A stretch of DNA of 64,000 nt, taken from contig CAVQYV010000009.1 in NCBI GenBank assembly GCA_963718295.1, forward strand, positions 62,001 through 126,000. The letters are read 5' to 3'. Every line of letters starts with the position of its first letter. The stretch's first letter is position 1. Source of the stretch: CAVQYV01 sp963718295 [NCBI: uncultured Methylomirabilota bacterium]. GTDB lineage: Bacteria > Methylomirabilota > Methylomirabilia > CAVQYV01. Both the position numbers and the translations under genes were made by a program. Below, piece after piece: positions 1 through 64,000 of the stretch. The notes under the pieces were generated by a model. That model had not been told where the DNA came from. It was given only the letters and a program-made list of their open reading frames with translations, and searched no databases.

Positions 1-965
1 GGATCCCCGGGAGGGACCAGGGAGCCGTATCTTTCATCCGGAATGATCTCCCGCACACAGGGAAGATCGGAGGCGACGATGGGGACCTGTGCGGCCATAG
101 CCTCCAGCAAGGCGGTTCCGAAGCCCTCCCAGAGGGATGGAAAAACGAAAACGTCCATGGCTCGGAGAAGCTGGGGGACATCTCGCCGAACCCCCAAGAA
201 TTTCACCTTCTCTGCACATCCGGACTGGAGGGCCTGCCTTTCCAGGCCAACCCGGAGTTCCCCATCCCCCACCATCATCACCCAGTAGTCTCTGAGGCCT
301 CTCTCTTCCAGGAGGGGAAGGGCGCTCAAGAGATTGCCAAATCCCTTCTGAGCCTTCATTCTCCCTATCCCTCCAATCACCCAGGCGTCGGGAGGGGTTT
401 CTACTCGCTTCTGGGCCTGTTCTTTGGAAGGCAGATTCTCAAATTCCCGTAAATCGACCCCATTGTGGATCACTCGAATCTTCGATCTGGGAACGCCTAT
501 TCCCTCCGTCAGATTCTCCGCAACCGCCTGGGAAACGGCCACCACCTCATCGCTCATTCGGGAGAGGAAGCGTATCATCGATCTTCTCTTTGCCTTGCGG
601 ATGGCCTGGGGGAGATGAAAGGAGGGGATGATCACTGGCACCTTGGCCATTCTTCCCGCCAGAACCCCATAGAGGGCAGAACGGTACTTGTGCGGCCTCA
701 GAACCGCTATTCTCTCCGCCCGCAGAAGGTGAAAAAGGCGCCAGAGCAGCTTGGGACTGAAACCAGCGGCCTTTGACCCCAGGGCCTTCACCTCTACCCC
801 CATCCTTTCCAACTCGTCCCCGATCTCTCCTTTGTGGCTGAGACAGCATACGGAGGGCGAGAATGCGGGCCGATCGTAGGAGGAAACCACCTTTGCCAAT
901 TGATTCTGAACCCCTCCCACGCTCAATGCGGTGATGAGATGGAGGATTCGATAGGGTCGTTCCAT
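1..965 (-). CDS. Glycosyltransferase family 4 protein, C-terminus cut by window edge
   Basis: The frame opens with ATG at 965 and stays open to base 1, giving 321 residues without a stop. The N-terminus (MERPYRILHLITALSVGG) is the usual first beta strand and glycine-rich acceptor loop of GT-B enzymes. The C-terminal half has the nucleotide-sugar site pattern with a hydrophobic VFVFPSLWEGFG stretch and an EAMA helix (the E-x7-E region). It should transfer a sugar from a nucleotide donor to an LPS-core or other envelope acceptor at the inner face of the inner membrane. It is the last visible gene of a tightly spaced minus-strand operon with a second glycosyltransferase, a sugar kinase and a WaaG-like enzyme. 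Donor and acceptor cannot be read from sequence. Confidence 0.85.
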   Translation of the reverse strand, partial: MERPYRILHLITALSVGGVQNQLAKVVSSYDRPAFSPSVCCLSHKGEIGDELERMGVEVKALGSKAAGFSPKLLWRLFHLLRAERIAVLRPHKYRSALYGVLAGRMAKVPVIIPSFHLPQAIRKAKRRSMIRFLSRMSDEVVAVSQAVAENLTEGIGVPRSKIRVIHNGVDLREFENLPSKEQAQKRVETPPDAWVIGGIGRMKAQKGFGNLLSALPLLEERGLRDYWVMMVGDGELRVGLERQALQSGCAEKVKFLGVRRDVPQLLRAMDVFVFPSLWEGFGTALLEAMAAQVPIVASDLPCVREIIPDERYGSLVPPGD

Positions 966-971
966 GTCTCC

Positions 972-1973
972 TCAGCCCTCGATGAGCTGAACTCCCAGTT
1001 CCTGGCCCAGGAGGGAAAACATCTCCCGGAAGCGATCGCGATAGGTGTATTGGGCCAACACCCTCCCTCTCCCCCGCTCGGCGATCTTCCTCCTGGCCTC
1101 CTCTCGGGAGATATAGAAGCGGATCTTGTCCATCATCTCCTCCTCTCCGGAAAAGGTCTCGATCTCCTTCCCCGGCTCGAGCACTTCCTCGATCCCTTCC
1201 ACCTCTTGGCAGAGGTAGAAAGCGCCGCAGCCCACAGCCATGTAGAGCCGCTGGCTCATGGACTTCCGCAGATGCGGGGCCCGGTCGAAGGCGAGGAAGA
1301 TGCGGGAGAGGAGGGCCACCTTCGCATACTCAGGTCCATAGACGAATCGACCTCCATAGGCACGGCCCAGGGGTGAAAGGAGGAGGGCGAGGTTCCCAAG
1401 TTTTAGGCCAGGACGCGGCCCCCACCACTTCAGATCGAAACCTTCCCCCAATGCCCGGGCCAGACTCCTTCTTCTCCCCACATACTCCGGCAGTTCGCTG
1501 AGATTTCCCACAAAGGCCAAGGCCGAGCCATACAAGGCCCGGTCTTGCGCCGAGATCCCCCCCGGTTCAAAGAAAGAAGGGGCAAAGCCCTGGGACAGCC
1601 AGGCGACCCTGGAAATACCTGCCCGGCGGAAATCCTCTACCAGGCCTTGGGCCATGGTGAAGAAGAAATCCACCTTTCTTGCCAGCCTGAGGACCGTCTC
1701 GTCCAAGAGGGGGTCGGGGTGCCATTGCACGATGGGGATGGACCGGGATCTGGCACAATCCAACCATTCCTCCGCCACGCCCGTCCCCTTGGTCAGCAGC
1801 AGAAGATCGGGGACAGATCCTTCCAGGAACGAGGGGAAATCCTGACGGTCGCGGTTCCCCGCCTCCGGATCAAAGCCCTCCACCGTGACCCCTAATTCAC
1901 GGAGCCCCTGGGCATAATAGTGTCCATTATTCCAGGGATGGCGGAAACGGGTCAGGAGGAGGACTTTCTTCAT
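972..1973 (-). CDS. CgeB-like glycosyltransferase
   Basis: A 333-residue protein starting MKKVLLLTRFRHPWNNGHYY. The arrangement fits the CgeB/DUF3880 plus Glyco_trans_1_2 group of GT-B enzymes: an N-terminal Rossmann half with a WHPDPLLD segment, then a C-terminal half containing MSQRLYMAVGCGAFYLC and a short helical tail after EVLEPGKEIETF, a layout typical of these proteins. It lies 6 bases upstream of the next glycosyltransferase in the operon and 3 bases after the kinase gene, so it is probably cotranscribed and acts on the same LPS-core-like glycan. No good ribosome-binding site precedes the ATG, consistent with translation coupled to the upstream gene. The substrate is unknown. Confidence 0.75.
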   Translation of the reverse strand: MKKVLLLTRFRHPWNNGHYYAQGLRELGVTVEGFDPEAGNRDRQDFPSFLEGSVPDLLLLTKGTGVAEEWLDCARSRSIPIVQWHPDPLLDETVLRLARKVDFFFTMAQGLVEDFRRAGISRVAWLSQGFAPSFFEPGGISAQDRALYGSALAFVGNLSELPEYVGRRRSLARALGEGFDLKWWGPRPGLKLGNLALLLSPLGRAYGGRFVYGPEYAKVALLSRIFLAFDRAPHLRKSMSQRLYMAVGCGAFYLCQEVEGIEEVLEPGKEIETFSGEEEMMDKIRFYISREEARRKIAERGRGRVLAQYTYRDRFREMFSLLGQELGVQLIEG

Positions 1974-1976
1974 GAT

Positions 1977-2825
1977 TCAGGAGGATTTCCGATGACGTTT
2001 GCGGGGACGAATGGACCGCTCCCAGATCTGTTTCGTCATATCCTTGGGATCCCTTGCCCCCAGGTGCCTGCGGTAGAGGGAGAAGAACCGCAGGCGATCC
2101 CGGTTCGATATGGAGGGGAGTCGGGGGTTATTCAACCCTGCCAGGTCCCTGAGACGAAGCCTATAGGGCACTCTGCGCATCAGCCGGCAGCGAACATTAT
2201 CTATGAAGCAGAAAGTGGAAAGGCTGAGATCGTCTTCCGGCGAGACCAGGATATTGGTAGGATTCAAGTCCCCGTGATAGACTCCGCGGCGATGAAGCTC
2301 CGCGATGGTCACCGCCAGCATCTTCAGGAACTGGCCCTTCCGCCAACCCCTCTTCGTCAATTCATCTTCAAAGCCGTCCTTCAGGAGTTGCTTCAATCGA
2401 GGTCCTTGAGCCGCCTCGGTCAGTAGAAAATCGACGGGGGGCGCAAGGAAGGATGAGCTCTCCCCCACAGCAATGGGCGCGGGTGTACTGAATCCTAAGT
2501 TCCGCAGGAGATTGCCTCCTCTCCAGGATCTCTGCGCTCTGGTTCCTCGCAGCAGGGCCTTAGCGCGATCCTTCCAGGCAAAATCTCGAAAGTGCTTCAG
2601 ATAGAGCTCGCCCTTGAATCCCTTGATCCTGAAGACCCGACTTCCCCTGCAGGTGGGAACCCTCTCGATACCAGGATTCTTGTCCAGCCCCTCGGCCTCC
2701 GCGAAGAGGACCCTCAACAGATCCTCCCTTGCCCAATCCTTGCGAATGAGGATCCTGATCCTGTTCTCCCTCCGCAAAGAGTACGAGTGAGGATCATCCT
2801 TGGGATGGGCAAGGGGATCCCCCAT
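1977..2825 (-). CDS. LPS-core sugar kinase (WaaP/Kdo kinase family)
   Basis: A 282-residue protein with a protein-kinase-like fold. The catalytic loop is visible as HRRGVYHGDLNPTNILV (H-G-D-L-N-x-x-N), followed by a FIDNVR segment in place of the DFG motif. The N-terminal lobe has a lysine-bearing ELYLKHF strand. This pattern is the lipopolysaccharide kinase family (Kdo or heptose kinases), which phosphorylates inner-core sugars with ATP at the cytoplasmic face. Its place between two glycosyltransferase genes supports an LPS-core role. ATG at 2825 is chosen; there is no strong Shine-Dalgarno, and the gene is 3 bases from its upstream neighbour. Heptose versus Kdo specificity is not resolved. 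Confidence 0.8.
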   Translation of the reverse strand: MGDPLAHPKDDPHSYSLRRENRIRILIRKDWAREDLLRVLFAEAEGLDKNPGIERVPTCRGSRVFRIKGFKGELYLKHFRDFAWKDRAKALLRGTRAQRSWRGGNLLRNLGFSTPAPIAVGESSSFLAPPVDFLLTEAAQGPRLKQLLKDGFEDELTKRGWRKGQFLKMLAVTIAELHRRGVYHGDLNPTNILVSPEDDLSLSTFCFIDNVRCRLMRRVPYRLRLRDLAGLNNPRLPSISNRDRLRFFSLYRRHLGARDPKDMTKQIWERSIRPRKRHRKSS

Positions 2826-2828
2826 ATC

Positions 2829-3971
2829 TCAGGAGGCCTCCTTCAACTCTGCAAAAAGGGAAAGGATCTCCTCGGTATTCCGGCCCAAAGAAAAGCCTCG
2901 GGCCACTTTCCAGGAGTCCTCATTGATCTTTCCCCACCTTCCGCTTTGGCTGCAGACCGCTTTGATCGCCTCGGCCAAGAGAGGAGGCTCCGGGGAGGAA
3001 ACCACCGTCCCGTTCTTCCCCTCCTCAATAACCTCCGAGGCCCCCGCGTAAGCGGTGGTAATGACCGGCAGCCCGCAGGCGAGCGCCTCCAGACAGGAGA
3101 ACCCAAAAGGATCATATAGGCTGGGCAAAACGAACAGGTCGGCGCCGGCATAAGCTTCCTCCACCCGCTCCGTGGGACCCAGGAATTTGACCTTCTCCTC
3201 AATCCCCAGCCTTTGGCACATCGCCGCGAAGGGGCCAAAGGAGCCCCTGCCCACAATCAAAAGTTTGATGGGAATGGTCGTTTCACGCAAAAGCCCCATG
3301 GCCCGGATGAGGGGCAACAGGCCCTTACGACGGAAGTCGTTGCCAATGAAAAGAACGGCCCATTCCCCCTCTCCTACTCCCCATCGATTCCGTATTTGTC
3401 TTCGAAATCCCTCCCTCACCCAGGGATTGAAGCGCTCTAAATCCACCCCGTTATAGATAGTGACGACCTGGTCTTTTGGAATCGGATAGTAGCTCAACAA
3501 TTGCCGGCGCGAGGCCTCGGAGATGGCGATCACCTTTCGAAGATGACCGGAGGAGAACATCCGATTCTCCATCCAGAGGAGATATTGGCTCTTGATTCCG
3601 AAGCGCTTCCACAGCCTGCCCAACTGGGTTCGATATCGGCGCTGGAGTACCTCGCGATGGATCCCTTCTCCCAGACGATATACATCGGAGTCGAAAAGGG
3701 GGGTCAGGGCAAAAACGATGTCGAAGGGACCCAGGTCTTTAAGCAGGCGATGTGCATTCAAGGGGAAGCTGATCAGCTTTGCCAATGAGGGCCATCTCAG
3801 GGCAGGAACCCTGTGCCGGAAGAAACCCCCATTCCCCTCCCGGTCCCATCGATTGGCGAAGACGTGCAATTCGTGTCCTTTAGCTCTCGATTGGCTAACG
3901 AACTGGTGGGCAAATCGCTCCACCCCACCCCTCTCGGGTTGGAAATCCTTGATCACCACTGCAATCCTCAC
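2829..3971 (-). CDS. WaaG-like glycosyltransferase family 4
   Basis: A 380-residue GT-B glycosyltransferase, GTG start at 3971 with GGAGAT about 9 bases upstream. The N-terminus MRIAVVIKDFQPERGGVERF has the GGVE loop typical of WaaG/RfaG, and the second half carries FIGNDFRRKGL, a LFVLPSLYDPFGFSCLEAL donor-binding region and an E-x7-E-like motif. In the WaaG family the enzyme adds the first hexose to the heptose inner core of LPS at the inner membrane. It is the first gene of the four-gene operon reading toward base 1. The exact sugar is not determinable. Confidence 0.8.
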   Translation of the reverse strand: MRIAVVIKDFQPERGGVERFAHQFVSQSRAKGHELHVFANRWDREGNGGFFRHRVPALRWPSLAKLISFPLNAHRLLKDLGPFDIVFALTPLFDSDVYRLGEGIHREVLQRRYRTQLGRLWKRFGIKSQYLLWMENRMFSSGHLRKVIAISEASRRQLLSYYPIPKDQVVTIYNGVDLERFNPWVREGFRRQIRNRWGVGEGEWAVLFIGNDFRRKGLLPLIRAMGLLRETTIPIKLLIVGRGSFGPFAAMCQRLGIEEKVKFLGPTERVEEAYAGADLFVLPSLYDPFGFSCLEALACGLPVITTAYAGASEVIEEGKNGTVVSSPEPPLLAEAIKAVCSQSGRWGKINEDSWKVARGFSLGRNTEEILSLFAELKEAS

Positions 3972-4079
3972 GACCGGCCGATCTCCATTTCCATCCCACC
4001 CTTAAGGAGGGCCATCCGATGACACCGTAGGGGAGGTTTGACCTTCAGGACCCGCTCCCCGGAGACGGAGGAGTTGGAC

Positions 4080-4754
4080 TCATTGGGGGACGGCCTCTGA
4101 GTTCCCGGAGGTATCCAGGCGGATGGAAAGCCGGGAAAAGGGGCCAATTCCTTTCAGGGGCGCAATCATAGCAAGCAATAAGGAGCGAAAGAGATCTTGG
4201 ACGAAGGGGTTCAGGGGAATCCGGTGGTCATCGATCAGGAGTCGGACCGATCCTGCCCGCCTTTTCCTCAGGAACTTCTCCTCCAGGAAATCCGCCAGGG
4301 GTTTCGGGTCATCCAGGGGGAAAAGGGGCACCTTTACGGAAAGAGGGACGTCGCTCACCACCGCCTGGAGCCCCTCTGGGTCCGGGCTCAGCAGCCCTTC
4401 CTTAAGCTGGCCCCGGTGCACTTCGATCTTGGGCCCCCTCTCGCTCTTGTATCCCTCAGCCAGAATGAGGTCCACATCAAATGGATAGGAATCCACCAGT
4501 TCCTCCAGGGTCGCTTCTCGCTCCAGCCTCCGGAAGATCCCCACCCCCTGGGGAGATGAGACCAGGGCCACTTCCGCCCCGGCCTGCGAGTGGCGCCAGC
4601 TGTCCTTCCCCACCGGAGGCGGATCGAAAGCATCCTTCGCGTGCTTGATGGTAGCAATCCGATAGCCCTTAGCCCTTAGGATGGGGATCAAAGCCTCTAA
4701 GAGAGTGGTCTTTCCGCTGCCTGACCTGCCGATGATGGATACGATGGGAATCAT
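4080..4754 (-). CDS. mobB: Molybdopterin-guanine dinucleotide biosynthesis protein B with C-terminal extension
   Basis: The ATG at 4754 has AAGGAG about 6 bases upstream, giving 224 residues. Walker A (GRSGSGKTT) lies at residues 9-17, followed by the MobB-typical TIKHAKDAFD and a DSWRHSQAGA region, and LILAEGYKSE around residue 100. MobB is a GTP-binding adapter that helps MobA build the bis-MGD form of the molybdenum cofactor, so the organism probably has molybdo- or tungstoenzymes, none of which is in this window. Family members usually end near residue 165. Here about 60 further residues follow, including RLLIDDHRIPLNPFVQDLF, which looks like a folded add-on domain rather than random extension. 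The gene stands alone. Confidence 0.85.
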   Translation of the reverse strand: MIPIVSIIGRSGSGKTTLLEALIPILRAKGYRIATIKHAKDAFDPPPVGKDSWRHSQAGAEVALVSSPQGVGIFRRLEREATLEELVDSYPFDVDLILAEGYKSERGPKIEVHRGQLKEGLLSPDPEGLQAVVSDVPLSVKVPLFPLDDPKPLADFLEEKFLRKRRAGSVRLLIDDHRIPLNPFVQDLFRSLLLAMIAPLKGIGPFSRLSIRLDTSGNSEAVPQ

Positions 4755-4885
4755 AAACAGCTCCTTTTGAGTAGTGGGGTGGATAGCGGGCGAGAGGGGA
4801 AAGCGCCCCTGTCCTCCCCATCCAGTTCTGCGCGACTTTCTTTTGGGCCTCAATGGGAGACGGGTCATCTGCAGGAGGTTTTGCG

Positions 4886-4913
4886 TTGCCAAAAAAGCAA
4901 ACTCCGCTATAAT
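4886..4913 (+). promoter_or_regulatory. Sigma-70-type promoter for the surface-glycan operon
   Basis: TTGCCA at 4886-4891 and a perfect TATAAT at 4908-4913 are separated by 16 bases. Transcription would start near 4920 and run about 260 bases before the TTG start at 5179. It is the clearest consensus -10 in the window. Confidence 0.65.
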
Positions 4914-4919
4914 AGATAG

Positions 4920-5178
4920 GCCGCGATTCAGGAAGGACGAGTCCTGCAGCCATCCCCGAGGCCACATATCCCTGCGAGCCCTTGTTTCCGTCGGCGGCGC
5001 CAAGACGATCTTGGTGCGCGGAGGATTCGACCACAAGACTCCGCCACCCTTTGTACCCTTTTCGCCCATACTTTAGCATTACTTCGCCCTTCATTGCAAG
5101 GCGATTTGGGCAAGTCTCAATGGGACCGAGGATTGGGTATCATGATGGATTGCCCCCCGATTTCTGAGGAGGATAGAG
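4920..5178 (+). other. Long, hairpin-rich 5' leader
   Basis: This 260-base stretch between the promoter and the TTG-start gene holds no convincing gene. Two adjacent stem-loops are visible: 4997-5005 pairs with 5009-5017 around a 3-base loop, and 5018-5023 pairs with 5039-5044. It ends in the strong Shine-Dalgarno GAGGAGG at 5166-5172. A minus-strand reading frame (4669-5094) crosses it but has no recognisable protein features. It could be a regulatory leader or merely a long untranslated region. Confidence 0.35.
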
Positions 5179-6936
5179 TTGATTGAAGGGCTTCACAGAC
5201 TGCTAAAGCCGCCGGTTGCCCAAGCTGATCCCATTTCTTGTCCCGGGAATCGCTTGGCCTCAGGCATGTTTTGGTGGCTTTGTGCAAGCCTTATCTTCGC
5301 GGCCATATGCGGGATCCTGGGTCTGCAGCAGGCGTTTCGATTTGAATATGTGGTTCAGGACGACGCCCGGCAACATGTTTTCTGGATGCAGCGATTCACG
5401 GATCCGGAGTTGTTTCCTCGTGATCTGATCGCCGATTATTTTCAGTCCGTGGCACCCTATGGATATGCGGCCTTTTACCGGGTAATGGCTAAAGTTGGCA
5501 TCCACCCTCTCCTCTTTCACAAGATCCTACCCATGGTGCTGGGGCTGATTGCCACAGGCTACTGCTTTGGCCTCTGCCTGGAGATATTGCCAGTCCCCCC
5601 TGCCGCTTTTGTTGCCACAGTGCTGCTCAATCAAAGTCTCTGGATCAAGTTTGACCTGGTATCTGCCACGCCCAGGGCTTTTTTGTATCCCCTGCTCCTG
5701 GCTTTCTTCTACTACCTGTTGCGCCGATCCTTGCTTCCGTGCCTGGTGACGATCGCCCTGCAGGGACTATTCTACCCGCACACGGTCCTCATCTCCGCAG
5801 GGGTACTGGTGCTTCGTCTGCTCCGGTGGGAGAGGGGCCGGCCTCGTTTCTCCCCGGAGCGGAGCGATTACCTATTCTGCCTGATGGGACTGGGAGTCGC
5901 CTTGGTGGCGATGCTGCCCTTCATCCTGAAATCCTCCGAATTCGGGCCGACTATCACCGTCGCTGAAGCAAGGCGGCTGCCAGAGTTTCGGCCTGGAGGC
6001 AGGTCTCCCTTTTTCTACCGGCACTTCGGCAGGTATTGGCTCACAGGACGGCTCAGTGGGATGTTTCCTCCTGCCATATTTACCCACAAGCTGCTCTTCC
6101 TTGCCGGAGCCCTGCCGATCCTCCTGGCATTTCCCTCCCGATTTCCCCTGTTGAAGCAGACGACCCCTGGCATCAAGCTGCTTCCTCAAATCATACTGTC
6201 CTCCCTGGCAGCCTTTTTCGCCGCCCATGCCCTGCTGTTCAGACTTCATCTTCCCAGCCGCTATACCCAACACACCCTGCGCATCGTCATGGCCTTGGCC
6301 GCCGGGATCACTCTGATCGCCATAGGGGACGCCCTTTTCCGCTGGGCCGCACGCAGATCCAGGTTCCCCCAGCGATTCCTGGCATTGGGATTTAGCGTCC
6401 TGTTGGGGGTGGTACTCATCGCCTACCCCGCCTCCCTGAAGAGGTTCCCTCGCACCAATTATGTGGTTGGCAAACATCCTTCCCTCTACCACTTCATCTC
6501 CCGGCAGCCCAAGGACATCCTCATCGCCTCCTTGGCGGAAGAGGTCAATAACTTGCCCGCCTTTTCCCAGCGGTCCGTCCTGGTAGGCAGGGAATTCGCG
6601 ATTCCCTACCATAGCGGGTATTATCTCCAATTTCGAGAACGGGTGATCGATTTGATTCGCGCCCAATACACTCCGGACCTGAAGGAATTACAATATTTTA
6701 TCCGCAAGTATGGAGTGGATCTTTGGCTGTTGGAACGGGATGCATTCCATCCGAGGCATTTCGCTCTGAACAAATGGATGAAGCAGTTCCAGCCCGAAGC
6801 GGATGAGGCCGAAAAGAGGCTAAAGCGAGGAGTAACCCCAGCCTTGGCGGACTTTACCAAGCGCTGCTCGGTCATGGCGGACAAGAGATTTGTGGTTCTC
6901 GATGCGGGCTGTATTGAGAGATCAACGGGCCAATGA
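5179..6936 (+). CDS. Polytopic membrane protein, probable GT-C-type glycosyltransferase
   Basis: The TTG at 5179 is chosen because GAGGAGG ends 6 bases before it. The 585-residue product has an N-terminal hydrophobic helix (WWLCASLIFAAICGIL), then about ten further membrane segments and a soluble C-terminal domain of roughly 150 residues. After the first helix comes the conserved acidic loop YVVQDDARQHVFWMQ, resembling the first periplasmic loop with acidic residues of GT-C glycosyltransferases (DPM/PMT or O-antigen ligase-like). Such enzymes use polyprenyl-phosphate sugars at the periplasmic face. It heads an operon with a GT2 enzyme likely to make the lipid-linked sugar. A truncated second copy lies at 10581. 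Family assignment is inferred from topology. Confidence 0.6.
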   Translation: MIEGLHRLLKPPVAQADPISCPGNRLASGMFWWLCASLIFAAICGILGLQQAFRFEYVVQDDARQHVFWMQRFTDPELFPRDLIADYFQSVAPYGYAAFYRVMAKVGIHPLLFHKILPMVLGLIATGYCFGLCLEILPVPPAAFVATVLLNQSLWIKFDLVSATPRAFLYPLLLAFFYYLLRRSLLPCLVTIALQGLFYPHTVLISAGVLVLRLLRWERGRPRFSPERSDYLFCLMGLGVALVAMLPFILKSSEFGPTITVAEARRLPEFRPGGRSPFFYRHFGRYWLTGRLSGMFPPAIFTHKLLFLAGALPILLAFPSRFPLLKQTTPGIKLLPQIILSSLAAFFAAHALLFRLHLPSRYTQHTLRIVMALAAGITLIAIGDALFRWAARRSRFPQRFLALGFSVLLGVVLIAYPASLKRFPRTNYVVGKHPSLYHFISRQPKDILIASLAEEVNNLPAFSQRSVLVGREFAIPYHSGYYLQFRERVIDLIRAQYTPDLKELQYFIRKYGVDLWLLERDAFHPRHFALNKWMKQFQPEADEAEKRLKRGVTPALADFTKRCSVMADKRFVVLDAGCIERSTGQ

Positions 6937-7037
6937 GCGTGGGTGGGCTTCTCCTGGGGACCCCATAGAATCCACAAATAGCCCCGCCTTATCTCTCAAC
7001 TAACCTTTTCCGAGGACGACAGGAGGCCAATCTTGCG

Positions 7038-8000
7038 GTGAAGAAACTCATCATCCAGATCCCATGTTACAATGAAGAGGCAACCCTGGGAGTCTCTCTC
7101 TCTGCCCTTCCTCGCCAGCTTCCCGGTGTGGATTGTATCGAGTGGCTCATCGTGAACGACGGAAGCGCCGATGGAACGGTCGAGGTGGCCCGAGCCCATG
7201 GCGTCGATCATATCGTCAACTTCGTCCAACATCAGGGATTGGCGAAGGCCTTTACGGCTGGGCTCGATGCATCCCTGAGGGCGGGTGCCGATATCATCGT
7301 CAACACCGACGCAGACAATCAGTATCGCGCCGATGATATCCCCAAGCTGATCGCTCCCATATTGTCGGGGAAGGCGGAAATCGTGATCGGTGAACGTCCC
7401 ATCCAACAAATTCAGCATTTCTCTGCCAGCAAGAAGGTATTGCAGAGACTGGGCAGCTGGATCATACGCATCATCAGTGGAACGGATATACCCGATGCGC
7501 CGAGCGGGTTTCGGGCCATCAGCCGTGAAGCCGCTATGCGGCTCAACGTATTCAATGACTATACTTACACATTGGAAATGATCATTCAGGCGGGCCAGAA
7601 GGGCATGGCGATGACTTCCGTGCCGGTTGGGATCAACAGCCTTCTGCGGCCTTCCCGTCTGGTCAAGAGCATCCGTTCCTATGTCCGGCGCTCCCTTTTC
7701 ACAATACTGCGCATCTTTGTGGTATACCAACCTCTGCGCTTTTTCGTGATCCTTGGGACCATCCCCTTTGCCTTTGGGTTTGTGCTGGGCCTCCGCTGGC
7801 TGGTGCTTTTTCTCAGCGGCACCCCGAGAACCCATTTGCCGAGCCTGATCCTGGCATCCATTCTGATTCTGATCGGCTTTCAGCTCTGGATCTTCGGCTT
7901 GGTGGCTGATCTTTTGGCTGTGAATCGCAAATTGCTCGAGGAGATCCAGCTTAGAGTGCGTCGCACCGAGCTTGACGCCCTCAAAAGCCGTGAGCCCTGA
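7038..8000 (+). CDS. Glycosyltransferase family 2, polyprenyl-phosphate sugar synthase type
   Basis: The GTG start at 7038 follows AGGAGG at 7021-7026. The N-terminus MKKLIIQIPCYNEEATLG and the metal-binding NTDADNQYRADDIP segment are GT2 hallmarks, close to dolichol-phosphate mannosyltransferase and polyprenyl-phosphate glycosyltransferases. Two hydrophobic helices near the C-terminus (about residues 232-292) anchor it in the inner membrane. It probably loads a sugar onto undecaprenyl phosphate on the cytoplasmic side for the GT-C-like protein upstream. Its stop overlaps the next start (TGATG), so translation of the two is coupled. Confidence 0.85.
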   Translation: MKKLIIQIPCYNEEATLGVSLSALPRQLPGVDCIEWLIVNDGSADGTVEVARAHGVDHIVNFVQHQGLAKAFTAGLDASLRAGADIIVNTDADNQYRADDIPKLIAPILSGKAEIVIGERPIQQIQHFSASKKVLQRLGSWIIRIISGTDIPDAPSGFRAISREAAMRLNVFNDYTYTLEMIIQAGQKGMAMTSVPVGINSLLRPSRLVKSIRSYVRRSLFTILRIFVVYQPLRFFVILGTIPFAFGFVLGLRWLVLFLSGTPRTHLPSLILASILILIGFQLWIFGLVADLLAVNRKLLEEIQLRVRRTELDALKSREP

Positions 8001-9592
8001 TGAGCAAAGACCTCCTTGCCCGCGAAGCCATCGCCCTGATCCCCAAGATCCTGACGCTCCTGGATCGCAACCCCCATAGCCCCACCTACGGTTGCTTCGA
8101 TCGAAACTTCTGGCACTACAAGATCATCGATTTCCCGAGCGGCATGGCCCAGGAGTTCGTCTGGCCTCTCGCCCTCGCCCACAGCCTCAATATTCCCAAT
8201 AATCCCTTCTACCAAAGGCCGGCCCTCAAAAAGTGGGCGGAGGCGGGTATCCACTACACGGCAAGGAGCTCCCATGCCGATGGGTCCTGCGATGATTACT
8301 TTCCCCATGAGCGGGCCGGCGGCGCAGCCGCATTCTCCTTGCTCGCCTGCATGGAAACCTATACCCTCTTGGGCCTCAAGGATGAGTCGCTGCTTTGCTT
8401 CTTCCAAAGAAGAGGGGATTGGTTGGCTCATCATACCGAGAGTGGACAGCTCAGCAACCACCACGCCCTGATCGTGCTTTGCCTCGAGCTCCTTTCTCAG
8501 CTCACCTTTGCCTCAAAGTGGGAACAGGCAGGCCAGAAACGACTGCGGCAGGTCCTGTCCTGGCAGAGCCGCGAGGGCTGGTTCCCGGAATACGAGGGCT
8601 TCGACCCCGGCTACCACACTCTCACCATCTCCTGCCTCGCCCGCATCCAGCAGTTGAGACCGGATCCCACGCTGAGGGAGGCGATCGGTAAAGCCGTGAC
8701 CCTGGCCGCCCACTTCGTCCATCCCGACGGCTCCTGTGGGGGCGAATACGGGAGTCGCAACACCTACAACTTCTTCCCCCATGGTTTCGAGCTGGTGGGG
8801 AGCTGGATGCCCGTTGCCCTGAGCATCAATGATCACTTCCTCCTCGGCCTTGGCAATGGCCTTGGGCCCTGCTACGCCGATGACCACATCATTGGACATC
8901 ATGCCTGGAACTACCTCTTGGCTTGGCGCGACTTCGTGGCCGATCGTCCCCCGCCCCTTCCGCGAGTGCTGGGTCGCGTGTGGCTGCCCGAGGCCAGGAT
9001 CCTGATCGATCGCCGTCCGGGGGCCGAGCTCTATCTGGGATTGAATAAGGGTGGGGTGTTCAAGCTCTTCCGTAACTCCCAACTGGTCGCCTCCGATACC
9101 CAATTTTCGCTCCGGGTTCAGAGAGGCAAGGTGATCGAGAATGCAGTCGGCCATCTGGTGGGGCATTATCGGACTCAGATCGGCAAAGATGAGATTCTGG
9201 TCGAGGGCACTCTCGGCTGGGCAAAACAGATGCAGATGACCCCTTTACGGCTACTCCTGCTGCGACTGGTCATGCTGAGCCTGGGCCGTCTCTTTCCCAA
9301 CCGGATTCGTAAGCTCCTGCAATGGATTCTCATCACGGGCAAGAGAGATGCGCCCTTTGCCTTTGTGCGAGAGTTGAAATGGGAAGGGGAAACATGGAGG
9401 GTCAGGGACGAGCTATCTGCGAGATCCTGGGAAAATGTCCTGGCCGCTGGAGTGGGCTGCGATCAGACCTCGATCTATGTGGCCATGAGCCGCACCTTCC
9501 AGATGGGACAGCTGCAGCCCTGGCTGGATCTGACCGATGAGGTAAAGAAGCTCGCCCCGGGCCAATCCCTGAGGTCGGAGCGAGACTTCTAA
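8000..9592 (+). CDS. Uncharacterised protein, alpha/alpha-barrel plus beta-sandwich (heparinase-like architecture)
   Basis: A 530-residue protein whose ATG overlaps the preceding stop. The first ~330 residues are helix-rich with repeated aromatic and histidine clusters (YFPHERAGGAAAF, HHALIVLCLELL, YNFFPHGFEL, HHAWNYLLAW). The last ~200 are strand-rich (VWLPEARILIDRRPGAELYLG). This two-part build resembles heparinase II/III-like and alginate-lyase-like polysaccharide enzymes, but I see no signal peptide and no diagnostic catalytic motif. Its place between GT2 and a flippase-like gene suggests a role in making or trimming a surface glycan. The function is not known from sequence. Confidence 0.55.
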   Translation: MSKDLLAREAIALIPKILTLLDRNPHSPTYGCFDRNFWHYKIIDFPSGMAQEFVWPLALAHSLNIPNNPFYQRPALKKWAEAGIHYTARSSHADGSCDDYFPHERAGGAAAFSLLACMETYTLLGLKDESLLCFFQRRGDWLAHHTESGQLSNHHALIVLCLELLSQLTFASKWEQAGQKRLRQVLSWQSREGWFPEYEGFDPGYHTLTISCLARIQQLRPDPTLREAIGKAVTLAAHFVHPDGSCGGEYGSRNTYNFFPHGFELVGSWMPVALSINDHFLLGLGNGLGPCYADDHIIGHHAWNYLLAWRDFVADRPPPLPRVLGRVWLPEARILIDRRPGAELYLGLNKGGVFKLFRNSQLVASDTQFSLRVQRGKVIENAVGHLVGHYRTQIGKDEILVEGTLGWAKQMQMTPLRLLLLRLVMLSLGRLFPNRIRKLLQWILITGKRDAPFAFVRELKWEGETWRVRDELSARSWENVLAAGVGCDQTSIYVAMSRTFQMGQLQPWLDLTDEVKKLAPGQSLRSERDF

Positions 9593-9593
9593 G

Positions 9594-10544
9594 ATGAAGC
9601 GGCTGCTCTCCATCCTGGTCAGCTTGATCCTCTTGGGCCTTATCTATTGGAAGGTCGATTTTCGAGGACTCGTGCAGGTATTTCGAGATTCCCACCGGTG
9701 GTGGCTGATGGTCAGTCTGGGAATGGTAGTCCCCTTGACCCTGCTTACAGCCTGGCGGCTGAAGCGATTGATGCCCCATGGCGCAGAGCTGGGCTTTGGC
9801 GAGGCGAACCGCCTCATCCTGGTAGCCAGCGTGCTGAACATGGTGCTGCCCTCGAAGATGGGCGACATCGCAAAGGCTTACTTCATGAAGGACCGAGGAC
9901 ACCTGGGCGGCTCCATCGCCCTCTCTCTGGTCCTATTCGAGAAGACCTGCGACATGCTCTCTCTCTTGCTTTGGTGCGTCTTCGGCCTGCTCCTCTATCC
10001 CAGCAAGGGTCCCCTCTTTTGGACGATGGCAGGAGTGGTAGCCCTGGGACTGGTCTTCGGCCTGCTCCTACTCGGCTCCCGAAGTTTCGCGCAGCTATTC
10101 TTCGGCCTGGGCCGGAGGTTCGCCCCTCGTCGTCTCAGCCCTGCCCTGCAAAAACTCCACACCTCCTGGGATGAGATGCTCAGCTATTTCTGGCAAGAAA
10201 AGGCCGAACTCTATAAGGTGGGCCTCATTTCAGTCTTCATATGGTCTCTCCACCTCTTGCAGATCTGGTTCTTCATCCTGGCCCTGAAATCGTGGGCCCC
10301 CTTCGTGGCCAACTTGGCACTTTCCCCGCTGGCGATTCTGGCAGGGTTGTTGCCATTCACTTTTGCCGGGGTGGGCACCCGGGACGCCGCGCTCATCGCC
10401 TTTTATCAACCATTCTTCAATGCACCTACTGCCGCCGCCCTGGGAGTGCTCTGCACCTCACGTTATCTGCTCCCCGCAATTGGCGGTTTGCCCTTCCTGG
10501 GGCAATACCTGGCAACCGCGCGCGGCCTGCGAAGCTTTCGGTAA
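9594..10544 (+). CDS. Lysylphosphatidylglycerol synthase TM region/flippase-like membrane protein
   Basis: A 316-residue polytopic protein with an N-terminal helix (LLSILVSLILLGLIYW), about seven more membrane segments and the family block RLILVASVLNMVLPSKMGDIAKAYF followed by SLVLFEKTCDMLSLL. This is the LPG_synthase_TM/UPF0104 group (YbhN, AglD), associated with lipid-linked sugar metabolism or flipping. It starts 1 base after the previous stop, so it belongs to the surface-glycan operon, where it could move the lipid-linked product across the inner membrane. Direction and substrate are inference. Confidence 0.8.
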   Translation: MKRLLSILVSLILLGLIYWKVDFRGLVQVFRDSHRWWLMVSLGMVVPLTLLTAWRLKRLMPHGAELGFGEANRLILVASVLNMVLPSKMGDIAKAYFMKDRGHLGGSIALSLVLFEKTCDMLSLLLWCVFGLLLYPSKGPLFWTMAGVVALGLVFGLLLLGSRSFAQLFFGLGRRFAPRRLSPALQKLHTSWDEMLSYFWQEKAELYKVGLISVFIWSLHLLQIWFFILALKSWAPFVANLALSPLAILAGLLPFTFAGVGTRDAALIAFYQPFFNAPTAAALGVLCTSRYLLPAIGGLPFLGQYLATARGLRSFR

Positions 10545-10580
10545 ACCAACATCGAGGCCAGGCTCCCTTCGATAGACTCA

Positions 10581-11369
10581 TTGGCCAAGGCTTACATGTC
10601 GATCACCAAACTGCGCCGATTCTTAATCACGCCGATGGCAAAGGCTGACCTTGCCTGTCCCAACTTCAGCCTGTTGAGGTCAGCCGCATTTGGCTGGCTA
10701 TGTGCCAGCCTCCTTTTTGCCGCAATTTGTGGGGCCTTGGGGCTGAAGAAGGCCTTCCAGGGTGAATACGTGGTGCAGGAAGATGCGAGGCAGCATGTCT
10801 TTTGGATGCAGCGGTTCCTGGAACCGGAGTTATTCCCCCATGACCTGATCGCCGATTATTTTCAGTCCGTGGCCCCAACGGGATACACGGCGCTCTACCG
10901 GCTGATGGCCAGGATTGGCCTTCATCCCCTCCTCTTCAACAATCTCCTCCCGACAGTTCTCGGGCTGGTTACTACAGCTTACTGCTTCAGCCTCTGCGTG
11001 CAGATATTTCCAATACCTGCAACGGGATACATCGCCGCCTCACTGCTGAATCAAAACCTCCGGATGACGTTTGATCTGGTATCTGCCACACCCAGGGCCT
11101 TTGCTTATCCCCTCTTCCTCGCTTTTCTGTACTATCTTTCCCGGCGTTCTTTGCTGCCGTGCCTGGCGGCCATTGCCCTTCAGGGGCTGTTCTATCCCCA
11201 GACAGTCTTCATCTCGGCGGGGGTCCTCTTTTTACAGCCGTGGAAATGGGAGGGCAGGAGGCCCCGCCTCTCTGGGAATCGGAGGGACTACCTGTTCTGC
11301 CCCACCCCAATGGGGCGAGGGGGATCCCACCAACGGATCAGGGCAAACTCCTCCTGGGGATGTGGATAG
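10581..11369 (+). pseudogene. Truncated second copy of the GT-C-like membrane protein gene
   Basis: The product matches the first ~235 residues of the protein at 5179 closely (shared blocks AAICGxLGL, DARQHVFWMQRF and DLIADYFQSVAP; long identical DNA stretches). Similarity stops abruptly after RRDYLFC near base 11301, where copy one continues into membrane segments. Copy two instead reads about 20 unrelated residues to a stop at 11369, overlapping the 3' end of the convergent lpd gene by 32 bases. Roughly 350 C-terminal residues are missing. Either TTG 10581 or ATG 10596 could start it. A deletion that fused the operon's end to lpd is the simplest explanation. A shortened active protein is less likely. 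Confidence 0.75.
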
Positions 11370-12744
11370 CCTGCCCTGACACATCGTGGGCCGCCTCCAT
11401 CAACACCTCGGAGAGGGTGGGATGGGCATGGATCATCCCAGCCAACTCGTCCACCGTGGCCTCCAGGGAAAGGGCCAACGCCGCCTCGTGAATGATTTCG
11501 GTGGCACAAGGTCCGACGATATGCACCCCCAACAATTCCCCAGTATCCGCTGCGGCAATAACCTTGACCTCTCCCACGATCTCACCTAAAGCGTGTGATT
11601 TCCCCAATGCCCGGTAAGGCACCCGGCCTATCTTCACCTCGTAGCCTTGCTCCTTTGCCTCCTTTTCTTTCAAACCTACGGAGGCGATCTCGGGATGGGT
11701 GAAGATGGCATTGGGAACGACCCGGGTATCCATCTTTTGATTGACCCCGAGGGCGTTGCTCACTGCCACAATTCCTTCCCGAGAGGCCACGTGCGCCAGG
11801 AGCATACCGCCCACCACATCTCCGATCGCGTAGATCCCCTCTCCCTGGGTCTCCATCTTCTCGTTCACCGGGATCTCGCCCCGAGGGCCCAGGGGGATGC
11901 CCAGCGCATCGAGGCCAATCCCCTCGGCGTTGAATCTGCGGCCCACCGAGACCAAGATCTTCTCTGCCCCGATCTTTTGCCCGCCGGCCAGGCGAGCCAG
12001 CCATCCACCCTGGCCATCCTCCTCCAGCCCCTCGACCCGATTCTGGGTGAAGAGGGCAATCTTCCGCTTCTTCAGCTCCCTCTCTATCAGGCGAGAGATG
12101 TCCTCATCTTCCAGCGGTAAGGCGTGGCCCAACATCTCCACCATCGTCACCTCACTGCCCAGGCTGGAAAACAGAAAGGCGAACTCGCAGCCGATCACCC
12201 CTGCGCCTACGATGAGAATGGAACGGGGGATCTGGGTCAGGGCCAAGGCCTCGGTGCTCGATATGATCGATCGGCCATTCAGAGGCAGACCCGGTAGATC
12301 TGCGGGCCGGGAACCGGTGGCGATGATGATCTTCTGGGCCGTGATCTCTTCCTGCCCCCCATCCCTTTTGCTCACCAGAAGCCTTCCCGGACCGAGGATG
12401 GATCCTTCTCCTGAGATCAACGTCACCCCCGAGTTCTGCAAGAGCCCCGTGATCCCCTTGACTTGTAGCTGTACGACCTTATCCTTCCGGGCCACCATGG
12501 CGGAGAGATCCGGCTTCACCTCTCCGGAAACCATGATCCCGAATTCAGCGGCCCTCTGCATGACCTGATAGGCCTCTGCCGAGGCGATCAGAGACTTGGT
12601 AGGGATGCAGCCCCAATTGAGGCAGGTCCCCCCCACCTGATCTTTTTCCACCACCACGATCTTTCCCCCCATCTGGGCCCCCCGGACTGCTGCCACATAA
12701 CCTCCGGGCCCTGCTCCCAGGATAGCCACATCATAGGTATTCAA
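11338..12744 (-). CDS. lpdA: Dihydrolipoyl dehydrogenase
   Basis: A 468-residue flavoprotein. FAD-binding AILGAGPGGYVAAVRGAQ is at the N-terminus, the redox-active disulfide is in GGTCLNWGCIPTK, a second dinucleotide site is GAGVIGCEFAFLFSSLG, and the C-terminal interface carries the catalytic HAHPTLSE. It reoxidises dihydrolipoyl groups of 2-oxoacid dehydrogenases or of the glycine cleavage H protein using NAD+. No E1, E2 or H-protein gene is in the window, so the partner complex is unknown. It lies just downstream of the cytochrome operon terminator, so it probably has its own promoter. Confidence 0.95.
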   Translation of the reverse strand: MNTYDVAILGAGPGGYVAAVRGAQMGGKIVVVEKDQVGGTCLNWGCIPTKSLIASAEAYQVMQRAAEFGIMVSGEVKPDLSAMVARKDKVVQLQVKGITGLLQNSGVTLISGEGSILGPGRLLVSKRDGGQEEITAQKIIIATGSRPADLPGLPLNGRSIISSTEALALTQIPRSILIVGAGVIGCEFAFLFSSLGSEVTMVEMLGHALPLEDEDISRLIERELKKRKIALFTQNRVEGLEEDGQGGWLARLAGGQKIGAEKILVSVGRRFNAEGIGLDALGIPLGPRGEIPVNEKMETQGEGIYAIGDVVGGMLLAHVASREGIVAVSNALGVNQKMDTRVVPNAIFTHPEIASVGLKEKEAKEQGYEVKIGRVPYRALGKSHALGEIVGEVKVIAAADTGELLGVHIVGPCATEIIHEAALALSLEATVDELAGMIHAHPTLSEVLMEAAHDVSGQAIHIPRRSLP

Positions 12745-12828
12745 CCCTTCTCCCCTCCTTCTCCAAGCAGAGGCTCCTCCGATTCGCGATCAGCTGAGCA
12801 GCCGATCCGCCGCCAGGGAGTCCTCCTC

Positions 12829-12864
12829 AAAAAAAATGACTGGTGTAAGCTTCACACCAGTCAT
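12829..12864 (-). terminator. Rho-independent terminator of the GMC/cytochrome operon
   Basis: A perfect 11-bp stem (12836-12846 with 12854-12864) closes a 7-base loop. On the minus strand a run of eight T follows directly (A-run at 12829-12836 on the plus strand). It sits 60 bases after the last cytochrome gene. Confidence 0.9.
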
Positions 12865-12923
12865 TCATTCTGGATCATTGAAACGCAGGCTTCTATCAGC
12901 TGCCCCTGTTCTTCTGCCGGGTC

Positions 12924-13403
12924 CTATTGGGTGAAGTGCTCGTGGATTCCCACATTCTTGTCGAACTTGAAGCCCTTGAAGGTGGGACTCTTCTTATTGT
13001 GGCAGGTCTGGCAGACCGCCTCGTTTTGTTCCCAGAGGCCGCCTGCCACTCGTTTCTCCTTGTCCTTCATCACCCGAAAATAGACGCTTCCCGGGCCATG
13101 ACAGCCCTCGCACTGCACCCCCACCATGGTCGGGGTCTCCTCCAGGCTCTTGAATCCCCCTTCTTTTCCATAGCCAGTGGTGTGGCAGATCAAACATTCG
13201 GCCTTTCCCTGCTCCTCTGGCTTCAATAGGTCGAAGGCCTTGGCCATCTTCGTCTCCTGCCACGACTTGGTTTGCTTTCCGTGGCAAGGCTTACATTTCT
13301 TGTTAGTCACATAGGTGGGCTCATCCGCCCAGGCCAAAGACGAAGCTGACCAGAGGACAAAGCCCGCGATCGCCAAAATTGCCCATCCCCTTCGGCTTCT
13401 CAT
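12924..13403 (-). CDS. Tetrahaem c554-type cytochrome (second copy)
   Basis: Start ATG 13403 is taken because AAAGGAGG lies 10 bases upstream. The 159-residue product begins with a signal peptide (RRGWAILAIAGFVLWSASS, cleaved after AWA). Four CxxCH haem sites follow: CKPCH, CLICH, CEGCH and CQTCH, with the family blocks SWQETKMAKAF and VGVQCEGCHGPGS. This is the cytochrome c554 family (Cytochrom_C554), a periplasmic electron carrier. It is the final gene before the terminator and is paralogous to the cytochrome just upstream. It probably accepts electrons from the GMC dehydrogenase encoded in the same operon. Confidence 0.85.
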   Translation of the reverse strand: MRSRRGWAILAIAGFVLWSASSLAWADEPTYVTNKKCKPCHGKQTKSWQETKMAKAFDLLKPEEQGKAECLICHTTGYGKEGGFKSLEETPTMVGVQCEGCHGPGSVYFRVMKDKEKRVAGGLWEQNEAVCQTCHNKKSPTFKGFKFDKNVGIHEHFTQ

Positions 13404-13509
13404 GATGCGATTGCCTCCTTTCATCTCTCCCCGATGAAAACGTTCAACCATAGGATGGGGTTGCCGGATCACCTCCTTCCCGCCAACCTCCTCGCTTTTC
13501 ACTCTTCTT

Positions 13510-14034
13510 TCAACGGTCGAATTGGTGTTCCTTAAACCACTTGGTCATCGGAAAATGATCGTGTACTCCCTTGTTCTTATCGAACTTGAAAGGCCCAGGG
13601 GAGGTCGGACTATTCTCGTTGTGGCAGGTGACACATAGCTTTTCGTTCTGCTCCAGCAATCCCAATCCCATCGAGACGTACCGGTTGCGCATGATCTCAT
13701 CCGTATAGTATAGAGAGCCCGCACCATGGCACGCCTCACACTGAACCCCGGCCATCTTGGGGGTAGTCTTGAAACTGTCAAATCCCCCTGGTCCCTTGTA
13801 TCCGGTGACATGACAGGAGATACAGGCAGGATCCTCCCTCTGCTCGCCGCTCAGGCTATCCGTAAAGGTCTTCGCCATCTTGGTCTGGGCCCATGATCGA
13901 TATTGCTTCCAATGGCACATCTTACACGTATCGGTACCCACATACTTGCCCATCTCCCCTGGGAAGGAGTTGACCGACATCCCTATCAGGGCAATGAGGG
14001 AGATCCACAGAACCAACCCCAATTTTCGCTTCAT
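13510..14034 (-). CDS. Tetrahaem c554-type cytochrome (first copy)
   Basis: ATG 14034 follows AAAGGAG at a suitable distance. The 174-residue product has a signal peptide (LGLVLWISLIALIGMSV) and four CxxCH motifs: CKMCH, CISCH, CEACH and CVTCH. Blocks SWAQTKMAKTF, MAGVQCEACHGAGS and a C-terminal KFDKNKGVHDHF are shared with the next gene, so the pair arose by tandem duplication. It is a periplasmic electron carrier of the c554 family. Having two such proteins suggests they form a short haem wire or serve different partners. Confidence 0.85.
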   Translation of the reverse strand: MKRKLGLVLWISLIALIGMSVNSFPGEMGKYVGTDTCKMCHWKQYRSWAQTKMAKTFTDSLSGEQREDPACISCHVTGYKGPGGFDSFKTTPKMAGVQCEACHGAGSLYYTDEIMRNRYVSMGLGLLEQNEKLCVTCHNENSPTSPGPFKFDKNKGVHDHFPMTKWFKEHQFDR

Positions 14035-14127
14035 CGATCCCTGACTCCTTTCATCTCCTCGCGCATTCAAGTCCTCGAACTCTGATTACTGAAGGGTAGG
14101 GGACGCGAACCTATTCGATATCCCGTT

Positions 14128-14598
14128 TTAGGTTCCCGGTGCAAACTTCATCTTTCGCTTGGGCTTGGCCGCCGCCTCACCACCCAGCTTCTTGCCCACT
14201 TCCTGGACCTGCGCAACGATGGCCCCGGGATCGGCTCCGAGTTGGCCCGCGATCTCCTCCCATTTCTTTCCCGACTTGAGCAACCCTAAAACATCCTGCT
14301 TTGGCTTGCTTGACGCGCTGGAGGTGGCCAACAAGGCCGCGATACTACCATAGCTGATCTTGTCGTTCAGGTAAGACTGGATCTCTTCCTTCTGCACTCC
14401 AAATTGCCCCATCAATGCCTCTTCCACCTTGCCTGCGTCCTTGCTCGCCTCACTGTCGATCCTGCCAATCTCCTCGTTGAGGACATCCTCGACCGAGCCC
14501 TGGGCAAGACAGGGCAAAGGAGAAGACAGGATCTGCGATCCGAAGAACACCGCAGCGGTGATGGTTACCCAGAAAAGGATTCCCTTGAATTGTGACAT
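14128..14598 (-). CDS. Secreted helical protein of unknown function
   Basis: ATG 14598 follows AGGAGG by 9 bases. The 156-residue product has a signal peptide ending near PLPCLAQG, then a charged helical domain. Two repeats of a pattern (hydrophobic-GV-x-KEE-I, SYGSIAALLA, then LLKSGKKWEEIAGQLGA) resemble short helix-turn-helix units found in exported proteins of anaerobic proteobacteria. The tail AKPKRKMKF is basic. No haem, metal or catalytic motif is visible. It lies between the GMC dehydrogenase and the cytochromes in one operon and may be an assembly or docking factor; that is inference. Confidence 0.7.
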   Translation of the reverse strand: MSQFKGILFWVTITAAVFFGSQILSSPLPCLAQGSVEDVLNEEIGRIDSEASKDAGKVEEALMGQFGVQKEEIQSYLNDKISYGSIAALLATSSASSKPKQDVLGLLKSGKKWEEIAGQLGADPGAIVAQVQEVGKKLGGEAAAKPKRKMKFAPGT

Positions 14599-14636
14599 CG
14601 CAATTTTCCTCCTCATGTCAATCGATGAAGAATGGT

Positions 14637-16268
14637 TCACAGGTCTAATCTCTTGGCCGATCGAATGATGTAATCGGCAGTCCGGAAGGCTATGGCCTGG
14701 ATCGTCAAGGCTGGATTGGCCCCTGCCGAGGTGACAAAGCATGAGGCATCCGGCACAAAGAGGTTGGGGACATCGTGAGCCCGGCACCACTTATCGAGCA
14801 CGGACTTGCCCGGATCATTGCCCATGCGGCAAGTACCCATGTGATGGGCGCTTTGGCCATGGAGTTCCTCCAATTCACCACCCCAGGTTTTTGTCGCCCC
14901 GGCTGCCTCCATGATCTCCCGCGCTCGGGCACCGATGTAGTTGGCAGCCTTGTAGTCATTCTCATGGTATTTGTGAGTGATACGGGCCACGGAAAGCCCA
15001 TATTTGTCCTTCACCTCGGGATCCAGATCGATGATGCTCGATTCCTGGGGGAGGTCCTCCCCGTGGAGCAATAGGGCCATCCAGTGGGAGAAGTACTCCC
15101 GGGAGAAATCCTTGTGGCGCTGTCCCCACATCGGCTCGTCCGGCGGTCGCCTCCACTGGAAGCTGATGGGGCCGCGATAGGTGGAGCCTTCGATAGTCCC
15201 TCCCCGGATGAAGCCACGCTTGGTATCCGTTTCGTAGAAGTCGTGTACACAGACGGTGGAGAAGGGCCCCTTGAAGGCATTCACTGGCCAGGGAAAGATC
15301 CCTTCCGCTTGGGCCTGGATATGGTACATCATGTTCTTGCCCACCAGGCCGCTGGAGTTGGCCAGTCCCTGCGGGAACTTTCCCGATTTCGATAGCAGCA
15401 GGAGTCGAGCCGATTCGACCGCCCCCCCGCAAAGCACGAACAGCTTGGCCTCCTGCTCTTGCACCTTGCCATTCGGATCGATGTAAGTGACGGCCCTGAC
15501 CTTCCCGGAGGCATCGACCGCGAGGTCCCGAACCATGCAGTTGGCCCGGATCTCACATTTACCAGTCGCCAAAGCCTTGGGAATGACATTATTCAGGGTG
15601 CTGCCCCGGGCAGCCCGCATGCAGGCATACCAACCGCAGAACCCGCAATAGGCGCAGGGTGGTCTTCCATCATACCAGATGGTGTTGATCGCCATAGGGG
15701 TAGGAAAGGGATGCAGTCCCAGCTTCTTGGCCCCTTTGATGCACATCTGCCCCGTTCCGATGGGTAGCAACGGAGGCATGGGATAGGGCTTCTTGCGGGG
15801 AGGATCGAAAGGATTGGCCCCCGCCAGTCCCGATACCCCAATCTCATATTCCGCCTTCTCGTAGAAGGGCTCCAGCTCCTGATAGGTGAACGGCCAGTCC
15901 TCGATGGTCGCGCCCGCCATTGTACCATCCACCGATTTCACCTTGAAATCTGACTCATGATAACGCCAAGAGAGGGCGCAATAGGTCAGGGTGCTTCCTC
16001 CCACTCCCATATTGCGGGCCACATGAAATCCCGGCTCAGCCTTCTCTTTGGGGTCGGTGCGCAGGGTATTGGGAAAGTACTGCGGATCCGGGAGAAAATA
16101 GAAACGGACGGCTTGCCCCAGTTCATCATTTTCAAAATCCGCAGGGGTGCGAAACGGCCCGACTTCCAGCGCCACCACCTCAAAGCCCGCCTCGCTGAGC
16201 TCCTTGCACATGACGCCCCCAGCTGCGCCAGTCCCGATGATACAGACATCTACCTTCTTGTTTGGCAT
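14637..16268 (-). CDS. GMC-family oxidoreductase (sugar/alcohol dehydrogenase flavoprotein)
   Basis: A 543-residue flavoprotein. The FAD-binding fingerprint VDVCIIGTGAAGGVMCKEL is at the N-terminus, a GMC signature-like NMGVGGSTLTYCALSWRY follows, and the C-terminal catalytic part includes HHMGTCRMGNDP and NPALTIQAIAF. It matches the large subunit of gluconate 2-dehydrogenase and related sorbitol, fructose or glucoside-3-dehydrogenases, which oxidise a hydroxyl and pass electrons to a haem subunit. It has no signal peptide of its own. The Tat-signal protein encoded 36 bases upstream probably carries it out. The substrate is unknown. Confidence 0.85.
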   Translation of the reverse strand: MPNKKVDVCIIGTGAAGGVMCKELSEAGFEVVALEVGPFRTPADFENDELGQAVRFYFLPDPQYFPNTLRTDPKEKAEPGFHVARNMGVGGSTLTYCALSWRYHESDFKVKSVDGTMAGATIEDWPFTYQELEPFYEKAEYEIGVSGLAGANPFDPPRKKPYPMPPLLPIGTGQMCIKGAKKLGLHPFPTPMAINTIWYDGRPPCAYCGFCGWYACMRAARGSTLNNVIPKALATGKCEIRANCMVRDLAVDASGKVRAVTYIDPNGKVQEQEAKLFVLCGGAVESARLLLLSKSGKFPQGLANSSGLVGKNMMYHIQAQAEGIFPWPVNAFKGPFSTVCVHDFYETDTKRGFIRGGTIEGSTYRGPISFQWRRPPDEPMWGQRHKDFSREYFSHWMALLLHGEDLPQESSIIDLDPEVKDKYGLSVARITHKYHENDYKAANYIGARAREIMEAAGATKTWGGELEELHGQSAHHMGTCRMGNDPGKSVLDKWCRAHDVPNLFVPDASCFVTSAGANPALTIQAIAFRTADYIIRSAKRLDL

Positions 16269-16304
16269 ATCATCCCTCCAAAAATGATAGATAATATCCT
16301 TGAC

Positions 16305-16910
16305 TTACTGCTCCGTCACCCGGGCAAAAGGAGGGAAATAGCCCCGGGGCTGAGAAGGTCCAGGAAACCCTACCAAAGCCCATCCTACATGATCCTTGTT
16401 CCCTCCGTATTGGGGATCCGAGTAGAATCCCTCATAGGTATGGGCCAGCAGGCAGTCATAAAAGAAGGCCGAGGCAGGCACTTCCTTCCAAACCTCCGCC
16501 GGAACCTCATCTTTCTCCATGGCCTTCATCAATTCGATCTGTTCCTTGGGGGTCAGATCGAGGAATCGATCTTTCTTGAACATGGCCTTGGCGGACTGGT
16601 CAGTAGCCTTGATCCCCAGGGTATACATTTCCTGTTGGTCCGAATAGACCGTAGCCAGGGCAATATCGATATAATTCACGACTCCCGCTTCTTTGGCTCC
16701 CGGATATTGATCGGTCGGGATGATCTGAGCCGTCAATGCCTCCACGGTCGCCCATTGATGTTCATCCAAGAACTTGTGCTTAGTGGAGGTTCCCTCGGCG
16801 GCCATCGCCTGACTCAACATGCCCTCTTTCTCCACTCCCTGCAAGGCTAAGAGGGCAGTTCCGCTTGCCATGGCCTTGAGAAAACCTCTACGAGAGATTT
16901 CTTTGGTCAT
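16305..16910 (-). CDS. Gluconate 2-dehydrogenase subunit 3 family protein with Tat signal
   Basis: A 201-residue protein starting MTKEISRRGFLKAMASG, a clear twin-arginine signal. The mature part (HQWATVEALTAQIIPTDQYPGAKEAGVVNYID) is the Gluconate_2-dh3 family. These small subunits pair with GMC flavoproteins and bring the folded complex through the Tat system. It is the first gene of the five-gene operon and sits about 50 bases downstream of a good promoter. It supports the view that the downstream dehydrogenase works in the periplasm. Confidence 0.85.
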   Translation of the reverse strand: MTKEISRRGFLKAMASGTALLALQGVEKEGMLSQAMAAEGTSTKHKFLDEHQWATVEALTAQIIPTDQYPGAKEAGVVNYIDIALATVYSDQQEMYTLGIKATDQSAKAMFKKDRFLDLTPKEQIELMKAMEKDEVPAEVWKEVPASAFFYDCLLAHTYEGFYSDPQYGGNKDHVGWALVGFPGPSQPRGYFPPFARVTEQ

Positions 16911-16960
16911 TCGTCTCTCCTTTCCCTCTCGATTGGGAAATTGATAATGGCCTGACGAGG

Positions 16961-16990
16961 AAGATACACAAACCGTCTTTTCCCTGTCAA
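16961..16990 (-). promoter_or_regulatory. Sigma-70-type promoter of the GMC/cytochrome operon
   Basis: On the minus strand TTGACA (16985-16990) and TATCTT (16961-16966) are 18 bases apart, about 50 bases before the subunit 3 start codon. Just upstream, TGTCA and TGACA (inverted) flank the -35 region, which could be an operator. Confidence 0.65.
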
Positions 16991-17090
16991 GACAATTTTC
17001 ACTGACAAAAGGGGCTCCGAAGAGGCCTTGCTCCCTGCAATCGTGAAGGCAGCAAGGGAGGGGAAAAGATTTCCACCTCAGCCCAGGAGG

Positions 17091-17585
17091 TTATGAATCA
17101 GGTGACACAGGGGCCATTGGGCCGGGAAGGCTGCAGATCAGTTCCTCAAGGACCTCAATCGCCCTTTTCACCTCAGGGCTCATCGGATCCAGGTACTCGC
17201 AGCCCTTGGCTTGCACCGCGAGAATGATGATCTTGCCCTTCAACTGTCTCTTGAGGTAGTCCAGAAAGAGACGAAGGGAGAGATTATGGGTAAAGAAGTT
17301 GGCGTTGGCGATCTCATCCTCCCCGATCTGTCGGATCTCTCCCGGCCTGCCCTTCCAATCGGCCGCATCTACCAGTATCAGGGTGTCCGGACCAAATTGG
17401 AGGATCTGCTTGGTATAGTTTTCGGGAGCCTCGCCGCAATCGAGGAGGGCCAACTTGCATCTTCGCCTCAAGCGCCGGATCAGCGTGGGCCCCACCCCAT
17501 CGTCTCCTCGGAGGGGATTGCCAACCCCCAGGATCATGATCCTCCCGGTCCCGGGTGCTCGGCAGGCTTCCGCTATGTTTTCCAT
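17091..17585 (-). CDS. [NiFe]-hydrogenase maturation protease (HycI/HyaD family)
   Basis: The family core starts at ILGVGNPLRGDDGVG, with the nickel-sensing acidic residues there and in ILVDAADW, and the histidine in FTHNLSLRLF. These endopeptidases remove the C-terminal tail of the hydrogenase large subunit after nickel insertion. Start choice is unsure: ATG 17585 is used. TTG 17648 (GAGGAG 4 bases upstream, overlapping the receiver-domain gene) and ATG 17540 (GGAGG close upstream) are also possible. It is the last gene of the hydrogenase operon and supports a true hydrogenase function for the complex upstream. No other hyp genes are in the window. Confidence 0.85.
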   Translation of the reverse strand: MENIAEACRAPGTGRIMILGVGNPLRGDDGVGPTLIRRLRRRCKLALLDCGEAPENYTKQILQFGPDTLILVDAADWKGRPGEIRQIGEDEIANANFFTHNLSLRLFLDYLKRQLKGKIIILAVQAKGCEYLDPMSPEVKRAIEVLEELICSLPGPMAPVSPDS

Positions 17586-17628
17586 GGCAGAGTTGTTGAG
17601 CCGTGAGACTGGGGTTGGCGGAGCGGAC

Positions 17629-18042
17629 TCAGGAGGAAACAGGCCCAAGCAACTCCTCGATCTTTCCGGCGAGGGCTTCAGGGGTCACGGGCTTTTCCAT
17701 GAATTCGTCGACCGGCAAGAAGTAAGGATGTCGAGTAAGGCTGGGGAAGGAGATATCCGCCTGCTGCTTGAGGTCCGATAGCATCAGCAGAGGAATCGAA
17801 GAGAATGGCTTATACCCTGAGGACCTTCGGACCTTCCTGGCAAAGAGGATGCCGTCGCCCCGTTGATTCATGACGAGGTCGATGACCACCAGCGCCGGCG
17901 CCGTCTCCCGCAGCTTGAAAAGGCCTTCCTCGCAGGTATTGGCCAGAATCACTTCAAATCCCTTGGCCTCGAGCGCTTGAAGGCTCGCCTGGGCGAATTC
18001 CTGGTCCTCCTCCACGATCAATATTCGGCTCTTGCTCTGCAA
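17629..18042 (-). CDS. Stand-alone response-regulator receiver protein
   Basis: A 137-residue receiver domain with no output domain. The acidic pair is E12/D13 (ILIVEEDQEF), the phospho-acceptor is D55 in ALVVIDLVMN, and the conserved lysine is in DEFMEKPVTPE near the C-terminus. It lies 15 bases after the ferredoxin-like hydrogenase subunit and just before the maturation protease, so it is cotranscribed with the hydrogenase. No cognate kinase is next to it. A regulatory input into hydrogenase activity or assembly is possible but only inferred. The receiver spacing includes an insertion (GYKPFSSIPLL), so it may be slightly atypical. Confidence 0.8.
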   Translation of the reverse strand: MQSKSRILIVEEDQEFAQASLQALEAKGFEVILANTCEEGLFKLRETAPALVVIDLVMNQRGDGILFARKVRRSSGYKPFSSIPLLMLSDLKQQADISFPSLTRHPYFLPVDEFMEKPVTPEALAGKIEELLGPVSS

Positions 18043-18057
18043 CTTTTCTCCTGCCCG

Positions 18058-18510
18058 CTATTTCTTCTCTGCCGATTCGTCCGGGCCCTCGTAGCACCTG
18101 AGCAGCTGATCTTTGTCCAGAGTGGCCAACTCGTAATCGGCTGTCAGGCGGAGGGCCTTCTTGGGGCATGCATCCACACACTGGGCACAATACAGGCACT
18201 TTCCCAGGTTGATGACCGCCCGGAATTTCTTCTTGCCGGGCTTGTCGATCTGAACCTGCACTTTCTTCTGCTGCAGCAAGGAGCGATAGGAAAACTGGTA
18301 CTTCTCCCCTGGCACTTGAAAGATCTCGATCGCTCCTGACGGGCAATCTCTCACGCACACCTTGCAACCGATGCATAGGTCGCCATCAAAAGAGATCCTC
18401 CCCCGATACCGGGGGGCGATTTTAGACTTCTCGTAGGGATAGCGACAGGTCACCGGCTCACGACACAGGCTCCCTACCAATTCCTTCAGCATCCGGGCAG
18501 GCTTCATCAT
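18058..18510 (-). CDS. Hydrogenase 2x[4Fe-4S] ferredoxin-like subunit (NuoI/HycF type)
   Basis: A 150-residue protein with two complete cluster motifs, [14 protein letters not shown] and [15 protein letters not shown], separated by about 40 residues as in NuoI, HycF and EchF. It would wire electrons from a soluble donor such as ferredoxin to the small subunit. It starts 1 base after the NuoH-like gene. The C-terminal tail (ESAEKK) is short. No NuoE/F/G NADH module is encoded nearby, so NADH is unlikely to be the direct partner. Confidence 0.9.
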
Positions 18511-18511
18511 C

Positions 18512-19459
18512 TCACATCATGGCCTTTGCTATCAGGTTGATCAAGATCTGGATCAAGGCCGCAGGGGCCAGGATCTTCCAGCAGAAGGCGATCATCTGCT
18601 CGATCCGGATCCTGGCCATCAGCGCTCGCATGGTGGCCAGGACGAAAACGATGGCAATCGTCTTGCCCACAAAAAGCGCAAATCCCAGCAACCCGGGAAG
18701 GCCCAGTGATCCCCCCAGGAACACTGCGCTGATCAAGGCCGCCCCGACCACCATCTCCATATCGGTGGCCAACAGGAAGAAGGCAAGCAATCTGCCTGAG
18801 TATTCAGTAAAGGAACCGCCCACGATCTCGGTCTCCCCGTGGGGTATATCGAAGGGCACACGCTCCAACTTCCCCTGCAGGGCGATCAAGGCTACCGCCA
18901 GGCCGATCAGATTAACGAGAATGAGCGCCGGATGAGCGGACAGATAGGAGGAGATCCCCTCTATGCTCCAGGTTCCGGAAAGGATGGCCGGGCCGAGCAC
19001 AGCCATCATCATCGGCACCTCATAGGCAAATAGTTGGGTGAGAACCCTGATGGAGCCTATGGCAGCATAGGGGCTGGTAGAGCTCCAGCCCCCGAGAAAG
19101 AAGGTGACCGTGGGAATGGTAAGCAGATAGATGACGGCGATCAGATCGCCCTGAAAGGAAAAGACCGCCTCGTCACCCCACACCGGGATCATCAAGATGG
19201 AGGTACATACCGAGGCCGCCGCAATCCCGGGCAGGACCTGGAAAAGGACCCGGTCTGCCGCCTTAGGGATGATCACCTCCTTGCCCATCAGCTTGGTAAA
19301 ATCGGCGAAGGGCTGAAACCAGGGGGGACCGATTCGATATTGCATCCTGGCGTAAAACTTCCGGTCCAGCCATTCTGCTACCATCCCGTAAAAGGAAAGG
19401 AAGAGGAACCCAGGAAAGACCAATACCGCAAAGGCCGCTTGGATCGTCTCTGTCACCAT
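18512..19459 (-). CDS. Hydrogenase membrane subunit, NuoH/HycD type
   Basis: A 315-residue protein with eight hydrophobic segments. Diagnostic blocks are [25 protein letters not shown] near the start, the [21 protein letters not shown] loop, and [15 protein letters not shown] with conserved acidic residues, all typical of complex I subunit 1 and hydrogenase-4/3 subunit 4. This subunit joins the soluble arm to the membrane arm and takes part in coupling. It is contiguous with the large subunit gene (1 base apart). Confidence 0.92.
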
Positions 19460-19460
19460 G

Positions 19461-20660
19461 CTATTGAGAAACCCTGGAAAAGTCGATGCCCCGTCTCCGG
19501 TAGAATTCTATCGCTTTCCTCCTCAAGTCCCCCCAGTCGAGCGACAAATCCCCGCCGGCTGAGCTATGGACCTGGATGGCCCGGTCGGTACAGGAGAAAC
19601 AGGGGTCGATGGCGGCGATGACGATGGGTGCATCCGCCAGGTAACCGCCTTCGAGCATGTAGGCAACGGAGGAGAAATTGGCCAGGGTGGGTGCCCTCAC
19701 CTTGACCCGCTCCGGCCTCTCCGTCCCGTTGGATCTGACATAGTGCATATCTTCCCCCCGGGGAGCCTCGAAATGGCCGATGCCCTCTCCCGCCGGGATC
19801 CGGCGAGGAGCTTTGACCGTAAGGGGCCCCTCGGGAAGATACTTCAGCACCTGCCGGACCATCTTGTAGGACTCGAGGAGCTCGAAAACGCGCACATAGA
19901 GACGGCCAAAGACATCGCAGGAGTCGTAGGTAACCACGTTGAAATCCAGCTCATCGTATATGAGATAGGGATCATCCCTGCGGATATCGCGGGGCACATT
20001 GGAACCCCGGGCCGTCGGACCCACCGCCCCCCTTCTATGCGCCTCTTCCGTGGGCAGATGGCCCACTCCCCTCACCCGGGCGATCAAGGTAGGCTCCTCG
20101 GTGGCCAGCTGGATATAGTATTTTGTCCTTTCCTCCAGGATGTCTATCCGCTTCAGGATCTCACTGGCCTGCTCTGGAGTGATGTCCCGCCTGACCCCCC
20201 CGATGGTATTGAGGGAGTAGTGGACGCGATTCCCGGAGATCATCTCCAGACAGTCCAAGACCTGCTCCCTGTCTTTCCAGGTGTACATGAAAAGGGTGTC
20301 AAAGCCGATTTCATGACCAGCCACTCCCAGCCAGAGCAGATGGCTGTGGATGCGCTCCAACTCTCCCACCAGAACGCGGATCGCCTGTGCTCGCTTCGGC
20401 ACCTCCACTTTGGCGCAATCCTCCGTGGCCATGCAGAAACAGGTGGTATGGGCGTGAGAACAGATCCCACAGACCCTCTCAATCAGGTACAGATCCTGGA
20501 TGTAGGATCGCTGCTCGCAGGCCTTCTCTATTCCTCTATGGTTGTATCCCAGGCGAACCGAAGCGCCGACGATCTGTTCCCCCTCCAGAACCAGCATGAA
20601 ATTTCCTGGCTCCTTCAACGCCGGATGCTGAGGACCCAAGGGAATCGTTAGCTTAGGCAT
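19461..20660 (-). CDS. Group 4 [NiFe]-hydrogenase large subunit (NuoD/HycE-like)
   Basis: A 399-residue catalytic subunit starting LTIPLGPQHPALKEP as in NuoD-like proteins. Unlike complex I NuoD, both nickel-ligand pairs are present: RVCGICSHAH (C64, C67, with H71) and DPCFSCTDR (C354, C357). This is direct evidence for a hydrogen-reacting [NiFe] centre rather than a quinone site. A 39-residue tail follows R360, the position where HycI-type proteases cut, and such a protease is encoded in the operon. Together with its neighbours it should couple H2 evolution or uptake to ion pumping. Subgroup within group 4 is not settled. Confidence 0.92.
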   Translation of the reverse strand: MPKLTIPLGPQHPALKEPGNFMLVLEGEQIVGASVRLGYNHRGIEKACEQRSYIQDLYLIERVCGICSHAHTTCFCMATEDCAKVEVPKRAQAIRVLVGELERIHSHLLWLGVAGHEIGFDTLFMYTWKDREQVLDCLEMISGNRVHYSLNTIGGVRRDITPEQASEILKRIDILEERTKYYIQLATEEPTLIARVRGVGHLPTEEAHRRGAVGPTARGSNVPRDIRRDDPYLIYDELDFNVVTYDSCDVFGRLYVRVFELLESYKMVRQVLKYLPEGPLTVKAPRRIPAGEGIGHFEAPRGEDMHYVRSNGTERPERVKVRAPTLANFSSVAYMLEGGYLADAPIVIAAIDPCFSCTDRAIQVHSSAGGDLSLDWGDLRRKAIEFYRRRGIDFSRVSQ

Positions 20661-20662
20661 CT

Positions 20663-21136
20663 CTATACCTCCTCAGGATATACGTCGGAGAGCTTCCACC
20701 CCTTCCTCAGCGGGTGCTGTCCCTGAGGCCAATCGTCGGGAAGGGGATAGTGCCTCCCGGGCGCAAGGCCCTCCACCTTCGCCCCCAACATATCCTCCAA
20801 CTCTCTCTCGTAAGGCTCCGCCCCGGGAAACATGGGGGTGATGGTCTGCACCCGGGGATCAGAGAGGGGCACTTTGACCTTCAGGCTCAATATCAGCCCC
20901 TGTGAAGATAGATGATAGATGAATTCAAGGGACTCCCCCACATCCAGTCCGGTGATCGTGCCCAGATGGTCACACCCCAGCTCTTTCTGGACGAAATCCA
21001 CCACCTCCACCAGGTTCTCCCGGGGAACCTCCACATACATGCGCCTCTTGCGCTGGATCACCCAGTTGCTCAGCAGGGCCCCAAATCGCTTCTCCAGGGC
21101 CTCCCTGATGTCTTCCTCCGTTCTCCTTCCCGTCAT
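20663..21136 (-). CDS. Hydrogenase NuoC/HycE-N type subunit
   Basis: A 157-residue protein ending in the NuoC signature LPDDWPQGQHPLRKGW. Its earlier part (LGCDHLGTITGLDVGESLEFIYHLSS) also fits the 30 kDa subunit fold. It has no cofactor and helps hold the large and small subunits together. It lies 2 bases before the large subunit gene, separate from it as in complex I and in some group 4 enzymes, rather than fused as in HycE. Confidence 0.88.
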   Translation of the reverse strand: MTGRRTEEDIREALEKRFGALLSNWVIQRKRRMYVEVPRENLVEVVDFVQKELGCDHLGTITGLDVGESLEFIYHLSSQGLILSLKVKVPLSDPRVQTITPMFPGAEPYERELEDMLGAKVEGLAPGRHYPLPDDWPQGQHPLRKGWKLSDVYPEEV

Positions 21137-21158
21137 GGAAACCTCCTGCGAAAACCTC

Positions 21159-21590
21159 CTATGGTTTGAGGCTGGAGAGCAATTTCACCACGCCATCGAT
21201 GATCGCTTCCGGCCTCACTGGGCAACCAGGGATGTAGGCGGAAACGGGGATGATCTTATCCACCCCTCCCAGCACATTGTAACAGCCGTTGAAGACTCCT
21301 CCCGTGCAGGCACAGGTGCCCACGGCCACTACGAACTTGGGCTCCGCCATCTGGTTGAAGATGCGCTCCATCCTGGAGGCGACCTGTCTGGTGACTGCCC
21401 CGCAGGCAACCATCACATCCGCATGCCTTGGCGTGGCCTTGAGAAGAATCCCGAAACGCTCCAGATCGAATCTCGGGGTGAGAGCATCCAGCACTTCGAT
21501 GTCGCATGCGTTGCAGGCACCCGAGTTGAAGTGGAGGATCCAGGGGGACTTGATTCGAGACCAATTCACCAGTTTTTCAAATACCTTCAT
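21159..21590 (-). CDS. Hydrogenase small subunit, NuoB/HycG type
   Basis: A 143-residue protein with ligands for one [4Fe-4S] cluster: C26 and C29 in GACNACDIE, then one cysteine in GTCACTGG and one in PGCPVRPEA. The CxxC spacing is the hydrogenase form; complex I NuoB has adjacent cysteines. The cluster lies nearest the [NiFe] site. The gene sits between NuoA-like and NuoC-like genes, the ABCD order of a complex I operon. Confidence 0.92.
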   Translation of the reverse strand: MKVFEKLVNWSRIKSPWILHFNSGACNACDIEVLDALTPRFDLERFGILLKATPRHADVMVACGAVTRQVASRMERIFNQMAEPKFVVAVGTCACTGGVFNGCYNVLGGVDKIIPVSAYIPGCPVRPEAIIDGVVKLLSSLKP

Positions 21591-21594
21591 CGTT

Positions 21595-21933
21595 TCACCC
21601 CACGAAGAGGATGGCCAGGGTTAGGCCCACTACCACCAGATAGACGATTCCCGACCCCAAGTAAGAGGCAAGTGAGGGCGCGATCGCCAGAGTGGCTAAC
21701 ATGAGTACCGCCACATGCATCATGGTAAAGAATATGGCAAAGGGGAAGAAGTCTCCATATTCTGGCTCCGCCTTCTCTCCCGCGAATTCCTCGCCGCAGG
21801 CATAGGGCAGGTCTTTTCCCGCCGCCTTACTCTGTTTCGCCGCCAATCCCGAACTCAGACGGGAAATGGTCCATATCAGCAAAAGATAAATGGCGAAGGC
21901 AATCGGCGGCCACACCAAAAGAGAAGATTTCAT
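21595..21933 (-). CDS. NuoA-like membrane subunit
   Basis: A 112-residue protein with three hydrophobic segments. The loop block YACGEEFAGEKAEPEYGDFFPFAIFF parallels the YECG-x-EP-x-G...F motif of NuoA. In NuoA the following helix carries an acidic FDIE pattern; here it reads MMHVAVLM, so the acidic residues are replaced and a histidine is present. It lies between the NuoK-like and small-subunit genes. In complex I this subunit cages the quinone tunnel, so its retention in a hydrogenase is notable. Confidence 0.75.
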   Translation of the reverse strand: MKSSLLVWPPIAFAIYLLLIWTISRLSSGLAAKQSKAAGKDLPYACGEEFAGEKAEPEYGDFFPFAIFFTMMHVAVLMLATLAIAPSLASYLGSGIVYLVVVGLTLAILFVG

Positions 21934-21940
21934 CTTTCGA

Positions 21941-22249
21941 TCAATCCTTTAGCTTGTCCAGTTTCCAAATATCGATCGATCCCGTCACCCCGTAAGCCTT
22001 GATGATCAGTCCGAGAGCAACGGCCACCACAACCACCTCTACCACAATCATGGTGATGGCAAGGGTCTGGGCGGTGTTGATTTTTCCGGTCGCAACCCCG
22101 CTCGAGATCAACGCCAGGATGCAGCCCTTGGACAAGATCTCGACCCCAATGAGCAGGCGGAGGAGATTTCGGGAGACCAGCAGGCAGTAGAGTCCCATAA
22201 AGGCCAGCAACAGGACAAAAAACCAATTCAGTTTCAGCAGTTCCGCCAT
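21941..22249 (-). CDS. NuoK/MrpC-like membrane subunit
   Basis: ATG 22249 gives 102 residues with three hydrophobic helices, the usual size for NuoK. LLRLLIGVEILSKGCILAL carries the conserved glutamate of helix 2, and TQTLAITMIVVEVVVVAVALGLII-type helix 3 carries a second glutamate (E in MIVVEV). These two buried acids form part of the proton path in complex I. The gene begins 3 bases after the NuoJ-like stop and ends 7 bases before the NuoA-like start. Confidence 0.88.
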   Translation of the reverse strand: MAELLKLNWFFVLLLAFMGLYCLLVSRNLLRLLIGVEILSKGCILALISSGVATGKINTAQTLAITMIVVEVVVVAVALGLIIKAYGVTGSIDIWKLDKLKD

Positions 22250-22251
22250 GA

Positions 22252-22731
22252 TTAATCGCGCCTTCCCGCAAAGAATGCCCGGATCACCAGGACCCCGGCC
22301 AGGATGATACATGCCTGCCCCATCAGATCATAAATCCTGGGGCCCCAGAGCAACACCCCGACCCCAGAGGGTTCCTGAAAGCTGGGAATCTCCGGCAAGG
22401 AAGGCCCCAGCCCTCCTCCCCAAAACCAGAGTCCCGCTCCGAAAGCGGCCAACCATAGAGGGAGCAGGACAAATCTCACCCGCCCCTCCTTCATGAACAG
22501 CTCCTCTTTCCGAATCATGGAAACAGCACTCACAAAGAGGACGGTAATCAGCCCGGCGCAGACCGAAAGCTCGAAAACGGCGGCCCAGGGCGCGGATAAG
22601 GCGAAGAGGACCAAAGTGAGGGCCACGCTCGCTACTGCGAGGCTGATGGCCGCCAAGAGCATATTTCTCGAAATGACTGCCAGCACCGAAAAAAGGAGCA
22701 TGAAGATGAGGAGCAATGAATAGGAAGTCAT
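22252..22731 (-). CDS. NuoJ/MbhD-like membrane subunit
   Basis: ATG 22731 overlaps the upstream stop (ATGA), so translation is coupled; 159 residues follow. Five hydrophobic segments are visible, and AVFELSVCAGLITVLFVSAVSMI is the helix with the pi-bulge region and acidic residue typical of NuoJ helix 3. A glycine- and proline-rich loop (GGGLGPSLPEIP) precedes the last helix. It links the antiporter-like part to the NuoK/NuoA/NuoH part of the membrane arm. Confidence 0.82.
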   Translation of the reverse strand: MTSYSLLLIFMLLFSVLAVISRNMLLAAISLAVASVALTLVLFALSAPWAAVFELSVCAGLITVLFVSAVSMIRKEELFMKEGRVRFVLLPLWLAAFGAGLWFWGGGLGPSLPEIPSFQEPSGVGVLLWGPRIYDLMGQACIILAGVLVIRAFFAGRRD

Positions 22732-24182
22732 AAGAGCGCTTGCGACGCCGGATCCACCAGCCAATGGTAGATCCACGGAAAATAGAGTCCGATGATGATC
22801 ATGAGGGCCGCCAAGAGGACTACCGGGACCAACATCCCGACCCGTACCTCCCTGGCACCTTCAGTGGAGGAAACTACCTTTCCAAAAAAGACCCTCCTCT
22901 GGAGGATGAGGAAATAACCCAGGGTTAATATGCTGGCCAGAAGGGCCAGTATAGCATATCCCTGGGCCCCTCCCATCCAGAGGGCAAGGATGATGATCAG
23001 CTTGCTCCAGAAACCGGAAAGCGGGGGGATGCCTGCGGTGGACAGAAAAGCCACCACCGAGGTCCAGGTGGTCCACGGCATCCTGGACCCCAAACCCCCC
23101 AGCTTGGTCATATCCCGGGTGCCGGTGGCCTCCTCCAGGGCAGCCCCATTCAAGAAGAGGGTGGCCTTGAAGGTGGCATGATTGAAGAGATGGAAGACAG
23201 CGCCGATCAGGGCCATAGGGGTTCCCAGCCCTGCGGCCAGCACGATATACCCCACCTGGCTGATGCTGGAAAAGGCGAGCAGTCGCTTGAAATCGCGCTG
23301 CACCATGGCTGCCAATGCCCCTGCCACGATGGAAAGGGCGCCAAAGAACATGAGGGCCTGGCCCACCGAGGCATAGCCTGGAACCGCTTTCAAGAACATG
23401 CTCATGCGCAGGAGGGCATAGACCCCGGCCACCTTGGTCACGATTCCCGAGAGAAGAGCAGCAATCGCAGGAGGTGAGGGCTGATACGCGTCGGGCACCC
23501 ATCCGTGGAAAGGCACCAGTCCGGCCTTCACCATGAAACCGCACACAAAAAACCCCATCGCCAACAGGATGCCAGAATGGCTGCCTGTCTCAGGGATTCT
23601 CTCCAGCAGGCTCGAAAAAGTAGTGCCCCCCGTGTAGAGGAAGAGCAGAGCCACTCCCAGGAGGATCAATAGGGAAGCAGGGGCAGATAGGAAGAGGTAC
23701 TTCACGGCGCCTTCGATGCCATCCGAATCCCCAGCAAAGGCAATCAGGGCAAAGGCGCTGACCGCCACCACCTCCAAAAAGACATACATGGTAAAGAAAT
23801 CGCCCGTGATCACCACTCCCGCCATCCCTGCGGTGCAGATCAGGATCAGAGAGAAATAGGAGGCCCTCCTCCTGCCCTCCTTGACCGAGAAGGCGGAAAA
23901 GAGGACGCAAATCAGAGAGATCAGGAAGATCGTAACCAGCATCAGGATGGAGAATTCATCTCCCCGAAAGGGAGCTACAGGGAAGATCCCCCAAGCGGCC
24001 CGGAATTCAGCCCCCAGCTGTGCCGCCAGTGGAACTTTCATGAGCGCCACCGCCAGCCCCAGGGCCAAGACCAGGACCGAAAGCAGGTCAACCACCTGCC
24101 GGCTGAGCCGCCGAACGAAGGGGAGAATGATCGCTGCCAGGGCCGGCAAAATGACAAAGGGAACCAACCCCTCCATCACCAT
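22728..24182 (-). CDS. Antiporter-like subunit (NuoN/MrpD type)
   Basis: ATG 24182 has GGAGG 7 bases upstream; a second ATG at 24176 overlaps the upstream stop. The 484-residue product has about 14 helices. Key coupling residues are visible: glutamate in FTMYVFLEVVAVSAF (helix 5), lysine in GFMVKAGLVPFHGW (helix 7), and lysine in SGIVTKVAGVYALLR (helix 8). The family block AFSSISQVGYIVLAAGLG follows. It is one of three antiporter-type subunits here and should move protons or sodium ions when the hydrogenase turns over. Confidence 0.9.
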   Translation of the reverse strand: MVMEGLVPFVILPALAAIILPFVRRLSRQVVDLLSVLVLALGLAVALMKVPLAAQLGAEFRAAWGIFPVAPFRGDEFSILMLVTIFLISLICVLFSAFSVKEGRRRASYFSLILICTAGMAGVVITGDFFTMYVFLEVVAVSAFALIAFAGDSDGIEGAVKYLFLSAPASLLILLGVALLFLYTGGTTFSSLLERIPETGSHSGILLAMGFFVCGFMVKAGLVPFHGWVPDAYQPSPPAIAALLSGIVTKVAGVYALLRMSMFLKAVPGYASVGQALMFFGALSIVAGALAAMVQRDFKRLLAFSSISQVGYIVLAAGLGTPMALIGAVFHLFNHATFKATLFLNGAALEEATGTRDMTKLGGLGSRMPWTTWTSVVAFLSTAGIPPLSGFWSKLIIILALWMGGAQGYAILALLASILTLGYFLILQRRVFFGKVVSSTEGAREVRVGMLVPVVLLAALMIIIGLYFPWIYHWLVDPASQALL

Positions 24183-26020
24183 GGCATCCCTCCAGAGAAT
24201 CCTGCCAGGATGGCAAACAGGACAAATCCCAATAGGGCCCATGCCAGGTAAGTGGGATAGAGCGAGTTATGCGCTTTGCCTGTGGCCCTGGAAAACAACA
24301 GGGTCATGCCTGCGGGCAGGGCATCGGTAAGCCAGTCCAGGGCTCTATCCACCCAGAACAGGACCCTGCCTATCCCATAGACGAATTTCATGCCATATTC
24401 GTAGGGGTCGAAATATCCCAAGCTAGCCAGATCGTAAATCTTCCCCAGGACCGGGGCATGGTGGATGTGATCCACTGCCTGGTAGGCTTTACCGGTACGT
24501 CTTAGGCCGAATATGTGATTCAGCACCGCAACCAGGAGCGCCGCCATGGAGATGAAGAAGACGGGGCCCGGATGGAAACCCCATAGCTCCCGCTCAGGTA
24601 TGATCCCGCTCTCCGCCACCGAGGGCTGAATCAGGGAGGCCAGCGGGATCTTGGCCCCAAAGCCAAAAAGGATGCAGGTGCCAGCGAGGAGGATCATGGG
24701 TACCAGCATTTGCCACTCCGCCTCCTGGACCTGTGCCTTGTCCTTCGGCCTTGCCCCGAAATAGACGGCATGCCCCAGCTTGAGAAAAGAAGCCAGGGTC
24801 AGGATGGAACCCACCACCCCTGCCCAGAAAAATATCGGGTATCCGCTGTGCAGTGCACCCTCCACGACCATCTCCTTGGAGAAGAACCCGTTGAATGGGG
24901 GGACGCCCGATATGGAGGCCGCCGTAATGATGTAGCAGGCTGCCGTGATGGGCATATTCTTCCGCAGCCCACCTAACGCGGTGATGTCAGTGGTCCCTGC
25001 CTTCCGTTCCACCGCCCCTCCACTCAGGAAGAGGCAGGATTTATAGATGGCGTTATTGATCATGTGAAAGAGGCCGCCTGCAATGCCAATGGGGTTCCCG
25101 GTACCCAAGCCGAGTATCATATATCCTACCTGGCTGATCGCGTGATAGGAAAGGAGCCTCTTGTAGTCCTTCTGTACCAGGGCCATCGCCACCGCCAGGA
25201 GGATGGTGATGGATCCGATCGCCATGAGGAGGATCTGCAAAGGGGCGTTCAGGATGAAGAGGTCCAGGCAAATGCGGGCCAGCAGGTAAATCCCCAGGAG
25301 CTTTTCCAGTGCCCCCGGAAGGAAGGCCATGAAAGGAAGGGGGGCATCGGTGGCCGCCGCCGGGATCCAGGTATGAAAAGGCATGGAGCCGCCCTTGGAG
25401 ATGGCGCCGATCATCATCAGGATGAAGGCCGCACCAGCCCATCCCCCTGCCACCGACAGCTGGATCGAGCTGATCTTCATGGTGCCCGCGATCGTCCCCG
25501 CAATGCCAATGCCCAATAGCAGACAGAGATCGGCAACCCCCATGATGATGAAGGCCTTCATGGCGGTCGCCTTGGCATCCTTTCGTCCCAAGGCGATGAA
25601 GGTATAAAGGGTGATCAGCAGGCCCTCCCAGAAGAAGAGGAGCAGGACCAAGTTATCCGCGAGCACCGCCCCCGAGGCAAACCCCAGGGTCGCCAGAAGA
25701 TAGAAATAGTACCACCGGAGATTACCGAGTCCGGACATGAAGGCGGTGGAGTAGAGGGAAATGAGGACACCGAACCCGGCGATGGCCGCCAAGATGAATG
25801 CGCTGAAAGGATAGAGCCGCAGGGAGAATTCGAAGCCGAATCCCGCCCAGGGCAGGGTGAGGGACATACGTTCCGGGAAGAGGAGGACTGTGACCACAAA
25901 AGAAAGGAGGGATGCGAACACAGCAATGACTTCCCGCAGGCGCTTCGTCCGTTCAGAGATGAGCAGGCACAAAAGCGCCCCCACCAGGGGAAGAAATATG
26001 GGGATCAACAAGGGGTTCAC
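24176..26020 (-). CDS. Antiporter-like subunit (NuoL/HyfB type, long)
   Basis: A 614-residue polytopic protein, the length of NuoL. Coupling residues are present: glutamate in LLLFFWEGLLITLY, lysine in GAISKGGSMPFHTW, and lysine in GALEKLLGIYLLAR. YHAISQVGYMILGLG is the conserved broken-helix region. The C-terminal ~150 residues include a long amphipathic stretch (HIHHAPVLGKIYDLASLGYFDPYEYG) and a final hydrophobic helix, consistent with the lateral helix of NuoL. Start and stop overlap both neighbours by 4 to 7 bases. Confidence 0.9.
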   Translation of the reverse strand: MNPLLIPIFLPLVGALLCLLISERTKRLREVIAVFASLLSFVVTVLLFPERMSLTLPWAGFGFEFSLRLYPFSAFILAAIAGFGVLISLYSTAFMSGLGNLRWYYFYLLATLGFASGAVLADNLVLLLFFWEGLLITLYTFIALGRKDAKATAMKAFIIMGVADLCLLLGIGIAGTIAGTMKISSIQLSVAGGWAGAAFILMMIGAISKGGSMPFHTWIPAAATDAPLPFMAFLPGALEKLLGIYLLARICLDLFILNAPLQILLMAIGSITILLAVAMALVQKDYKRLLSYHAISQVGYMILGLGTGNPIGIAGGLFHMINNAIYKSCLFLSGGAVERKAGTTDITALGGLRKNMPITAACYIITAASISGVPPFNGFFSKEMVVEGALHSGYPIFFWAGVVGSILTLASFLKLGHAVYFGARPKDKAQVQEAEWQMLVPMILLAGTCILFGFGAKIPLASLIQPSVAESGIIPERELWGFHPGPVFFISMAALLVAVLNHIFGLRRTGKAYQAVDHIHHAPVLGKIYDLASLGYFDPYEYGMKFVYGIGRVLFWVDRALDWLTDALPAGMTLLFSRATGKAHNSLYPTYLAWALLGFVLFAILAGFSGGMPW

Positions 26021-27462
26021 GGACGAAGAGCTCCTATTTGCAGAAAGACTTTATCGGCAAAGAGTGCGGGGAAGTAGATCAAAATACCCAGCAGCAGGGA
26101 CATGAAGCCCAAGGCAGCCACGCTCCATACCATGCTGGCCGAGCCCTCCCTCACCGAGGGGTGCCTCTCCTCTCCCAAAAAGACCATATAGAACAGCCGA
26201 AGGAGATAGGCCAGGGTCAGCACCGCCCCCAAGAGAAAGGCCCCCGCAATCCAAGGGTGACAAGCCACCACCGCACCCTGAAATACCATGAACTTGCTGA
26301 AGAATCCCCCAAAGGGAGGAATGCCCATCACCGAAAGGGAACAGAAGGCAAAGGAAACGGCAGTGATGGGCATGGCCCGCATGAGCCCCCCCAGCTTGGT
26401 GATATCTTTGATCTCCGTATTCTGCTCCACGATTCCTGCGCAGAGGAATAAGCCTCCCTTCGCCACGCCATGCATGAGAATATAGAGCATCCCCCCGGCA
26501 ACCCCAATATGATTCTGGGTGGAGAGTCCCAGGAATATGAATCCAATCTGACTAATGGTGGAGTAGGCGATGATCCGCTTCAGATCGGTATCGATGAGGG
26601 CGGCACCGGCAGCAACCAGGGCACTGGCCGCGGCAATGGCAGGAACCCACGTTTCCCACATGGGATCCGGGCGAAAGGTGGCGCAGAAGATCCGGGCGAA
26701 GGCATAGACTCCGATCTTGACCAATACGGCGGCGTGGAGCAGGGCCGTAACCGGAGAGGGCGCCACGCCAGCATCAGGAAGCCAGGTGGAGAAGGGCAAG
26801 GTGGCAGATTTGGAAAAGATCCCCAGAAGGATCAAGGCCGCCGCGAGCTCCGGGATCGAGCCTCCCCTCATCTCTCGCAGATCGAAGGTCCCGTGGGTGG
26901 CATAGACCATGATGAATCCCAGGAGCATGCAGAGGGCCCCAAAGACGGTCACCAGGAAGGTCTTGTCTGCCTTCAAGATATCCTTCTCGCTCCGGAAGAA
27001 GCCCACCAATCTCCAGCTGCAAATGGCGGTGATCTCCCAGAACACGAACATCCAGATCAGATTCATGGAAAATACCAGACCCATCATGGAGCCGAGGAAG
27101 AGGATCACCATCACATAGTATTCGGTCCGGTGGGGATAGTGGGAGATGTAGCCCAAGGAGAAGATGACGATGATGAGGCCCACCGAAGAAGAGACCAAGG
27201 ACATGAAGACAGCCAGGGAATCGGCGGCTAAACTGAGGTTAAAGCCATAGGGAAGATGGACCTCGAACGAGAGAACCGATCCCTGCCATACCGAAGGAAG
27301 GAGACTCAATGCCCCCCAGAGGGTGATCGTCCCGAGGGCAACCGCGAAGGCGTTTCGCGCCCGCTCCGAGATGGCATCGAATAGGGGCAAGAGGAAGCAG
27401 CCGAACAGGGGGGTGAAGACGGTGACGAGGAGCCAGAACGGATTGGATTCCACCAGATTCAT
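26017..27462 (-). CDS. Antiporter-like subunit (NuoM/NuoL type)
   Basis: First gene of the hydrogenase operon, 481 residues, about 14 helices. Helix 5 carries glutamate in LIWMFVFWEITAICS, helix 7 lysine in LGIFSKSATLPFSTW, and helix 8 lysine in LLHAAVLVKIGVYAF. The AYSTISQIGFIFLGLS block and KLGGLMRAMPIT loop are standard for the family. It ends with an ATGA overlap with the next subunit. With the two genes that follow it gives three complete antiporter modules, the number found in respiratory complex I. Confidence 0.9.
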   Translation of the reverse strand: MNLVESNPFWLLVTVFTPLFGCFLLPLFDAISERARNAFAVALGTITLWGALSLLPSVWQGSVLSFEVHLPYGFNLSLAADSLAVFMSLVSSSVGLIIVIFSLGYISHYPHRTEYYVMVILFLGSMMGLVFSMNLIWMFVFWEITAICSWRLVGFFRSEKDILKADKTFLVTVFGALCMLLGFIMVYATHGTFDLREMRGGSIPELAAALILLGIFSKSATLPFSTWLPDAGVAPSPVTALLHAAVLVKIGVYAFARIFCATFRPDPMWETWVPAIAAASALVAAGAALIDTDLKRIIAYSTISQIGFIFLGLSTQNHIGVAGGMLYILMHGVAKGGLFLCAGIVEQNTEIKDITKLGGLMRAMPITAVSFAFCSLSVMGIPPFGGFFSKFMVFQGAVVACHPWIAGAFLLGAVLTLAYLLRLFYMVFLGEERHPSVREGSASMVWSVAALGFMSLLLGILIYFPALFADKVFLQIGALRP

Positions 27463-27710
27463 TCCTTCGCTTCTAATCCTTCACTTTCCACCAAAATCGA
27501 AAATTGCCGGGCTGGCACATTTGGCCATGTCCCATCATCTCATCGTATTAATCATTCCCCCAACTCAACCCCCATCGCTCCCAAGACCCTTCAATTTAGG
27601 CTTTGCCCTTCCTTAGGAGTCTTTGGGCTCACCTATCCATCCAACCGACAGGGGCGCTTGGGCCTATGAGCAGGGGAAAGGAGGGGTCATCTGGCACAAA
27701 CCGGCCTATG

Positions 27711-27740
27711 TGTATATTTGCAACCTGCCTGAGTTGTCAA
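27711..27740 (-). promoter_or_regulatory. Sigma-70-type promoter upstream of the hydrogenase operon
   Basis: On the minus strand TTGACA (27735-27740) and TATACA (27711-27716) lie 18 bases apart. Transcription would start near 27704, leaving a leader of about 240 bases before ATG 27462. I see no other good promoter closer to the operon. Confidence 0.55.
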
Positions 27741-27930
27741 GGATAAAATGCAATGAATGCGTTGAAAAGGCGCTGGAACCCCATTAGAAACAAGGGCTTG
27801 ATCTCATCAGGCGGGCAGGGCCCAGAGCCGGACAGGCAAGCTCCACCCGGCCAACCGTTCAAGGGCCTCTTACGGATCCTAGTGTCCCGTCTCAGAAATT
27901 CATTGAAGAAGTTTTCCGGCCTCATTCTCT

Positions 27931-28028
27931 CACCCTCCCCTTTACCCCCTCCCATCGAGGGAGGGGAAACCTAAGCGAATGCAGTAAATTCCCTCCCCAT
28001 TGATGGGGGCAGGGCGAGGGTGGGGGTG
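27931..28028 (+). repeat. GC-rich inverted pair of REP-like palindromes in a gene-free region
   Basis: Between the hydrogenase operon and hemL (27463-28202) there is no gene. Within it, 27931-27967 contains a palindrome (27946-27953 pairs with 27959-27966), and 27990-28028 contains a related one in inverted orientation (27995-28000 pairs with 28003-28008), each flanked by CACCCTC or its complement GAGGGTG. The arrangement resembles a two-unit REP/BIME element. A loosely similar GC-rich palindrome lies at the break of the truncated gene near 11301-11323. Confidence 0.6.
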
Positions 28029-28202
28029 AAAAGAACATATGAAACCTACTTGTGGGACCAAACACTAGCAGGCGAGGAGGGATGAGCCCAACAGCCTCAT
28101 CCTGGCTCTGCGGGGGTCTGACTTCGGGGGGGGAGTGTGCCAGTACAAGAGGGAATACAATATTTCCAGCAGGTCAAAACGACGAGAGCCGACAATAAGG
28201 GG

Positions 28203-29486
28203 TTATCCTAAGTCCCGAAAAGAGGCCTGGGCAGCGGCGATGGTCTGGGCGATATCCTCATCCTGATGCGCGCAGGAGAGGAAGGCAGCCTCAAACTGGG
28301 ATGGGGCCAGATGAATCCCTTCATCGAGCATTCGGGCAAAGAAATGGCCATATCCGGCCGTATCCGAGCTCTTGGCCGTCCCGTAATCTACCACTTCGGT
28401 TTCGGTGAAGAAAGATGTGAGCATGGAGCCTACCTGGTTCACTTGGGCCTTAACGCCTGCCCGTCTCGCCTCCTCTCTCATCCCTTCGGCCAGCTTCCGC
28501 CCCTTCTCTTCCAATCCCTCATAGAAGCCTGGCTGATGAAGTATCTTCAGAGTCTCGATGCCGGCGGTCATGGTCAGGGGATTGCCCGAAAGGGTCCCAG
28601 CCTGATAGATCCCTCCCAGGGGAGCTACCTGCTCCAGGATCTCCCGTCGACCTCCAAAAGCGCCTACCGGCAGTCCTCCTCCGATGATCTTGCCCAGACA
28701 GGTCAGATCTGGCTGGATCCGATAGATCTGCTGTGCCCCCCCGTAGGCAACGCGAAACCCGGTAATCACCTCATCGAAGATGAGCAGGATCCCATGCTGA
28801 ATCGTCAGTTCCCGCAAAGCCTCCAGGAAACCAGGCCGGGGAGGGATAACCCCCATATTGGCTGCTATCGGCTCCACGATGACAGCGGCTATCTCTTTCC
28901 CGTGGGACCGCAGAAGCTCTGTCACCAGATCGGCCCGGTTGTAGGAAAGAGAATAGGTATTCTGGGCCAAGGCCTCCGGAACACCCAGACTATCCGGGAT
29001 GCCGAAGGTAAGGGCCCCTGACCCGGCCTTCACTAACAGACTGTCCGCGTGACCGTGATAGCAGCCTTCGAACTTGACGATCTTATCTCTTCCGGTGAAG
29101 CCCCGTGCCAGCCGGATGGCGGTCATCGTCGCTTCCGTCCCCGAATTCACGAACCGCACCCGTTCGATGGAAGGCATGGCCTCCACGATGAGACGGGCCA
29201 GAATATTCTCTTTCTCCGTGGGAGCCCCGTAACTGGTCCCATTTTCTACGGCCTTCTGCAGTCCCTCCACCACTGCGGGATGGGCATGGCCCAGGATCAG
29301 AGGACCCCAAGAGCAGACATAGTCGATGTACTCCTTGCCATCGACATCCCAGATCCTGCAACCCTTACCCCGCTCAATGAAAAGGGGCATCCCTCCTACC
29401 GCCTTGAAGGAACGCACCGGGCTGTTCACCCCACCAGGCAGGTATCCCTTCGCCTCCTCGAACAGTCTCTTTGAACGATCTCCCAA
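28203..29486 (-). CDS. hemL: Glutamate-1-semialdehyde 2,1-aminomutase
   Basis: TTG 29486 is chosen: GAGGAG lies 5 bases upstream, and the 427-residue product then aligns with the family start ([21 protein letters not shown]). PLP-enzyme features are [39 protein letters not shown], and the cofactor lysine in [17 protein letters not shown]. It makes 5-aminolevulinate for haem in the C5 pathway, fitting an organism with many c-type cytochromes and, probably, other tetrapyrroles. It appears monocistronic. Confidence 0.95.
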
Positions 29487-29547
29487 ACTTGCTCCTCTCA
29501 AGAAGTTGGCCAAAACGCTAAAATGGGGACCAGAATGGAGTCAACCT

Positions 29548-29576
29548 CTCATATTAGAAACACTTCCATTTGTCAA
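29548..29576 (-). promoter_or_regulatory. Probable hemL promoter
   Basis: On the minus strand TTGACA (29571-29576) is followed after 17 bases by TATGAG (29548-29553), about 60 bases before the TTG start of hemL. Confidence 0.5.
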
Positions 29577-29592
29577 GCCGTAAAGACAGCGT

Positions 29593-29635
29593 GAACAGAG
29601 GGTCCCTCCCCTCATCGGGCAGAGACCCTCTGTTC
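29593..29635 (-). terminator. Long hairpin downstream of groEL
   Basis: A perfect 12-bp inverted repeat (29593-29604 with 29624-29635) encloses a 19-base loop, 110 bases after the groEL stop. No T-run follows on either strand, so it may stop transcription only with help, or protect the 3' end of the mRNA. Confidence 0.4.
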
Positions 29636-29745
29636 AACTCACCATCCTTCTCCGGTTCCCCTTGCGTCCGACACCCAAGGCCAATAGCAAATCTTGACCG
29701 CGGATTTCGGGGGAGGGAAAGGAGATCTAACTCACTTTACCTCTT

Positions 29746-31374
<1,629 letters not shown>

Positions 31375-31443
31375 TTATTCTACCTCCTCATTGATCCAGG
31401 TCAGTGACCTGTTAGATCTTTTTCGATCCTGTTTTTTTCAATC

Positions 31444-31734
31444 CTATTTCTCGATGATCCCCAAGACTTCCTCTTCCCGAATGATGAGATACTCCTCATC
31501 CTCGATCTTGACCTCACTCCCCGAATACTTCCCAAAGAGGATCTTATCCCCCTTCTTGACTTCCAAGGGCTGCCTCTTCCCGTCCTCTCCGATCTTTCCT
31601 GCGCCAACCGCCACAACCTCTCCCTCCTGGGGCTTCTCCTTGGCGGTATCCGGAATGATGATGCCGCCCTTCTTCACTTCCTTCTCTTCCAACCGCTTCA
31701 CCAAGAGACGATCCTGTAAGGGTCGAATTTTCAT
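31444..31734 (-). CDS. groES: Co-chaperonin GroES (10 kDa)
   Basis: A 96-residue protein starting [19 protein letters not shown], with [22 protein letters not shown] (mobile loop region) and [16 protein letters not shown]. It forms the heptameric lid of GroEL. AAAGGAG lies 6 bases upstream of the ATG. First gene of the groESL operon. Confidence 0.97.
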
Positions 31735-31887
31735 CAGATGCTCCTTTCCTCAGTTTGGCTTGTCCAAAGATGGGTGCAAAATCCTGTACCTGTATCCAAT
31801 CGAACATTGAAACCGGAAACCCCCTTCTCCTTCACCTCCTTGCCTTTGAAAAAAAGACTCCATTTTCAATAAATTATTGGATTGCTG

Positions 31888-31914
31888 TTAGCACTCAAGT
31901 GGAGTGAGTGCTAA
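31888..31914 (-). promoter_or_regulatory. CIRCE operator of the groESL operon
   Basis: A perfect match to the CIRCE consensus: TTAGCACTC, nine bases, GAGTGCTAA. It lies just downstream of the promoter, in the groES leader. It is the binding site of the HrcA heat-shock repressor; hrcA itself is not in this window. Confidence 0.97.
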
Positions 31915-31923
31915 ACCTCCTAT

Positions 31924-31951
31924 AAGATAACGCAGTTCCCGGGAAATTCAA
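31924..31951 (-). promoter_or_regulatory. groESL promoter
   Basis: On the minus strand TTGAAT (31946-31951) and TATCTT (31924-31929) are 16 bases apart, immediately upstream of the CIRCE operator. HrcA bound there would block early transcription. Confidence 0.7.
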
Positions 31952-32142
31952 CCCCAGTCTATCAAGATAGAAAGGGAGATAGGATCATTTGGGCAGACTT
32001 GTGGCCCATCAGCTGTTTCATGCAACGTTTTTCTGATTATTTCGATCTCTATCGATGTTTTGGGGAACACGAATCGGCTCCCTGCCAGCTTCCTCAAACC
32101 AAAGACGGGAAATCCCCTCCTGTCTTACGATCCAAAAAGGTC

Positions 32143-32172
32143 TTGACGAATCAGCATTTAAGCTTTTATTAT
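32143..32172 (+). promoter_or_regulatory. Promoter of the nucleotidyltransferase-phosphomutase-enolase operon
   Basis: TTGACG (32143-32148) and TATTAT (32167-32172) are separated by 18 bases, about 70 bases ahead of the TTG start at 32244. The remaining stretch back to the groESL promoter (31952-32142) shows no gene. Confidence 0.6.
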
Positions 32173-32243
32173 CTCTTCATGTTAATCCTGGTCGATGGTA
32201 TGGCGGATATTCGGGATTTCACCACAGCAGAGGAGGAGCGATC

Positions 32244-34745
32244 TTGCAGGCAGTGATCATGGCGGGGGGATTTGGCACCCGACTTCGTCCACTTACCAAC
32301 AATACCCCAAAGCCCATGATCCCTCTGGCCAACAAGCCGATGATGGAGCACATCATCGAATTGCTTAAGGCCAATGGGATCAGCGAGATGATCACATTGC
32401 TCTTTTTTCAGCCCGAGGTGATCGAGGAGTACTTCCAGGGCGGAGAGGAATTCGGAGCAAAGATCTCCTACCTTTCGGCGCAGGAGGACTTTGGCACTGC
32501 GGGCGCGGTGAAGTTGGCTGAGGGCCAAATGGATTCGGCCTTCCTGATTATCAGTGCTGACGTGCTCACCGATTTCAATCTAAAAGAGGCCATCGACTTC
32601 CACCGCTCCCACAAATCCATGGCGACCATGATCCTCACCCGGGTCCAGGATCCGCTGCGATACGGGGTGGTCATCGTCGATGAAGATGGCCGCATCCGGA
32701 GATTCCTGGAAAAGCCGAACTGGAGCGAGGTCTTTTCCGATACCATCAATACTGGGATCTATATCCTGGAGCCGGAGGTCCTCAGCTACATTCCAAGTCG
32801 GCGCGAATTCGATTTCAGCCAGGACCTCTTTCCGCTGCTGCTGAAAGAGGACATCCCCCTTTATGGTTTCGTCGCCCCTGGCTATTGGCGGGATATCGGA
32901 GACCTCGTGGAGTATCGGATCGCCCATCGCGACATACTCGCAGGGACGGTACGAGTGAAGATGCCGGGAAGGAAAAAGATGCTCGAGGCATCCGACCGCG
33001 AGATCTGGTTGGATCAGAATTGCAGGGTCGATTTCACTGCCAACCTGAGGGGTTCCATCCTGATCGGAAAGAATACCCAGGTAGGGGCGGAGGTCACCAT
33101 CTCCAATTCGGTAATCGGAGATAATTGCATCATCGAGGAGGGGGCTTCCATCTCCGACTCCATCCTATGGAATAATGTCTATATTGGCAAGGGGGCCTCC
33201 CTCCGAGAGAATGTGGTGGGAAAGGGAAGTGAGATCAGGGCCTTCGCTTCGCTCTTCGAGGGGGCGGTGGTAAGCGACCATTGCAAGATCGGAGAGGGCA
33301 GTGTCCTGAAAGCGAATGTGAAGGTCTGGCCTTACAAGGTGGTGGAAGAGGGCGCCACCCTGGCCACCTCTCTGATTTGGGGGGAGAAATGGAGCAAGTC
33401 TATCTTCGGAGCCCATGGGGTGACAGGACTGGCTAATATAGAAGTCACCCCGGAATTTGCCGCCAAATTGGGTGCCTCCTTTGGGGCCTCCCTGCGAGAG
33501 AATTCCGTCGTTCGCACCAGTCGGGATTCCCACAAGACCTCCCGGATGATCAACCGGGCCATCATTGCAGGCATCCTCTCCGCTGGGGTCAACGTTCATG
33601 ATCTCCGGGTCATTCCCGTCCCCGTTGTCCGATATCAGATGGATGCCCAGGGCTCAGTGGGGGGCGTACATGTCCGAAAGTCCCCATACGATCCGGAACT
33701 CTTGGATATCCGGTTTTTCGACGAGCGGGGAATGGACATCTCATCAGCAAAGGAGAAGACCATCGAGAGGCTCTTCTTCCGGGAGGATTTCAGGCGAGCC
33801 AAGGTCGAGGGCACCGGAAGGCTCTCGATTCTGGAGCACGGCATCGAGTATTACCAGGAGGGGGTGACGCGATTTATCAACTCCAAGGTGATCCGCGATG
33901 CCCGCCTGAAGATCGTCGTGGATTACTCCTACGGGAGCTCCTCCACCATCTTCCCCTCCCTGTTGGGCGACATGGGCTGTGAGGTGATCTCCCTCAATGC
34001 CTATACGGATGAGTCGAGGATCACCAAGACGGCCCAGGAGTTTCAACGCTCCCTGCAGCAACTGGCGGAGATCGTGCGAACCCTGAATGCGGATCTGGGG
34101 ATCATGCTGGACACCGGGGCGGAGAAGATCTTCCTGGTGGATGATAAAGGTGACGTTCTTTCGGATGATCTGGCGCTGGCCCTCATCACCCTTTTAGTCT
34201 GCCGCACCCAACCCCCAGGCTCTATCGGCATGCCGGTTATCGCCTCCAGTGTCATAGACGATCTGGCGGCGCATTACGGATTCCAGGTAATTCGGTCCAA
34301 GACTGCCCTGCGGGCCTTGATGGAGACCGCCGCTCAAGGAGGGGTGGCCTTCGTGGGAGACGCCATGGGCGGTTTCATCTTCCCCCAATTTCAGCCGGCT
34401 TTTGACGGGATGGTGGCGACCCTGAAGATCCTGGAAATGATGGCCTCTCAGGACATCCGACTCCATCAGATGATACGGTCCGTCCCCGAACGCTTCTTGC
34501 TGCGAGAACAAATTCCCTGCCCTTGGGAATCCAAGGGAACCATCATGCGGTCCCTCATCGAAGAGACCAAGGAAGAGAACGTCGAACTCATCGATGGGAT
34601 CAAGATCTATTGGGGGAAAGACTGGGTGCTCCTTTACCCCGATCAAGATAGGCCCTTCTTTCATATCGTGGCGGAGGGGGAAACGTCCTCGCGGGCAGAG
34701 GCCTTGCTTCAGCAATATCGAGAAAAGGTTCACAGCCGACTGTAG
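32244..34745 (+). CDS. Mannose-1-phosphate guanylyltransferase-like protein with left-handed beta helix and degenerate phosphomutase domain
   Basis: TTG 32244 is preceded by AGGAGGAGC; this gives 833 residues starting just before MAGGFGTRLRPLTNNTPKPM. Residues 1-230 are a sugar-1-phosphate nucleotidyltransferase. About 250-360 are hexapeptide repeats (ISDSILWNNVYIGKGAS and similar). About 375-833 follow the phosphoglucomutase fold. In that last part the catalytic serine loop (normally TASHNP) reads GVHVRKSPYDPE, and the metal loop (normally DGDADR) reads LDTGAEKIFL. The mutase part is therefore probably inactive, maybe regulatory. A true phosphomutase is encoded 32 bases downstream. Likely product is GDP-mannose or a related nucleotide sugar; exact sugar is uncertain. 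Confidence 0.85.
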   Translation: MQAVIMAGGFGTRLRPLTNNTPKPMIPLANKPMMEHIIELLKANGISEMITLLFFQPEVIEEYFQGGEEFGAKISYLSAQEDFGTAGAVKLAEGQMDSAFLIISADVLTDFNLKEAIDFHRSHKSMATMILTRVQDPLRYGVVIVDEDGRIRRFLEKPNWSEVFSDTINTGIYILEPEVLSYIPSRREFDFSQDLFPLLLKEDIPLYGFVAPGYWRDIGDLVEYRIAHRDILAGTVRVKMPGRKKMLEASDREIWLDQNCRVDFTANLRGSILIGKNTQVGAEVTISNSVIGDNCIIEEGASISDSILWNNVYIGKGASLRENVVGKGSEIRAFASLFEGAVVSDHCKIGEGSVLKANVKVWPYKVVEEGATLATSLIWGEKWSKSIFGAHGVTGLANIEVTPEFAAKLGASFGASLRENSVVRTSRDSHKTSRMINRAIIAGILSAGVNVHDLRVIPVPVVRYQMDAQGSVGGVHVRKSPYDPELLDIRFFDERGMDISSAKEKTIERLFFREDFRRAKVEGTGRLSILEHGIEYYQEGVTRFINSKVIRDARLKIVVDYSYGSSSTIFPSLLGDMGCEVISLNAYTDESRITKTAQEFQRSLQQLAEIVRTLNADLGIMLDTGAEKIFLVDDKGDVLSDDLALALITLLVCRTQPPGSIGMPVIASSVIDDLAAHYGFQVIRSKTALRALMETAAQGGVAFVGDAMGGFIFPQFQPAFDGMVATLKILEMMASQDIRLHQMIRSVPERFLLREQIPCPWESKGTIMRSLIEETKEENVELIDGIKIYWGKDWVLLYPDQDRPFFHIVAEGETSSRAEALLQQYREKVHSRL

Positions 34746-34777
34746 CCCGAGATCGCGGCTACCAGAGGAAAGATCTC

Positions 34778-36202
34778 ATGGCACACATCAGGTTTGGCAC
34801 ATCTGGATGGCGTGGGTTGATTGCCGATGATTTCACCTTTACCAACGTCCGGATTACGAGTCAGGCCATTGCCGAGTATCTGATCTCGGCCGGGTTACAG
34901 GCCAAGGGCTTCATCGTCGGCTATGATACCCGCTTCCTCTCCGAGGCCTTCGCCCATCAAGCCGCCAAGGTACTCACGGGAAACGGGATCGAGACCTTCC
35001 TCTGCACTCAGAAGACCCCAACCCCCGCCATCTCCTATGAGATCGTCCGCAGGCAGGCAGCGGGAGCGATCAATATCACTGCCAGCCGTAGCCCCGCCGA
35101 GTATAATGGCCTCAAATTCTTTTCCCCAGATGGCGGATTGGCCCTTCCGGAGATTACCCGTCGCATAGAGATCAGGGCTCAAAAGCTCATCGGGTTCTCA
35201 GATATCAAAGAGATGGGGACCAAGGAGGCTGAAGCGAAGGGGATCCTGAAAAGGATCGATCTCAGGGGGGATTATCTGAAAAGGTTGGGAGAGATCGTCG
35301 ACTGGGAGATCTTGGGCTCTTCGGGATTGAAGGTCGTGGCAGATCCTCTCTATGGCACCGCCCGGGGCTACCTGGATGAAGCCCTCAAAATGGCGGGCTG
35401 TCAGGCTAAGGTCCTTCATGATTGGCGAGACCCATATTTTGGAAACGCAGCCCCTGACCCTTCGGAGGAGAATCTGAAGCAGCTGGCCTTTGAGGTCATG
35501 GAAAGTGGCTCCCACCTGGGCCTGGCCACCGACGGGGACGCAGATCGGTTCGGAATCGTGGATGCCGACGGGACCTTTGTTTCCCCCAATCACATCCTGG
35601 CGCTGCTTCTGAAATATCTCATTCAGACCCGCCGGTGGGAAGGGGCAGTGGCTCGATCCGTGGCGACAACGCACCTCATCGACTCCGTGGCCAAGAAATA
35701 TGGGATTGCCGTGATCGAAACCCCGGTGGGCTTCAAGTATATCGGAGAACTGATCTCCAAGAATCTCCTCATCATAGGAGGAGAGGAAGGAGGCGGGCTC
35801 TCGATCAAGGGCCACATACCGGAAAAGGACGGCATCCTGACCTGTCTTTTGGTTTCCGAGATGGTCGCCAGCTCCAACAAAGCCCGTCTTCGTCATCTCC
35901 TCCAGGACCTGTTCCAGGAGGTGGGTGGCCCGATCCTCACCCGAAGGGTGAACTTCCATCTGCAGCCTCCAGAACTTGAGCGCTTGGCCAAAAAGCTTCG
36001 CTATCCGCCCTTCACCCTGGGGGATCAAAAGGTCGTCGATAGCAAACAGATCGACGGACTGAAGCTCTTATTCGATGATGGAAGCTGGGTCCTTTTTCGG
36101 CTGTCCGGGACTGAACCGGTTGCTCGGCTCTATGTGGAAGCGAGGGACGATTCCCAGATGGGAAGCCTGCTGGCCGCAGGGCGTGATTATATCTATTCCT
36201 GA
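34778..36202 (+). CDS. Phosphoglucomutase/phosphomannomutase
   Basis: A 474-residue alpha-D-phosphohexomutase. Start RFGTSGWRGLIADDF is the family N-terminus; the phosphoserine loop is NITASRSPAEYNG; the Mg2+ loop is TDGDADRFGIVD; the sugar loop is GEEGGGLSIKGH; and the phosphate loop is RLSGTEPVARLY. All catalytic parts are intact. It interconverts hexose 6- and 1-phosphates and can feed the nucleotidyltransferase upstream. GAGGAAAG precedes the ATG. Glucose versus mannose preference is not readable with confidence. Confidence 0.92.
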   Translation: MAHIRFGTSGWRGLIADDFTFTNVRITSQAIAEYLISAGLQAKGFIVGYDTRFLSEAFAHQAAKVLTGNGIETFLCTQKTPTPAISYEIVRRQAAGAINITASRSPAEYNGLKFFSPDGGLALPEITRRIEIRAQKLIGFSDIKEMGTKEAEAKGILKRIDLRGDYLKRLGEIVDWEILGSSGLKVVADPLYGTARGYLDEALKMAGCQAKVLHDWRDPYFGNAAPDPSEENLKQLAFEVMESGSHLGLATDGDADRFGIVDADGTFVSPNHILALLLKYLIQTRRWEGAVARSVATTHLIDSVAKKYGIAVIETPVGFKYIGELISKNLLIIGGEEGGGLSIKGHIPEKDGILTCLLVSEMVASSNKARLRHLLQDLFQEVGGPILTRRVNFHLQPPELERLAKKLRYPPFTLGDQKVVDSKQIDGLKLLFDDGSWVLFRLSGTEPVARLYVEARDDSQMGSLLAAGRDYIYS

Positions 36203-36209
36203 ACTATGA

Positions 36210-37523
<1,314 letters not shown>

Positions 37524-37554
37524 GGAATACCGGATCGAGAAAGGGAATCGGCCC

Positions 37555-37839
37555 ATGGATAAAGAAGCGAAAGGAGGCCGCAGATATTGGCGAATCGCCC
37601 TGGTTGTTTTCCTGCTGATTTTCTTTCTCTCCCTTTTCGATAGCCGGGGACTCCTGGGTCTTTATCGGCTCTATCGAACCGAGCAGCACCTGCGGGCTCA
37701 AATCGAGGAGCGCGAGGCAAAGAATGCAGCCTTGAAAGAGGAGGCGTCCCGCTGGCAGGAGGACCTGGGAAGAATCGAGAGGGTGGCCAGAGATGAGTTG
37801 GGCTTAGTCAAGCCAGGCGAGTTGGTTTATCAGTTTTGA
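37555..37839 (+). CDS. ftsB: Septum formation initiator, FtsB/DivIC family
   Basis: ATG 37555 (AAGGGA upstream) gives 94 residues, the usual size; ATG 37516 would overlap eno. One membrane helix (IALVVFLLIFFLSLF) is followed by a short leader and a coiled coil (QHLRAQIEEREAKNAALKE), ending in the family tail ERVARDELGLVKPGELVYQF. It is a bitopic divisome protein that bridges FtsL and FtsQ. The eno-ftsB neighbourhood supports the call. Confidence 0.88.
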   Translation: MDKEAKGGRRYWRIALVVFLLIFFLSLFDSRGLLGLYRLYRTEQHLRAQIEEREAKNAALKEEASRWQEDLGRIERVARDELGLVKPGELVYQF

Positions 37840-37995
37840 GCCTCGGGATCGCTTTACGCCATCAGAAGGCACATCGAAGTTTCATCTGCTCAATCCCCCA
37901 TAGAGCCATCCCCATGGGGTGTAGTGGATAAATCACCCCGACCATTTCTTCAATCCGTAGTCCCCCCCCCGGCTCAATCGGTCCTCAAATCGGGG

Positions 37996-38020
37996 GGAAT
38001 GGGCTCAGAGAGCCCATTCC
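37996..38020 (+). terminator. Perfect 11-bp hairpin between ftsB and dxr
   Basis: Bases 37996-38006 pair with 38010-38020 around a 3-base loop. No T-run follows, so termination is only possible, not shown. The gap 37840-38080 holds nothing else I can name. Confidence 0.4.
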
Positions 38021-38080
38021 GGTAAGGCTTCTGACACTGGATCATTGGCAGACGACCTCAGAGACGGAAAAGACTCATCC

Positions 38081-39244
38081 ATGAAGAGATTGTCCATCTT
38101 AGGCTCCACCGGATCCATAGGCCAAAACACCCTCGAGGCGATCTCACGTCACTCGGAGAGGTTCGAGGTGGTCGCCCTGGCCGCAGGGGCAAACATCCCC
38201 CTGATGGAGCAGCAGGTCCGAAGATTCTCACCCCGGCTGGTTTCGCTGGAAACGAAAGAGGCGGCAGAGGAATTGGCTCTTCGCCTCCGCCAGTACCCGT
38301 CCCACCCGGCTCAGATCGAGTGGGGGATGAAGGGCCTGATCGGTGTGGCCACTTACCCCGATTCGGAATGGGTCGTCTCCGCAATCGTGGGGGCGGCAGG
38401 CCTGCTACCCACCTTAGAAGGCATACGAGCGGGAAAGCACACGGCCCTGGCCAACAAGGAAAGCCTGGTCATGGCGGGGGAATTGATCATGGCAGAGGCA
38501 GCCCGGAAAGGGGTGAAGATCATTCCCATTGACAGTGAGCATTCCGCGATCTTTCAGTGCCTGGAAGGCCGGACCAAAGACGATCTCAAGCGCATCCTCC
38601 TCACCGCCTCTGGGGGTCCATTTCGAACCCTCCCCCGAGAGGAGTTCAGCGCGATCACACCCCAGCGGGCCCTGGATCATCCGACTTGGATCATGGGACC
38701 CAAGGTGACGATTGATTCTTCCACTTTGATGAACAAAGGACTGGAGGTCATCGAGGCCAAATGGCTCTTCGATTTGAGCCTCGATCAGATCGACGTTGTC
38801 ATCCACCCCCAGTGCGTCATTCACTCGATGGTGGAGTTTGTCGATGGCTCCATCCTGGCCCAGCTGGCGATTGCGGATATGCAACTTCCCATCCTCTATG
38901 CCCTTTCCCATCCTCATCGCCTGAGGAGTGGGAGAGCATACCTGGACTTCTCGCACCTCCCTCCCCTCACCTTCGAATCTTTTGATGATTCGCGCTTCCC
39001 CTGTCTTTCTTATGCCTATGAAGCGGCTCGCAGGGGAGGTACCGTGCCTGCCGTGCTCAATGCGGCCAATGAGGTAGCAGTGATGTTATTTCTGGAGGGA
39101 AGGATTGCCTACACCGAAATCCCCATCCTGATCCGTCGGGTCCTGGATTCTTATCAGCCCACGGAGGTGAAAGACCTGCAGGATATCCTGGAGGCCGATC
39201 GGCGGATCCGCCACCAATTGCAGAGGGAGTATAAAATCCTATGA
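38081..39244 (+). CDS. dxr: 1-deoxy-D-xylulose 5-phosphate reductoisomerase
   Basis: ATG 38081 gives 387 residues starting MKRLSILGSTGSIGQNTL, the NADPH-binding motif. ALANKESLVMAGE, PIDSEHSAIFQCLEG and MGPKVTIDSSTLMNKGLEVIEA are the substrate and metal-binding blocks. It makes 2-C-methyl-D-erythritol 4-phosphate, the committed step of the MEP isoprenoid pathway. A further pathway gene, ispG, lies two genes downstream. The stop overlaps the rseP start (ATGA). An in-frame TTG at 38045 is a less likely start. Confidence 0.96.
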   Translation: MKRLSILGSTGSIGQNTLEAISRHSERFEVVALAAGANIPLMEQQVRRFSPRLVSLETKEAAEELALRLRQYPSHPAQIEWGMKGLIGVATYPDSEWVVSAIVGAAGLLPTLEGIRAGKHTALANKESLVMAGELIMAEAARKGVKIIPIDSEHSAIFQCLEGRTKDDLKRILLTASGGPFRTLPREEFSAITPQRALDHPTWIMGPKVTIDSSTLMNKGLEVIEAKWLFDLSLDQIDVVIHPQCVIHSMVEFVDGSILAQLAIADMQLPILYALSHPHRLRSGRAYLDFSHLPPLTFESFDDSRFPCLSYAYEAARRGGTVPAVLNAANEVAVMLFLEGRIAYTEIPILIRRVLDSYQPTEVKDLQDILEADRRIRHQLQREYKIL

Positions 39245-40296
39245 GCATCCTCGCTGCCATCCTCGTATTAGGGATTCTGATCTTCGCCCACGAGACCGGA
39301 CATTTCATTGTAGCAAAGCGATCCGGGGTGGGAGTTCAGAAGTTCTCCCTCGGCTTTGGCCCCAGACTCTTCGGATTCCGAAGGGGTGAAACGGAGTATC
39401 TGATTTCCGCCGTCCCCCTGGGGGGCTATGTCAAGATGGTAGGGGAGGATCCGAAGGAAGTGCCGATCGATCCCGAGAAGTCCTTCTCCGGCAAGCCCGT
39501 CTGGCGCAGGGCCCTCATCGTTCTGGCGGGTCCTATCTTCAACCTCCTCTTGGCTGTAGTTTTATTCTGGTTCTGCTTTGTGATCGGCATCCCCGCCCTC
39601 ACTACCAGGATCGGAGAGGTGAAAGAGGGATTTCCGGCAGCGAAGGCAGGGATCCAGCCGGGAGACCGCATCGTGGCAGTGGACGGGAAGGCAACCCAGC
39701 ATTGGAATGAGCTGGCAATCCTGATCCACCGCTCGCCGGGAAAGCCCCTCCGAATCACTTTAGAGCGCCAGGGCGGACAACAGGAACTGATCATCGTGCC
39801 ACAGCCCACCAAACAGAAGGGCCTGTTAGGAGACGAGGTGGAGATCGGCCTCCTGGGCATCGTTCCTACCCAGGAGTTTGTATTGGAGAGGCTCAACCCC
39901 CTTCGGGCCTTTTTCTTGAGCGTGCATCGAACCTACGAGGTATCGGCCCTCATGGTATTATCCATCGTTCGCATGGTCCAGGGGAAGATCCCGGCCAAGA
40001 CCATCGGGGGTCCCATACTCGTGGCCCAACTGGCAGGAGAGCACGCTCGGATGGGGATCGTCAATCTGCTGCTCTTCACCGCCCTCTTGAGCATCAATCT
40101 GGCCATCTTGAATCTTCTTCCCATCCCCGTCCTCGATGGAGGTCACCTCCTGTTCTTTCTGCTGGAGGCCCTTCGGGGAAAGCCCATCCCCCTCCGGAAA
40201 CGAGAGCTGGCCCAACAGGTGGGCCTCGTCCTCCTGGTGGCCCTTATGATATTCGCATTCTATAATGACCTCTTCCGCCTCTGGAGCAGTCCGTGA
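39241..40296 (+). CDS. rseP: Site-2 intramembrane zinc metalloprotease RseP
   Basis: A 351-residue membrane protease. The zinc site HETGH lies in LIFAHETGHFIVAKR (helix 1), and the third ligand region is LLPIPVLDGGHLLF near the C-terminus. One PDZ domain sits between (RIGEVKEGFPAAKAGIQPGDRI). It cleaves membrane-bound anti-sigma factors and signal-peptide remnants. Its start overlaps dxr and its end overlaps ispG by 4 bases each. Confidence 0.95.
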   Translation: MSILAAILVLGILIFAHETGHFIVAKRSGVGVQKFSLGFGPRLFGFRRGETEYLISAVPLGGYVKMVGEDPKEVPIDPEKSFSGKPVWRRALIVLAGPIFNLLLAVVLFWFCFVIGIPALTTRIGEVKEGFPAAKAGIQPGDRIVAVDGKATQHWNELAILIHRSPGKPLRITLERQGGQQELIIVPQPTKQKGLLGDEVEIGLLGIVPTQEFVLERLNPLRAFFLSVHRTYEVSALMVLSIVRMVQGKIPAKTIGGPILVAQLAGEHARMGIVNLLLFTALLSINLAILNLLPIPVLDGGHLLFFLLEALRGKPIPLRKRELAQQVGLVLLVALMIFAFYNDLFRLWSSP

Positions 40297-41435
40297 GAAG
40301 GCTTCACCAAAAATCGAGCACTGAGGCTCGGGCAAGCGCGGGCCTGGGTAAGCCCCCTGTCTTCCCTCGAGAAAGGAGGAAAACCCGGACAATTCGGGTA
40401 GGAAGTGTGGCGGTGGGCGGGGATTCCCCCATCTCGGTGCAGTCGATGACCAAGACCGATACCCGGGATAGCGAGGCCACCCTCAGCCAGATCAGGGCGC
40501 TGCAGATCGCCGGTTGCGAGATCGTTCGGGTGGCGATCCCCGACCTCTCCGCGGTTGACTCGATCCAGAAGATCCGAAAAGAGACGTCCATCCCCCTGGT
40601 GGCGGATATCCACTTCGATTATCGTCTGGCCCTGGCTGCTCTGGAGGCAGGAGCAGATGGCCTGCGCCTCAATCCGGGCAATATCGGCGCTCGCTGGAAG
40701 GTAGAGGAAGTAGTCAGGGCGGCCAAAGAAAGAGAGGTACCCATCCGCATTGGGGTGAACGCCGGATCCCTGGAGAGGGACCTGACCAACAAGCATGGCC
40801 AGCCCACACCCGAGGCCCTGGTGGAGAGTGCGCACCGCCAGATCCGCATCTTCGAGGATCTATCCTTCCATCAGATCAAGGTCTCCCTGAAGGCATTCAG
40901 CCTGCCCCTCGCCATCGCCTCCTGCCGTCTTTTCTCCGAGCGGCACGACTACCCCCTCCACCTGGGAATCACGGAGGCGGGAACCGCTCCTTCCGGAAGT
41001 ATCCGTTCCGCCATCGGCATCGGGATCCTTTTGGCTGAGGGCATCGGGGATACCATTCGGGTATCTTTGACTGCGGACCCGGTGGAGGAGGTCCAGGTGG
41101 GCTACGAGATCCTCCGCACCCTGGGGCTTCGAGAAAAGGGTCCCATCCTGATCTCCTGCCCTTCCTGCGGTCGAGCAGAGATCGATCTGCCGGCACTGGC
41201 CCGCCAGGTCGAGCTCCGGCTGGAGCAGCAGCACCTCGATGAGCCCCTTCACATTGCAGTCATGGGCTGTATGGTCAACGGCCCCGGGGAGGCGAGAGCG
41301 GCGGACCTGGGAATTGCCGGAGGGAAAGGTCTGGGGCTCATTTTCCGCCGAGGCAAGGTCCTCAAAAAGGTCCCCGAGGCGGAACTATTGGAGGCTTTAC
41401 TGGAAGAGGTGGAAAAGCTAAGGAAGGGAGTCTAA
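40293..41435 (+). CDS. ispG: 4-hydroxy-3-methylbut-2-enyl diphosphate synthase (flavodoxin or ferredoxin type)
   Basis: GTG 40293 overlaps the rseP stop. The 380-residue protein carries VGGDSPISVQSMTKTDT at the N-terminus and the [4Fe-4S] ligands in LISCPSCGRAE and the C-terminal MGCMVNGPGEA. It performs the reductive ring opening of MEcPP to HMBPP in the MEP pathway. The first ~30 residues (RRLHQKSSTEARASAGLG) are a non-conserved extension, so the true start could be later, near RRKTRTIRVG. Confidence 0.96.
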   Translation: MRRLHQKSSTEARASAGLGKPPVFPRERRKTRTIRVGSVAVGGDSPISVQSMTKTDTRDSEATLSQIRALQIAGCEIVRVAIPDLSAVDSIQKIRKETSIPLVADIHFDYRLALAALEAGADGLRLNPGNIGARWKVEEVVRAAKEREVPIRIGVNAGSLERDLTNKHGQPTPEALVESAHRQIRIFEDLSFHQIKVSLKAFSLPLAIASCRLFSERHDYPLHLGITEAGTAPSGSIRSAIGIGILLAEGIGDTIRVSLTADPVEEVQVGYEILRTLGLREKGPILISCPSCGRAEIDLPALARQVELRLEQQHLDEPLHIAVMGCMVNGPGEARAADLGIAGGKGLGLIFRRGKVLKKVPEAELLEALLEEVEKLRKGV

Positions 41436-41439
41436 TCGG

Positions 41440-43131
41440 ATGCGCTGGTCTCGATATCTCATACCCACCCTCAAAGAGGATCCGGCAGAGGCGGAATCGA
41501 TCAGTCACAAGCTCATGTTACGAGCGGGCCTGGTGCGCCAGCTGGCCGCCGGCCTCTATATCTACCTTCCCCTGGGCTGGAGGGTAATGGAGAAGGTCCA
41601 CGGGATCATCCGGGAGGAGATGGAGGCGATTGGCGGCCAGGAGTTCCTCATGCCCGTGTTACACCCAGCGGAGATCTGGCAGCAGACGGGGCGTTGGTAT
41701 GACATTGGCCAGGAGATGTTTCGTCTCAAGGATCGGGGGGGCCGCGATATGGCCCTGGGCATGACCCACGAGGAGATCATGACCTGGATGGCAGCCAGGG
41801 AGATCCGCTCTTATCGCGATCTGCCCCAAATCTGGTACCAGATCCAGACCAAATTGCGGGATGAGGCCAGGCCCAAGAGCGGGGTGCTCCGAACCCGGGA
41901 ATTTATCATGAAGGACTCCTATAGCTTCGACCAGGATGAGGATGGATTGGAGGAGAGCTATCAGCGCCATCTGGTGGCCTACCAGCGGATCTTCACCCGC
42001 TGCGGGATCCAGTTTTATGTGGTCGAGAGCGATCCCGGGATGATGGGAGGGGCCGGTGCCCACGAGTTCATGGCCCCCAGCGAGGCGGGGGAGGATGAGG
42101 TCGCCCTCTGTCCCTCCTGCGGCTATGCGGCCAACGTAGAGCTCGCCATCTCTAAAACATCCGTTCCCCACTCCCAAGAGGCTCCCCTGCAAAAGGTGGC
42201 TACCCCGGAGGCCCGCACCATCGCCGAGGTCTCTGCCTTCCTTCGGATCGACCCCCGGCTGCTCATCAAGAGCCTCATGGTCGTCACCGGCAAGGGGCCC
42301 CTCCTGGCCCTGGTGAGGGGTGATCAGCAGCTGCACCCTGCCAAATTGACTCGCCTGGTGGGAGAATTCCGGCCCGCCCAACGCGACGAGGTGATCGAAT
42401 GGGCAGGTGTGGAGCCTGGTTTCCTGGGCCCGGTCGGCCTGGACCTCCCCAAGATCGCCGATCTCTGCCTGCAGGAGGGGATCTATGTGGCGGGCGCCAA
42501 CAAAGAAGGATTCCACCTGCAGGGGGTCAGCCCCCAAGAGCACTTCCAGGCCCAATTTGCCGATATCCGCCAGGCCCAAAAGGGAGACCTCTGTCCGAGG
42601 TGTCCGGGAGAACTGGAATTTCATCGCTGTATCGAGATCGGCAATATCTTCAAGTTGGGAACCAAGTACTCTGTACCGCTGAAGGCCACCTACCTGGATG
42701 AATCAGGGCAGGAAAGACCCATCGTCATGGGGTCCTATGGGATCGGGCCGGCGAGGATCGCGGCCTCTGTCATCGAGCAGAGCCACGATCAGGATGGCAT
42801 CATCTGGCCCCAATCGATCGCCCCCTTCCAGGTGCTGATCCTGCCGGTCAACGTGAAGGATGAAGCGATGCGGGAGATGGCTGAGGATCTCTACAAGGAA
42901 TTGACCACCGAGGGAATCGAGGCCCTTCTGGATGACCGCGATGAGCGCCCGGGCAACAAGTTCAAGGATGCAGACCTGATTGGCATCCCTCTGCGCATCA
43001 CCATCGGCCCTCGGGCACTGCGGGAAGGCCTGGTGGAGATACGTCGTCGCTTGAGCAAGGAGGAACATAAGCTGCCACGCGGACAGGTGACGGCCAAGAT
43101 CCGGGAGCTGCTGGGGGAGCCCAAGGGATGA
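41440..43131 (+). CDS. proS: Prolyl-tRNA synthetase (bacterial type)
   Basis: A 563-residue class II synthetase. Motif 1 to 2 blocks: GLYIYLPLGWRVMEKV, REFIMKDSYSFDQDEDG; motif 3: GSYGIGPARIAASVIEQ. The editing (INS/YbaK-like) domain is present between them (about residues 220-390; KSLMVVTGKGPLLALVRGD). The anticodon-binding domain is C-terminal (LDDRDERPGNKFKDADLIGIP). GGGAG precedes the ATG. Length and the insertion mark it as the standard bacterial enzyme with mischarged Ala-tRNA editing. Confidence 0.97.
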   Translation: MRWSRYLIPTLKEDPAEAESISHKLMLRAGLVRQLAAGLYIYLPLGWRVMEKVHGIIREEMEAIGGQEFLMPVLHPAEIWQQTGRWYDIGQEMFRLKDRGGRDMALGMTHEEIMTWMAAREIRSYRDLPQIWYQIQTKLRDEARPKSGVLRTREFIMKDSYSFDQDEDGLEESYQRHLVAYQRIFTRCGIQFYVVESDPGMMGGAGAHEFMAPSEAGEDEVALCPSCGYAANVELAISKTSVPHSQEAPLQKVATPEARTIAEVSAFLRIDPRLLIKSLMVVTGKGPLLALVRGDQQLHPAKLTRLVGEFRPAQRDEVIEWAGVEPGFLGPVGLDLPKIADLCLQEGIYVAGANKEGFHLQGVSPQEHFQAQFADIRQAQKGDLCPRCPGELEFHRCIEIGNIFKLGTKYSVPLKATYLDESGQERPIVMGSYGIGPARIAASVIEQSHDQDGIIWPQSIAPFQVLILPVNVKDEAMREMAEDLYKELTTEGIEALLDDRDERPGNKFKDADLIGIPLRITIGPRALREGLVEIRRRLSKEEHKLPRGQVTAKIRELLGEPKG

Positions 43132-43595
43132 GCGAGGAACCGGGGCAAGCTCGGCTCAGCCCCCTGCGCCTCCTGGTCCCGCTTTGCTGGATGGCGGCGG
43201 TCTTATGGTTCTCCGGGGAGGCATTCGCCTCGGTCCAGACTTCCCAGATCATCATCCCCCTCCTTCGCGCCCTCTCGCCCACCGCGTCCCCCGAGACGTT
43301 GAGCCTGATCCACGGGCTGATCCGGAAGTGCGCCCATTTCTTCGAATATCTCCTTTTGGGCTATCTCTGGTATTGGTCCCTTCGCCCCCGCTGGCCCCTG
43401 GGAAAGATTCCTTTCCTCCTGGCCTTTTTCCTCTCCCTGGGCTGGGCTATCTTCGACGAAACGCATCAATCTGGCATCCCCTTGAGGACCGGCAGCCCCT
43501 GGGATGTCCTCATCGATGCCAGCGGGGTCCTGTTGATGCAAGCGATCCTCTGGAGCCGCCAAGGCCGCGAACAGATCAAGAACCAGGCCCGGTGA
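43128..43595 (+). CDS. VanZ-family membrane protein
   Basis: A 155-residue protein starting in an ATGA overlap with proS. Four hydrophobic segments are visible, with the family motifs IRKCAHFFEYLLLGYL and FDETHQSGIPLRTGSPWDVLIDASGVLL. VanZ-like proteins are small membrane proteins of unknown general function; some affect teicoplanin resistance. Nothing here points to antibiotic resistance. It ends the dxr-to-proS operon and converges with the next gene. Confidence 0.85.
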   Translation: MSEEPGQARLSPLRLLVPLCWMAAVLWFSGEAFASVQTSQIIIPLLRALSPTASPETLSLIHGLIRKCAHFFEYLLLGYLWYWSLRPRWPLGKIPFLLAFFLSLGWAIFDETHQSGIPLRTGSPWDVLIDASGVLLMQAILWSRQGREQIKNQAR

Positions 43596-43602
43596 ACCAC
43601 CC

Positions 43603-44157
43603 TCAACGAAACAACCGGGAAAGGGCCTTGAAATCTTCGGTCCCAGCTTCCCTTAGAAGCTCAAAGGCCACGGTTTCTGTGCAGGTGATGACTGCGCCTG
43701 CCTGACTCAACTGCTGGACGGCTACCTTCCAATTCTCCTTTCCCCGGGAACAGATCGCGTCGATGGGAACATGGACGCGATATCCCGCCTGAAGAAGGTC
43801 CAGTGCCGTCTGCAGAACACAGATGTGGGCTTCCATGCCGGTAAGAATCACCATCCGCTTTCCCAGTTCGCGGAGCCGTTCCTGGAAGGAGTCGGCCTGG
43901 CAGCAGGAAAAGCTGACTTTGGACAGGGCCTCGATGTCGCCCAGGGATTCTTTGAGGGGGGCAATCGTACCACCCAGGCCCTGGGGATATTGCTCCGTGA
44001 TCAGGATTGGCAGGCCGAAACGCTTAGCCGTCCGGATCAGCAGGTCGATATTCCTCGATACCTTCTCTTGCTGGTCCATGACTGCGAAGAGCTTCTCCTG
44101 CACATCGATGATCACCAGGAGTGCGTCCTCCTTCTCCAGGAAAAATGGATGTTTCAT
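43603..44157 (-). CDS. Isochorismatase-family cysteine hydrolase
   Basis: A 184-residue alpha/beta hydrolase. The catalytic triad pieces are D in LLVIIDVQEKLF, a lysine in EALSKVSFSCC, and the cysteine in GMEAHICVLQTALDLLQAGY. AGAVITCTETVAFELL near the end fits the YcaC/nicotinamidase-like branch often seen beside housekeeping genes. AGAAAGGAG precedes the ATG. The substrate is unknown; family members hydrolyse nicotinamide, isochorismate or ureidoacrylate-type amides. It is divergent from the 5'-nucleotidase gene. Confidence 0.82.
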   Translation of the reverse strand: MKHPFFLEKEDALLVIIDVQEKLFAVMDQQEKVSRNIDLLIRTAKRFGLPILITEQYPQGLGGTIAPLKESLGDIEALSKVSFSCCQADSFQERLRELGKRMVILTGMEAHICVLQTALDLLQAGYRVHVPIDAICSRGKENWKVAVQQLSQAGAVITCTETVAFELLREAGTEDFKALSRLFR

Positions 44158-44243
44158 GCCTCGCTCCTTTCTCGCTCAGATGGCTTGCCCAATGGATCGT
44201 GAAAGCTCGTCCCAGTTTCCGTCGATATCATAGCAAAGGAGAA

Positions 44244-45729
44244 ATGGAAGTGAAAAGGACCGCCTCTTCCTTTTTCGGATCCCTCTATCTGGTCTGGCTG
44301 CCCCTCCTCTTGTTGTTCCTCGCCTCTTCCTCGCCCGCCGCCACCCTGACCATCCTCCATACCAATGACCTGCATGCCCATCTCTCCTCCTTTCCCGATT
44401 CCTATCTGGGGCAGGAGGCAGGGGGCATAGCCAAGCTCTCCACCCTCATCCAGCAGGCGCGCCAGGCCAATCCCCACACCCTCCTCCTCGATGCGGGAGA
44501 CCGGTTCTCGGGCACGACCCTCTCTTCCCTATTTCAAGGTGAGGCGGAGTTGGTCTTCTCCTGCCTATTGGGATACGACGCCATGGCATTGGGCAACCAT
44601 GACTTCGACTTCGGCCAGGAACGCCTCCGCTACCTGCGGCAGCGCCTCGCCCACCCCCCGATGATCGCTGCCAATATCTATTGGGAAAAGGATGGGCGTC
44701 CTTTCGTCGATCCCTACTTGCGCAAAGAGATAGGAGGACTTCGCATCCTCATCCTGGGCCTCTCCACCCCGGAAACGCCCTTCTCCACCCGTCCTGCGAA
44801 CGTGGCTGGGTTGACATTCGCACCCCCCGCCCAGAGTCTCAGGGCGGTCCTGAAGCAGGCAAAGGGAACCTACGATCTTCTCATCGTCCTCTCCCATCTC
44901 GGGTATGAGGAGGACAGGGCCCTGGCCCAGGAGGTGTCCGGAATCGACCTCATCGTAGGGGGCCACTCCCATACCAAAATTGAAACCCTGGAGCGGGTCG
45001 GGTCCTGTATCATCGTGCAGGCTTTTCAGTGGGGCCTTTACCTGGGCCGGGTGGATCTGGAACTCCAGGGAAAGAAGATCACCCGGGCAAAAGCTGGACT
45101 CATTCCCGTCTCCAGCCAGGTCCTTGCCGATCCCCTTTTCAGCTCCCTCCTCAAGTATTCCTATGAAGAGAGGGTCAAACCCATCATGGAGGCGGTGGTG
45201 GGCTATGCCCCCACGCCCCTCCTGCGCCAGGAGCGGGAGAGCCTCATCGGCAACATCCTGGCCGATTCCTTCCGCGCCTTCACCGGGGCAGATCTTGCCC
45301 TCTTCAATCGCGGGGGGATCCGGTCCGACATACCGGCTGGACCCATCACAATGGGCAAGATCTTCGAGGTCATGCCCTTCTCCAATCAGGTGATGACGAC
45401 GGACCTCACCGGCAGGCAGGTCCAGGAACTCCTCGATCAGCTGGCCTCACGGGGAGGCGGCGACGCCATCTCCGGGGCCCAGTTCCGCATTGCAGGAGGA
45501 AAGGCAAAGAATATATTCGTCGCCAATCAGCCCGCTCCAACTCGGCAGCGTCTATCGGGTCGGCGCCAATGAGTTCATGATGGCCGGGGGAGACCAGTTT
45601 GATATCTTCAAACAAGGGAAGAACACCCGGAGTTATGGGCTGGATCGTCAGGCTCTGATCGAATACCTGCAATACTTGGAAAAAGAGCCCGAGAAATGGC
45701 CGAAGATAGAGGGAAGGATCCGGCAGTGA
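44244..45729 (+). CDS. 5'-nucleotidase/2',3'-cyclic phosphodiesterase family protein, frameshifted near the 3' end
   Basis: The product opens with a signal peptide (LPLLLLFLASSSPAAT). It has the metallophosphatase motifs LTILHTNDLHAHL, LDAGDRFSG, ALGNHDFDFG and IVGGHSHTK, then a 5'-nucleotidase C domain (LIGNILADSFRAF, FNRGGIRSDI). The first frame runs out at 45572. The rest of the C domain, including SVYRVGANEFMMAGGDQFDIF, continues in the +1 frame to 45729. Removing one C from the CCC at 45530-45532 restores a single ~494-residue protein. ATG 44244 or GTG 44250 (better spacing to AAAGGAG) starts it. Role: periplasmic nucleotide or nucleotide-sugar dephosphorylation. Confidence 0.85.
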
Positions 45730-45932
45730 GCCAGCCCATCAAAGTGGTCCGCGAGAATTATCTTCCCTATTTTCCAGGGATCACCGTCCAGTCCCTCCTC
45801 ACCCCCGAGGAGAGGGAGCTCGTCCTGCAGGGCAAATTGAAGGCTTTCGACCGCTACGGACATGAGATCGGCATGCAAGGAGCCTTATCGGGAGGATCCG
45901 AGGTCATCCTCCGCGAGGTGGAGCGGGGTTAG
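45726..45932 (+). CDS. Small conserved-looking protein of unknown function
   Basis: GTG 45726 overlaps the 5'-nucleotidase stop (GTGA), giving 68 residues; ATG 45696 is an alternative. The sequence has a hydrophilic, folded-looking pattern (VVRENYLPYFPGITVQSLL, then TPEERELVLQGKLKAFDRYGHE). No signal peptide, membrane helix or metal site is visible. Tight coupling to the nucleotidase gene suggests a shared transcript. I do not recognise the family. Confidence 0.5.
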   Translation: MSQPIKVVRENYLPYFPGITVQSLLTPEERELVLQGKLKAFDRYGHEIGMQGALSGGSEVILREVERG

Positions 45933-46020
45933 CAAATTCTCCGTCCTTCCCCCCGCATTCCTTGGCCTGATTCGGGACACACCCCAATACCTCCCTAATA
46001 TCTTTACTTGCAGGCAGCTG

Positions 46021-46239
46021 ACTTAGTGCTCCGTTTCATAAGTGCTATATCGTATTCTTTCCGGGAAACGGAGCCCTTCCACAGGGGCTTACGCCCCTAT
46101 GGCGCTCCATCACGCTCCTGCTCGTCGCGTGATTCCGCTGAACCCCGCCGGGGGGCGGCGGCGCCCCCCGTCCACCCCCTCGGCGTGCGCCCCACCCATT
46201 TTGCGTACGTGACCGAACTTGTGGAAGGGCGCACTTAGT
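46021..46239 (+). repeat. Structured 219-bp element with 7-bp direct repeats at its ends
   Basis: ACTTAGT occurs at both ends (46021-46027 and 46233-46239), like a target-site duplication. Inside, a 9-bp closing stem (46074-46082 with 46221-46229) surrounds three hairpins: 46083-46088/46093-46098, 46109-46115/46127-46133 and 46149-46156/46163-46170. A fourth, 46028-46037/46065-46074, lies before it. The core is far richer in GC than its flanks. Terminal inverted repeats are weak at best. It may be a small non-autonomous mobile element or a structured RNA; no protein-coding sense is evident. Confidence 0.5.
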
Positions 46240-46569
46240 ATAAGGCAACGCCTCGATTCATGCCAGCAGGATTCGCTTGTGGGAAGGCATCCCCTTAAGA
46301 GATAATGATAAACGCAAGAACCAGCAACTCTTACCTGCTACCCCGAAGGTCATTCGCTCTTCGCCAAACCCCCCTTCAACAACAACTTTCGATATTTGAG
46401 AATACCACGCATATGATATACTTCAGCATGCCTGGTTCGCCTGATCGGGCTCATACCCAGCTTATGTCATCTCTTACTTGATGTCTTATCGCCTCCGGTA
46501 AGCCCGTTTTCATTCACCAGCTGGGTGGGTGATATTCGGGCGGCATATTTTGGTGTTCGGGAGTGAAGG
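46240..46569 (+). other. AT-richer gap before the two-component genes
   Basis: No gene is seen. TTCGAT (46388-46393) and TATGAT (46412-46417), 18 bases apart, are a weak promoter candidate for the response regulator. The base composition is lower in GC than in neighbouring operons. Confidence 0.3.
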
Positions 46570-47241
46570 ATGCGTATCTTGGTTGTGGAGGATGAGAACA
46601 AGACCGCGGCCTACCTCAAGAAGGGACTCTCCGAGAGCGGCTTCGTCGTCGATGTCGTGGAGCAAGGCGAGGATGGGCTCCACCTCGCGCGTACCGGAGA
46701 TTATGACCTTGTTATCCTCGACGTAATGCTCCCCAAGCAGGATGGATGGTCAGTCCTCAATGAGATGCGACGAAGTGGAAAGCAAACCCCGGTCCTTTTT
46801 GTCACGGCACGTGACTCGATCCAGGACCGGGTCAAAGGATTGGAACTGGGGGCGGACGATTACCTGGTCAAGCCTTTTGCATTCTCGGAACTGCTGGCGC
46901 GAGTCCGTTCCATCCTTCGCCGCGGCCCGGCCCGACAGCCTGAAATGTTACGCATCGCGGACCTGGAGATCGACCTCCTACGACACAGGGCGCTACGGGG
47001 TGGGAAGCGCATAGACCTAACAGCGAAGGAGTTCGCCCTTTTATCCTTTCTGGTGCAACGAGCGGGTGAGGTTCTATCCCGGACTCTGATTGCGGAACAC
47101 GTCTGGGACATGAATTTCGACAGCGATACCAACGTGGTGGATGTAGCGGTTCGCCGATTGCGCAGCAAAGTTGACGACCCTTTTGCCAGGAAGTTAATCC
47201 ATACCGTCCGTGGGATGGGATATGTCCTCGAAGAACGCTGA
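46570..47241 (+). CDS. OmpR/PhoB-family response regulator, heavy-metal (CusR/IrlR) type
   Basis: A 223-residue regulator. The receiver domain has acidic residues E7/D8, phospho-acceptor D51 ([11 protein letters not shown]) and the lysine in [10 protein letters not shown]. The winged-helix output domain ends [36 protein letters not shown] and the overall layout match the CusR/CopR/IrlR group that senses metals through a partner kinase. Such regulators bind direct repeats spaced about 11 bp. It overlaps the kinase gene by 20 bases. No metal efflux genes are adjacent, so the signal is uncertain. Confidence 0.88.
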
Positions 47242-48682
47242 GAAGAGAAACAGTGAGAAGTCTAAGTGGTCCTTCCCTTGGTCCTTATCGATCACGGGAA
47301 GACTCACCCTCTTATACGCGTTGTCGGCTTTGGGAATGCTGCTTATGTCCGCTTCTCTTTCATACTGGGTGCTGGTCAGCAGCTTGCAAAGGGAAGAGGG
47401 TCGTTTCCTTGCTGAGGAGATTCACGAGCTACGTATCATTTTGCGGGAACATCCCAATCAGAAAGAGGCCTTGCAGCAAGAAGTCAAATGGGCGGGAGGG
47501 TTCAGCAGTCTTCGCAGAGACTATACCAGAATCCTTGATGAAGGAGGCCAGACCCTGCTCGAGACCCCTGGCATGAAGAAGATCGCCGCCCCCTCGGAGT
47601 TCCCACCACCGACAGAAGCTACGAAAAGGCCAAGAAAGGGGATGAAATGTAGGTCAAACGACGGAAGATCTTATCTCTTGATGGCGGCATGGGCCGAACT
47701 TGGTAATTCCGGCGAGAATCAGCGGCTCCTCCAGGTAGTTCTGGACGTATCACACGAAGAATCCCTGATTGCCGAATATCGGAAAATGTTGGTGGTTGTG
47801 CTGCTTTTAGGCACCTTGTTGGCCGCTGCAGCGGGTATCGTCATTGCCCGTAAAGGAATGAAACCCCTGCAGGAGATTACCAGGGCAGCCCAACGGATCA
47901 GCATAACCCAACTTCACGAACGGATCGCTCCCGCACGATGGCCAAAAGAATTAGTGGTTCTGGCCACCGCCTTCGATGACATGCTCGATCGGCTGGAGGA
48001 CTCCTTTACCCGCCTCTTCCAATTTTCCGCCGACTTGGCTCATGAACTGCGCACGCCCATCAATAACCTGATGGGTGAAGCAGAAGTGGCTCTTTCCAGA
48101 AACAGAACGCCGGACGAGTACCGGCAGATCCTCGGATCGAGCCTTGAGGAATATGCAAGGCTGTCCCGTATGGTGGAGAGCTTGCTTTTCTTAGCTCGGG
48201 CCGAGAGCACCGAGATCCGGATTGAGCGATCACTGTTCAACGGTCGTAAAGAGGTGGAGGCGGTGCGAGAATTCTATGATGCACTGGCTGAGGAACAAGG
48301 AGTCGAGGTCATCTGCCAAGGAGACGCAGAACTACACGCTGATTCGGTCCTCTTTCGGCAAGCGCTCAGCAACCTGCTTTCCAATGCGCTCCGATACACC
48401 CCGCGGGATGGAAGGATCCTCCTCTCCATCAACCGGGCGGAGGGTGAATGGGTCGAAGTGGAAGTGAAGGACACAGGCTCCGGCATTGATCCAGAAAATC
48501 TTCCCAGACTCTTCGACCGCTTTTTCCATGTGGATCCTGCGCGTTCCCGGAAGACCTCGGGTACGGGCTTGGGCCTGTCGATCGTCAGGTCTATCATGGG
48601 ACTCCACCGTGGCACAGTTGCAGTTCAGAGCGAGCCCGGCAGGGGAACTACGGTGACCCTGAGATTCCCCACACCAGCATGA
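47222..48682 (+). CDS. Sensor histidine kinase, heavy-metal (CusS) type
   Basis: A 486-residue membrane kinase starting inside the regulator gene (ATG 47222; 47210 is an alternative). Two helices ([19 protein letters not shown] and [19 protein letters not shown]) flank a ~150-residue periplasmic sensor domain. HAMP follows. The H-box is [16 protein letters not shown]; the ATP domain has [35 protein letters not shown] and [12 protein letters not shown]. It should autophosphorylate and pass the phosphate to the regulator upstream. The sensor domain has no obvious metal-ligand cluster. Confidence 0.9.
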
Positions 48683-48695
48683 GTCTAACCTCCAA

Positions 48696-48751
48696 GATGA
48701 CCTAACTGCAATCTTCCCGTCAGGTTTCTGTTCAGTTTGAACCGTTATATT
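48696..48751 (+). promoter_or_regulatory. Operator/promoter A: 11-bp-periodic repeats followed by TATATT
   Basis: Three 7-bp units spaced by 4 bp (CTGCAAT at 48706, CCGTCAG at 48717, CTGTTCA at 48728) precede TATATT at 48746-48751. The sequence is about 80 percent identical over 40 bases to operator B at 50023, and both have exactly 21 bases between GTCAGG and the -10. It lies just after the kinase gene and points toward the methyltransferase region. It probably binds an OmpR/PhoB-family regulator. Confidence 0.6.
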
Positions 48752-49208
48752 TTGCAAATGGGCGATCCCGCTCCGCGATCGAGGGCTCTCTCTTAATGAA
48801 GATCAGGCCTTCAGACGCACTTTCCCTGGCGCGATGGAGAAGTATTCTTGTAGCTCAATGTTCATTCGGCGCGAATAATGGCAAATCCCCTTCAACCTCA
48901 ATGCCCCTTTGTGGGGCCAAACCTGCTCGCAGCTGATGCCCTTTGTCACCTATCACATTTATGAGATTCCACCAGAGGTGTTGCGTGTCGATTTTTGAAA
49001 GGTGGTGAGGTAATAGCGATGGGGAGAAAATGGAGATCCTTGCCGGCGAAAGCCTCAGCAGCCTTTTCAACACCCCAATCGAATTCGTGCATGTCAACGG
49101 CTACTTTTTACGCAATGGCAGGCAAGGCGTAAACCGCGTGAAACGGAAGCAGTGCACCACAACAGCTTCCCTCATCCACTGGCGAAAGATAAGAAAACTT
49201 ATTTGGTT
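48752..49208 (+). other. Gap between operator A and the methyltransferase gene
   Basis: No gene can be supported. A 46-codon frame from ATG 48796 lacks a ribosome-binding site and any recognisable feature. The region would be a leader of about 450 bases for the methyltransferase if operator A drives it. Confidence 0.3.
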
Positions 49209-49928
49209 ATGCAAGACACGAAGTCCGCTTTATCAAAATGGGCCAAGAAGCTAAAGAAACGTTCCAAAAACCTTGGCTATTTTGTCTTCTACCACTATGG
49301 AAAGCAGCGTTGGTGTCCGGTCTGCGGTAAGTCAGCGCGCGGATTCAGCAAGTTTGGAAAATCTCGACGTGAAGATGCCAGGTGCGTTCACTGTGGCGCA
49401 TTGGAAAGACACCGCTTTGTTTGGCTCTATTTCGGTAAGCAGACAGATCTCTTCGATGGCGGAGCAAAAAGAGTGTTACATGTAGCGCCGGAAAAATGTT
49501 TTGAAATGCGACTGAAGAAACGTCTGGGACCTGGCTATTTGACCGCTGATCTGCACAATCCCCGTGTCATGGTGAACTTGGATGTTACCGCTATCCCATG
49601 CCCCAATGAGTCATTCGACGTCATTTACTGTAGCCACGTCTTGGAACATATCCGGGACGACCAGAAGGCTTTGAAGGAGTTTTATCGGGTGCTAAAGGAA
49701 GACGGCTGGGCTGCGTTGCTCGTTCCTATAACTGCGCAGAGGACTCGTAGGGTTTTTGGTCGGAAAAAGCACGTGTGGGAATATGGTCCTGATTTTGTTG
49801 ATAGACTCCGCGAAGCAGGGTTTAAGGTCGCGATTATCCAGGTTTCCGACTTCTTTGAAAAGGATGAGGCACTCCTTATGGGACTCAATCCCGAGAGCGG
49901 AGAGATTTACCATTGCACAAAAGCATAG
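49209..49928 (+). CDS. Class I SAM-dependent methyltransferase with N-terminal zinc ribbon
   Basis: About 239 residues from ATG 49209 (GTG 49152 is possible). A zinc ribbon is visible near the start: CPVCG and, about 25 residues on, CVHCG. The Rossmann methyltransferase core follows with VLHVAPEKCFEMRL, the acidic YLTADLHNPRV strand, and motif IV/post-I FDVIYCSHVLEHIRDDQKALKEFYRVLKEDGWAAL. Acceptor is unknown; the zinc ribbon may bind nucleic acid or protein. Its GC content is lower than that of most neighbours, which could mean horizontal gain. Confidence 0.8.
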   Translation: MQDTKSALSKWAKKLKKRSKNLGYFVFYHYGKQRWCPVCGKSARGFSKFGKSRREDARCVHCGALERHRFVWLYFGKQTDLFDGGAKRVLHVAPEKCFEMRLKKRLGPGYLTADLHNPRVMVNLDVTAIPCPNESFDVIYCSHVLEHIRDDQKALKEFYRVLKEDGWAALLVPITAQRTRRVFGRKKHVWEYGPDFVDRLREAGFKVAIIQVSDFFEKDEALLMGLNPESGEIYHCTKA

Positions 49929-50022
49929 GGGTTCGATTTTGAGAGGGTCTGGGAGCTACCATCAAGAGCCCTATGAGAATGCAAAAGGCGCTGTACCCCT
50001 CCAGCTTGAGTCCCACTTCCAC

Positions 50023-50078
50023 GATGACCGAATTGTAATTTTCCTGTCAGGTTTCCGTTAACGGTAGACTGCTATTAT
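50023..50078 (+). promoter_or_regulatory. Operator/promoter B: 11-bp-periodic repeats followed by TATTAT
   Basis: TTGTAAT (50033), CTGTCAG (50044) and CCGTTAA (50055) are spaced by 4 bp and followed by TATTAT at 50073-50078. CTGTCAG is also close to a PhoB half-site. It matches operator A and stands upstream of the secreted protein gene at 50357. Confidence 0.6.
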
Positions 50079-50210
50079 TTATGGGTGTAGATGCTCCATT
50101 GCCCATGGCCGGGGCGCCAGGTCAAGGAGATGTCCTGCAAATTGCGACTCCCTGCTTGAGCGAAGACATCGAAAATCCAATGGATAATCAGAGTTCAGGG
50201 GAGTAAACTA

Positions 50211-50237
50211 CCCCACAAAATCCTTGATTTTGTGGGG
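50211..50237 (+). other. Perfect 12-bp hairpin in the leader of the secreted-protein gene
   Basis: Bases 50211-50222 pair with 50226-50237 around a 3-base loop, about 130 bases after operator B and 120 before the gene. No T-run follows. It could be an RNA-stability or attenuation element. Confidence 0.45.
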
Positions 50238-50356
50238 ACCCCGGTCTCCAAAGGCATTGGACCTTGCTCTTGGCAAGGGGGGCAACCCTGCTCAGTTGCC
50301 GTGGGAGTGCGAAAGGTGAATCAGGGGTGAATCAGAAATCAGAAGGGAGTGCGAAA

Positions 50357-51079
50357 ATGAAAACCGCGAGAAACATAATCCAGATGATCGCTTTGGTTGT
50401 CCTTGCAGCAGGCCTTCTGGCCGTCCCCGGTATTGTATCTGCGGATTGCCTGCGCCCGCCCTTTACCGACACCTTTATGATGGGGGCGTGTGAAGGGTTC
50501 TCCTCTACGGGAACCAATCCCTATTTCGTCTTGAAGCCTGGCTTCAAGGCCGTTTTCAAGGGAAAAGAGGAGGGGGAGGTGGTTCAATTGACGATCACCG
50601 TCCTGGACGAAACGGAAAAGGTCGACGGGATAGAAACCCGGGTGGTAGAGGAGAGAGAAACCGTGGACGGAGAGCTGGCGGAGGTCTCGAAAAACTATTT
50701 CGCGATCTGCAACCGCAACAACAGCGTGTTCTATTTCGGGGAGGATGTGGATATCTATAACGACGACGGGACCATCAGCCATGAGGGATCCTGGCGGGCG
50801 GGCGTCAGTGGAGCGAGAGCGGGTATCATCATGCCCGGGGTGATCCTGAATGGCGGCCGATATTATCAGGAAATCGCGCCCGGGGTCGCCATGGATCGTG
50901 CAGAAATCGTGAGTCTGAAGTGGACCGTGAAGACCCCAAAAGGCACATTTCATAACTGTTTGAAAACTGCAGAGACAACCCCCCTGGAGCCCGGTGTCAC
51001 AGAATACAAGTTCTATGCCCCCGGAATCGGACTCATCAAGGATGGGGTCTTAGAACTGATAAGCTACGGATATGAGTAG
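50357..51079 (+). CDS. Secreted protein of unknown function, beta-rich
   Basis: ATG 50357 follows AAGGGAG. The 240-residue product has a signal peptide (IIQMIALVVLAAGLLAVPGIVSA, cleaved near DCLRPP). The mature part is strand-rich with FVLKPGFKAVFKG, GTFHNCLKTAETTPLEPG and TEYKFYAPGIGLIKDGVLEL; the last block recurs in uncharacterised exported proteins of environmental bacteria. No catalytic or metal motif is seen. A candidate regulator-dependent promoter lies upstream and a terminator follows, so it is a single-gene unit, perhaps a stress- or metal-responsive envelope protein (inference). Confidence 0.75.
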   Translation: MKTARNIIQMIALVVLAAGLLAVPGIVSADCLRPPFTDTFMMGACEGFSSTGTNPYFVLKPGFKAVFKGKEEGEVVQLTITVLDETEKVDGIETRVVEERETVDGELAEVSKNYFAICNRNNSVFYFGEDVDIYNDDGTISHEGSWRAGVSGARAGIIMPGVILNGGRYYQEIAPGVAMDRAEIVSLKWTVKTPKGTFHNCLKTAETTPLEPGVTEYKFYAPGIGLIKDGVLELISYGYE

Positions 51080-51200
51080 GCTGTTTGACAAACAGGGAGC
51101 ACTCGGCAGAAAGGAGCCACAGCAGATTTACCCATAAGTCTTTGCACCTTTTCGGATGGTTCAAAGCCCTTGATCTCTTTGGGGGAAGCAGTTGGAAGAC

Positions 51201-51252
51201 AAAGGCACCTGGCGTATCCCGATCTTGTCGGGATCCCGGTGCCTTCGTTTTT
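51201..51252 (+). terminator. Rho-independent terminator after the secreted-protein gene
   Basis: AAGGCACC (51202-51209) pairs with GGTGCCTT (51238-51245), with an inner stem ATCCCGA/TCGGGAT, followed by CGTTTTT. It lies about 120 bases after the stop. Confidence 0.8.
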
Positions 51253-51724
51253 GGGTCGCAACGATTTGGCCTGCGGAGGCACTGGAGTCTGGCTGCAAAT
51301 CCAAGGGCTTTTCTTGGCCAGGACAGGGCCCCATCTGATGGTCACGAGTGTGCAGTCAGACTGGAGGTGATCGGTGTATCTCAAGGGTGCCCGACCTCAT
51401 TCCAAACAGATGGATTGTGACCTGGGAGAGCAGGAGAGGTAAAGTGCCGAAGCCATCTTGTCCCCTTGCAACCTATCGAAAGATATCATCTTTTGAAATC
51501 GAACTGTCGAATTTGAGTTAGAGGAGTGCCGAGAAAGGGCAGGGATTCAACCTCCCGGGAGGAAGTCGAAGAATTGGATTGCAGGGACCATCATACTTCC
51601 GATTCGGATGCTGGCAATTTACCTGACGCTAAAGTCCGCTGGGAGAATGGTTGAGAAGTGGATCTGATACGATCTCATCGGACGGACTTGACTGGCATTA
51701 TGGCATTTCTCAGGAGGTCTTGAG
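51253..51724 (+). other. Gene-free stretch
   Basis: No gene or clear regulatory site is seen. AGGAGG at 51711-51716 is the ribosome-binding site of the next gene. Confidence 0.35.
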
Positions 51725-52469
51725 ATGGCGTTAAGAGAAGAATTGCAGAGGCAGGGGAATTGGCTTTTCAGATGGAGAAGTTACCTGCCTTTGATCATCC
51801 TTCCCCTACTGCTCATTGCCTTACGAAATGCTGATTGGTTGGAACGAACTGTGGGAGATTCCTTGCAAAATTGTTGGGAGGTTTCTTGTCTATCAATATC
51901 CTTTGTGGGATTGGCGGTCCGTTTCGTCACGGTCGGCTATGTCCCCGCCGGGACATCCGGAAGAAACACCAAGGGGCAAAAGGCAAAGGTGCTCAATACG
52001 ACGGGCATGTATTCAATCGTCCGGCACCCGCTTTACTTCGGAAATCTTATTATCACTTTGGGCCTCCTATTGTTTATGGCGATTTGGTGGTTCGGCCTGA
52101 TAGTAGCCTTTGCGTTTTGCCTATATTACGAGCGGATAATGGTCGCCGAGGAGACATTTTTGGCAAAACAAGTATGGTGCATTATTCTCGGACTGGGCTG
52201 CGAAGACTCCGGCACTTCTACCCAGATTCAAGAACTGGCAGCCACCGAATTTGCCATTTTCAATTAGAAATGCCCTCAAGAGGGAGTACTCCGGCTTTTT
52301 CTTGATCATCGCTTCCTTTACTTTCTTGGACATTTCCGAAGACATACTTTCGGGGCATGAATGGGAATCAAATTGGGGATGGATCAATCTATTCATCGTG
52401 GGTCTATTCATATATCTGACATTAAGAACATTAAAGAAGAAAACAGAATACTTGATGCCGAGGGAAGAT
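51725..52469 (+). pseudogene. Isoprenylcysteine carboxyl methyltransferase-like membrane protein, frameshifted
   Basis: The first frame has three to four membrane helices and the family motif GMYSIVRHPLYFGNLIITLG, then YYERIMVAEETFLAK, where the SAM-dependent ICMT/PEMT-type catalytic residues lie. Near 52168 the sense moves to the +1 frame: YGALFSDWAAKTPALLPRF continues the family pattern, and LKREYSGFFLIIASFTFLD adds further helices to about 52469. One extra base in AAAACAAG explains the break. The second frame lacks a stop at the expected end and runs on across the phoU 3' end. Whether the base is a sequence error cannot be told here. Confidence 0.75.
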
Positions 52470-52514
52470 AGGGGTCAACAGAAGAATCGGGGTCTTGAAA
52501 GGTCCACGTTTTCA

Positions 52515-53189
52515 TCACACATCGATCCGTCTCACATCGAACCGGTGCTTGATGATCTTGCCCTGGACCATATAGATCACATCCTCGGCGATGTTGGTGG
52601 CGTGGTCGGCGATCCGCTCCAGATGGCGTCCCACCAGGAGGAGATGGACGGCGCGGGTGATGGTGCGGGGGTCTTGCATCATATAGGTGAGGAGCTCCCG
52701 AAAGACCTGATCGTTCAGGGCATCGAGCTGGTCGTCGCGGCGGCAGACTTCGCGGGCTAGATCCGGGTCTTTGTGGACAAAGGCATCGAGGCTGTCCTTG
52801 ACCATCTTCTGGGCCAGTTCAGCCATGCGGGGGATATCGATCAGGGGCTTCAGGAGGGGCTCCTTGATGAGCTCCAGGGTCCTCTCTGCGATATTGACTG
52901 CTTGATCTCCCATGCGTTCCAGATCATTGTCGATCTTCAACGCGGAGGTGATGAAGCGCAGATCGATGGCGGTCGGCTGATGGAGCGCCAGGAGCTTGAG
53001 GCAGAAGTCGTCGATCTTGATCTCCGCCATGTTAATCGCGTCATCGGAGGCGATCACCTTCTGGGCCAATTCTTCATCCCTCTCCACCAGGGCCTGGATG
53101 GATCCATGTAGGGCCTGCTCCACCAGACTGGCCATGGAGAGAAGCTCCCCCTTCAGCAAAACCAACTCCGCATGGAAATGGGACCCCAT
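52515..53189 (-). CDS. phoU: Phosphate transport regulator PhoU
   Basis: A 224-residue all-helical protein made of two similar halves. Each has the metal-binding signature (DNDLERMGDQAVNIAE and GRHLERIADHATNIAED). PhoU links the Pst transporter to the PhoR/PhoB system and damps phosphate uptake. Its ATG overlaps the pstB stop (TAATG). It is the last gene of the pst operon; neither phoR nor phoB of the usual type is adjacent. Confidence 0.96.
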   Translation of the reverse strand: MGSHFHAELVLLKGELLSMASLVEQALHGSIQALVERDEELAQKVIASDDAINMAEIKIDDFCLKLLALHQPTAIDLRFITSALKIDNDLERMGDQAVNIAERTLELIKEPLLKPLIDIPRMAELAQKMVKDSLDAFVHKDPDLAREVCRRDDQLDALNDQVFRELLTYMMQDPRTITRAVHLLLVGRHLERIADHATNIAEDVIYMVQGKIIKHRFDVRRIDV

Positions 53190-54025
53190 TATCCGAACCT
53201 CCCTGTTACATAATCCTCCGTCCGTTTATCCGAAGGGTTGGTGAAGATCTGCTCCGTGCGTTCGAATTCGATCAGGTCTCCTAACAAAAAGAAGCCCGTG
53301 TAGTCGGAGATCCGGGCGGCCTGCTGCATATTGTGGGTGACGATCACGATGGTATATTGCTGCTGGAGCTCATCGATCAACTCCTCGATCTTGGAAGTGG
53401 AGATGGGATCCAGCGCCGAGGCCGGCTCATCCATGAGCAGGATCTCCGGCTTGATGGCCAGCGCCCGGGCAATGCAGAGACGCTGCTGTTGTCCTCCGGA
53501 GAGCTCCAGGGCGTTGGTGGGGAGGCGATCCTTGACCTCCTCCCAGAGGGCCGCATCCTTCAGGCTCTGCTCCACTACCTCCTCGATTTCCGCCCGTTGA
53601 TGCACCCCGGCAATCCGGAGGCCGTAGGCGATATTGTTGAAGATGGAAAAGGGAAAGGGGTTTGACTTCTGAAAGACCATCCCCACCCTCCTTCGCAGCT
53701 GGATCACATCGATCCCATTCCCATAGATATCTTCTCCGTCGATCAGGATCTTGCCCTCCGCCCGGGCACCCGGAATGATATCATTCATCCGATTCAAGGT
53801 GCGAAGGAAAGTGCTCTTCCCGCAGCCGGAGGGGCCGATGAGGGCGGTCACCTGATGGGCCGGTATCCGCATCGATATGTCCCTCAGGGCTCGAGTTGGA
53901 CCATAGTAGAAATTGAGGTTTTCGACTTCGACCTTGATCTCCCTCGGCGGCGGAGCTGGGGTCTGGGGCATCCCATCCTGGCTGATATGCCCCCTCACCT
54001 TCTCACCTACAAATGGGTTTACCAT
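53189..54025 (-). CDS. pstB: Phosphate ABC transporter ATP-binding protein
   Basis: ATG 54025 (AGGAG 6 bases upstream) gives 278 residues. Walker A is [18 protein letters not shown], the Q-loop region [16 protein letters not shown] is PstB-specific, the signature is [11 protein letters not shown], and Walker B is [13 protein letters not shown]. It drives high-affinity phosphate import with PstSCA. The first 30 residues ([20 protein letters not shown]) are an extra leader, so ATG at the inner methionine is an alternative start. It overlaps pstA by 7 bases. Confidence 0.96.
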
Positions 54026-54951
54026 TTCTTTCTCCTGCGGAAGCGCGATCGGATGATGATGGCAGCCAGATTCATGCCCAGGACCAGCGCCAGCAAGACC
54101 AGGGCGACTCCTGCCTTCACCTCCATCTTGACATTGGGAATCTGGGTGGCAATCACATAGAGATGATAGGGCAAGGCCATGGCCTGATCGAAGATCGAGC
54201 GGGGCAGACGGGGGAGATAGAAGGCGGCCACGGTGAAGAGGATGGGTGCGGTCTCCCCGGCTGCCCGGCCGATCCCCAGGATGGCGCCGGTCAGGATCCC
54301 GGGGACGGCATTGGGCAATACCACCTTCCATATGGTCTGCCACCGGGTGGCACCCAAAGCCAGGCTCGCCTCGCGGAAGGATTGCGGAACCGCCAACAGC
54401 GCCTCTTCGGAGGCCGTAATGATGACCGGAAGGATCATGATCGCGAGCGTCAAGGAGCCAGCCAGGATCGAGGCGCCAAATTTGAGAAAGATGACGAAGA
54501 GGCCCAGGCCAAAGAGGCCATACACCACCGAGGGAACGCCGGCCAGATTGAAGATGGCCAGGCGGATCCAACGTGTAAGGAGGTTCTGTCCCGAATATTC
54601 AGTGAGGTAGATCGCGGTGAAGACGCCCAGGGGCAGGGCAAAGAGGATCGTCCCCATCACCAGATAGAAGGTGCCCACGATGGCGGGAAAGATGCCGCCC
54701 TCCCTCATCCCCATGATCGGGGGCTGGGTCAGAAAATCCCAACTGATCGCCGGGATCCCGTAAAAGAAGATCACCCCCACGATCACCCCTACCGGCAAAA
54801 GGATCGTCAGGGTCGCCAGAAAGAGGAACAGGAAGGCGATCTTTTCCGAAAAACGGGGAGGCAACCTGAATCTGCGCTTAGGAATGTTCCACATCCCCCC
54901 AGCCTTCTCCGCAATCGGGCCCAAGGAGAGGGTATCGGTTCGGTCTTTCAC
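54019..54951 (-). CDS. pstA: Phosphate ABC transporter permease PstA
   Basis: A 310-residue permease, GTG start at 54951 (ATG 54894 is possible). Six membrane helices follow a short cytoplasmic lead ([17 protein letters not shown]). The ABC-permease EAA loop is [28 protein letters not shown]. With PstC it forms the membrane channel. Confidence 0.94.
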
Positions 54952-54961
54952 CTCGAAGATC

Positions 54962-55846
54962 CTACGCCCTCCTCTTCCTGTGGATGATGAATCCTGCGCC
55001 CATATTGATCAGATAGGTAATCACAAAAAGGACAATGCCAATGGCAAAGAGGGCAAAATAGTGGGGACTTTGATGGACCGTCTCCCCCATCTCGGCGGCG
55101 ATGGTGGCGGTGAGGGTGCGCACCGGCTGCAGGAAACCCCTGGGGATCACCGCTGCGTTCCCCGTGACCATCATCACCGCCATGGTCTCACCGATCGCCC
55201 TCCCGACCCCCAGCATGATGGCCGCCAGGATTCCGGAGGCGGCACTGGGGACCACGACTCGATAGATCGTCTGCCAGCGGGTGGCACCGAGTGCCAGCGA
55301 AGCCTCCCGGTGGGCCTTCGGCACCGCAGTCAGGGCATCCTCGGTGATGCTCACGATGGTAGGCATGGCCATAAAGGCCAAGGTGATGGATCCAGTAAGG
55401 GCGGTCAGGCCGGTGTTGAGAGAAAAGAGGTCCTGCATCCAGGGCACCAGGATGATGACCCCAACAAAGCCGATCACAATGCTGGGGATGGCGGCCAAAA
55501 GCTCCACCCCCGATTTGAGCCAGTCGCGAATCCACGCAGGAGCCACCTCGGCGATGAAGATCGCAGATGCAATCCCGAGGGGAACGGAGATCACGAGGGC
55601 ACCCACCGTGACCAGAAGGGAGCCGAGGATCAGGGGCAGGATGCCGAAACGCGGGGGATCCGAGACAGGATACCAGTATTGGCCGGCCAAAAAGTCCTGA
55701 AGCGAGGTGAACCGAAAGGCCGAAAATCCCTCCCGGAGCAAGAAGAGAAAGATCAAGGCCACCAGGAAGATGCAAGCGATCCCATTGATGAGAATCCACT
55801 TTTCGACCAGAAATTCGGCTACGGATCGCTTTCGATTGGAAGTCAT
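54962..55846 (-). CDS. pstC: Phosphate ABC transporter permease PstC
   Basis: A 294-residue permease with six helices and a periplasmic loop (SLQDFLAGQYWYPVSDPPRFG) typical of PstC. The EAA loop is [29 protein letters not shown]. It lies 10 bases before pstA and about 90 after pstS. Confidence 0.95.
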   Translation of the reverse strand: MTSNRKRSVAEFLVEKWILINGIACIFLVALIFLFLLREGFSAFRFTSLQDFLAGQYWYPVSDPPRFGILPLILGSLLVTVGALVISVPLGIASAIFIAEVAPAWIRDWLKSGVELLAAIPSIVIGFVGVIILVPWMQDLFSLNTGLTALTGSITLAFMAMPTIVSITEDALTAVPKAHREASLALGATRWQTIYRVVVPSAASGILAAIMLGVGRAIGETMAVMMVTGNAAVIPRGFLQPVRTLTATIAAEMGETVHQSPHYFALFAIGIVLFVITYLINMGAGFIIHRKRRA

Positions 55847-55934
55847 AGAAGCATAAACCCCATAGATTCCTTGGGAGTGAGAAACGGGGAGGGAGGAGAG
55901 CCGGGTTCCTCCCTCCCTTCGGGCTGGGGACTGC

Positions 55935-56795
55935 CTATTTCACCGGCACGAAATCCAATTGGAGGACGATCTCCTGCCCCTCCTTGGAGAGGGCAAAGTC
56001 CAAAAGGCTCTTCACCTCGCCCCTGGGTTCTCCCTTCGTATACCAGAATAGGGGGCGCGAGATGGGATATTTCCCTTTGCGCACATCCTGGATCGAGGGC
56101 TTTACGTAGCGGCCCTGTTCCTCCTTGGCCACGGCGATCACCTTCTGCTTGGGGCTGATGTAGCCCATACCATAATAGCCGATGGCATTGACGTTTTTGG
56201 CCACCTCGTCTGCAATGGCTTGAGAGGAGGGTAGAAGCAGGGCACTCGGTGCATATTCCTCGGGACCCTTCTCCTTTCCCCTCCTCAGGATGTGCTCCTT
56301 GAAATAGATGTGGGTTCCGGAGTTTACCTCCCGGGAGAGGACCACGATCGTCCCCGGCTTCCCACCGACCTGCTTCCAATCGGTGATACTGCCCATGAAG
56401 ATCCCCCGCAGTTCCTCGAAGCTGAGCCGGGATACGGGATTCTTGGGATTCACCACCACCGCAATGCCGTCCAGTCCTACCACATGCTCCTTGGGGCTAA
56501 TTCCCCTGGCCTTGGCCTGTTCGATCTCCGCAGGTTTCATGGACCGGGAGGACTCAGCGATATCGCAGGTCCCGTTGATGAGGGCGGCGATCCCCGTTCC
56601 CGATCCGCCGCCGGTCACCGCCACCATGAGATTGGGATTCTTCTTCATGAACGCCTCGGCCCAGGCCTGACCTAAATTGACCATCGTATCCGAGCCCTTG
56701 ATCTGTATCGAATCCTCGGCCGCCAAGACGACGCCCGAGCTGAGGGCGATTGCCAGGAGCGCCCCCACCACAATTCTCAACAACTTACTCCACAT
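55935..56795 (-). CDS. pstS: Phosphate-binding periplasmic protein PstS
   Basis: A 286-residue binding protein with a signal peptide (LLRIVVGALLAIALSSGVVLA). Phosphate-binding blocks are QIKGSDTMVNLGQAW, VTGGGSGTGIAALINGTCDIAESSR and SREVNSGTHIYFKEH. It captures phosphate in the periplasm and delivers it to PstCA. AAAGGAGG precedes the ATG, and a three-unit Pho box lies upstream. First gene of pstSCAB-phoU. Confidence 0.95.
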   Translation of the reverse strand: MWSKLLRIVVGALLAIALSSGVVLAAEDSIQIKGSDTMVNLGQAWAEAFMKKNPNLMVAVTGGGSGTGIAALINGTCDIAESSRSMKPAEIEQAKARGISPKEHVVGLDGIAVVVNPKNPVSRLSFEELRGIFMGSITDWKQVGGKPGTIVVLSREVNSGTHIYFKEHILRRGKEKGPEEYAPSALLLPSSQAIADEVAKNVNAIGYYGMGYISPKQKVIAVAKEEQGRYVKPSIQDVRKGKYPISRPLFWYTKGEPRGEVKSLLDFALSKEGQEIVLQLDFVPVK

Positions 56796-56841
56796 GATTT
56801 TCCTCCTTTTCTTCCCTGTTCAGTTTTTTTATGCGATTTCT

Positions 56842-56870
56842 GTTACAATTCGGTGACAGTCTCGTGACAT
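56842..56870 (-). promoter_or_regulatory. Pho box of the pst operon
   Basis: On the minus strand ATGTCAC, CTGTCAC and TTGTAAC follow each other with 4-base spacers (11-bp period), and CATAAA, a -10 candidate, comes 8 bases later. This is the classic PhoB-binding arrangement. Confidence 0.85.
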
Positions 56871-56884
56871 CTCGCCAACATTGC

Positions 56885-58336
56885 CTACCACATCACCTGG
56901 GCCAGGAGGTAGAAGGCGTTCATGGCGCCCCCTTTGGCCGTTACCACTTCGGAGCCATCATTGGCGTGGCTAATCTTATCGGTAGTGTATTTGTTATCCA
57001 GCGTCTGATAGTACCAGTTGAAGGCCAGCTTAACGTTGGGAAAGGGGAAATAGTTGATTCCTAAGGTCAGGACATCGGCGGTGTTGCCCCGAAGGTTCAG
57101 GTCATTCCCCCAACGATTGACGTAGGAGTTCTTCCCCATGGAATTGGCCTGTCGATACCTTTCCGGGGCCGATTCGTCATCCACATCCATCTGCTCGTAG
57201 CGAGCGACCAATTGAATGCCTTTGTTCGCATCTCCCCAGACGAAGTAGGTCCCCAGGACATACCATCCCCAAGAGATCAGATCCGGGGCATCGATCAGCT
57301 TTCCTCCGGAGCTCACGATCTCGTTGGTATCCGGATCCACCCTGACCTGTTTTTCCCGCTCCAACGTCTGGTAGATCCATTCTGCCTGGAGCTTGAAAGG
57401 ACCTACTTTGTAGGCCATGTCGAGACCGTACCGATCCCGTCCTCCCCGGTAATTGACCTCTTTGAAGAAGGCCCAGGCGGTGGGGAGACTGGGCTGATAT
57501 CTCTGGGTGGGTGTCTGCCTGCCGGTCTGATAGGAGCCCCCGAATTCCAGGCCCTTCAGGGCAGAGATGTTCGAAGCGGCGAAAGGAGCCGATACCAGCC
57601 GGCCCACAAAGTCCTTGTCATCATTGGTATCGGAATTGTTGGCCCCATTGCCATTGAAGACGCCCACTGCATAGTTGAGCACGCCGCCCCACACTTGGGG
57701 ACCATGGAGCATGATGCCGATATCGTACTTGGGAACCGTGTTACCTGAATCGGTGATCATGGCCCGCTCAATGGTATCGATCGCCGAAGAGGAAGTCAGG
57801 TATTCCCGGCTGAAGGGGGCTTTGAATTGCCCAGCCCGGAGCTGGGCGTCCTGAAAATAGCTGTAATTGAGATAGGCGTACTTGAGGAATCTCCCATCAC
57901 TGGGAGTCGAGAAATCACCCTCCACGCGCCCCTGGAAGTATTTCCCATAATACCCGGTGAGGCTCACCCGGGCATGTCGGAGCCTGAATTCGTTGTCCTG
58001 AGCGGTGTTGTTTTCGTAGAGCCGAAGCTGTTCCCGGATGTATCCATTCAAGGACAACTTGAACTTGCCGTCCGGGGTCTGGAGGAAGAAGCCCCTCTGG
58101 TAGCCGGCAACAGGCAAAGAAGATGGCTTCTCCGCCGAAGCGACTGCGTTCTGGACCGTCTCTGCCTTCTGGGCGGCCTCCACCTTCACCGCTTCCTGAT
58201 ATTCCTGCTCAGTCAGGATGCCTTTCTCCCTGAGGATATCAGCCAGGGATTTCTCGTCGGCGATTGCGGACCCAGCCATCGTCAACATGAGGCTTAGGGC
58301 CAGAATCCCCGCGATGCAAAACGATATGCCTTTCAT
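56885..58336 (-). CDS. Phosphate-selective porin (OprP/OprO family)
   Basis: A 483-residue outer-membrane protein. A signal peptide (FCIAGILALSLMLTMAGSAIA) is followed by a helical/coiled part (SLADILREKGILTEQEYQEAVK) and then a beta barrel: FKLSLNGYIREQLRLYENN, FQGRVEGDFSTPSDGRFLKYAYLNY, and the final aromatic strand ending YLLAQVMW. This is the Porin_O_P family. It sits just upstream of pst with its own Pho-box-like site, so it probably lets phosphate into the periplasm when phosphate is scarce. Confidence 0.88.
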   Translation of the reverse strand: MKGISFCIAGILALSLMLTMAGSAIADEKSLADILREKGILTEQEYQEAVKVEAAQKAETVQNAVASAEKPSSLPVAGYQRGFFLQTPDGKFKLSLNGYIREQLRLYENNTAQDNEFRLRHARVSLTGYYGKYFQGRVEGDFSTPSDGRFLKYAYLNYSYFQDAQLRAGQFKAPFSREYLTSSSAIDTIERAMITDSGNTVPKYDIGIMLHGPQVWGGVLNYAVGVFNGNGANNSDTNDDKDFVGRLVSAPFAASNISALKGLEFGGSYQTGRQTPTQRYQPSLPTAWAFFKEVNYRGGRDRYGLDMAYKVGPFKLQAEWIYQTLEREKQVRVDPDTNEIVSSGGKLIDAPDLISWGWYVLGTYFVWGDANKGIQLVARYEQMDVDDESAPERYRQANSMGKNSYVNRWGNDLNLRGNTADVLTLGINYFPFPNVKLAFNWYYQTLDNKYTTDKISHANDGSEVVTAKGGAMNAFYLLAQVMW

Positions 58337-58423
58337 CGATACATCTCCTTTCTTTCAAGAGAGTTCTGATCTCCATCTGGAAGGGAGGATACCGGCCCAT
58401 TATGGCGAAAAAAGGGAGGCAAT

Positions 58424-58441
58424 GTTACAGCTCGGTGAATG
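58424..58441 (-). promoter_or_regulatory. Pho-box-like site of the porin gene
   Basis: CATTCAC and CTGTAAC (minus strand) are 11 bp apart; after a third, poorly matching unit and 8 bases comes CATAAT (58399-58404). The 8-base step to the -10 is the same as at pstS. Confidence 0.6.
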
Positions 58442-58967
58442 CAAGGGTGCAGGGAGAGGGAAACTCGCTAACGCTTAGCAGCCAAAGGGAGGGTGAAAAA
58501 GAAGGCAGAGCCAGCCTCTAAATCGCTTTCCGCCCATACGTGGACCCCTTTGAGCAAGGGAAGGAATGGTAACAGGTTGGTGCAGCTATCAGCTAAAGGA
58601 AAGAGCAAGGGATATCTGAAGAATGGGGGCAAGACAACAGGGGCTGGGCAGAGATGATGGACCGTGGTGGTTGAGCTATCGGCCTCCTTGGAGTAGACAA
58701 CACCCGATTTGAGGAATCCACTTGCCGGCTAAGGACGTGAGAGGTGACTGGGTGGATTATCGAAAACGGCATGGACCAGCACGTGCCCCGCAAGCCCCAC
58801 CTGTCAAGGGGGGTCAAGTCGGACGATCCAACGGGGAATCGGACTTCCTTTCCGAGAGGCCCGGCCTGTAAGGGCAGGGAGTCTCTCTACAGATAGGAAG
58901 GAGTAATTTCACACAAATCTAAGAATTTCGCCATGAAATCGTAACAAGTAAGGTGTCTAATAGAGGC
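58442..58967 (+). other. Gene-free stretch upstream of the zinc-ribbon gene
   Basis: No gene is supported; a 74-codon minus-strand frame here has no ribosome-binding site or family features. Confidence 0.35.
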
Positions 58968-59309
58968 ATGAAAGGAACGATCCCCACAGGCGTCGAATGT
59001 CCAAGATGCCATTCAGAAGCGCTTTACCGATTTGGACACATCCGAGGACAGCAACGCTATCGATGTCTGTTGTGCAAGTATCAGTTTGTTGTGGAGGCCA
59101 AACGGTTAGAGCTTACCAGGAGGCCGATCTGCCCTATCTGCGGACAAGGGATGCACCTCTACAAAAGAGAAAAGGGAGCATGGAGGTTCAGATGCTCCCA
59201 ATATCCTTTGTGCAAAACTTATCTCAAGGTCGAGAAAGGAGACTCGAAGTATGGATTATTACTTTCACAATGTGCCTGGAAGGCTGCGAATCAAGACCCC
59301 ACGCATTAA
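58968..59309 (+). CDS. Small double zinc-ribbon protein
   Basis: About 113 residues from ATG 58968 (GTG 58953 is possible). First ribbon: CPRCH then CLLCKYQF, similar to the zinc ribbon at the start of IS1-type transposase InsA. Second ribbon: CPICGQGMHLYKRE then CSQYPLCKTYLKV, similar to topoisomerase-type ribbons. It has no catalytic domain. Its end overlaps the HMA2 gene by 59 bases. A nucleic-acid-binding role is likely; it could be a leftover of a mobile element, but no transposase core follows. Confidence 0.55.
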   Translation: MKGTIPTGVECPRCHSEALYRFGHIRGQQRYRCLLCKYQFVVEAKRLELTRRPICPICGQGMHLYKREKGAWRFRCSQYPLCKTYLKVEKGDSKYGLLLSQCAWKAANQDPTH

Positions 59310-59559
59310 GGGGGATGAGGATGCAGCCCTGGAGCTTCAAGGGTGGGTGAGATCCATGAAGGGGATTCGCTCTGCGGAAGCCAACCCGCTGACCGGCAGC
59401 CTCATCATCCGTTTCGATGAAAAGGCGACTTCTCTCGAATCCATCACCCAAGCCTTATCGAAGGCGGGGTATTTCGATCGCTCGAAGGCCATGGACAACA
59501 ACCAGTATATCTATTCTCTCGCATCCTCTGCCCTTTCGCTGGTGGCTTCCTTCATCTAA
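59251..59559 (+). CDS. HMA2-type heavy-metal-associated domain protein
   Basis: ATG 59251 follows AAAGGAG by 8 bases; 102 residues. The fold pattern YYFHNVPGRLRIKTPRIKGDE, then MKGIRSAEANPLTGSLIIRFDE, is the HMA2 family, common in front of metal P-type ATPases. The CxxC of classical HMA domains is absent. The C-terminus has a short hydrophobic segment (LASSALSLVASFI), possibly a membrane anchor. It faces the P-type ATPase operon, so the two may work together (inference). Confidence 0.8.
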   Translation: MDYYFHNVPGRLRIKTPRIKGDEDAALELQGWVRSMKGIRSAEANPLTGSLIIRFDEKATSLESITQALSKAGYFDRSKAMDNNQYIYSLASSALSLVASFI

Positions 59560-59599
59560 GCCTCAAACCCCGGTCCTTCTTCTTCCCTTCGAGGGGGCG

Positions 59600-59845
59600 T
59601 CACGGCGCTCCCATATTCAGGGCGGGCGCTTTTCTCTCTCGGATCAGCTCCTTCACTCTTCTGCTGGCTAACACCGTCAGATAGCTCTTGATCCTTGACC
59701 GGGCCTTGAGTTCCTGCAAGACTGATTCATACAGCCCACCTATGTCCTCTTCGGAGTATCCCGCGCTCTTCGCAATGACCTGAATGGTGTGGCGGTGTTG
59801 CTGTCTTTCGGACTGATCCTCGTATGAAAGCTCTGGTCCCTCCAT
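59600..59845 (-). CDS. DUF3562 family protein
   Basis: An 81-residue helical protein. IQVIAKSAGYSEEDIGGLYESVLQELKARSRIKSYLTVLASRRVKELI matches the DUF3562 pattern. No known function. It is the last gene of the ATPase-metK-DUF3562 operon, 17 bases after metK. Confidence 0.75.
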   Translation of the reverse strand: MEGPELSYEDQSERQQHRHTIQVIAKSAGYSEEDIGGLYESVLQELKARSRIKSYLTVLASRRVKELIRERKAPALNMGAP

Positions 59846-59861
59846 CTTCCTCTCCTATTTC

Positions 59862-61058
59862 TCAAGCAAGCATTGGCGCTTTGTCCGTCCGCTCCCATGG
59901 CAGTCCGATATCCACCCTTCCCATATGGCCATAGGCTGCGAGCTTTCGGAAGAATCCGCCCTTGACGGTGGAGGGCAGATGTCTCAAATTGAATTGGGCT
60001 AGAATGGCAGCCAAGCGAAAATCGAAACTGCGAATGATGCGGACCCCAATTTCACCTGGCGAAATCCTCTCTGTGCCGAAGGTCTCCACCTGGATGCTCA
60101 CCGGTCTGGAAAGCCCGATCGAATAACTCAGCTGCACCTCGCATTCATCGGCAAGTCCCGCCGCAACCACGTTCTTTGCCGCATATCGAGCCGCGTAAGC
60201 CCCGACCCGATCGATCCGCATCGGATCCTTTCCACTCAGGGCGGCCCCGCTGTGGCGAGCATACTCTCCGTAGGTGTCGATCGCGTTCTTCCTGCCCGTC
60301 AACCCTGAATGGATGGACGGGCCGCCCGTGATGAAAGGTCCATCTGGATTCACAAAGATTCGGGTGTTGTGGTCGGGTTTGATTTCCTCATCCGCAAACA
60401 CCCCATCCACCACCATCTGTCTCAGGTCGTCGTACAATCTCTTCGCATCGGGTCCACCCTGATCTGGGGATTGGCCCTGGCTTGCAATCAAGGCAATGCT
60501 ATGAATGCGGTAAGGCGCTCCGTTTCTATATTCGACCCCAACTTGGGTCTTCCCATCGGGGGCCAAATAGGGAAGGATCCTCTGCAGCCTGAGCGAGGTG
60601 AGTCTCCGGGCGAGCTTGTGAGCGAGCCAGATGGGGAGAGGCATCAAAGATGCTGTCTGATTACAGGCGAATCCGAAGGCGGTTACTTGGTTTCTCACCA
60701 CAACAGAGTCGATCTCCTCGTCGGACAGCCCTCTCTCATCGAAACGGCATCGCTCGTCGGGTGGCAATTGCAAGAGACTGGTCAGAACGCTGCAGGTCTT
60801 CGAATTGAAGGCGGGTTGATCATAGCCGACCTGGTTGATCATTTGGCGGGCTATCTTCGGGAAGTCGACGTTGCTCTGCATGTCGAACCTTGCGGCGATG
60901 AAGATGATTTCCGTCGAGGCTGCGCATTCGGCGATCACTCTCGCATAAGGGTCTCGCGCCAAGATGTGATCGACAATGGCGTCACTGATCAGATCGCAGA
61001 GCTTGTCTGGATGTCCCTCCGTCACCGACTCCGATGTGAACATGAAATCCCGTCTCAT
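59862..61058 (-). CDS. metK: S-adenosylmethionine synthetase, divergent paralogue
   Basis: A 398-residue MetK-fold protein starting FTSESVTEGHPDKLCDLISDA, with LTGRKNAIDTYGEYARHSGA and SGKDPMRIDRVGAYAARY. Several normally fixed parts differ: the flexible active-site loop GAGDQG is replaced by VVRNQV, the motif GGGAFSGKD reads SGAALSGKD, and the usual acidic residue just before GLTGRK is missing. Whether it still makes SAM is open. It follows the P-type ATPase by 6 bases, an unusual partner. A canonical metK is probably elsewhere in the genome. Confidence 0.85.
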   Translation of the reverse strand: MRRDFMFTSESVTEGHPDKLCDLISDAIVDHILARDPYARVIAECAASTEIIFIAARFDMQSNVDFPKIARQMINQVGYDQPAFNSKTCSVLTSLLQLPPDERCRFDERGLSDEEIDSVVVRNQVTAFGFACNQTASLMPLPIWLAHKLARRLTSLRLQRILPYLAPDGKTQVGVEYRNGAPYRIHSIALIASQGQSPDQGGPDAKRLYDDLRQMVVDGVFADEEIKPDHNTRIFVNPDGPFITGGPSIHSGLTGRKNAIDTYGEYARHSGAALSGKDPMRIDRVGAYAARYAAKNVVAAGLADECEVQLSYSIGLSRPVSIQVETFGTERISPGEIGVRIIRSFDFRLAAILAQFNLRHLPSTVKGGFFRKLAAYGHMGRVDIGLPWERTDKAPMLA

Positions 61059-61064
61059 CTCTTG

Positions 61065-63726
61065 TCAATTCCCTTTCTTTGTGAATTCATTGAAGGCCAG
61101 AGAAGATAGGGCGCCTGCACCGATCATGATGCTGTCGCCAAGACCGATTGGAGTAATCCCCAAAAGGCGCCTCAAAGCGGGGATAAACGGGATGGCAATC
61201 TGCAGAGAGAGACTCCCCGCTACGGCAAGTTGCAGATAACGGTTAGGTGGCAGAGGAACCCGGCCTCCAATGCGGTCAAACACGCCGTGTTCCTTGGATC
61301 GGCAACTCAGGGCATGAAGGATTTGTCCCAGGCTCAGGCTCATGAAAGCCAGGGTCGAAGCTCTTGGGCCAGGGCCATACCGTATCAGCCCGAATCCATA
61401 GGCTGCAAGGCCGCCCGAGGTCAAGGCTGCCGACTCCAATCCGATTCTTCGAAGGTCCTGGGTTCGGATGATCGGTTCTTTCGGATCACGGGGGGGTTGG
61501 GAAAGGACTTGCGGCTCCGGCGCCTCAAGGGAGAGCGCCAGGCCGGGAAAGACATCCGAAATGAGGTTGATCCATAGAAGTTGCTTCGGATTCAGAGGCT
61601 GCCCCAGCCCAAAGCCCATGGCCAACGACATCAGCAAGACCTCGCTCAGATTCGTTGCCAGGAGGTAATGGATGGTCTTTGCGGATATTGCTGTAAATGG
61701 TCCTCCCTTGGCTGACGGCAATAACCATTGTCTCCAGGTTGTCGTCTTGCAGGATTACATCTGCAACTTCTCTCGCCACATCGGTTCCGGCGTGCCCCAT
61801 GGCAATGCCGATATCAGCGGCCTTGAGGGCCGGTCCATCGTTGATCCCGTCACCGGTCATGGCCACCACTTTTCCGGCTCTCTGCAGGGCATAAACGATC
61901 TGAAGCTTGTGGGCGGGGCTGACCCGCGAGAACACATTAACTCTTTCGGAGAGGACCCTCAAAGCCTCGGGATCGATATCGGCCAGGTTGGTGGAGTCCA
62001 ATATCTCGATCTGATGATGCCGGCTGAGATCCATTTGTCTCGCAATCGCGTACGCCGTGGGGGTCTGATCCCCTGTGATCATGATCGTGTCTATTCCAGC
62101 GCGGTGGAATGCCTTCACCACTTCTCTCACTCCCGGCCTGAGGGGATCGCCCATCCCCACGAGGCCCAGCCAGATCAAGGACCCTCCGGGCTCTGTCCCC
62201 TCATCAGAAGTAACTGACAGGCTGTCATCCCACGCATACGCTATTCCGAGCACACGCAGGGCCTCTCCTGCCATCTGCTCGTTCTCTCCTTCGATGGTCT
62301 GGCGATCTTCCTCGGTCAATTGAATCCTATTCCCGTTATGGAGGTGCCAGCCGCAGAGCGACAAGACCTCGGTGGGACTGCCCTTCACCGCAGTCATACG
62401 GTGAGGGGAATCGGACCTTTGGTGGAGCGTAGCCATGAAGTTGCGTTTTTCCGAGCGATGGTTGATCTCGTACATCGGCCAGCGTTGCCGGAGGGAGATG
62501 ACATCGACCCCGGCGCCGATGGCCATGTGAATCAGGGCATTCTCCGTGGGAGAACCGTTCACTCGGTATTCCGTCTGCTCTTGGGAGACCTCGCTTTCGT
62601 TGCAGAGCGTGCAAGCCTCGATGAGCATAAGGAGTTCGCCACCCGGATGGGGGTCCACCTCCTTCCCTCCAGCCATGAATCGATGGTCGATCACTGCCAT
62701 CCTGCACATGCCGACATGAACGGTTTCCACGCGCATGGAATTCATGGTCAGGGTTCCCGTCTTATCCAAACATATCACCTGGACGGAACCCAGGGTCTCC
62801 ACTGCTTCCAGATGCCGGATGAGGGCTCGGCGTCTTTCCATATTCCTGACACCCAGGGCGAGGGTGGTGGTAGCCACTGCGGGTAGCCCTTCCGGAATTG
62901 CCGCCACTGCAAGGGATATGGCGCCTTGAAGCATTTTTAAGGCGCCATATCCCCGGAGGAGGCCCATGAAGAACACCAAAGCGCAGATCGCGCCGCTGAG
63001 AATCCCCAATTGGGTTCCCATTCCGCGCAACTGCTTCTCCAAAGGGGTTTCAGGGGACGTAGCCTGGCCCACCAAAAGCTGGACTCTGCCGATCTCGGAG
63101 AACTTCCCCGTTGCGACCGCCACACCCATGGCCTGCCCGCCGGTTGCCAAGGTGCCCATATAGACCATGTTGGTCCGATCGGCGAGAGGCACGTTCTCGG
63201 TCCCGAGAGGAGAGGATCTCTTCATGATGGGCATGCTTTCTCCTGTCAGAGCCGATTCATCCACGCTGAGAAGATGAACCTCGAGGAGCCTGGCGTCTGC
63301 TGCAATATAGCTTCCGGGCCTCAAGCTGAGCAGGTCCCCCGGTACCACCTCTTCGGCCCCGATCTCCAGGATTCGACCTTCCCTTTTCACCAGCGCAGTC
63401 GGCCTGACTATGCTCTTTAGGGAAAAGATGATCCTTTCCGTCTGACTCTGGGTGGCGTACCCGATTCCCGCGTTGATCAACACCACACTCATGATGATGA
63501 AGGCATCTGCCGCCCCACCTGTGAGGAGGGAGATCACCGCCGCGACGGAAAGGAAGGCCACTGGGTATGACTTGAACTGTTCCACAAAAATCGCCCAGCT
63601 GGAACGGGGGACCGCCTCGGGAAGGATATTGGGTCCGTAACGTTTAAGCCTCTCCCTTGCAGCCTCGCTCGACAATCCTACGATCTTGCCTGTGCCGAAG
63701 TCCTCCAGCAAGGCATCCGAATCCAT
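61065..63726 (-). CDS. Cation-transporting P-type ATPase (P2-like), frameshifted; N-terminus may continue past the window
   Basis: The first frame has the actuator ([14 protein letters not shown]), helix 4 PEGLPAV, phosphorylation site [14 protein letters not shown], and hinge [20 protein letters not shown]. It loses sense after TIYSNIRK, and the membrane helices resume in another frame as [17 protein letters not shown] down to 61065. Deleting G at 61677 (minus-strand AAAGACC) restores one reading. PEGLP and the layout suggest a P2-type Ca2+/Mg2+-like pump, not a CPx metal pump. ATG 63726 is used, but WHV just before it is the family's usual beginning and the frame is open to base 64000, so the true start may lie outside. 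Confidence 0.85.
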
Positions 63727-64000
63727 GACATGCCAGGGTCGACTCTCCTGGGTTTCCCCCTGGACAATCAGCTTTCTGATCTTTCTCTTCGATGGAACTG
63801 CCTTAGAGGGAATAGTTTTATGAGGGTGATGGGAATGGAGGCGATTCTGTCCTTTGCGGGAAGGGTAGTCAATCAGGGAAGATAGGAAGGGAGACCCATG
63901 GCGGAATCCTCCATTCCCTTTTCGACGGAAAAACCCTGAGACATCCTTGCCCCGGAGGCCATGTGACTCCTCATTCTTGGATGGTGACTGGCGCTGAAGG

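Follow-up and report, generated by a model that had tools for sequence, protein, structure and literature searches.

We analysed a window of 64,000 nucleotides from a contig of an uncultured Methylomirabilota bacterium. Positions 17091-27462 encode, on the reverse strand, 11 subunits of a complex I-like enzyme and, after these, a receiver-domain ORF and a HycI-family protease (ORF list and Pfam; Table 1). The gene order is three antiporter-like pumps (N1, L2, N3)-J-K-A-B-C-D-H-I. The first-pass annotation had listed A, B, C, D, H, I, J, K and three L/M/N-like subunits without NuoE/F/G, and both families and positions were correct. Pfam matches of A, B, C, D, H, I, J, K and the protease all exceeded the curated cut-offs. 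The pumps matched NuoL/M/N, Mrp and Hyf models (best E-values 6.5e-87, 1.1e-80 and 3.1e-94), and among the matches listed for each pump none reached a curated cut-off. Taken alone, A was the weakest subunit assignment; a profile of 13 A-family members matched ND3/NuoA chains in 17 of 18 PDB matches (up to E 0.1). No NuoE/F/G-like ORF was found among the operon ORFs (ORF list, family models, Pfam), and no ferredoxin gene adjoined the operon among the part of the window ORFs searched with Pfam. Rfam (gathering cut-off) and tRNA scans of the window found nothing. The 5' end of N3 overlaps L2, so its real start may lie further in. The same may hold for the protease, whose listed start is a TTG overlapping the receiver-domain ORF. 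A search for the receiver-domain protein across the sampled loci returned only the window's own copy.

Table 1. Features of the hydrogenase operon (positions in the window).
Feature	Position	Strand	Remarks
Pump subunit N1	26017..27462	-	481 aa, antiporter-like; ends where lateral helix would begin
Pump subunit L2	24176..26020	-	614 aa, antiporter-like
Pump subunit N3	22728..24242	-	antiporter-like; 504 aa counted from first start
NuoJ-like subunit (J)	22252..22776	-	single ORF; PF00499 36.3 bits, curated cut-off 33.2
NuoK-like subunit (K)	21941..22312	-	PF00420 62.5 bits
NuoA-like subunit (A)	21595..21933	-	PF00507 30.1 bits, curated cut-off 23.3
NuoB-like small subunit (B)	21159..21590	-	PF01058 106 bits
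NuoC-like subunit (C)	20663..21136	-	157 aa; PF00329 86 bits
Large [NiFe] subunit, NuoD-like (D)	19461..20660	-	PF00346 235 bits; PF00374 48 bits
NuoH-like subunit (H)	18512..19459	-	PF00146 262 bits
NuoI-like subunit (I)	18058..18510	-	Fer4 domains
Receiver-domain protein, within operon	17629..18042	-	PF00072
HycI-family hydrogenase maturation protease	17091..17648	-	PF01750 63.9 bits

The large subunit carries all four nickel-ligand cysteines, as already read in the first pass, in the stretches CGICSHAH and DPCFSCTDR. Both agree with the nickel motifs named L1 and L2 of group 4 [NiFe]-hydrogenases (C[GS][ILV]C[AGNS]xxH and [DE][PL]Cx[AGST]Cx[DE][RL] in the consulted excerpts of PMC7886697). 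A tail of about 39 residues follows the last nickel motif. Two further traits of group 4 are present in the operon, namely a gene (HycI) for the maturation protease acting on the large-subunit tail, and NuoH-family together with antiporter-family membrane subunits. The small subunit has a hydrogenase-type CxxC where complex I has a CC pair, and the NuoI-like subunit has two CxxCxxCxxxCP motifs (two [4Fe-4S] clusters). The protein could also be a related reductase similar to Mbs, Mbx or Ehr which kept its cysteines by chance. The superfamily does contain such relatives: the second nickel motif is absent from rows L054-L056, and Mbs has retained two cysteines out of four according to excerpts of PMC7684303; but with all four nickel cysteines, both motifs, the C-terminal tail and the adjacent protease gene speaking against it, we find this reading barely credible.

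The NuoH-like subunit keeps most of the charged residues of complex I. The NuoA-like subunit has a YACGE loop with His/Ala in place of complex I Asp79/Glu81; across the sample, Glu81 was missing from all 36 hydrogenase rows and Asp79 was replaced by His in 19 of the 20 bacterial ones. In K the helix-2 Glu is kept and the helix-3 acid lies one turn before its complex I position. This helix-2 Glu was present in 35/35 rows of NuoA-bearing hydrogenases and 8/8 distinct respiratory rows, and in 0/9 rows without free NuoA. The idea that NuoK Glu72 was lost in hydrogenases was dropped: NuoA-bearing rows carry the acid one turn earlier (20/20 bacterial, 5/15 archaeal). All three pumps had been credited with the helix-5 Glu and with Lys in helices 7 and 8, which is accurate for the Glu and the helix-7 Lys; the helix-8 Lys occurs in the second and third pumps only, N1 having a His at the NuoL His254 position. 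Helix 12 has a Lys in all three pumps, where NuoM has Glu.

Families, motifs and trees supported a group 4 [NiFe]-hydrogenase that has a NuoA homologue plus three pumps, and not a quinone-reducing complex I. In the large-subunit tree (138 sequences reduced to 64 at a 76% identity threshold; the truncated locus L017 omitted), D fell among group 4 hydrogenases far from NuoD, in a clade with Elusimicrobiota (support 100) inside a clade of NuoA-bearing hydrogenases (support 97). The latter clade also held Ca. Methanomethylicus mesodigestus, whose enzyme was placed in 4g-6 (excerpts of PMC7886697). A tree of concatenated B, D, H and I (51 rows; without loci L204, L022, L190, L206, L209, L203, L016, L006, L187 and L182) split respiratory from hydrogenase sequences (100/100). 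It contained a clade of 13 rows without separate NuoA (100/99) and the window's clade, 13 rows sharing its gene order (97/92). Labels Fpo, Ech, Ehr and Mbh were given to unnamed loci from gene content and place in the tree. NuoA presence required a single change on this tree, in which the Pyrococcus furiosus row consists of D only and was scored as lacking NuoA on published grounds, and L205 is uncounted. The window's lineage came out, in the best tree, as sister of the hydrogenases without separate NuoA. Joining it to complex I as nearest relative was rejected (p 0.0049), and the suggestion of a position near complex I's ancestor is not supported. Forcing all 31 NuoA-bearing hydrogenases into one clade was not rejected (p 0.347), which leaves the exact branching of the core loose. 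The K tree, built from 103 columns and with branch supports between 87 and 91, placed the window with loci L177, L178, L190 and L192, apart from the K of its pump relatives; by pairwise search, MbhG and MbsG were closer matches of K than NuoK was. Trees placed the concatenation of B, D, H and I, and separately K; A was assigned to the NuoA-bearing lineage by its presence.

The pumps gave a different picture. A 67-row tree under a mixture model recovered NuoL (100/100), NuoM (100/99) and NuoN (100/99) clades, which held complex I, Fpo, archaeal hydrogenases and the bacterial hydrogenases L177 and L192, with the window's pumps outside. L2 grouped with the long pump (100/100) and N3 with the short pump (100/99) of hydrogenases without free NuoA, and N1 was nearest to an Ech-type pump (94/80). 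Constraint tests, chosen after the tree had been inspected, covered joins of L2 and N1 with NuoL/M/N and of N3 with NuoM/N. L2 with NuoL was rejected (p 3.4e-6), as were N3 with NuoM (p 2.3e-4) and N3 with NuoN (p 0.0016), the log-likelihood dropping by 131, 44 and 27, respectively; L2 with NuoM or NuoN was also rejected (lower by 155 and 184). For N1 a place beside NuoM or NuoN was rejected, and one as sister of NuoL was not (p 0.26), so that one of the three pumps may be NuoL-related. The operon had been described as having a complete complex I-type membrane arm, and for L2 and N3 these tests do not support that.

Two other readings of the pumps were weighed. The placement of L2 and N3 might be a tree artefact of long branches, few columns and odd composition, the arm having a single history. 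Pump families are old and duplicated, the N3-type row L014 was flagged for odd composition, and E. coli NuoN forms a long branch. Against this stand the supports under the mixture model, the likelihood losses and independent shared features in the L2 C-terminus. An earlier quick tree also joined L2 (100) and N3 (94) to pumps of L175, although its rows differed: the 67-row tree dropped the long rows of L219, L200, L225, L199, L195 and one of L025, and gained rows of L176, L185 and L186. We judge an artefact improbable. Alternatively, the enzyme could be a living relative of the hydrogenase from which complex I arose, its pumps being diverged NuoL/M/N orthologues. Its 11 subunit families are those of Fpo/Nuo, NuoA-bearing hydrogenases and complex I have a free NuoA and the NuoK helix-2 Glu in common, and N1 could be joined with NuoL. 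However, L2 and N3 lie outside NuoL/M/N with all their tested joins rejected, the join of the window's lineage with complex I failed, and the NuoA residues Glu81 and Asp79 are replaced as described. NuoL/M/N-type pumps are found instead in the archaeal relatives and in L177/L192. This makes such an origin unlikely in our view.

The C-terminus of L2 was compared in an alignment with other long pumps. Its lateral helix spans model residues 538-582 and its last transmembrane helix 588-607. The loop site comprised 0-1 residues in L2 and three relatives and 17-19 in four pumps of the other type, and 74-75 residues separated the loop site from helix 16 in L2 and the three relatives, against 48 in the other type. 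The lateral helix of L2 is thereby 26-27 residues longer than in relatives without free NuoA. In NuoL-type pumps the whole span amounted to 73-75 residues, and HyfB of the three-pump Hyf had 70 after its loop. The span between helices 15 and 16 of L2 thus has the length of NuoL, as expected for a three-pump enzyme; lateral-helix length tracks pump number in the excerpts of PMC7684303, where Loop 1 is described as the link from MbhI/MbsH' to the lateral helix, its place in complex I being on Nqo7. The view that NuoA is plainly missing from hydrogenases beyond the NuoA-bearing group was dropped; they carry its first helix and loop elsewhere, in agreement with the structural literature. Loose NuoA matches to MbhI-like ORFs and to the end of one long pump led us to narrow the statement to free NuoA. 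The window's enzyme departs from the fused NuoA-like loop typical of Mbh, Ech and Hyc, in that NuoA is free and the loop is absent from L2.

Other genomes have the same layout. In 13 of the 27 loci of one sampled set, all 11 genes followed one another in this order on a single strand, so the order is not a chance one. Eight further contigs (L179-L183, L188, L189, L191) had the gene order, with the small A, K or C sometimes uncalled. The gene-order search advised in the first pass thus found it in three phyla, Elusimicrobiota, Omnitrophota and Bacillota. Genomes with a D of at least 57% identity and also a D of the 45-49% class made up 12 of 18 in Omnitrophota and 10 of 35 in Elusimicrobiota, the type of the second copies having been inspected for some only. 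With D of both classes in one genome, exchange between the lineages was possible. As to the host of the window, GroEL was 72% identical to that of two Omnitrophota genomes, and ProRS reached at best 51% identity in Omnitrophota (78 genomes) and 50% in the Elusimicrobiota group (79 genomes), values that assign the host to no phylum.

Among the closest described enzymes is Hfo, an Fpo-like 11-subunit [NiFe] hydrogenase of Bathyarchaeia assigned to group 4g (Loh et al. 2021, PMC7886697). As far as the excerpts of that paper go, Hfo shares with the window's enzyme the 11 subunit families, the lack of an input module, the nickel ligands and NuoA. B, D, H and I of archaeal NuoA-bearing relatives formed branches neighbouring those of the window, Bathyarchaeial genes not being identified by name among them. 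The gene order of Hfo is Fpo/Nuo-like, and its 'same 11 subunits' imply pumps of the NuoL/M/N lines, outside of which L2 and N3 fall. On these excerpts, the 11-subunit composition was already described, which comes near a condition that the first pass had set against its own reading, and the gene order and probable pump ancestry differ here. The two pumps of two-pump hydrogenases from Elusimicrobiota and Omnitrophota (L175/L176/L185/L186 type) are the closest to L2 and N3, and HycI is likewise encoded nearby; these enzymes differ in having the NuoA-like loop fused into the long pump, no free NuoA, two pumps and another gene order. Partly consulted MAG papers mention bacterial 'group 4g, Mrp-linked' hydrogenases in Omnitrophota/Cloacimonadota (PMC8542988) and group 4g hydrogenases in Elusimicrobiales (PMC11257099). 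Their phyla and subgroup label match those of the window's relatives, a comparison made without subunit lists or pump ancestry. Some of these enzymes are likely of the same type as the window's, and others are perhaps of the L175/L176/L185/L186 type. In the searched parts of this literature we found no published account of pump ancestry for these bacterial enzymes.

More distant systems share parts of the enzyme. Mbh of P. furiosus (group 4d) and Mbs have a ferredoxin-linked ion-pumping module like the one predicted here, and MbhG/MbsG are the closest PDB chains to K, but they lack its helix-2 Glu (Asn/Ser in alignments) and their Loop 1 resides in MbhI/MbsH' (excerpts of PMC7684303). Hyf/Hyc formate hydrogenlyase of E. 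coli and Ech have the group 4 hydrogenase core in common with the window, but no free NuoA, and they belong to the separate 13-row clade; HyfB has an ACG-type loop fused at its end, unlike L2. Respiratory complex I (Nuo) and Fpo share the NuoA, H, J and K families and the conserved charges of H, and differ in having no nickel ligands, the CC pair in NuoB, NuoA Asp79-Glu81, NuoK Glu72 and NuoL/M/N pumps.

We consider it probable (about 0.7) that the operon encodes a membrane-bound, ferredoxin-linked, ion-pumping [NiFe] hydrogenase of group 4 (4g-like), in which a complex I-like docking core is combined with pumps of more than one origin. The subunits, cofactor ligands, protease gene, conserved charges and a gene order common to three phyla can be read from the sequences, and we infer the electron donor, the pumped ion and the direction. 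Electrons would pass between ferredoxin and the Ni-Fe site of D, where protons or H2 react, by way of both I clusters and the proximal B cluster. Ion pumping would be coupled through H, A, J, K and the three antiporter-like subunits, and the HycI protease would trim the tail of D to give the mature large subunit. The ferredoxin-to-proton step yields little energy by standard potentials. The earlier suggestion that the enzyme could move more ions per H2 therefore need not follow, and having three pumps may instead imply gearing or reverse operation. As a tentative variant of our main explanation, the enzyme may mainly run in reverse, an ion gradient driving ferredoxin reduction with H2 and the three pumps serving this uphill step, as was proposed for archaeal Hfo (excerpts of PMC7886697).

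The docking core (B, D, H, I and K, with A by presence) would derive from the NuoA-bearing hydrogenase lineage, and pumps L2 and N3 would be related to the pump pair of hydrogenases that have no separate NuoA, either lineage being a candidate donor. The NuoA-like loop may be missing from L2 because a free NuoA supplies it, and the longer lateral helix, of NuoL span, would be needed to clamp the third pump N1. We give about even odds, judging from sequence comparison, to a natural hybrid in which a two-pump arm, taken from a hydrogenase with the NuoA-like loop fused into its long pump, was combined with a complex I-type docking core that had free NuoA. In the process the long pump would have lost the loop and gained 26-27 residues of lateral helix, reaching the NuoL span, and a third pump would have been acquired.

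A hydrogenase origin is assumed for complex I, and lists of subunits are frequently taken as steps on that path. A hydrogenase with the subunit list of complex I but pumps of another lineage would indicate that the list alone can mislead. Among the sampled loci, free NuoA and the NuoK helix-2 Glu co-occurred, marking complex I and one half of group 4, and the Ech/Mbh/Hyc half is set apart by the absence of both. Every sampled row with NuoA Glu81 or NuoK Glu72 lacked nickel ligands. This distribution of residues offers a concrete, testable order for the assembly of the charged axis. The enzyme would further allow the orientation of the arm to be tested where docking core and pumps differ in lineage. 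If the hybrid origin is true, evolution would have arrived at the 11-subunit layout of complex I on two occasions, with the pump arm as an interchangeable module.

Thirteen co-directional ORFs made up the operon, in the order N1, L2, N3, J, K, A, B, C, D, H, I and then a receiver-domain protein and a protease of the HycI type, where N1, L2 and N3 are antiporter-like pumps, the remaining letters are Nuo-like subunits and D is the large [NiFe] subunit. The family assignment of each subunit was backed by Pfam and NCBIfam matches, which confirmed the operon described in the first-pass annotation. The weakest single match was that of A (30.1 bits against a Pfam cut-off of 23.3), and a profile of 13 A sequences searched against the PDB gave 18 matches up to E 0.1, 17 of them ND3/NuoA chains of complex I-type enzymes and the last one chain I of Mbh (E 0.027). 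D carried the motifs CGICSHAH and DPCFSCTDR and thus the four nickel cysteines ascribed to it, B had a hydrogenase-type CxxC without the CC pair of complex I, and I encoded two four-cysteine motifs. Relatives of the receiver-domain protein were sought among the loci collected by then, and the only match was the window itself.

Features of the window on and beside the hydrogenase operon
Feature	Position	Strand	Observation
Hydrogenase operon	27462 to 17091	minus	N1 to protease
Receiver-domain protein	17629-18042	minus	Placed between I and the protease
Genes adjoining the operon	12924-16910	minus	Pair of small ORFs bearing CxxCH (haem-type) motifs, of which one matches Cytochrome_C554; GMC oxidoreductase; gluconate 2-dehydrogenase subunit 3 family gene

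The same gene order recurred in other genomes. A single-protein search yielded 27 loci, 13 of which carried the complete set of 11 genes on a single strand and ordered as in the window; the other 14 were mostly cut by contig ends or of other types. One locus with the same operon, L014, comes from a metagenome assembly titled Elusimicrobium minutum, a species name that belongs to a cultured anaerobe. At an identity of at least 57%, D occurred in 35 of the 149 Elusimicrobiota-group genomes and in 18 of the 145 from the Omnitrophota group; at 56% or more it occurred in 7 of 299 genomes of a Bacillota group, with an eighth cut by a contig end. In most genomes these counts, all made by hand, refer to the large subunit alone. 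The window's order was not universal, since three of the seven Bacillota loci (L190, L192, L193) and L177 from the Elusimicrobiota group were arranged as J-K-pumps-A-B-(C)-D-H-I, closed by a protease gene in L177 and L192 and, judging by gene order, likewise in L190 and L193. One locus titled Elusimicrobia (L024, fen_1175) had a hydrogenase that grouped with Omnitrophota, which may reflect a wrong label or a moved operon.

In a D tree of 64 rows calculated by a quick method, the window grouped with Elusimicrobiota (support 100) inside a clade of 37 rows (97), and NuoD was split from this clade by a long supported branch. The large subunit therefore fell among hydrogenases, apart from NuoD. A tree from the concatenated B, D, H and I sequences, calculated by a careful method from 51 rows and 928 columns, separated respiratory from hydrogenase rows at 100/100. 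Thirteen rows without free NuoA formed one clade (100/99) whose sister was an 18-row clade with the window (100/99), the joint 31 rows being supported at 100/97. Uniting 16 rows of the window's bacterial clade with seven respiratory rows was rejected (p 0.0049), and holding all 31 NuoA-bearing hydrogenases together was not (p 0.347). The NuoA-bearing hydrogenases thus collectively have features in common with complex I, but in the best tree from these sequences the window's lineage is not the nearest relative of complex I. Among archaeal loci, L018 and L109 showed CGICTIAH and CGICCHAH in D, which retain the cysteines and differ by one letter from the pattern published for L1; L219, L221 and L224 encoded complexes in which the pumps precede a D that lacks nickel ligands and ends in GSFGYFPPEADR; and the single genome of L225 carried two group 4 hydrogenase sets facing each other, each with a free NuoA.

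In the first concatenated set, which comprised 49 rows, NuoA was found in 36. Of the remaining 13, one gave a weak match at a pump end, and a more permissive cut-off produced weak matches in MbhI-like ORFs for two. On the second concatenated tree, NuoA presence required one change. Rows without free NuoA still carried its first helix and loop, which formed the C-terminal part of the long pump in HyfB, Ech and others or else lay in an MbhI-like ORF. A profile built from ten of these segments independently retrieved three further loci of the same clade (L175, L186, L173) as well as many free NuoA proteins (best E 3e-6; the window's A at 0.006). Loop 1 has been described as structurally equivalent in Nqo7, MbhI and MbsH' (PMC7684303; PMC10396290), and the antiporter domain of Mbh as rotated by 180 degrees (PMC10396290).

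Each of the three pumps had a Glu in helix 5 and a Lys in both helix 7 and helix 12; the previously claimed helix-5 Glu and helix-7 Lys thus held throughout, but helix 8 has Lys in L2 and N3 and His in N1. H kept most charged residues common with E. coli NuoH, with His at the Glu216 position. NuoK Glu36 occurred in 35/35 NuoA-bearing hydrogenase rows, 8/8 distinct respiratory-type rows and 0/9 others. The helix-3 acid of NuoK lay at position 72 in respiratory-type rows and at 69 in 20/20 bacterial and 5/15 archaeal NuoA-bearing rows. NuoA Asp79 and Glu81 occurred together in seven of nine distinct respiratory-type rows, the exceptions (L219, L221) having Glu for Asp79 and a hydrophobic residue for Glu81. 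None of 36 hydrogenase rows had Glu81, and of the 20 bacterial rows among them 19 carried His in place of Asp79.

At least two of the pumps pointed to a different ancestry. In a tree of 67 rows and 439 columns (careful method), NuoL (100/100), NuoM (100/99) and NuoN (100/99) formed clades containing E. coli Nuo, an archaeal Fpo, archaeal hydrogenases and bacterial L177 and L192, with an Elusimicrobiota Nuo in the first two. The pumps of the window and its same-order relatives fell outside all three. L2 grouped with the long pump (100/100) and N3 with the short pump (100/99) of L175-type enzymes, two-pump hydrogenases without free NuoA, and N1 was placed near an Ech-type pump (94/80). In constraint tests picked once the tree was seen, joining L2 to NuoL was 131 log units worse (p 3.4e-6), and to NuoM or NuoN 155 and 184 units worse; N3 was 44 units worse with NuoM (p 2.3e-4) and 27 with NuoN (p 0.0016). 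N1 was 40 and 57 units worse with NuoM and NuoN (p 0.0015 and 2.2e-4) and 3 units worse with NuoL (p 0.26). The proposal of a complete complex I-type arm close to the hydrogenase-like ancestor of complex I thus fails for at least two of the three pumps, L2 and N3. K, in a tree from a short alignment, grouped with L177, L178, L190 and L192, and its closest solved chains were MbhG and MbsG.

The C-terminus of L2 differed from its tree partners. Four L175-type pumps contained a loop of 17-19 residues with an [FY][IV]GGE motif where L2 and the pumps of L005, L013 and L188 had 0-1 residue, and the distance from this site to helix 16 was 74-75 residues in the latter versus 48 in the former. HyfB of the three-pump Hyf had 70 residues following its loop. 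Helices 15 and 16 were separated by 73-75 residues in three NuoL-type pumps; the agreement with L2 was limited to the whole span, the 26-27 extra residues of L2 having no aligned insertion in NuoL. An AlphaFold model of L2 (mean pLDDT 77.5) showed a helix at 538-582 followed by the last transmembrane helix, and NuoL chains topped its fold matches in the PDB, ahead of chain A from an Mrp antiporter. The lengthened helix of this enzyme, which has three pumps, agrees with the rule that helix length follows pump number (PMC7684303). Gene trees, the missing loop and the helix length together support our reading of a hybrid, in which a docking core from the NuoA-bearing hydrogenase lineage would have been combined with pumps L2 and N3 from hydrogenases without free NuoA.

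The operon's general kind is already known. Among [NiFe] hydrogenases, archaeal Hfo was reported to be the first that shares both the 11 subunits and the gene organisation of Fpo/Nuo (Loh et al. 2021, PMC7886697); L177 and L192, with free NuoA and NuoL/M/N-type pumps, are closer bacterial counterparts of it than the window, and so, by gene order, are L190 and L193. Group 4g enzymes have been described in Omnitrophota, Cloacimonadota and Elusimicrobiota (PMC8542988; PMC11257099), in reports whose examined text contained no pump ancestry, and related lineages have been reported to hold group 4 enzymes that include Mrp-like subunits (PMC6349859). In the literature searched we found no account of pump ancestry for these bacterial enzymes, and as far as searched the hybrid reading is new.

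D grouped with Elusimicrobiota, yet outside the operon (1-17000 and 28000-64000) the best ProRS identities to Elusimicrobiota and Omnitrophota were 50-51%, and GroEL was 72% identical to Omnitrophota, which makes horizontal transfer of the operon possible. LPS kinase and porin families in these flanks suggest that the host has an outer membrane.

Electrons would pass from ferredoxin via I and B to the Ni-Fe site, where a change would be relayed by Loop 1 of A, along with loops in D and H, into the charged axis and on to the pumps. Coupling of this kind has been modelled for Mbh (PMC11228991). For the window enzyme, we infer the electron donor, the pumped ion and the direction of the reaction. 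Electron transfer from ferredoxin to protons yields only about 15 to 20 kJ per H2 under standard conditions, as estimated from potentials, and pumping several ions per H2 would therefore require that the opposing gradient be small or H2 be scarce. Reverse operation, which has been proposed for archaeal Hfo (PMC7886697), is equally possible for the window enzyme.
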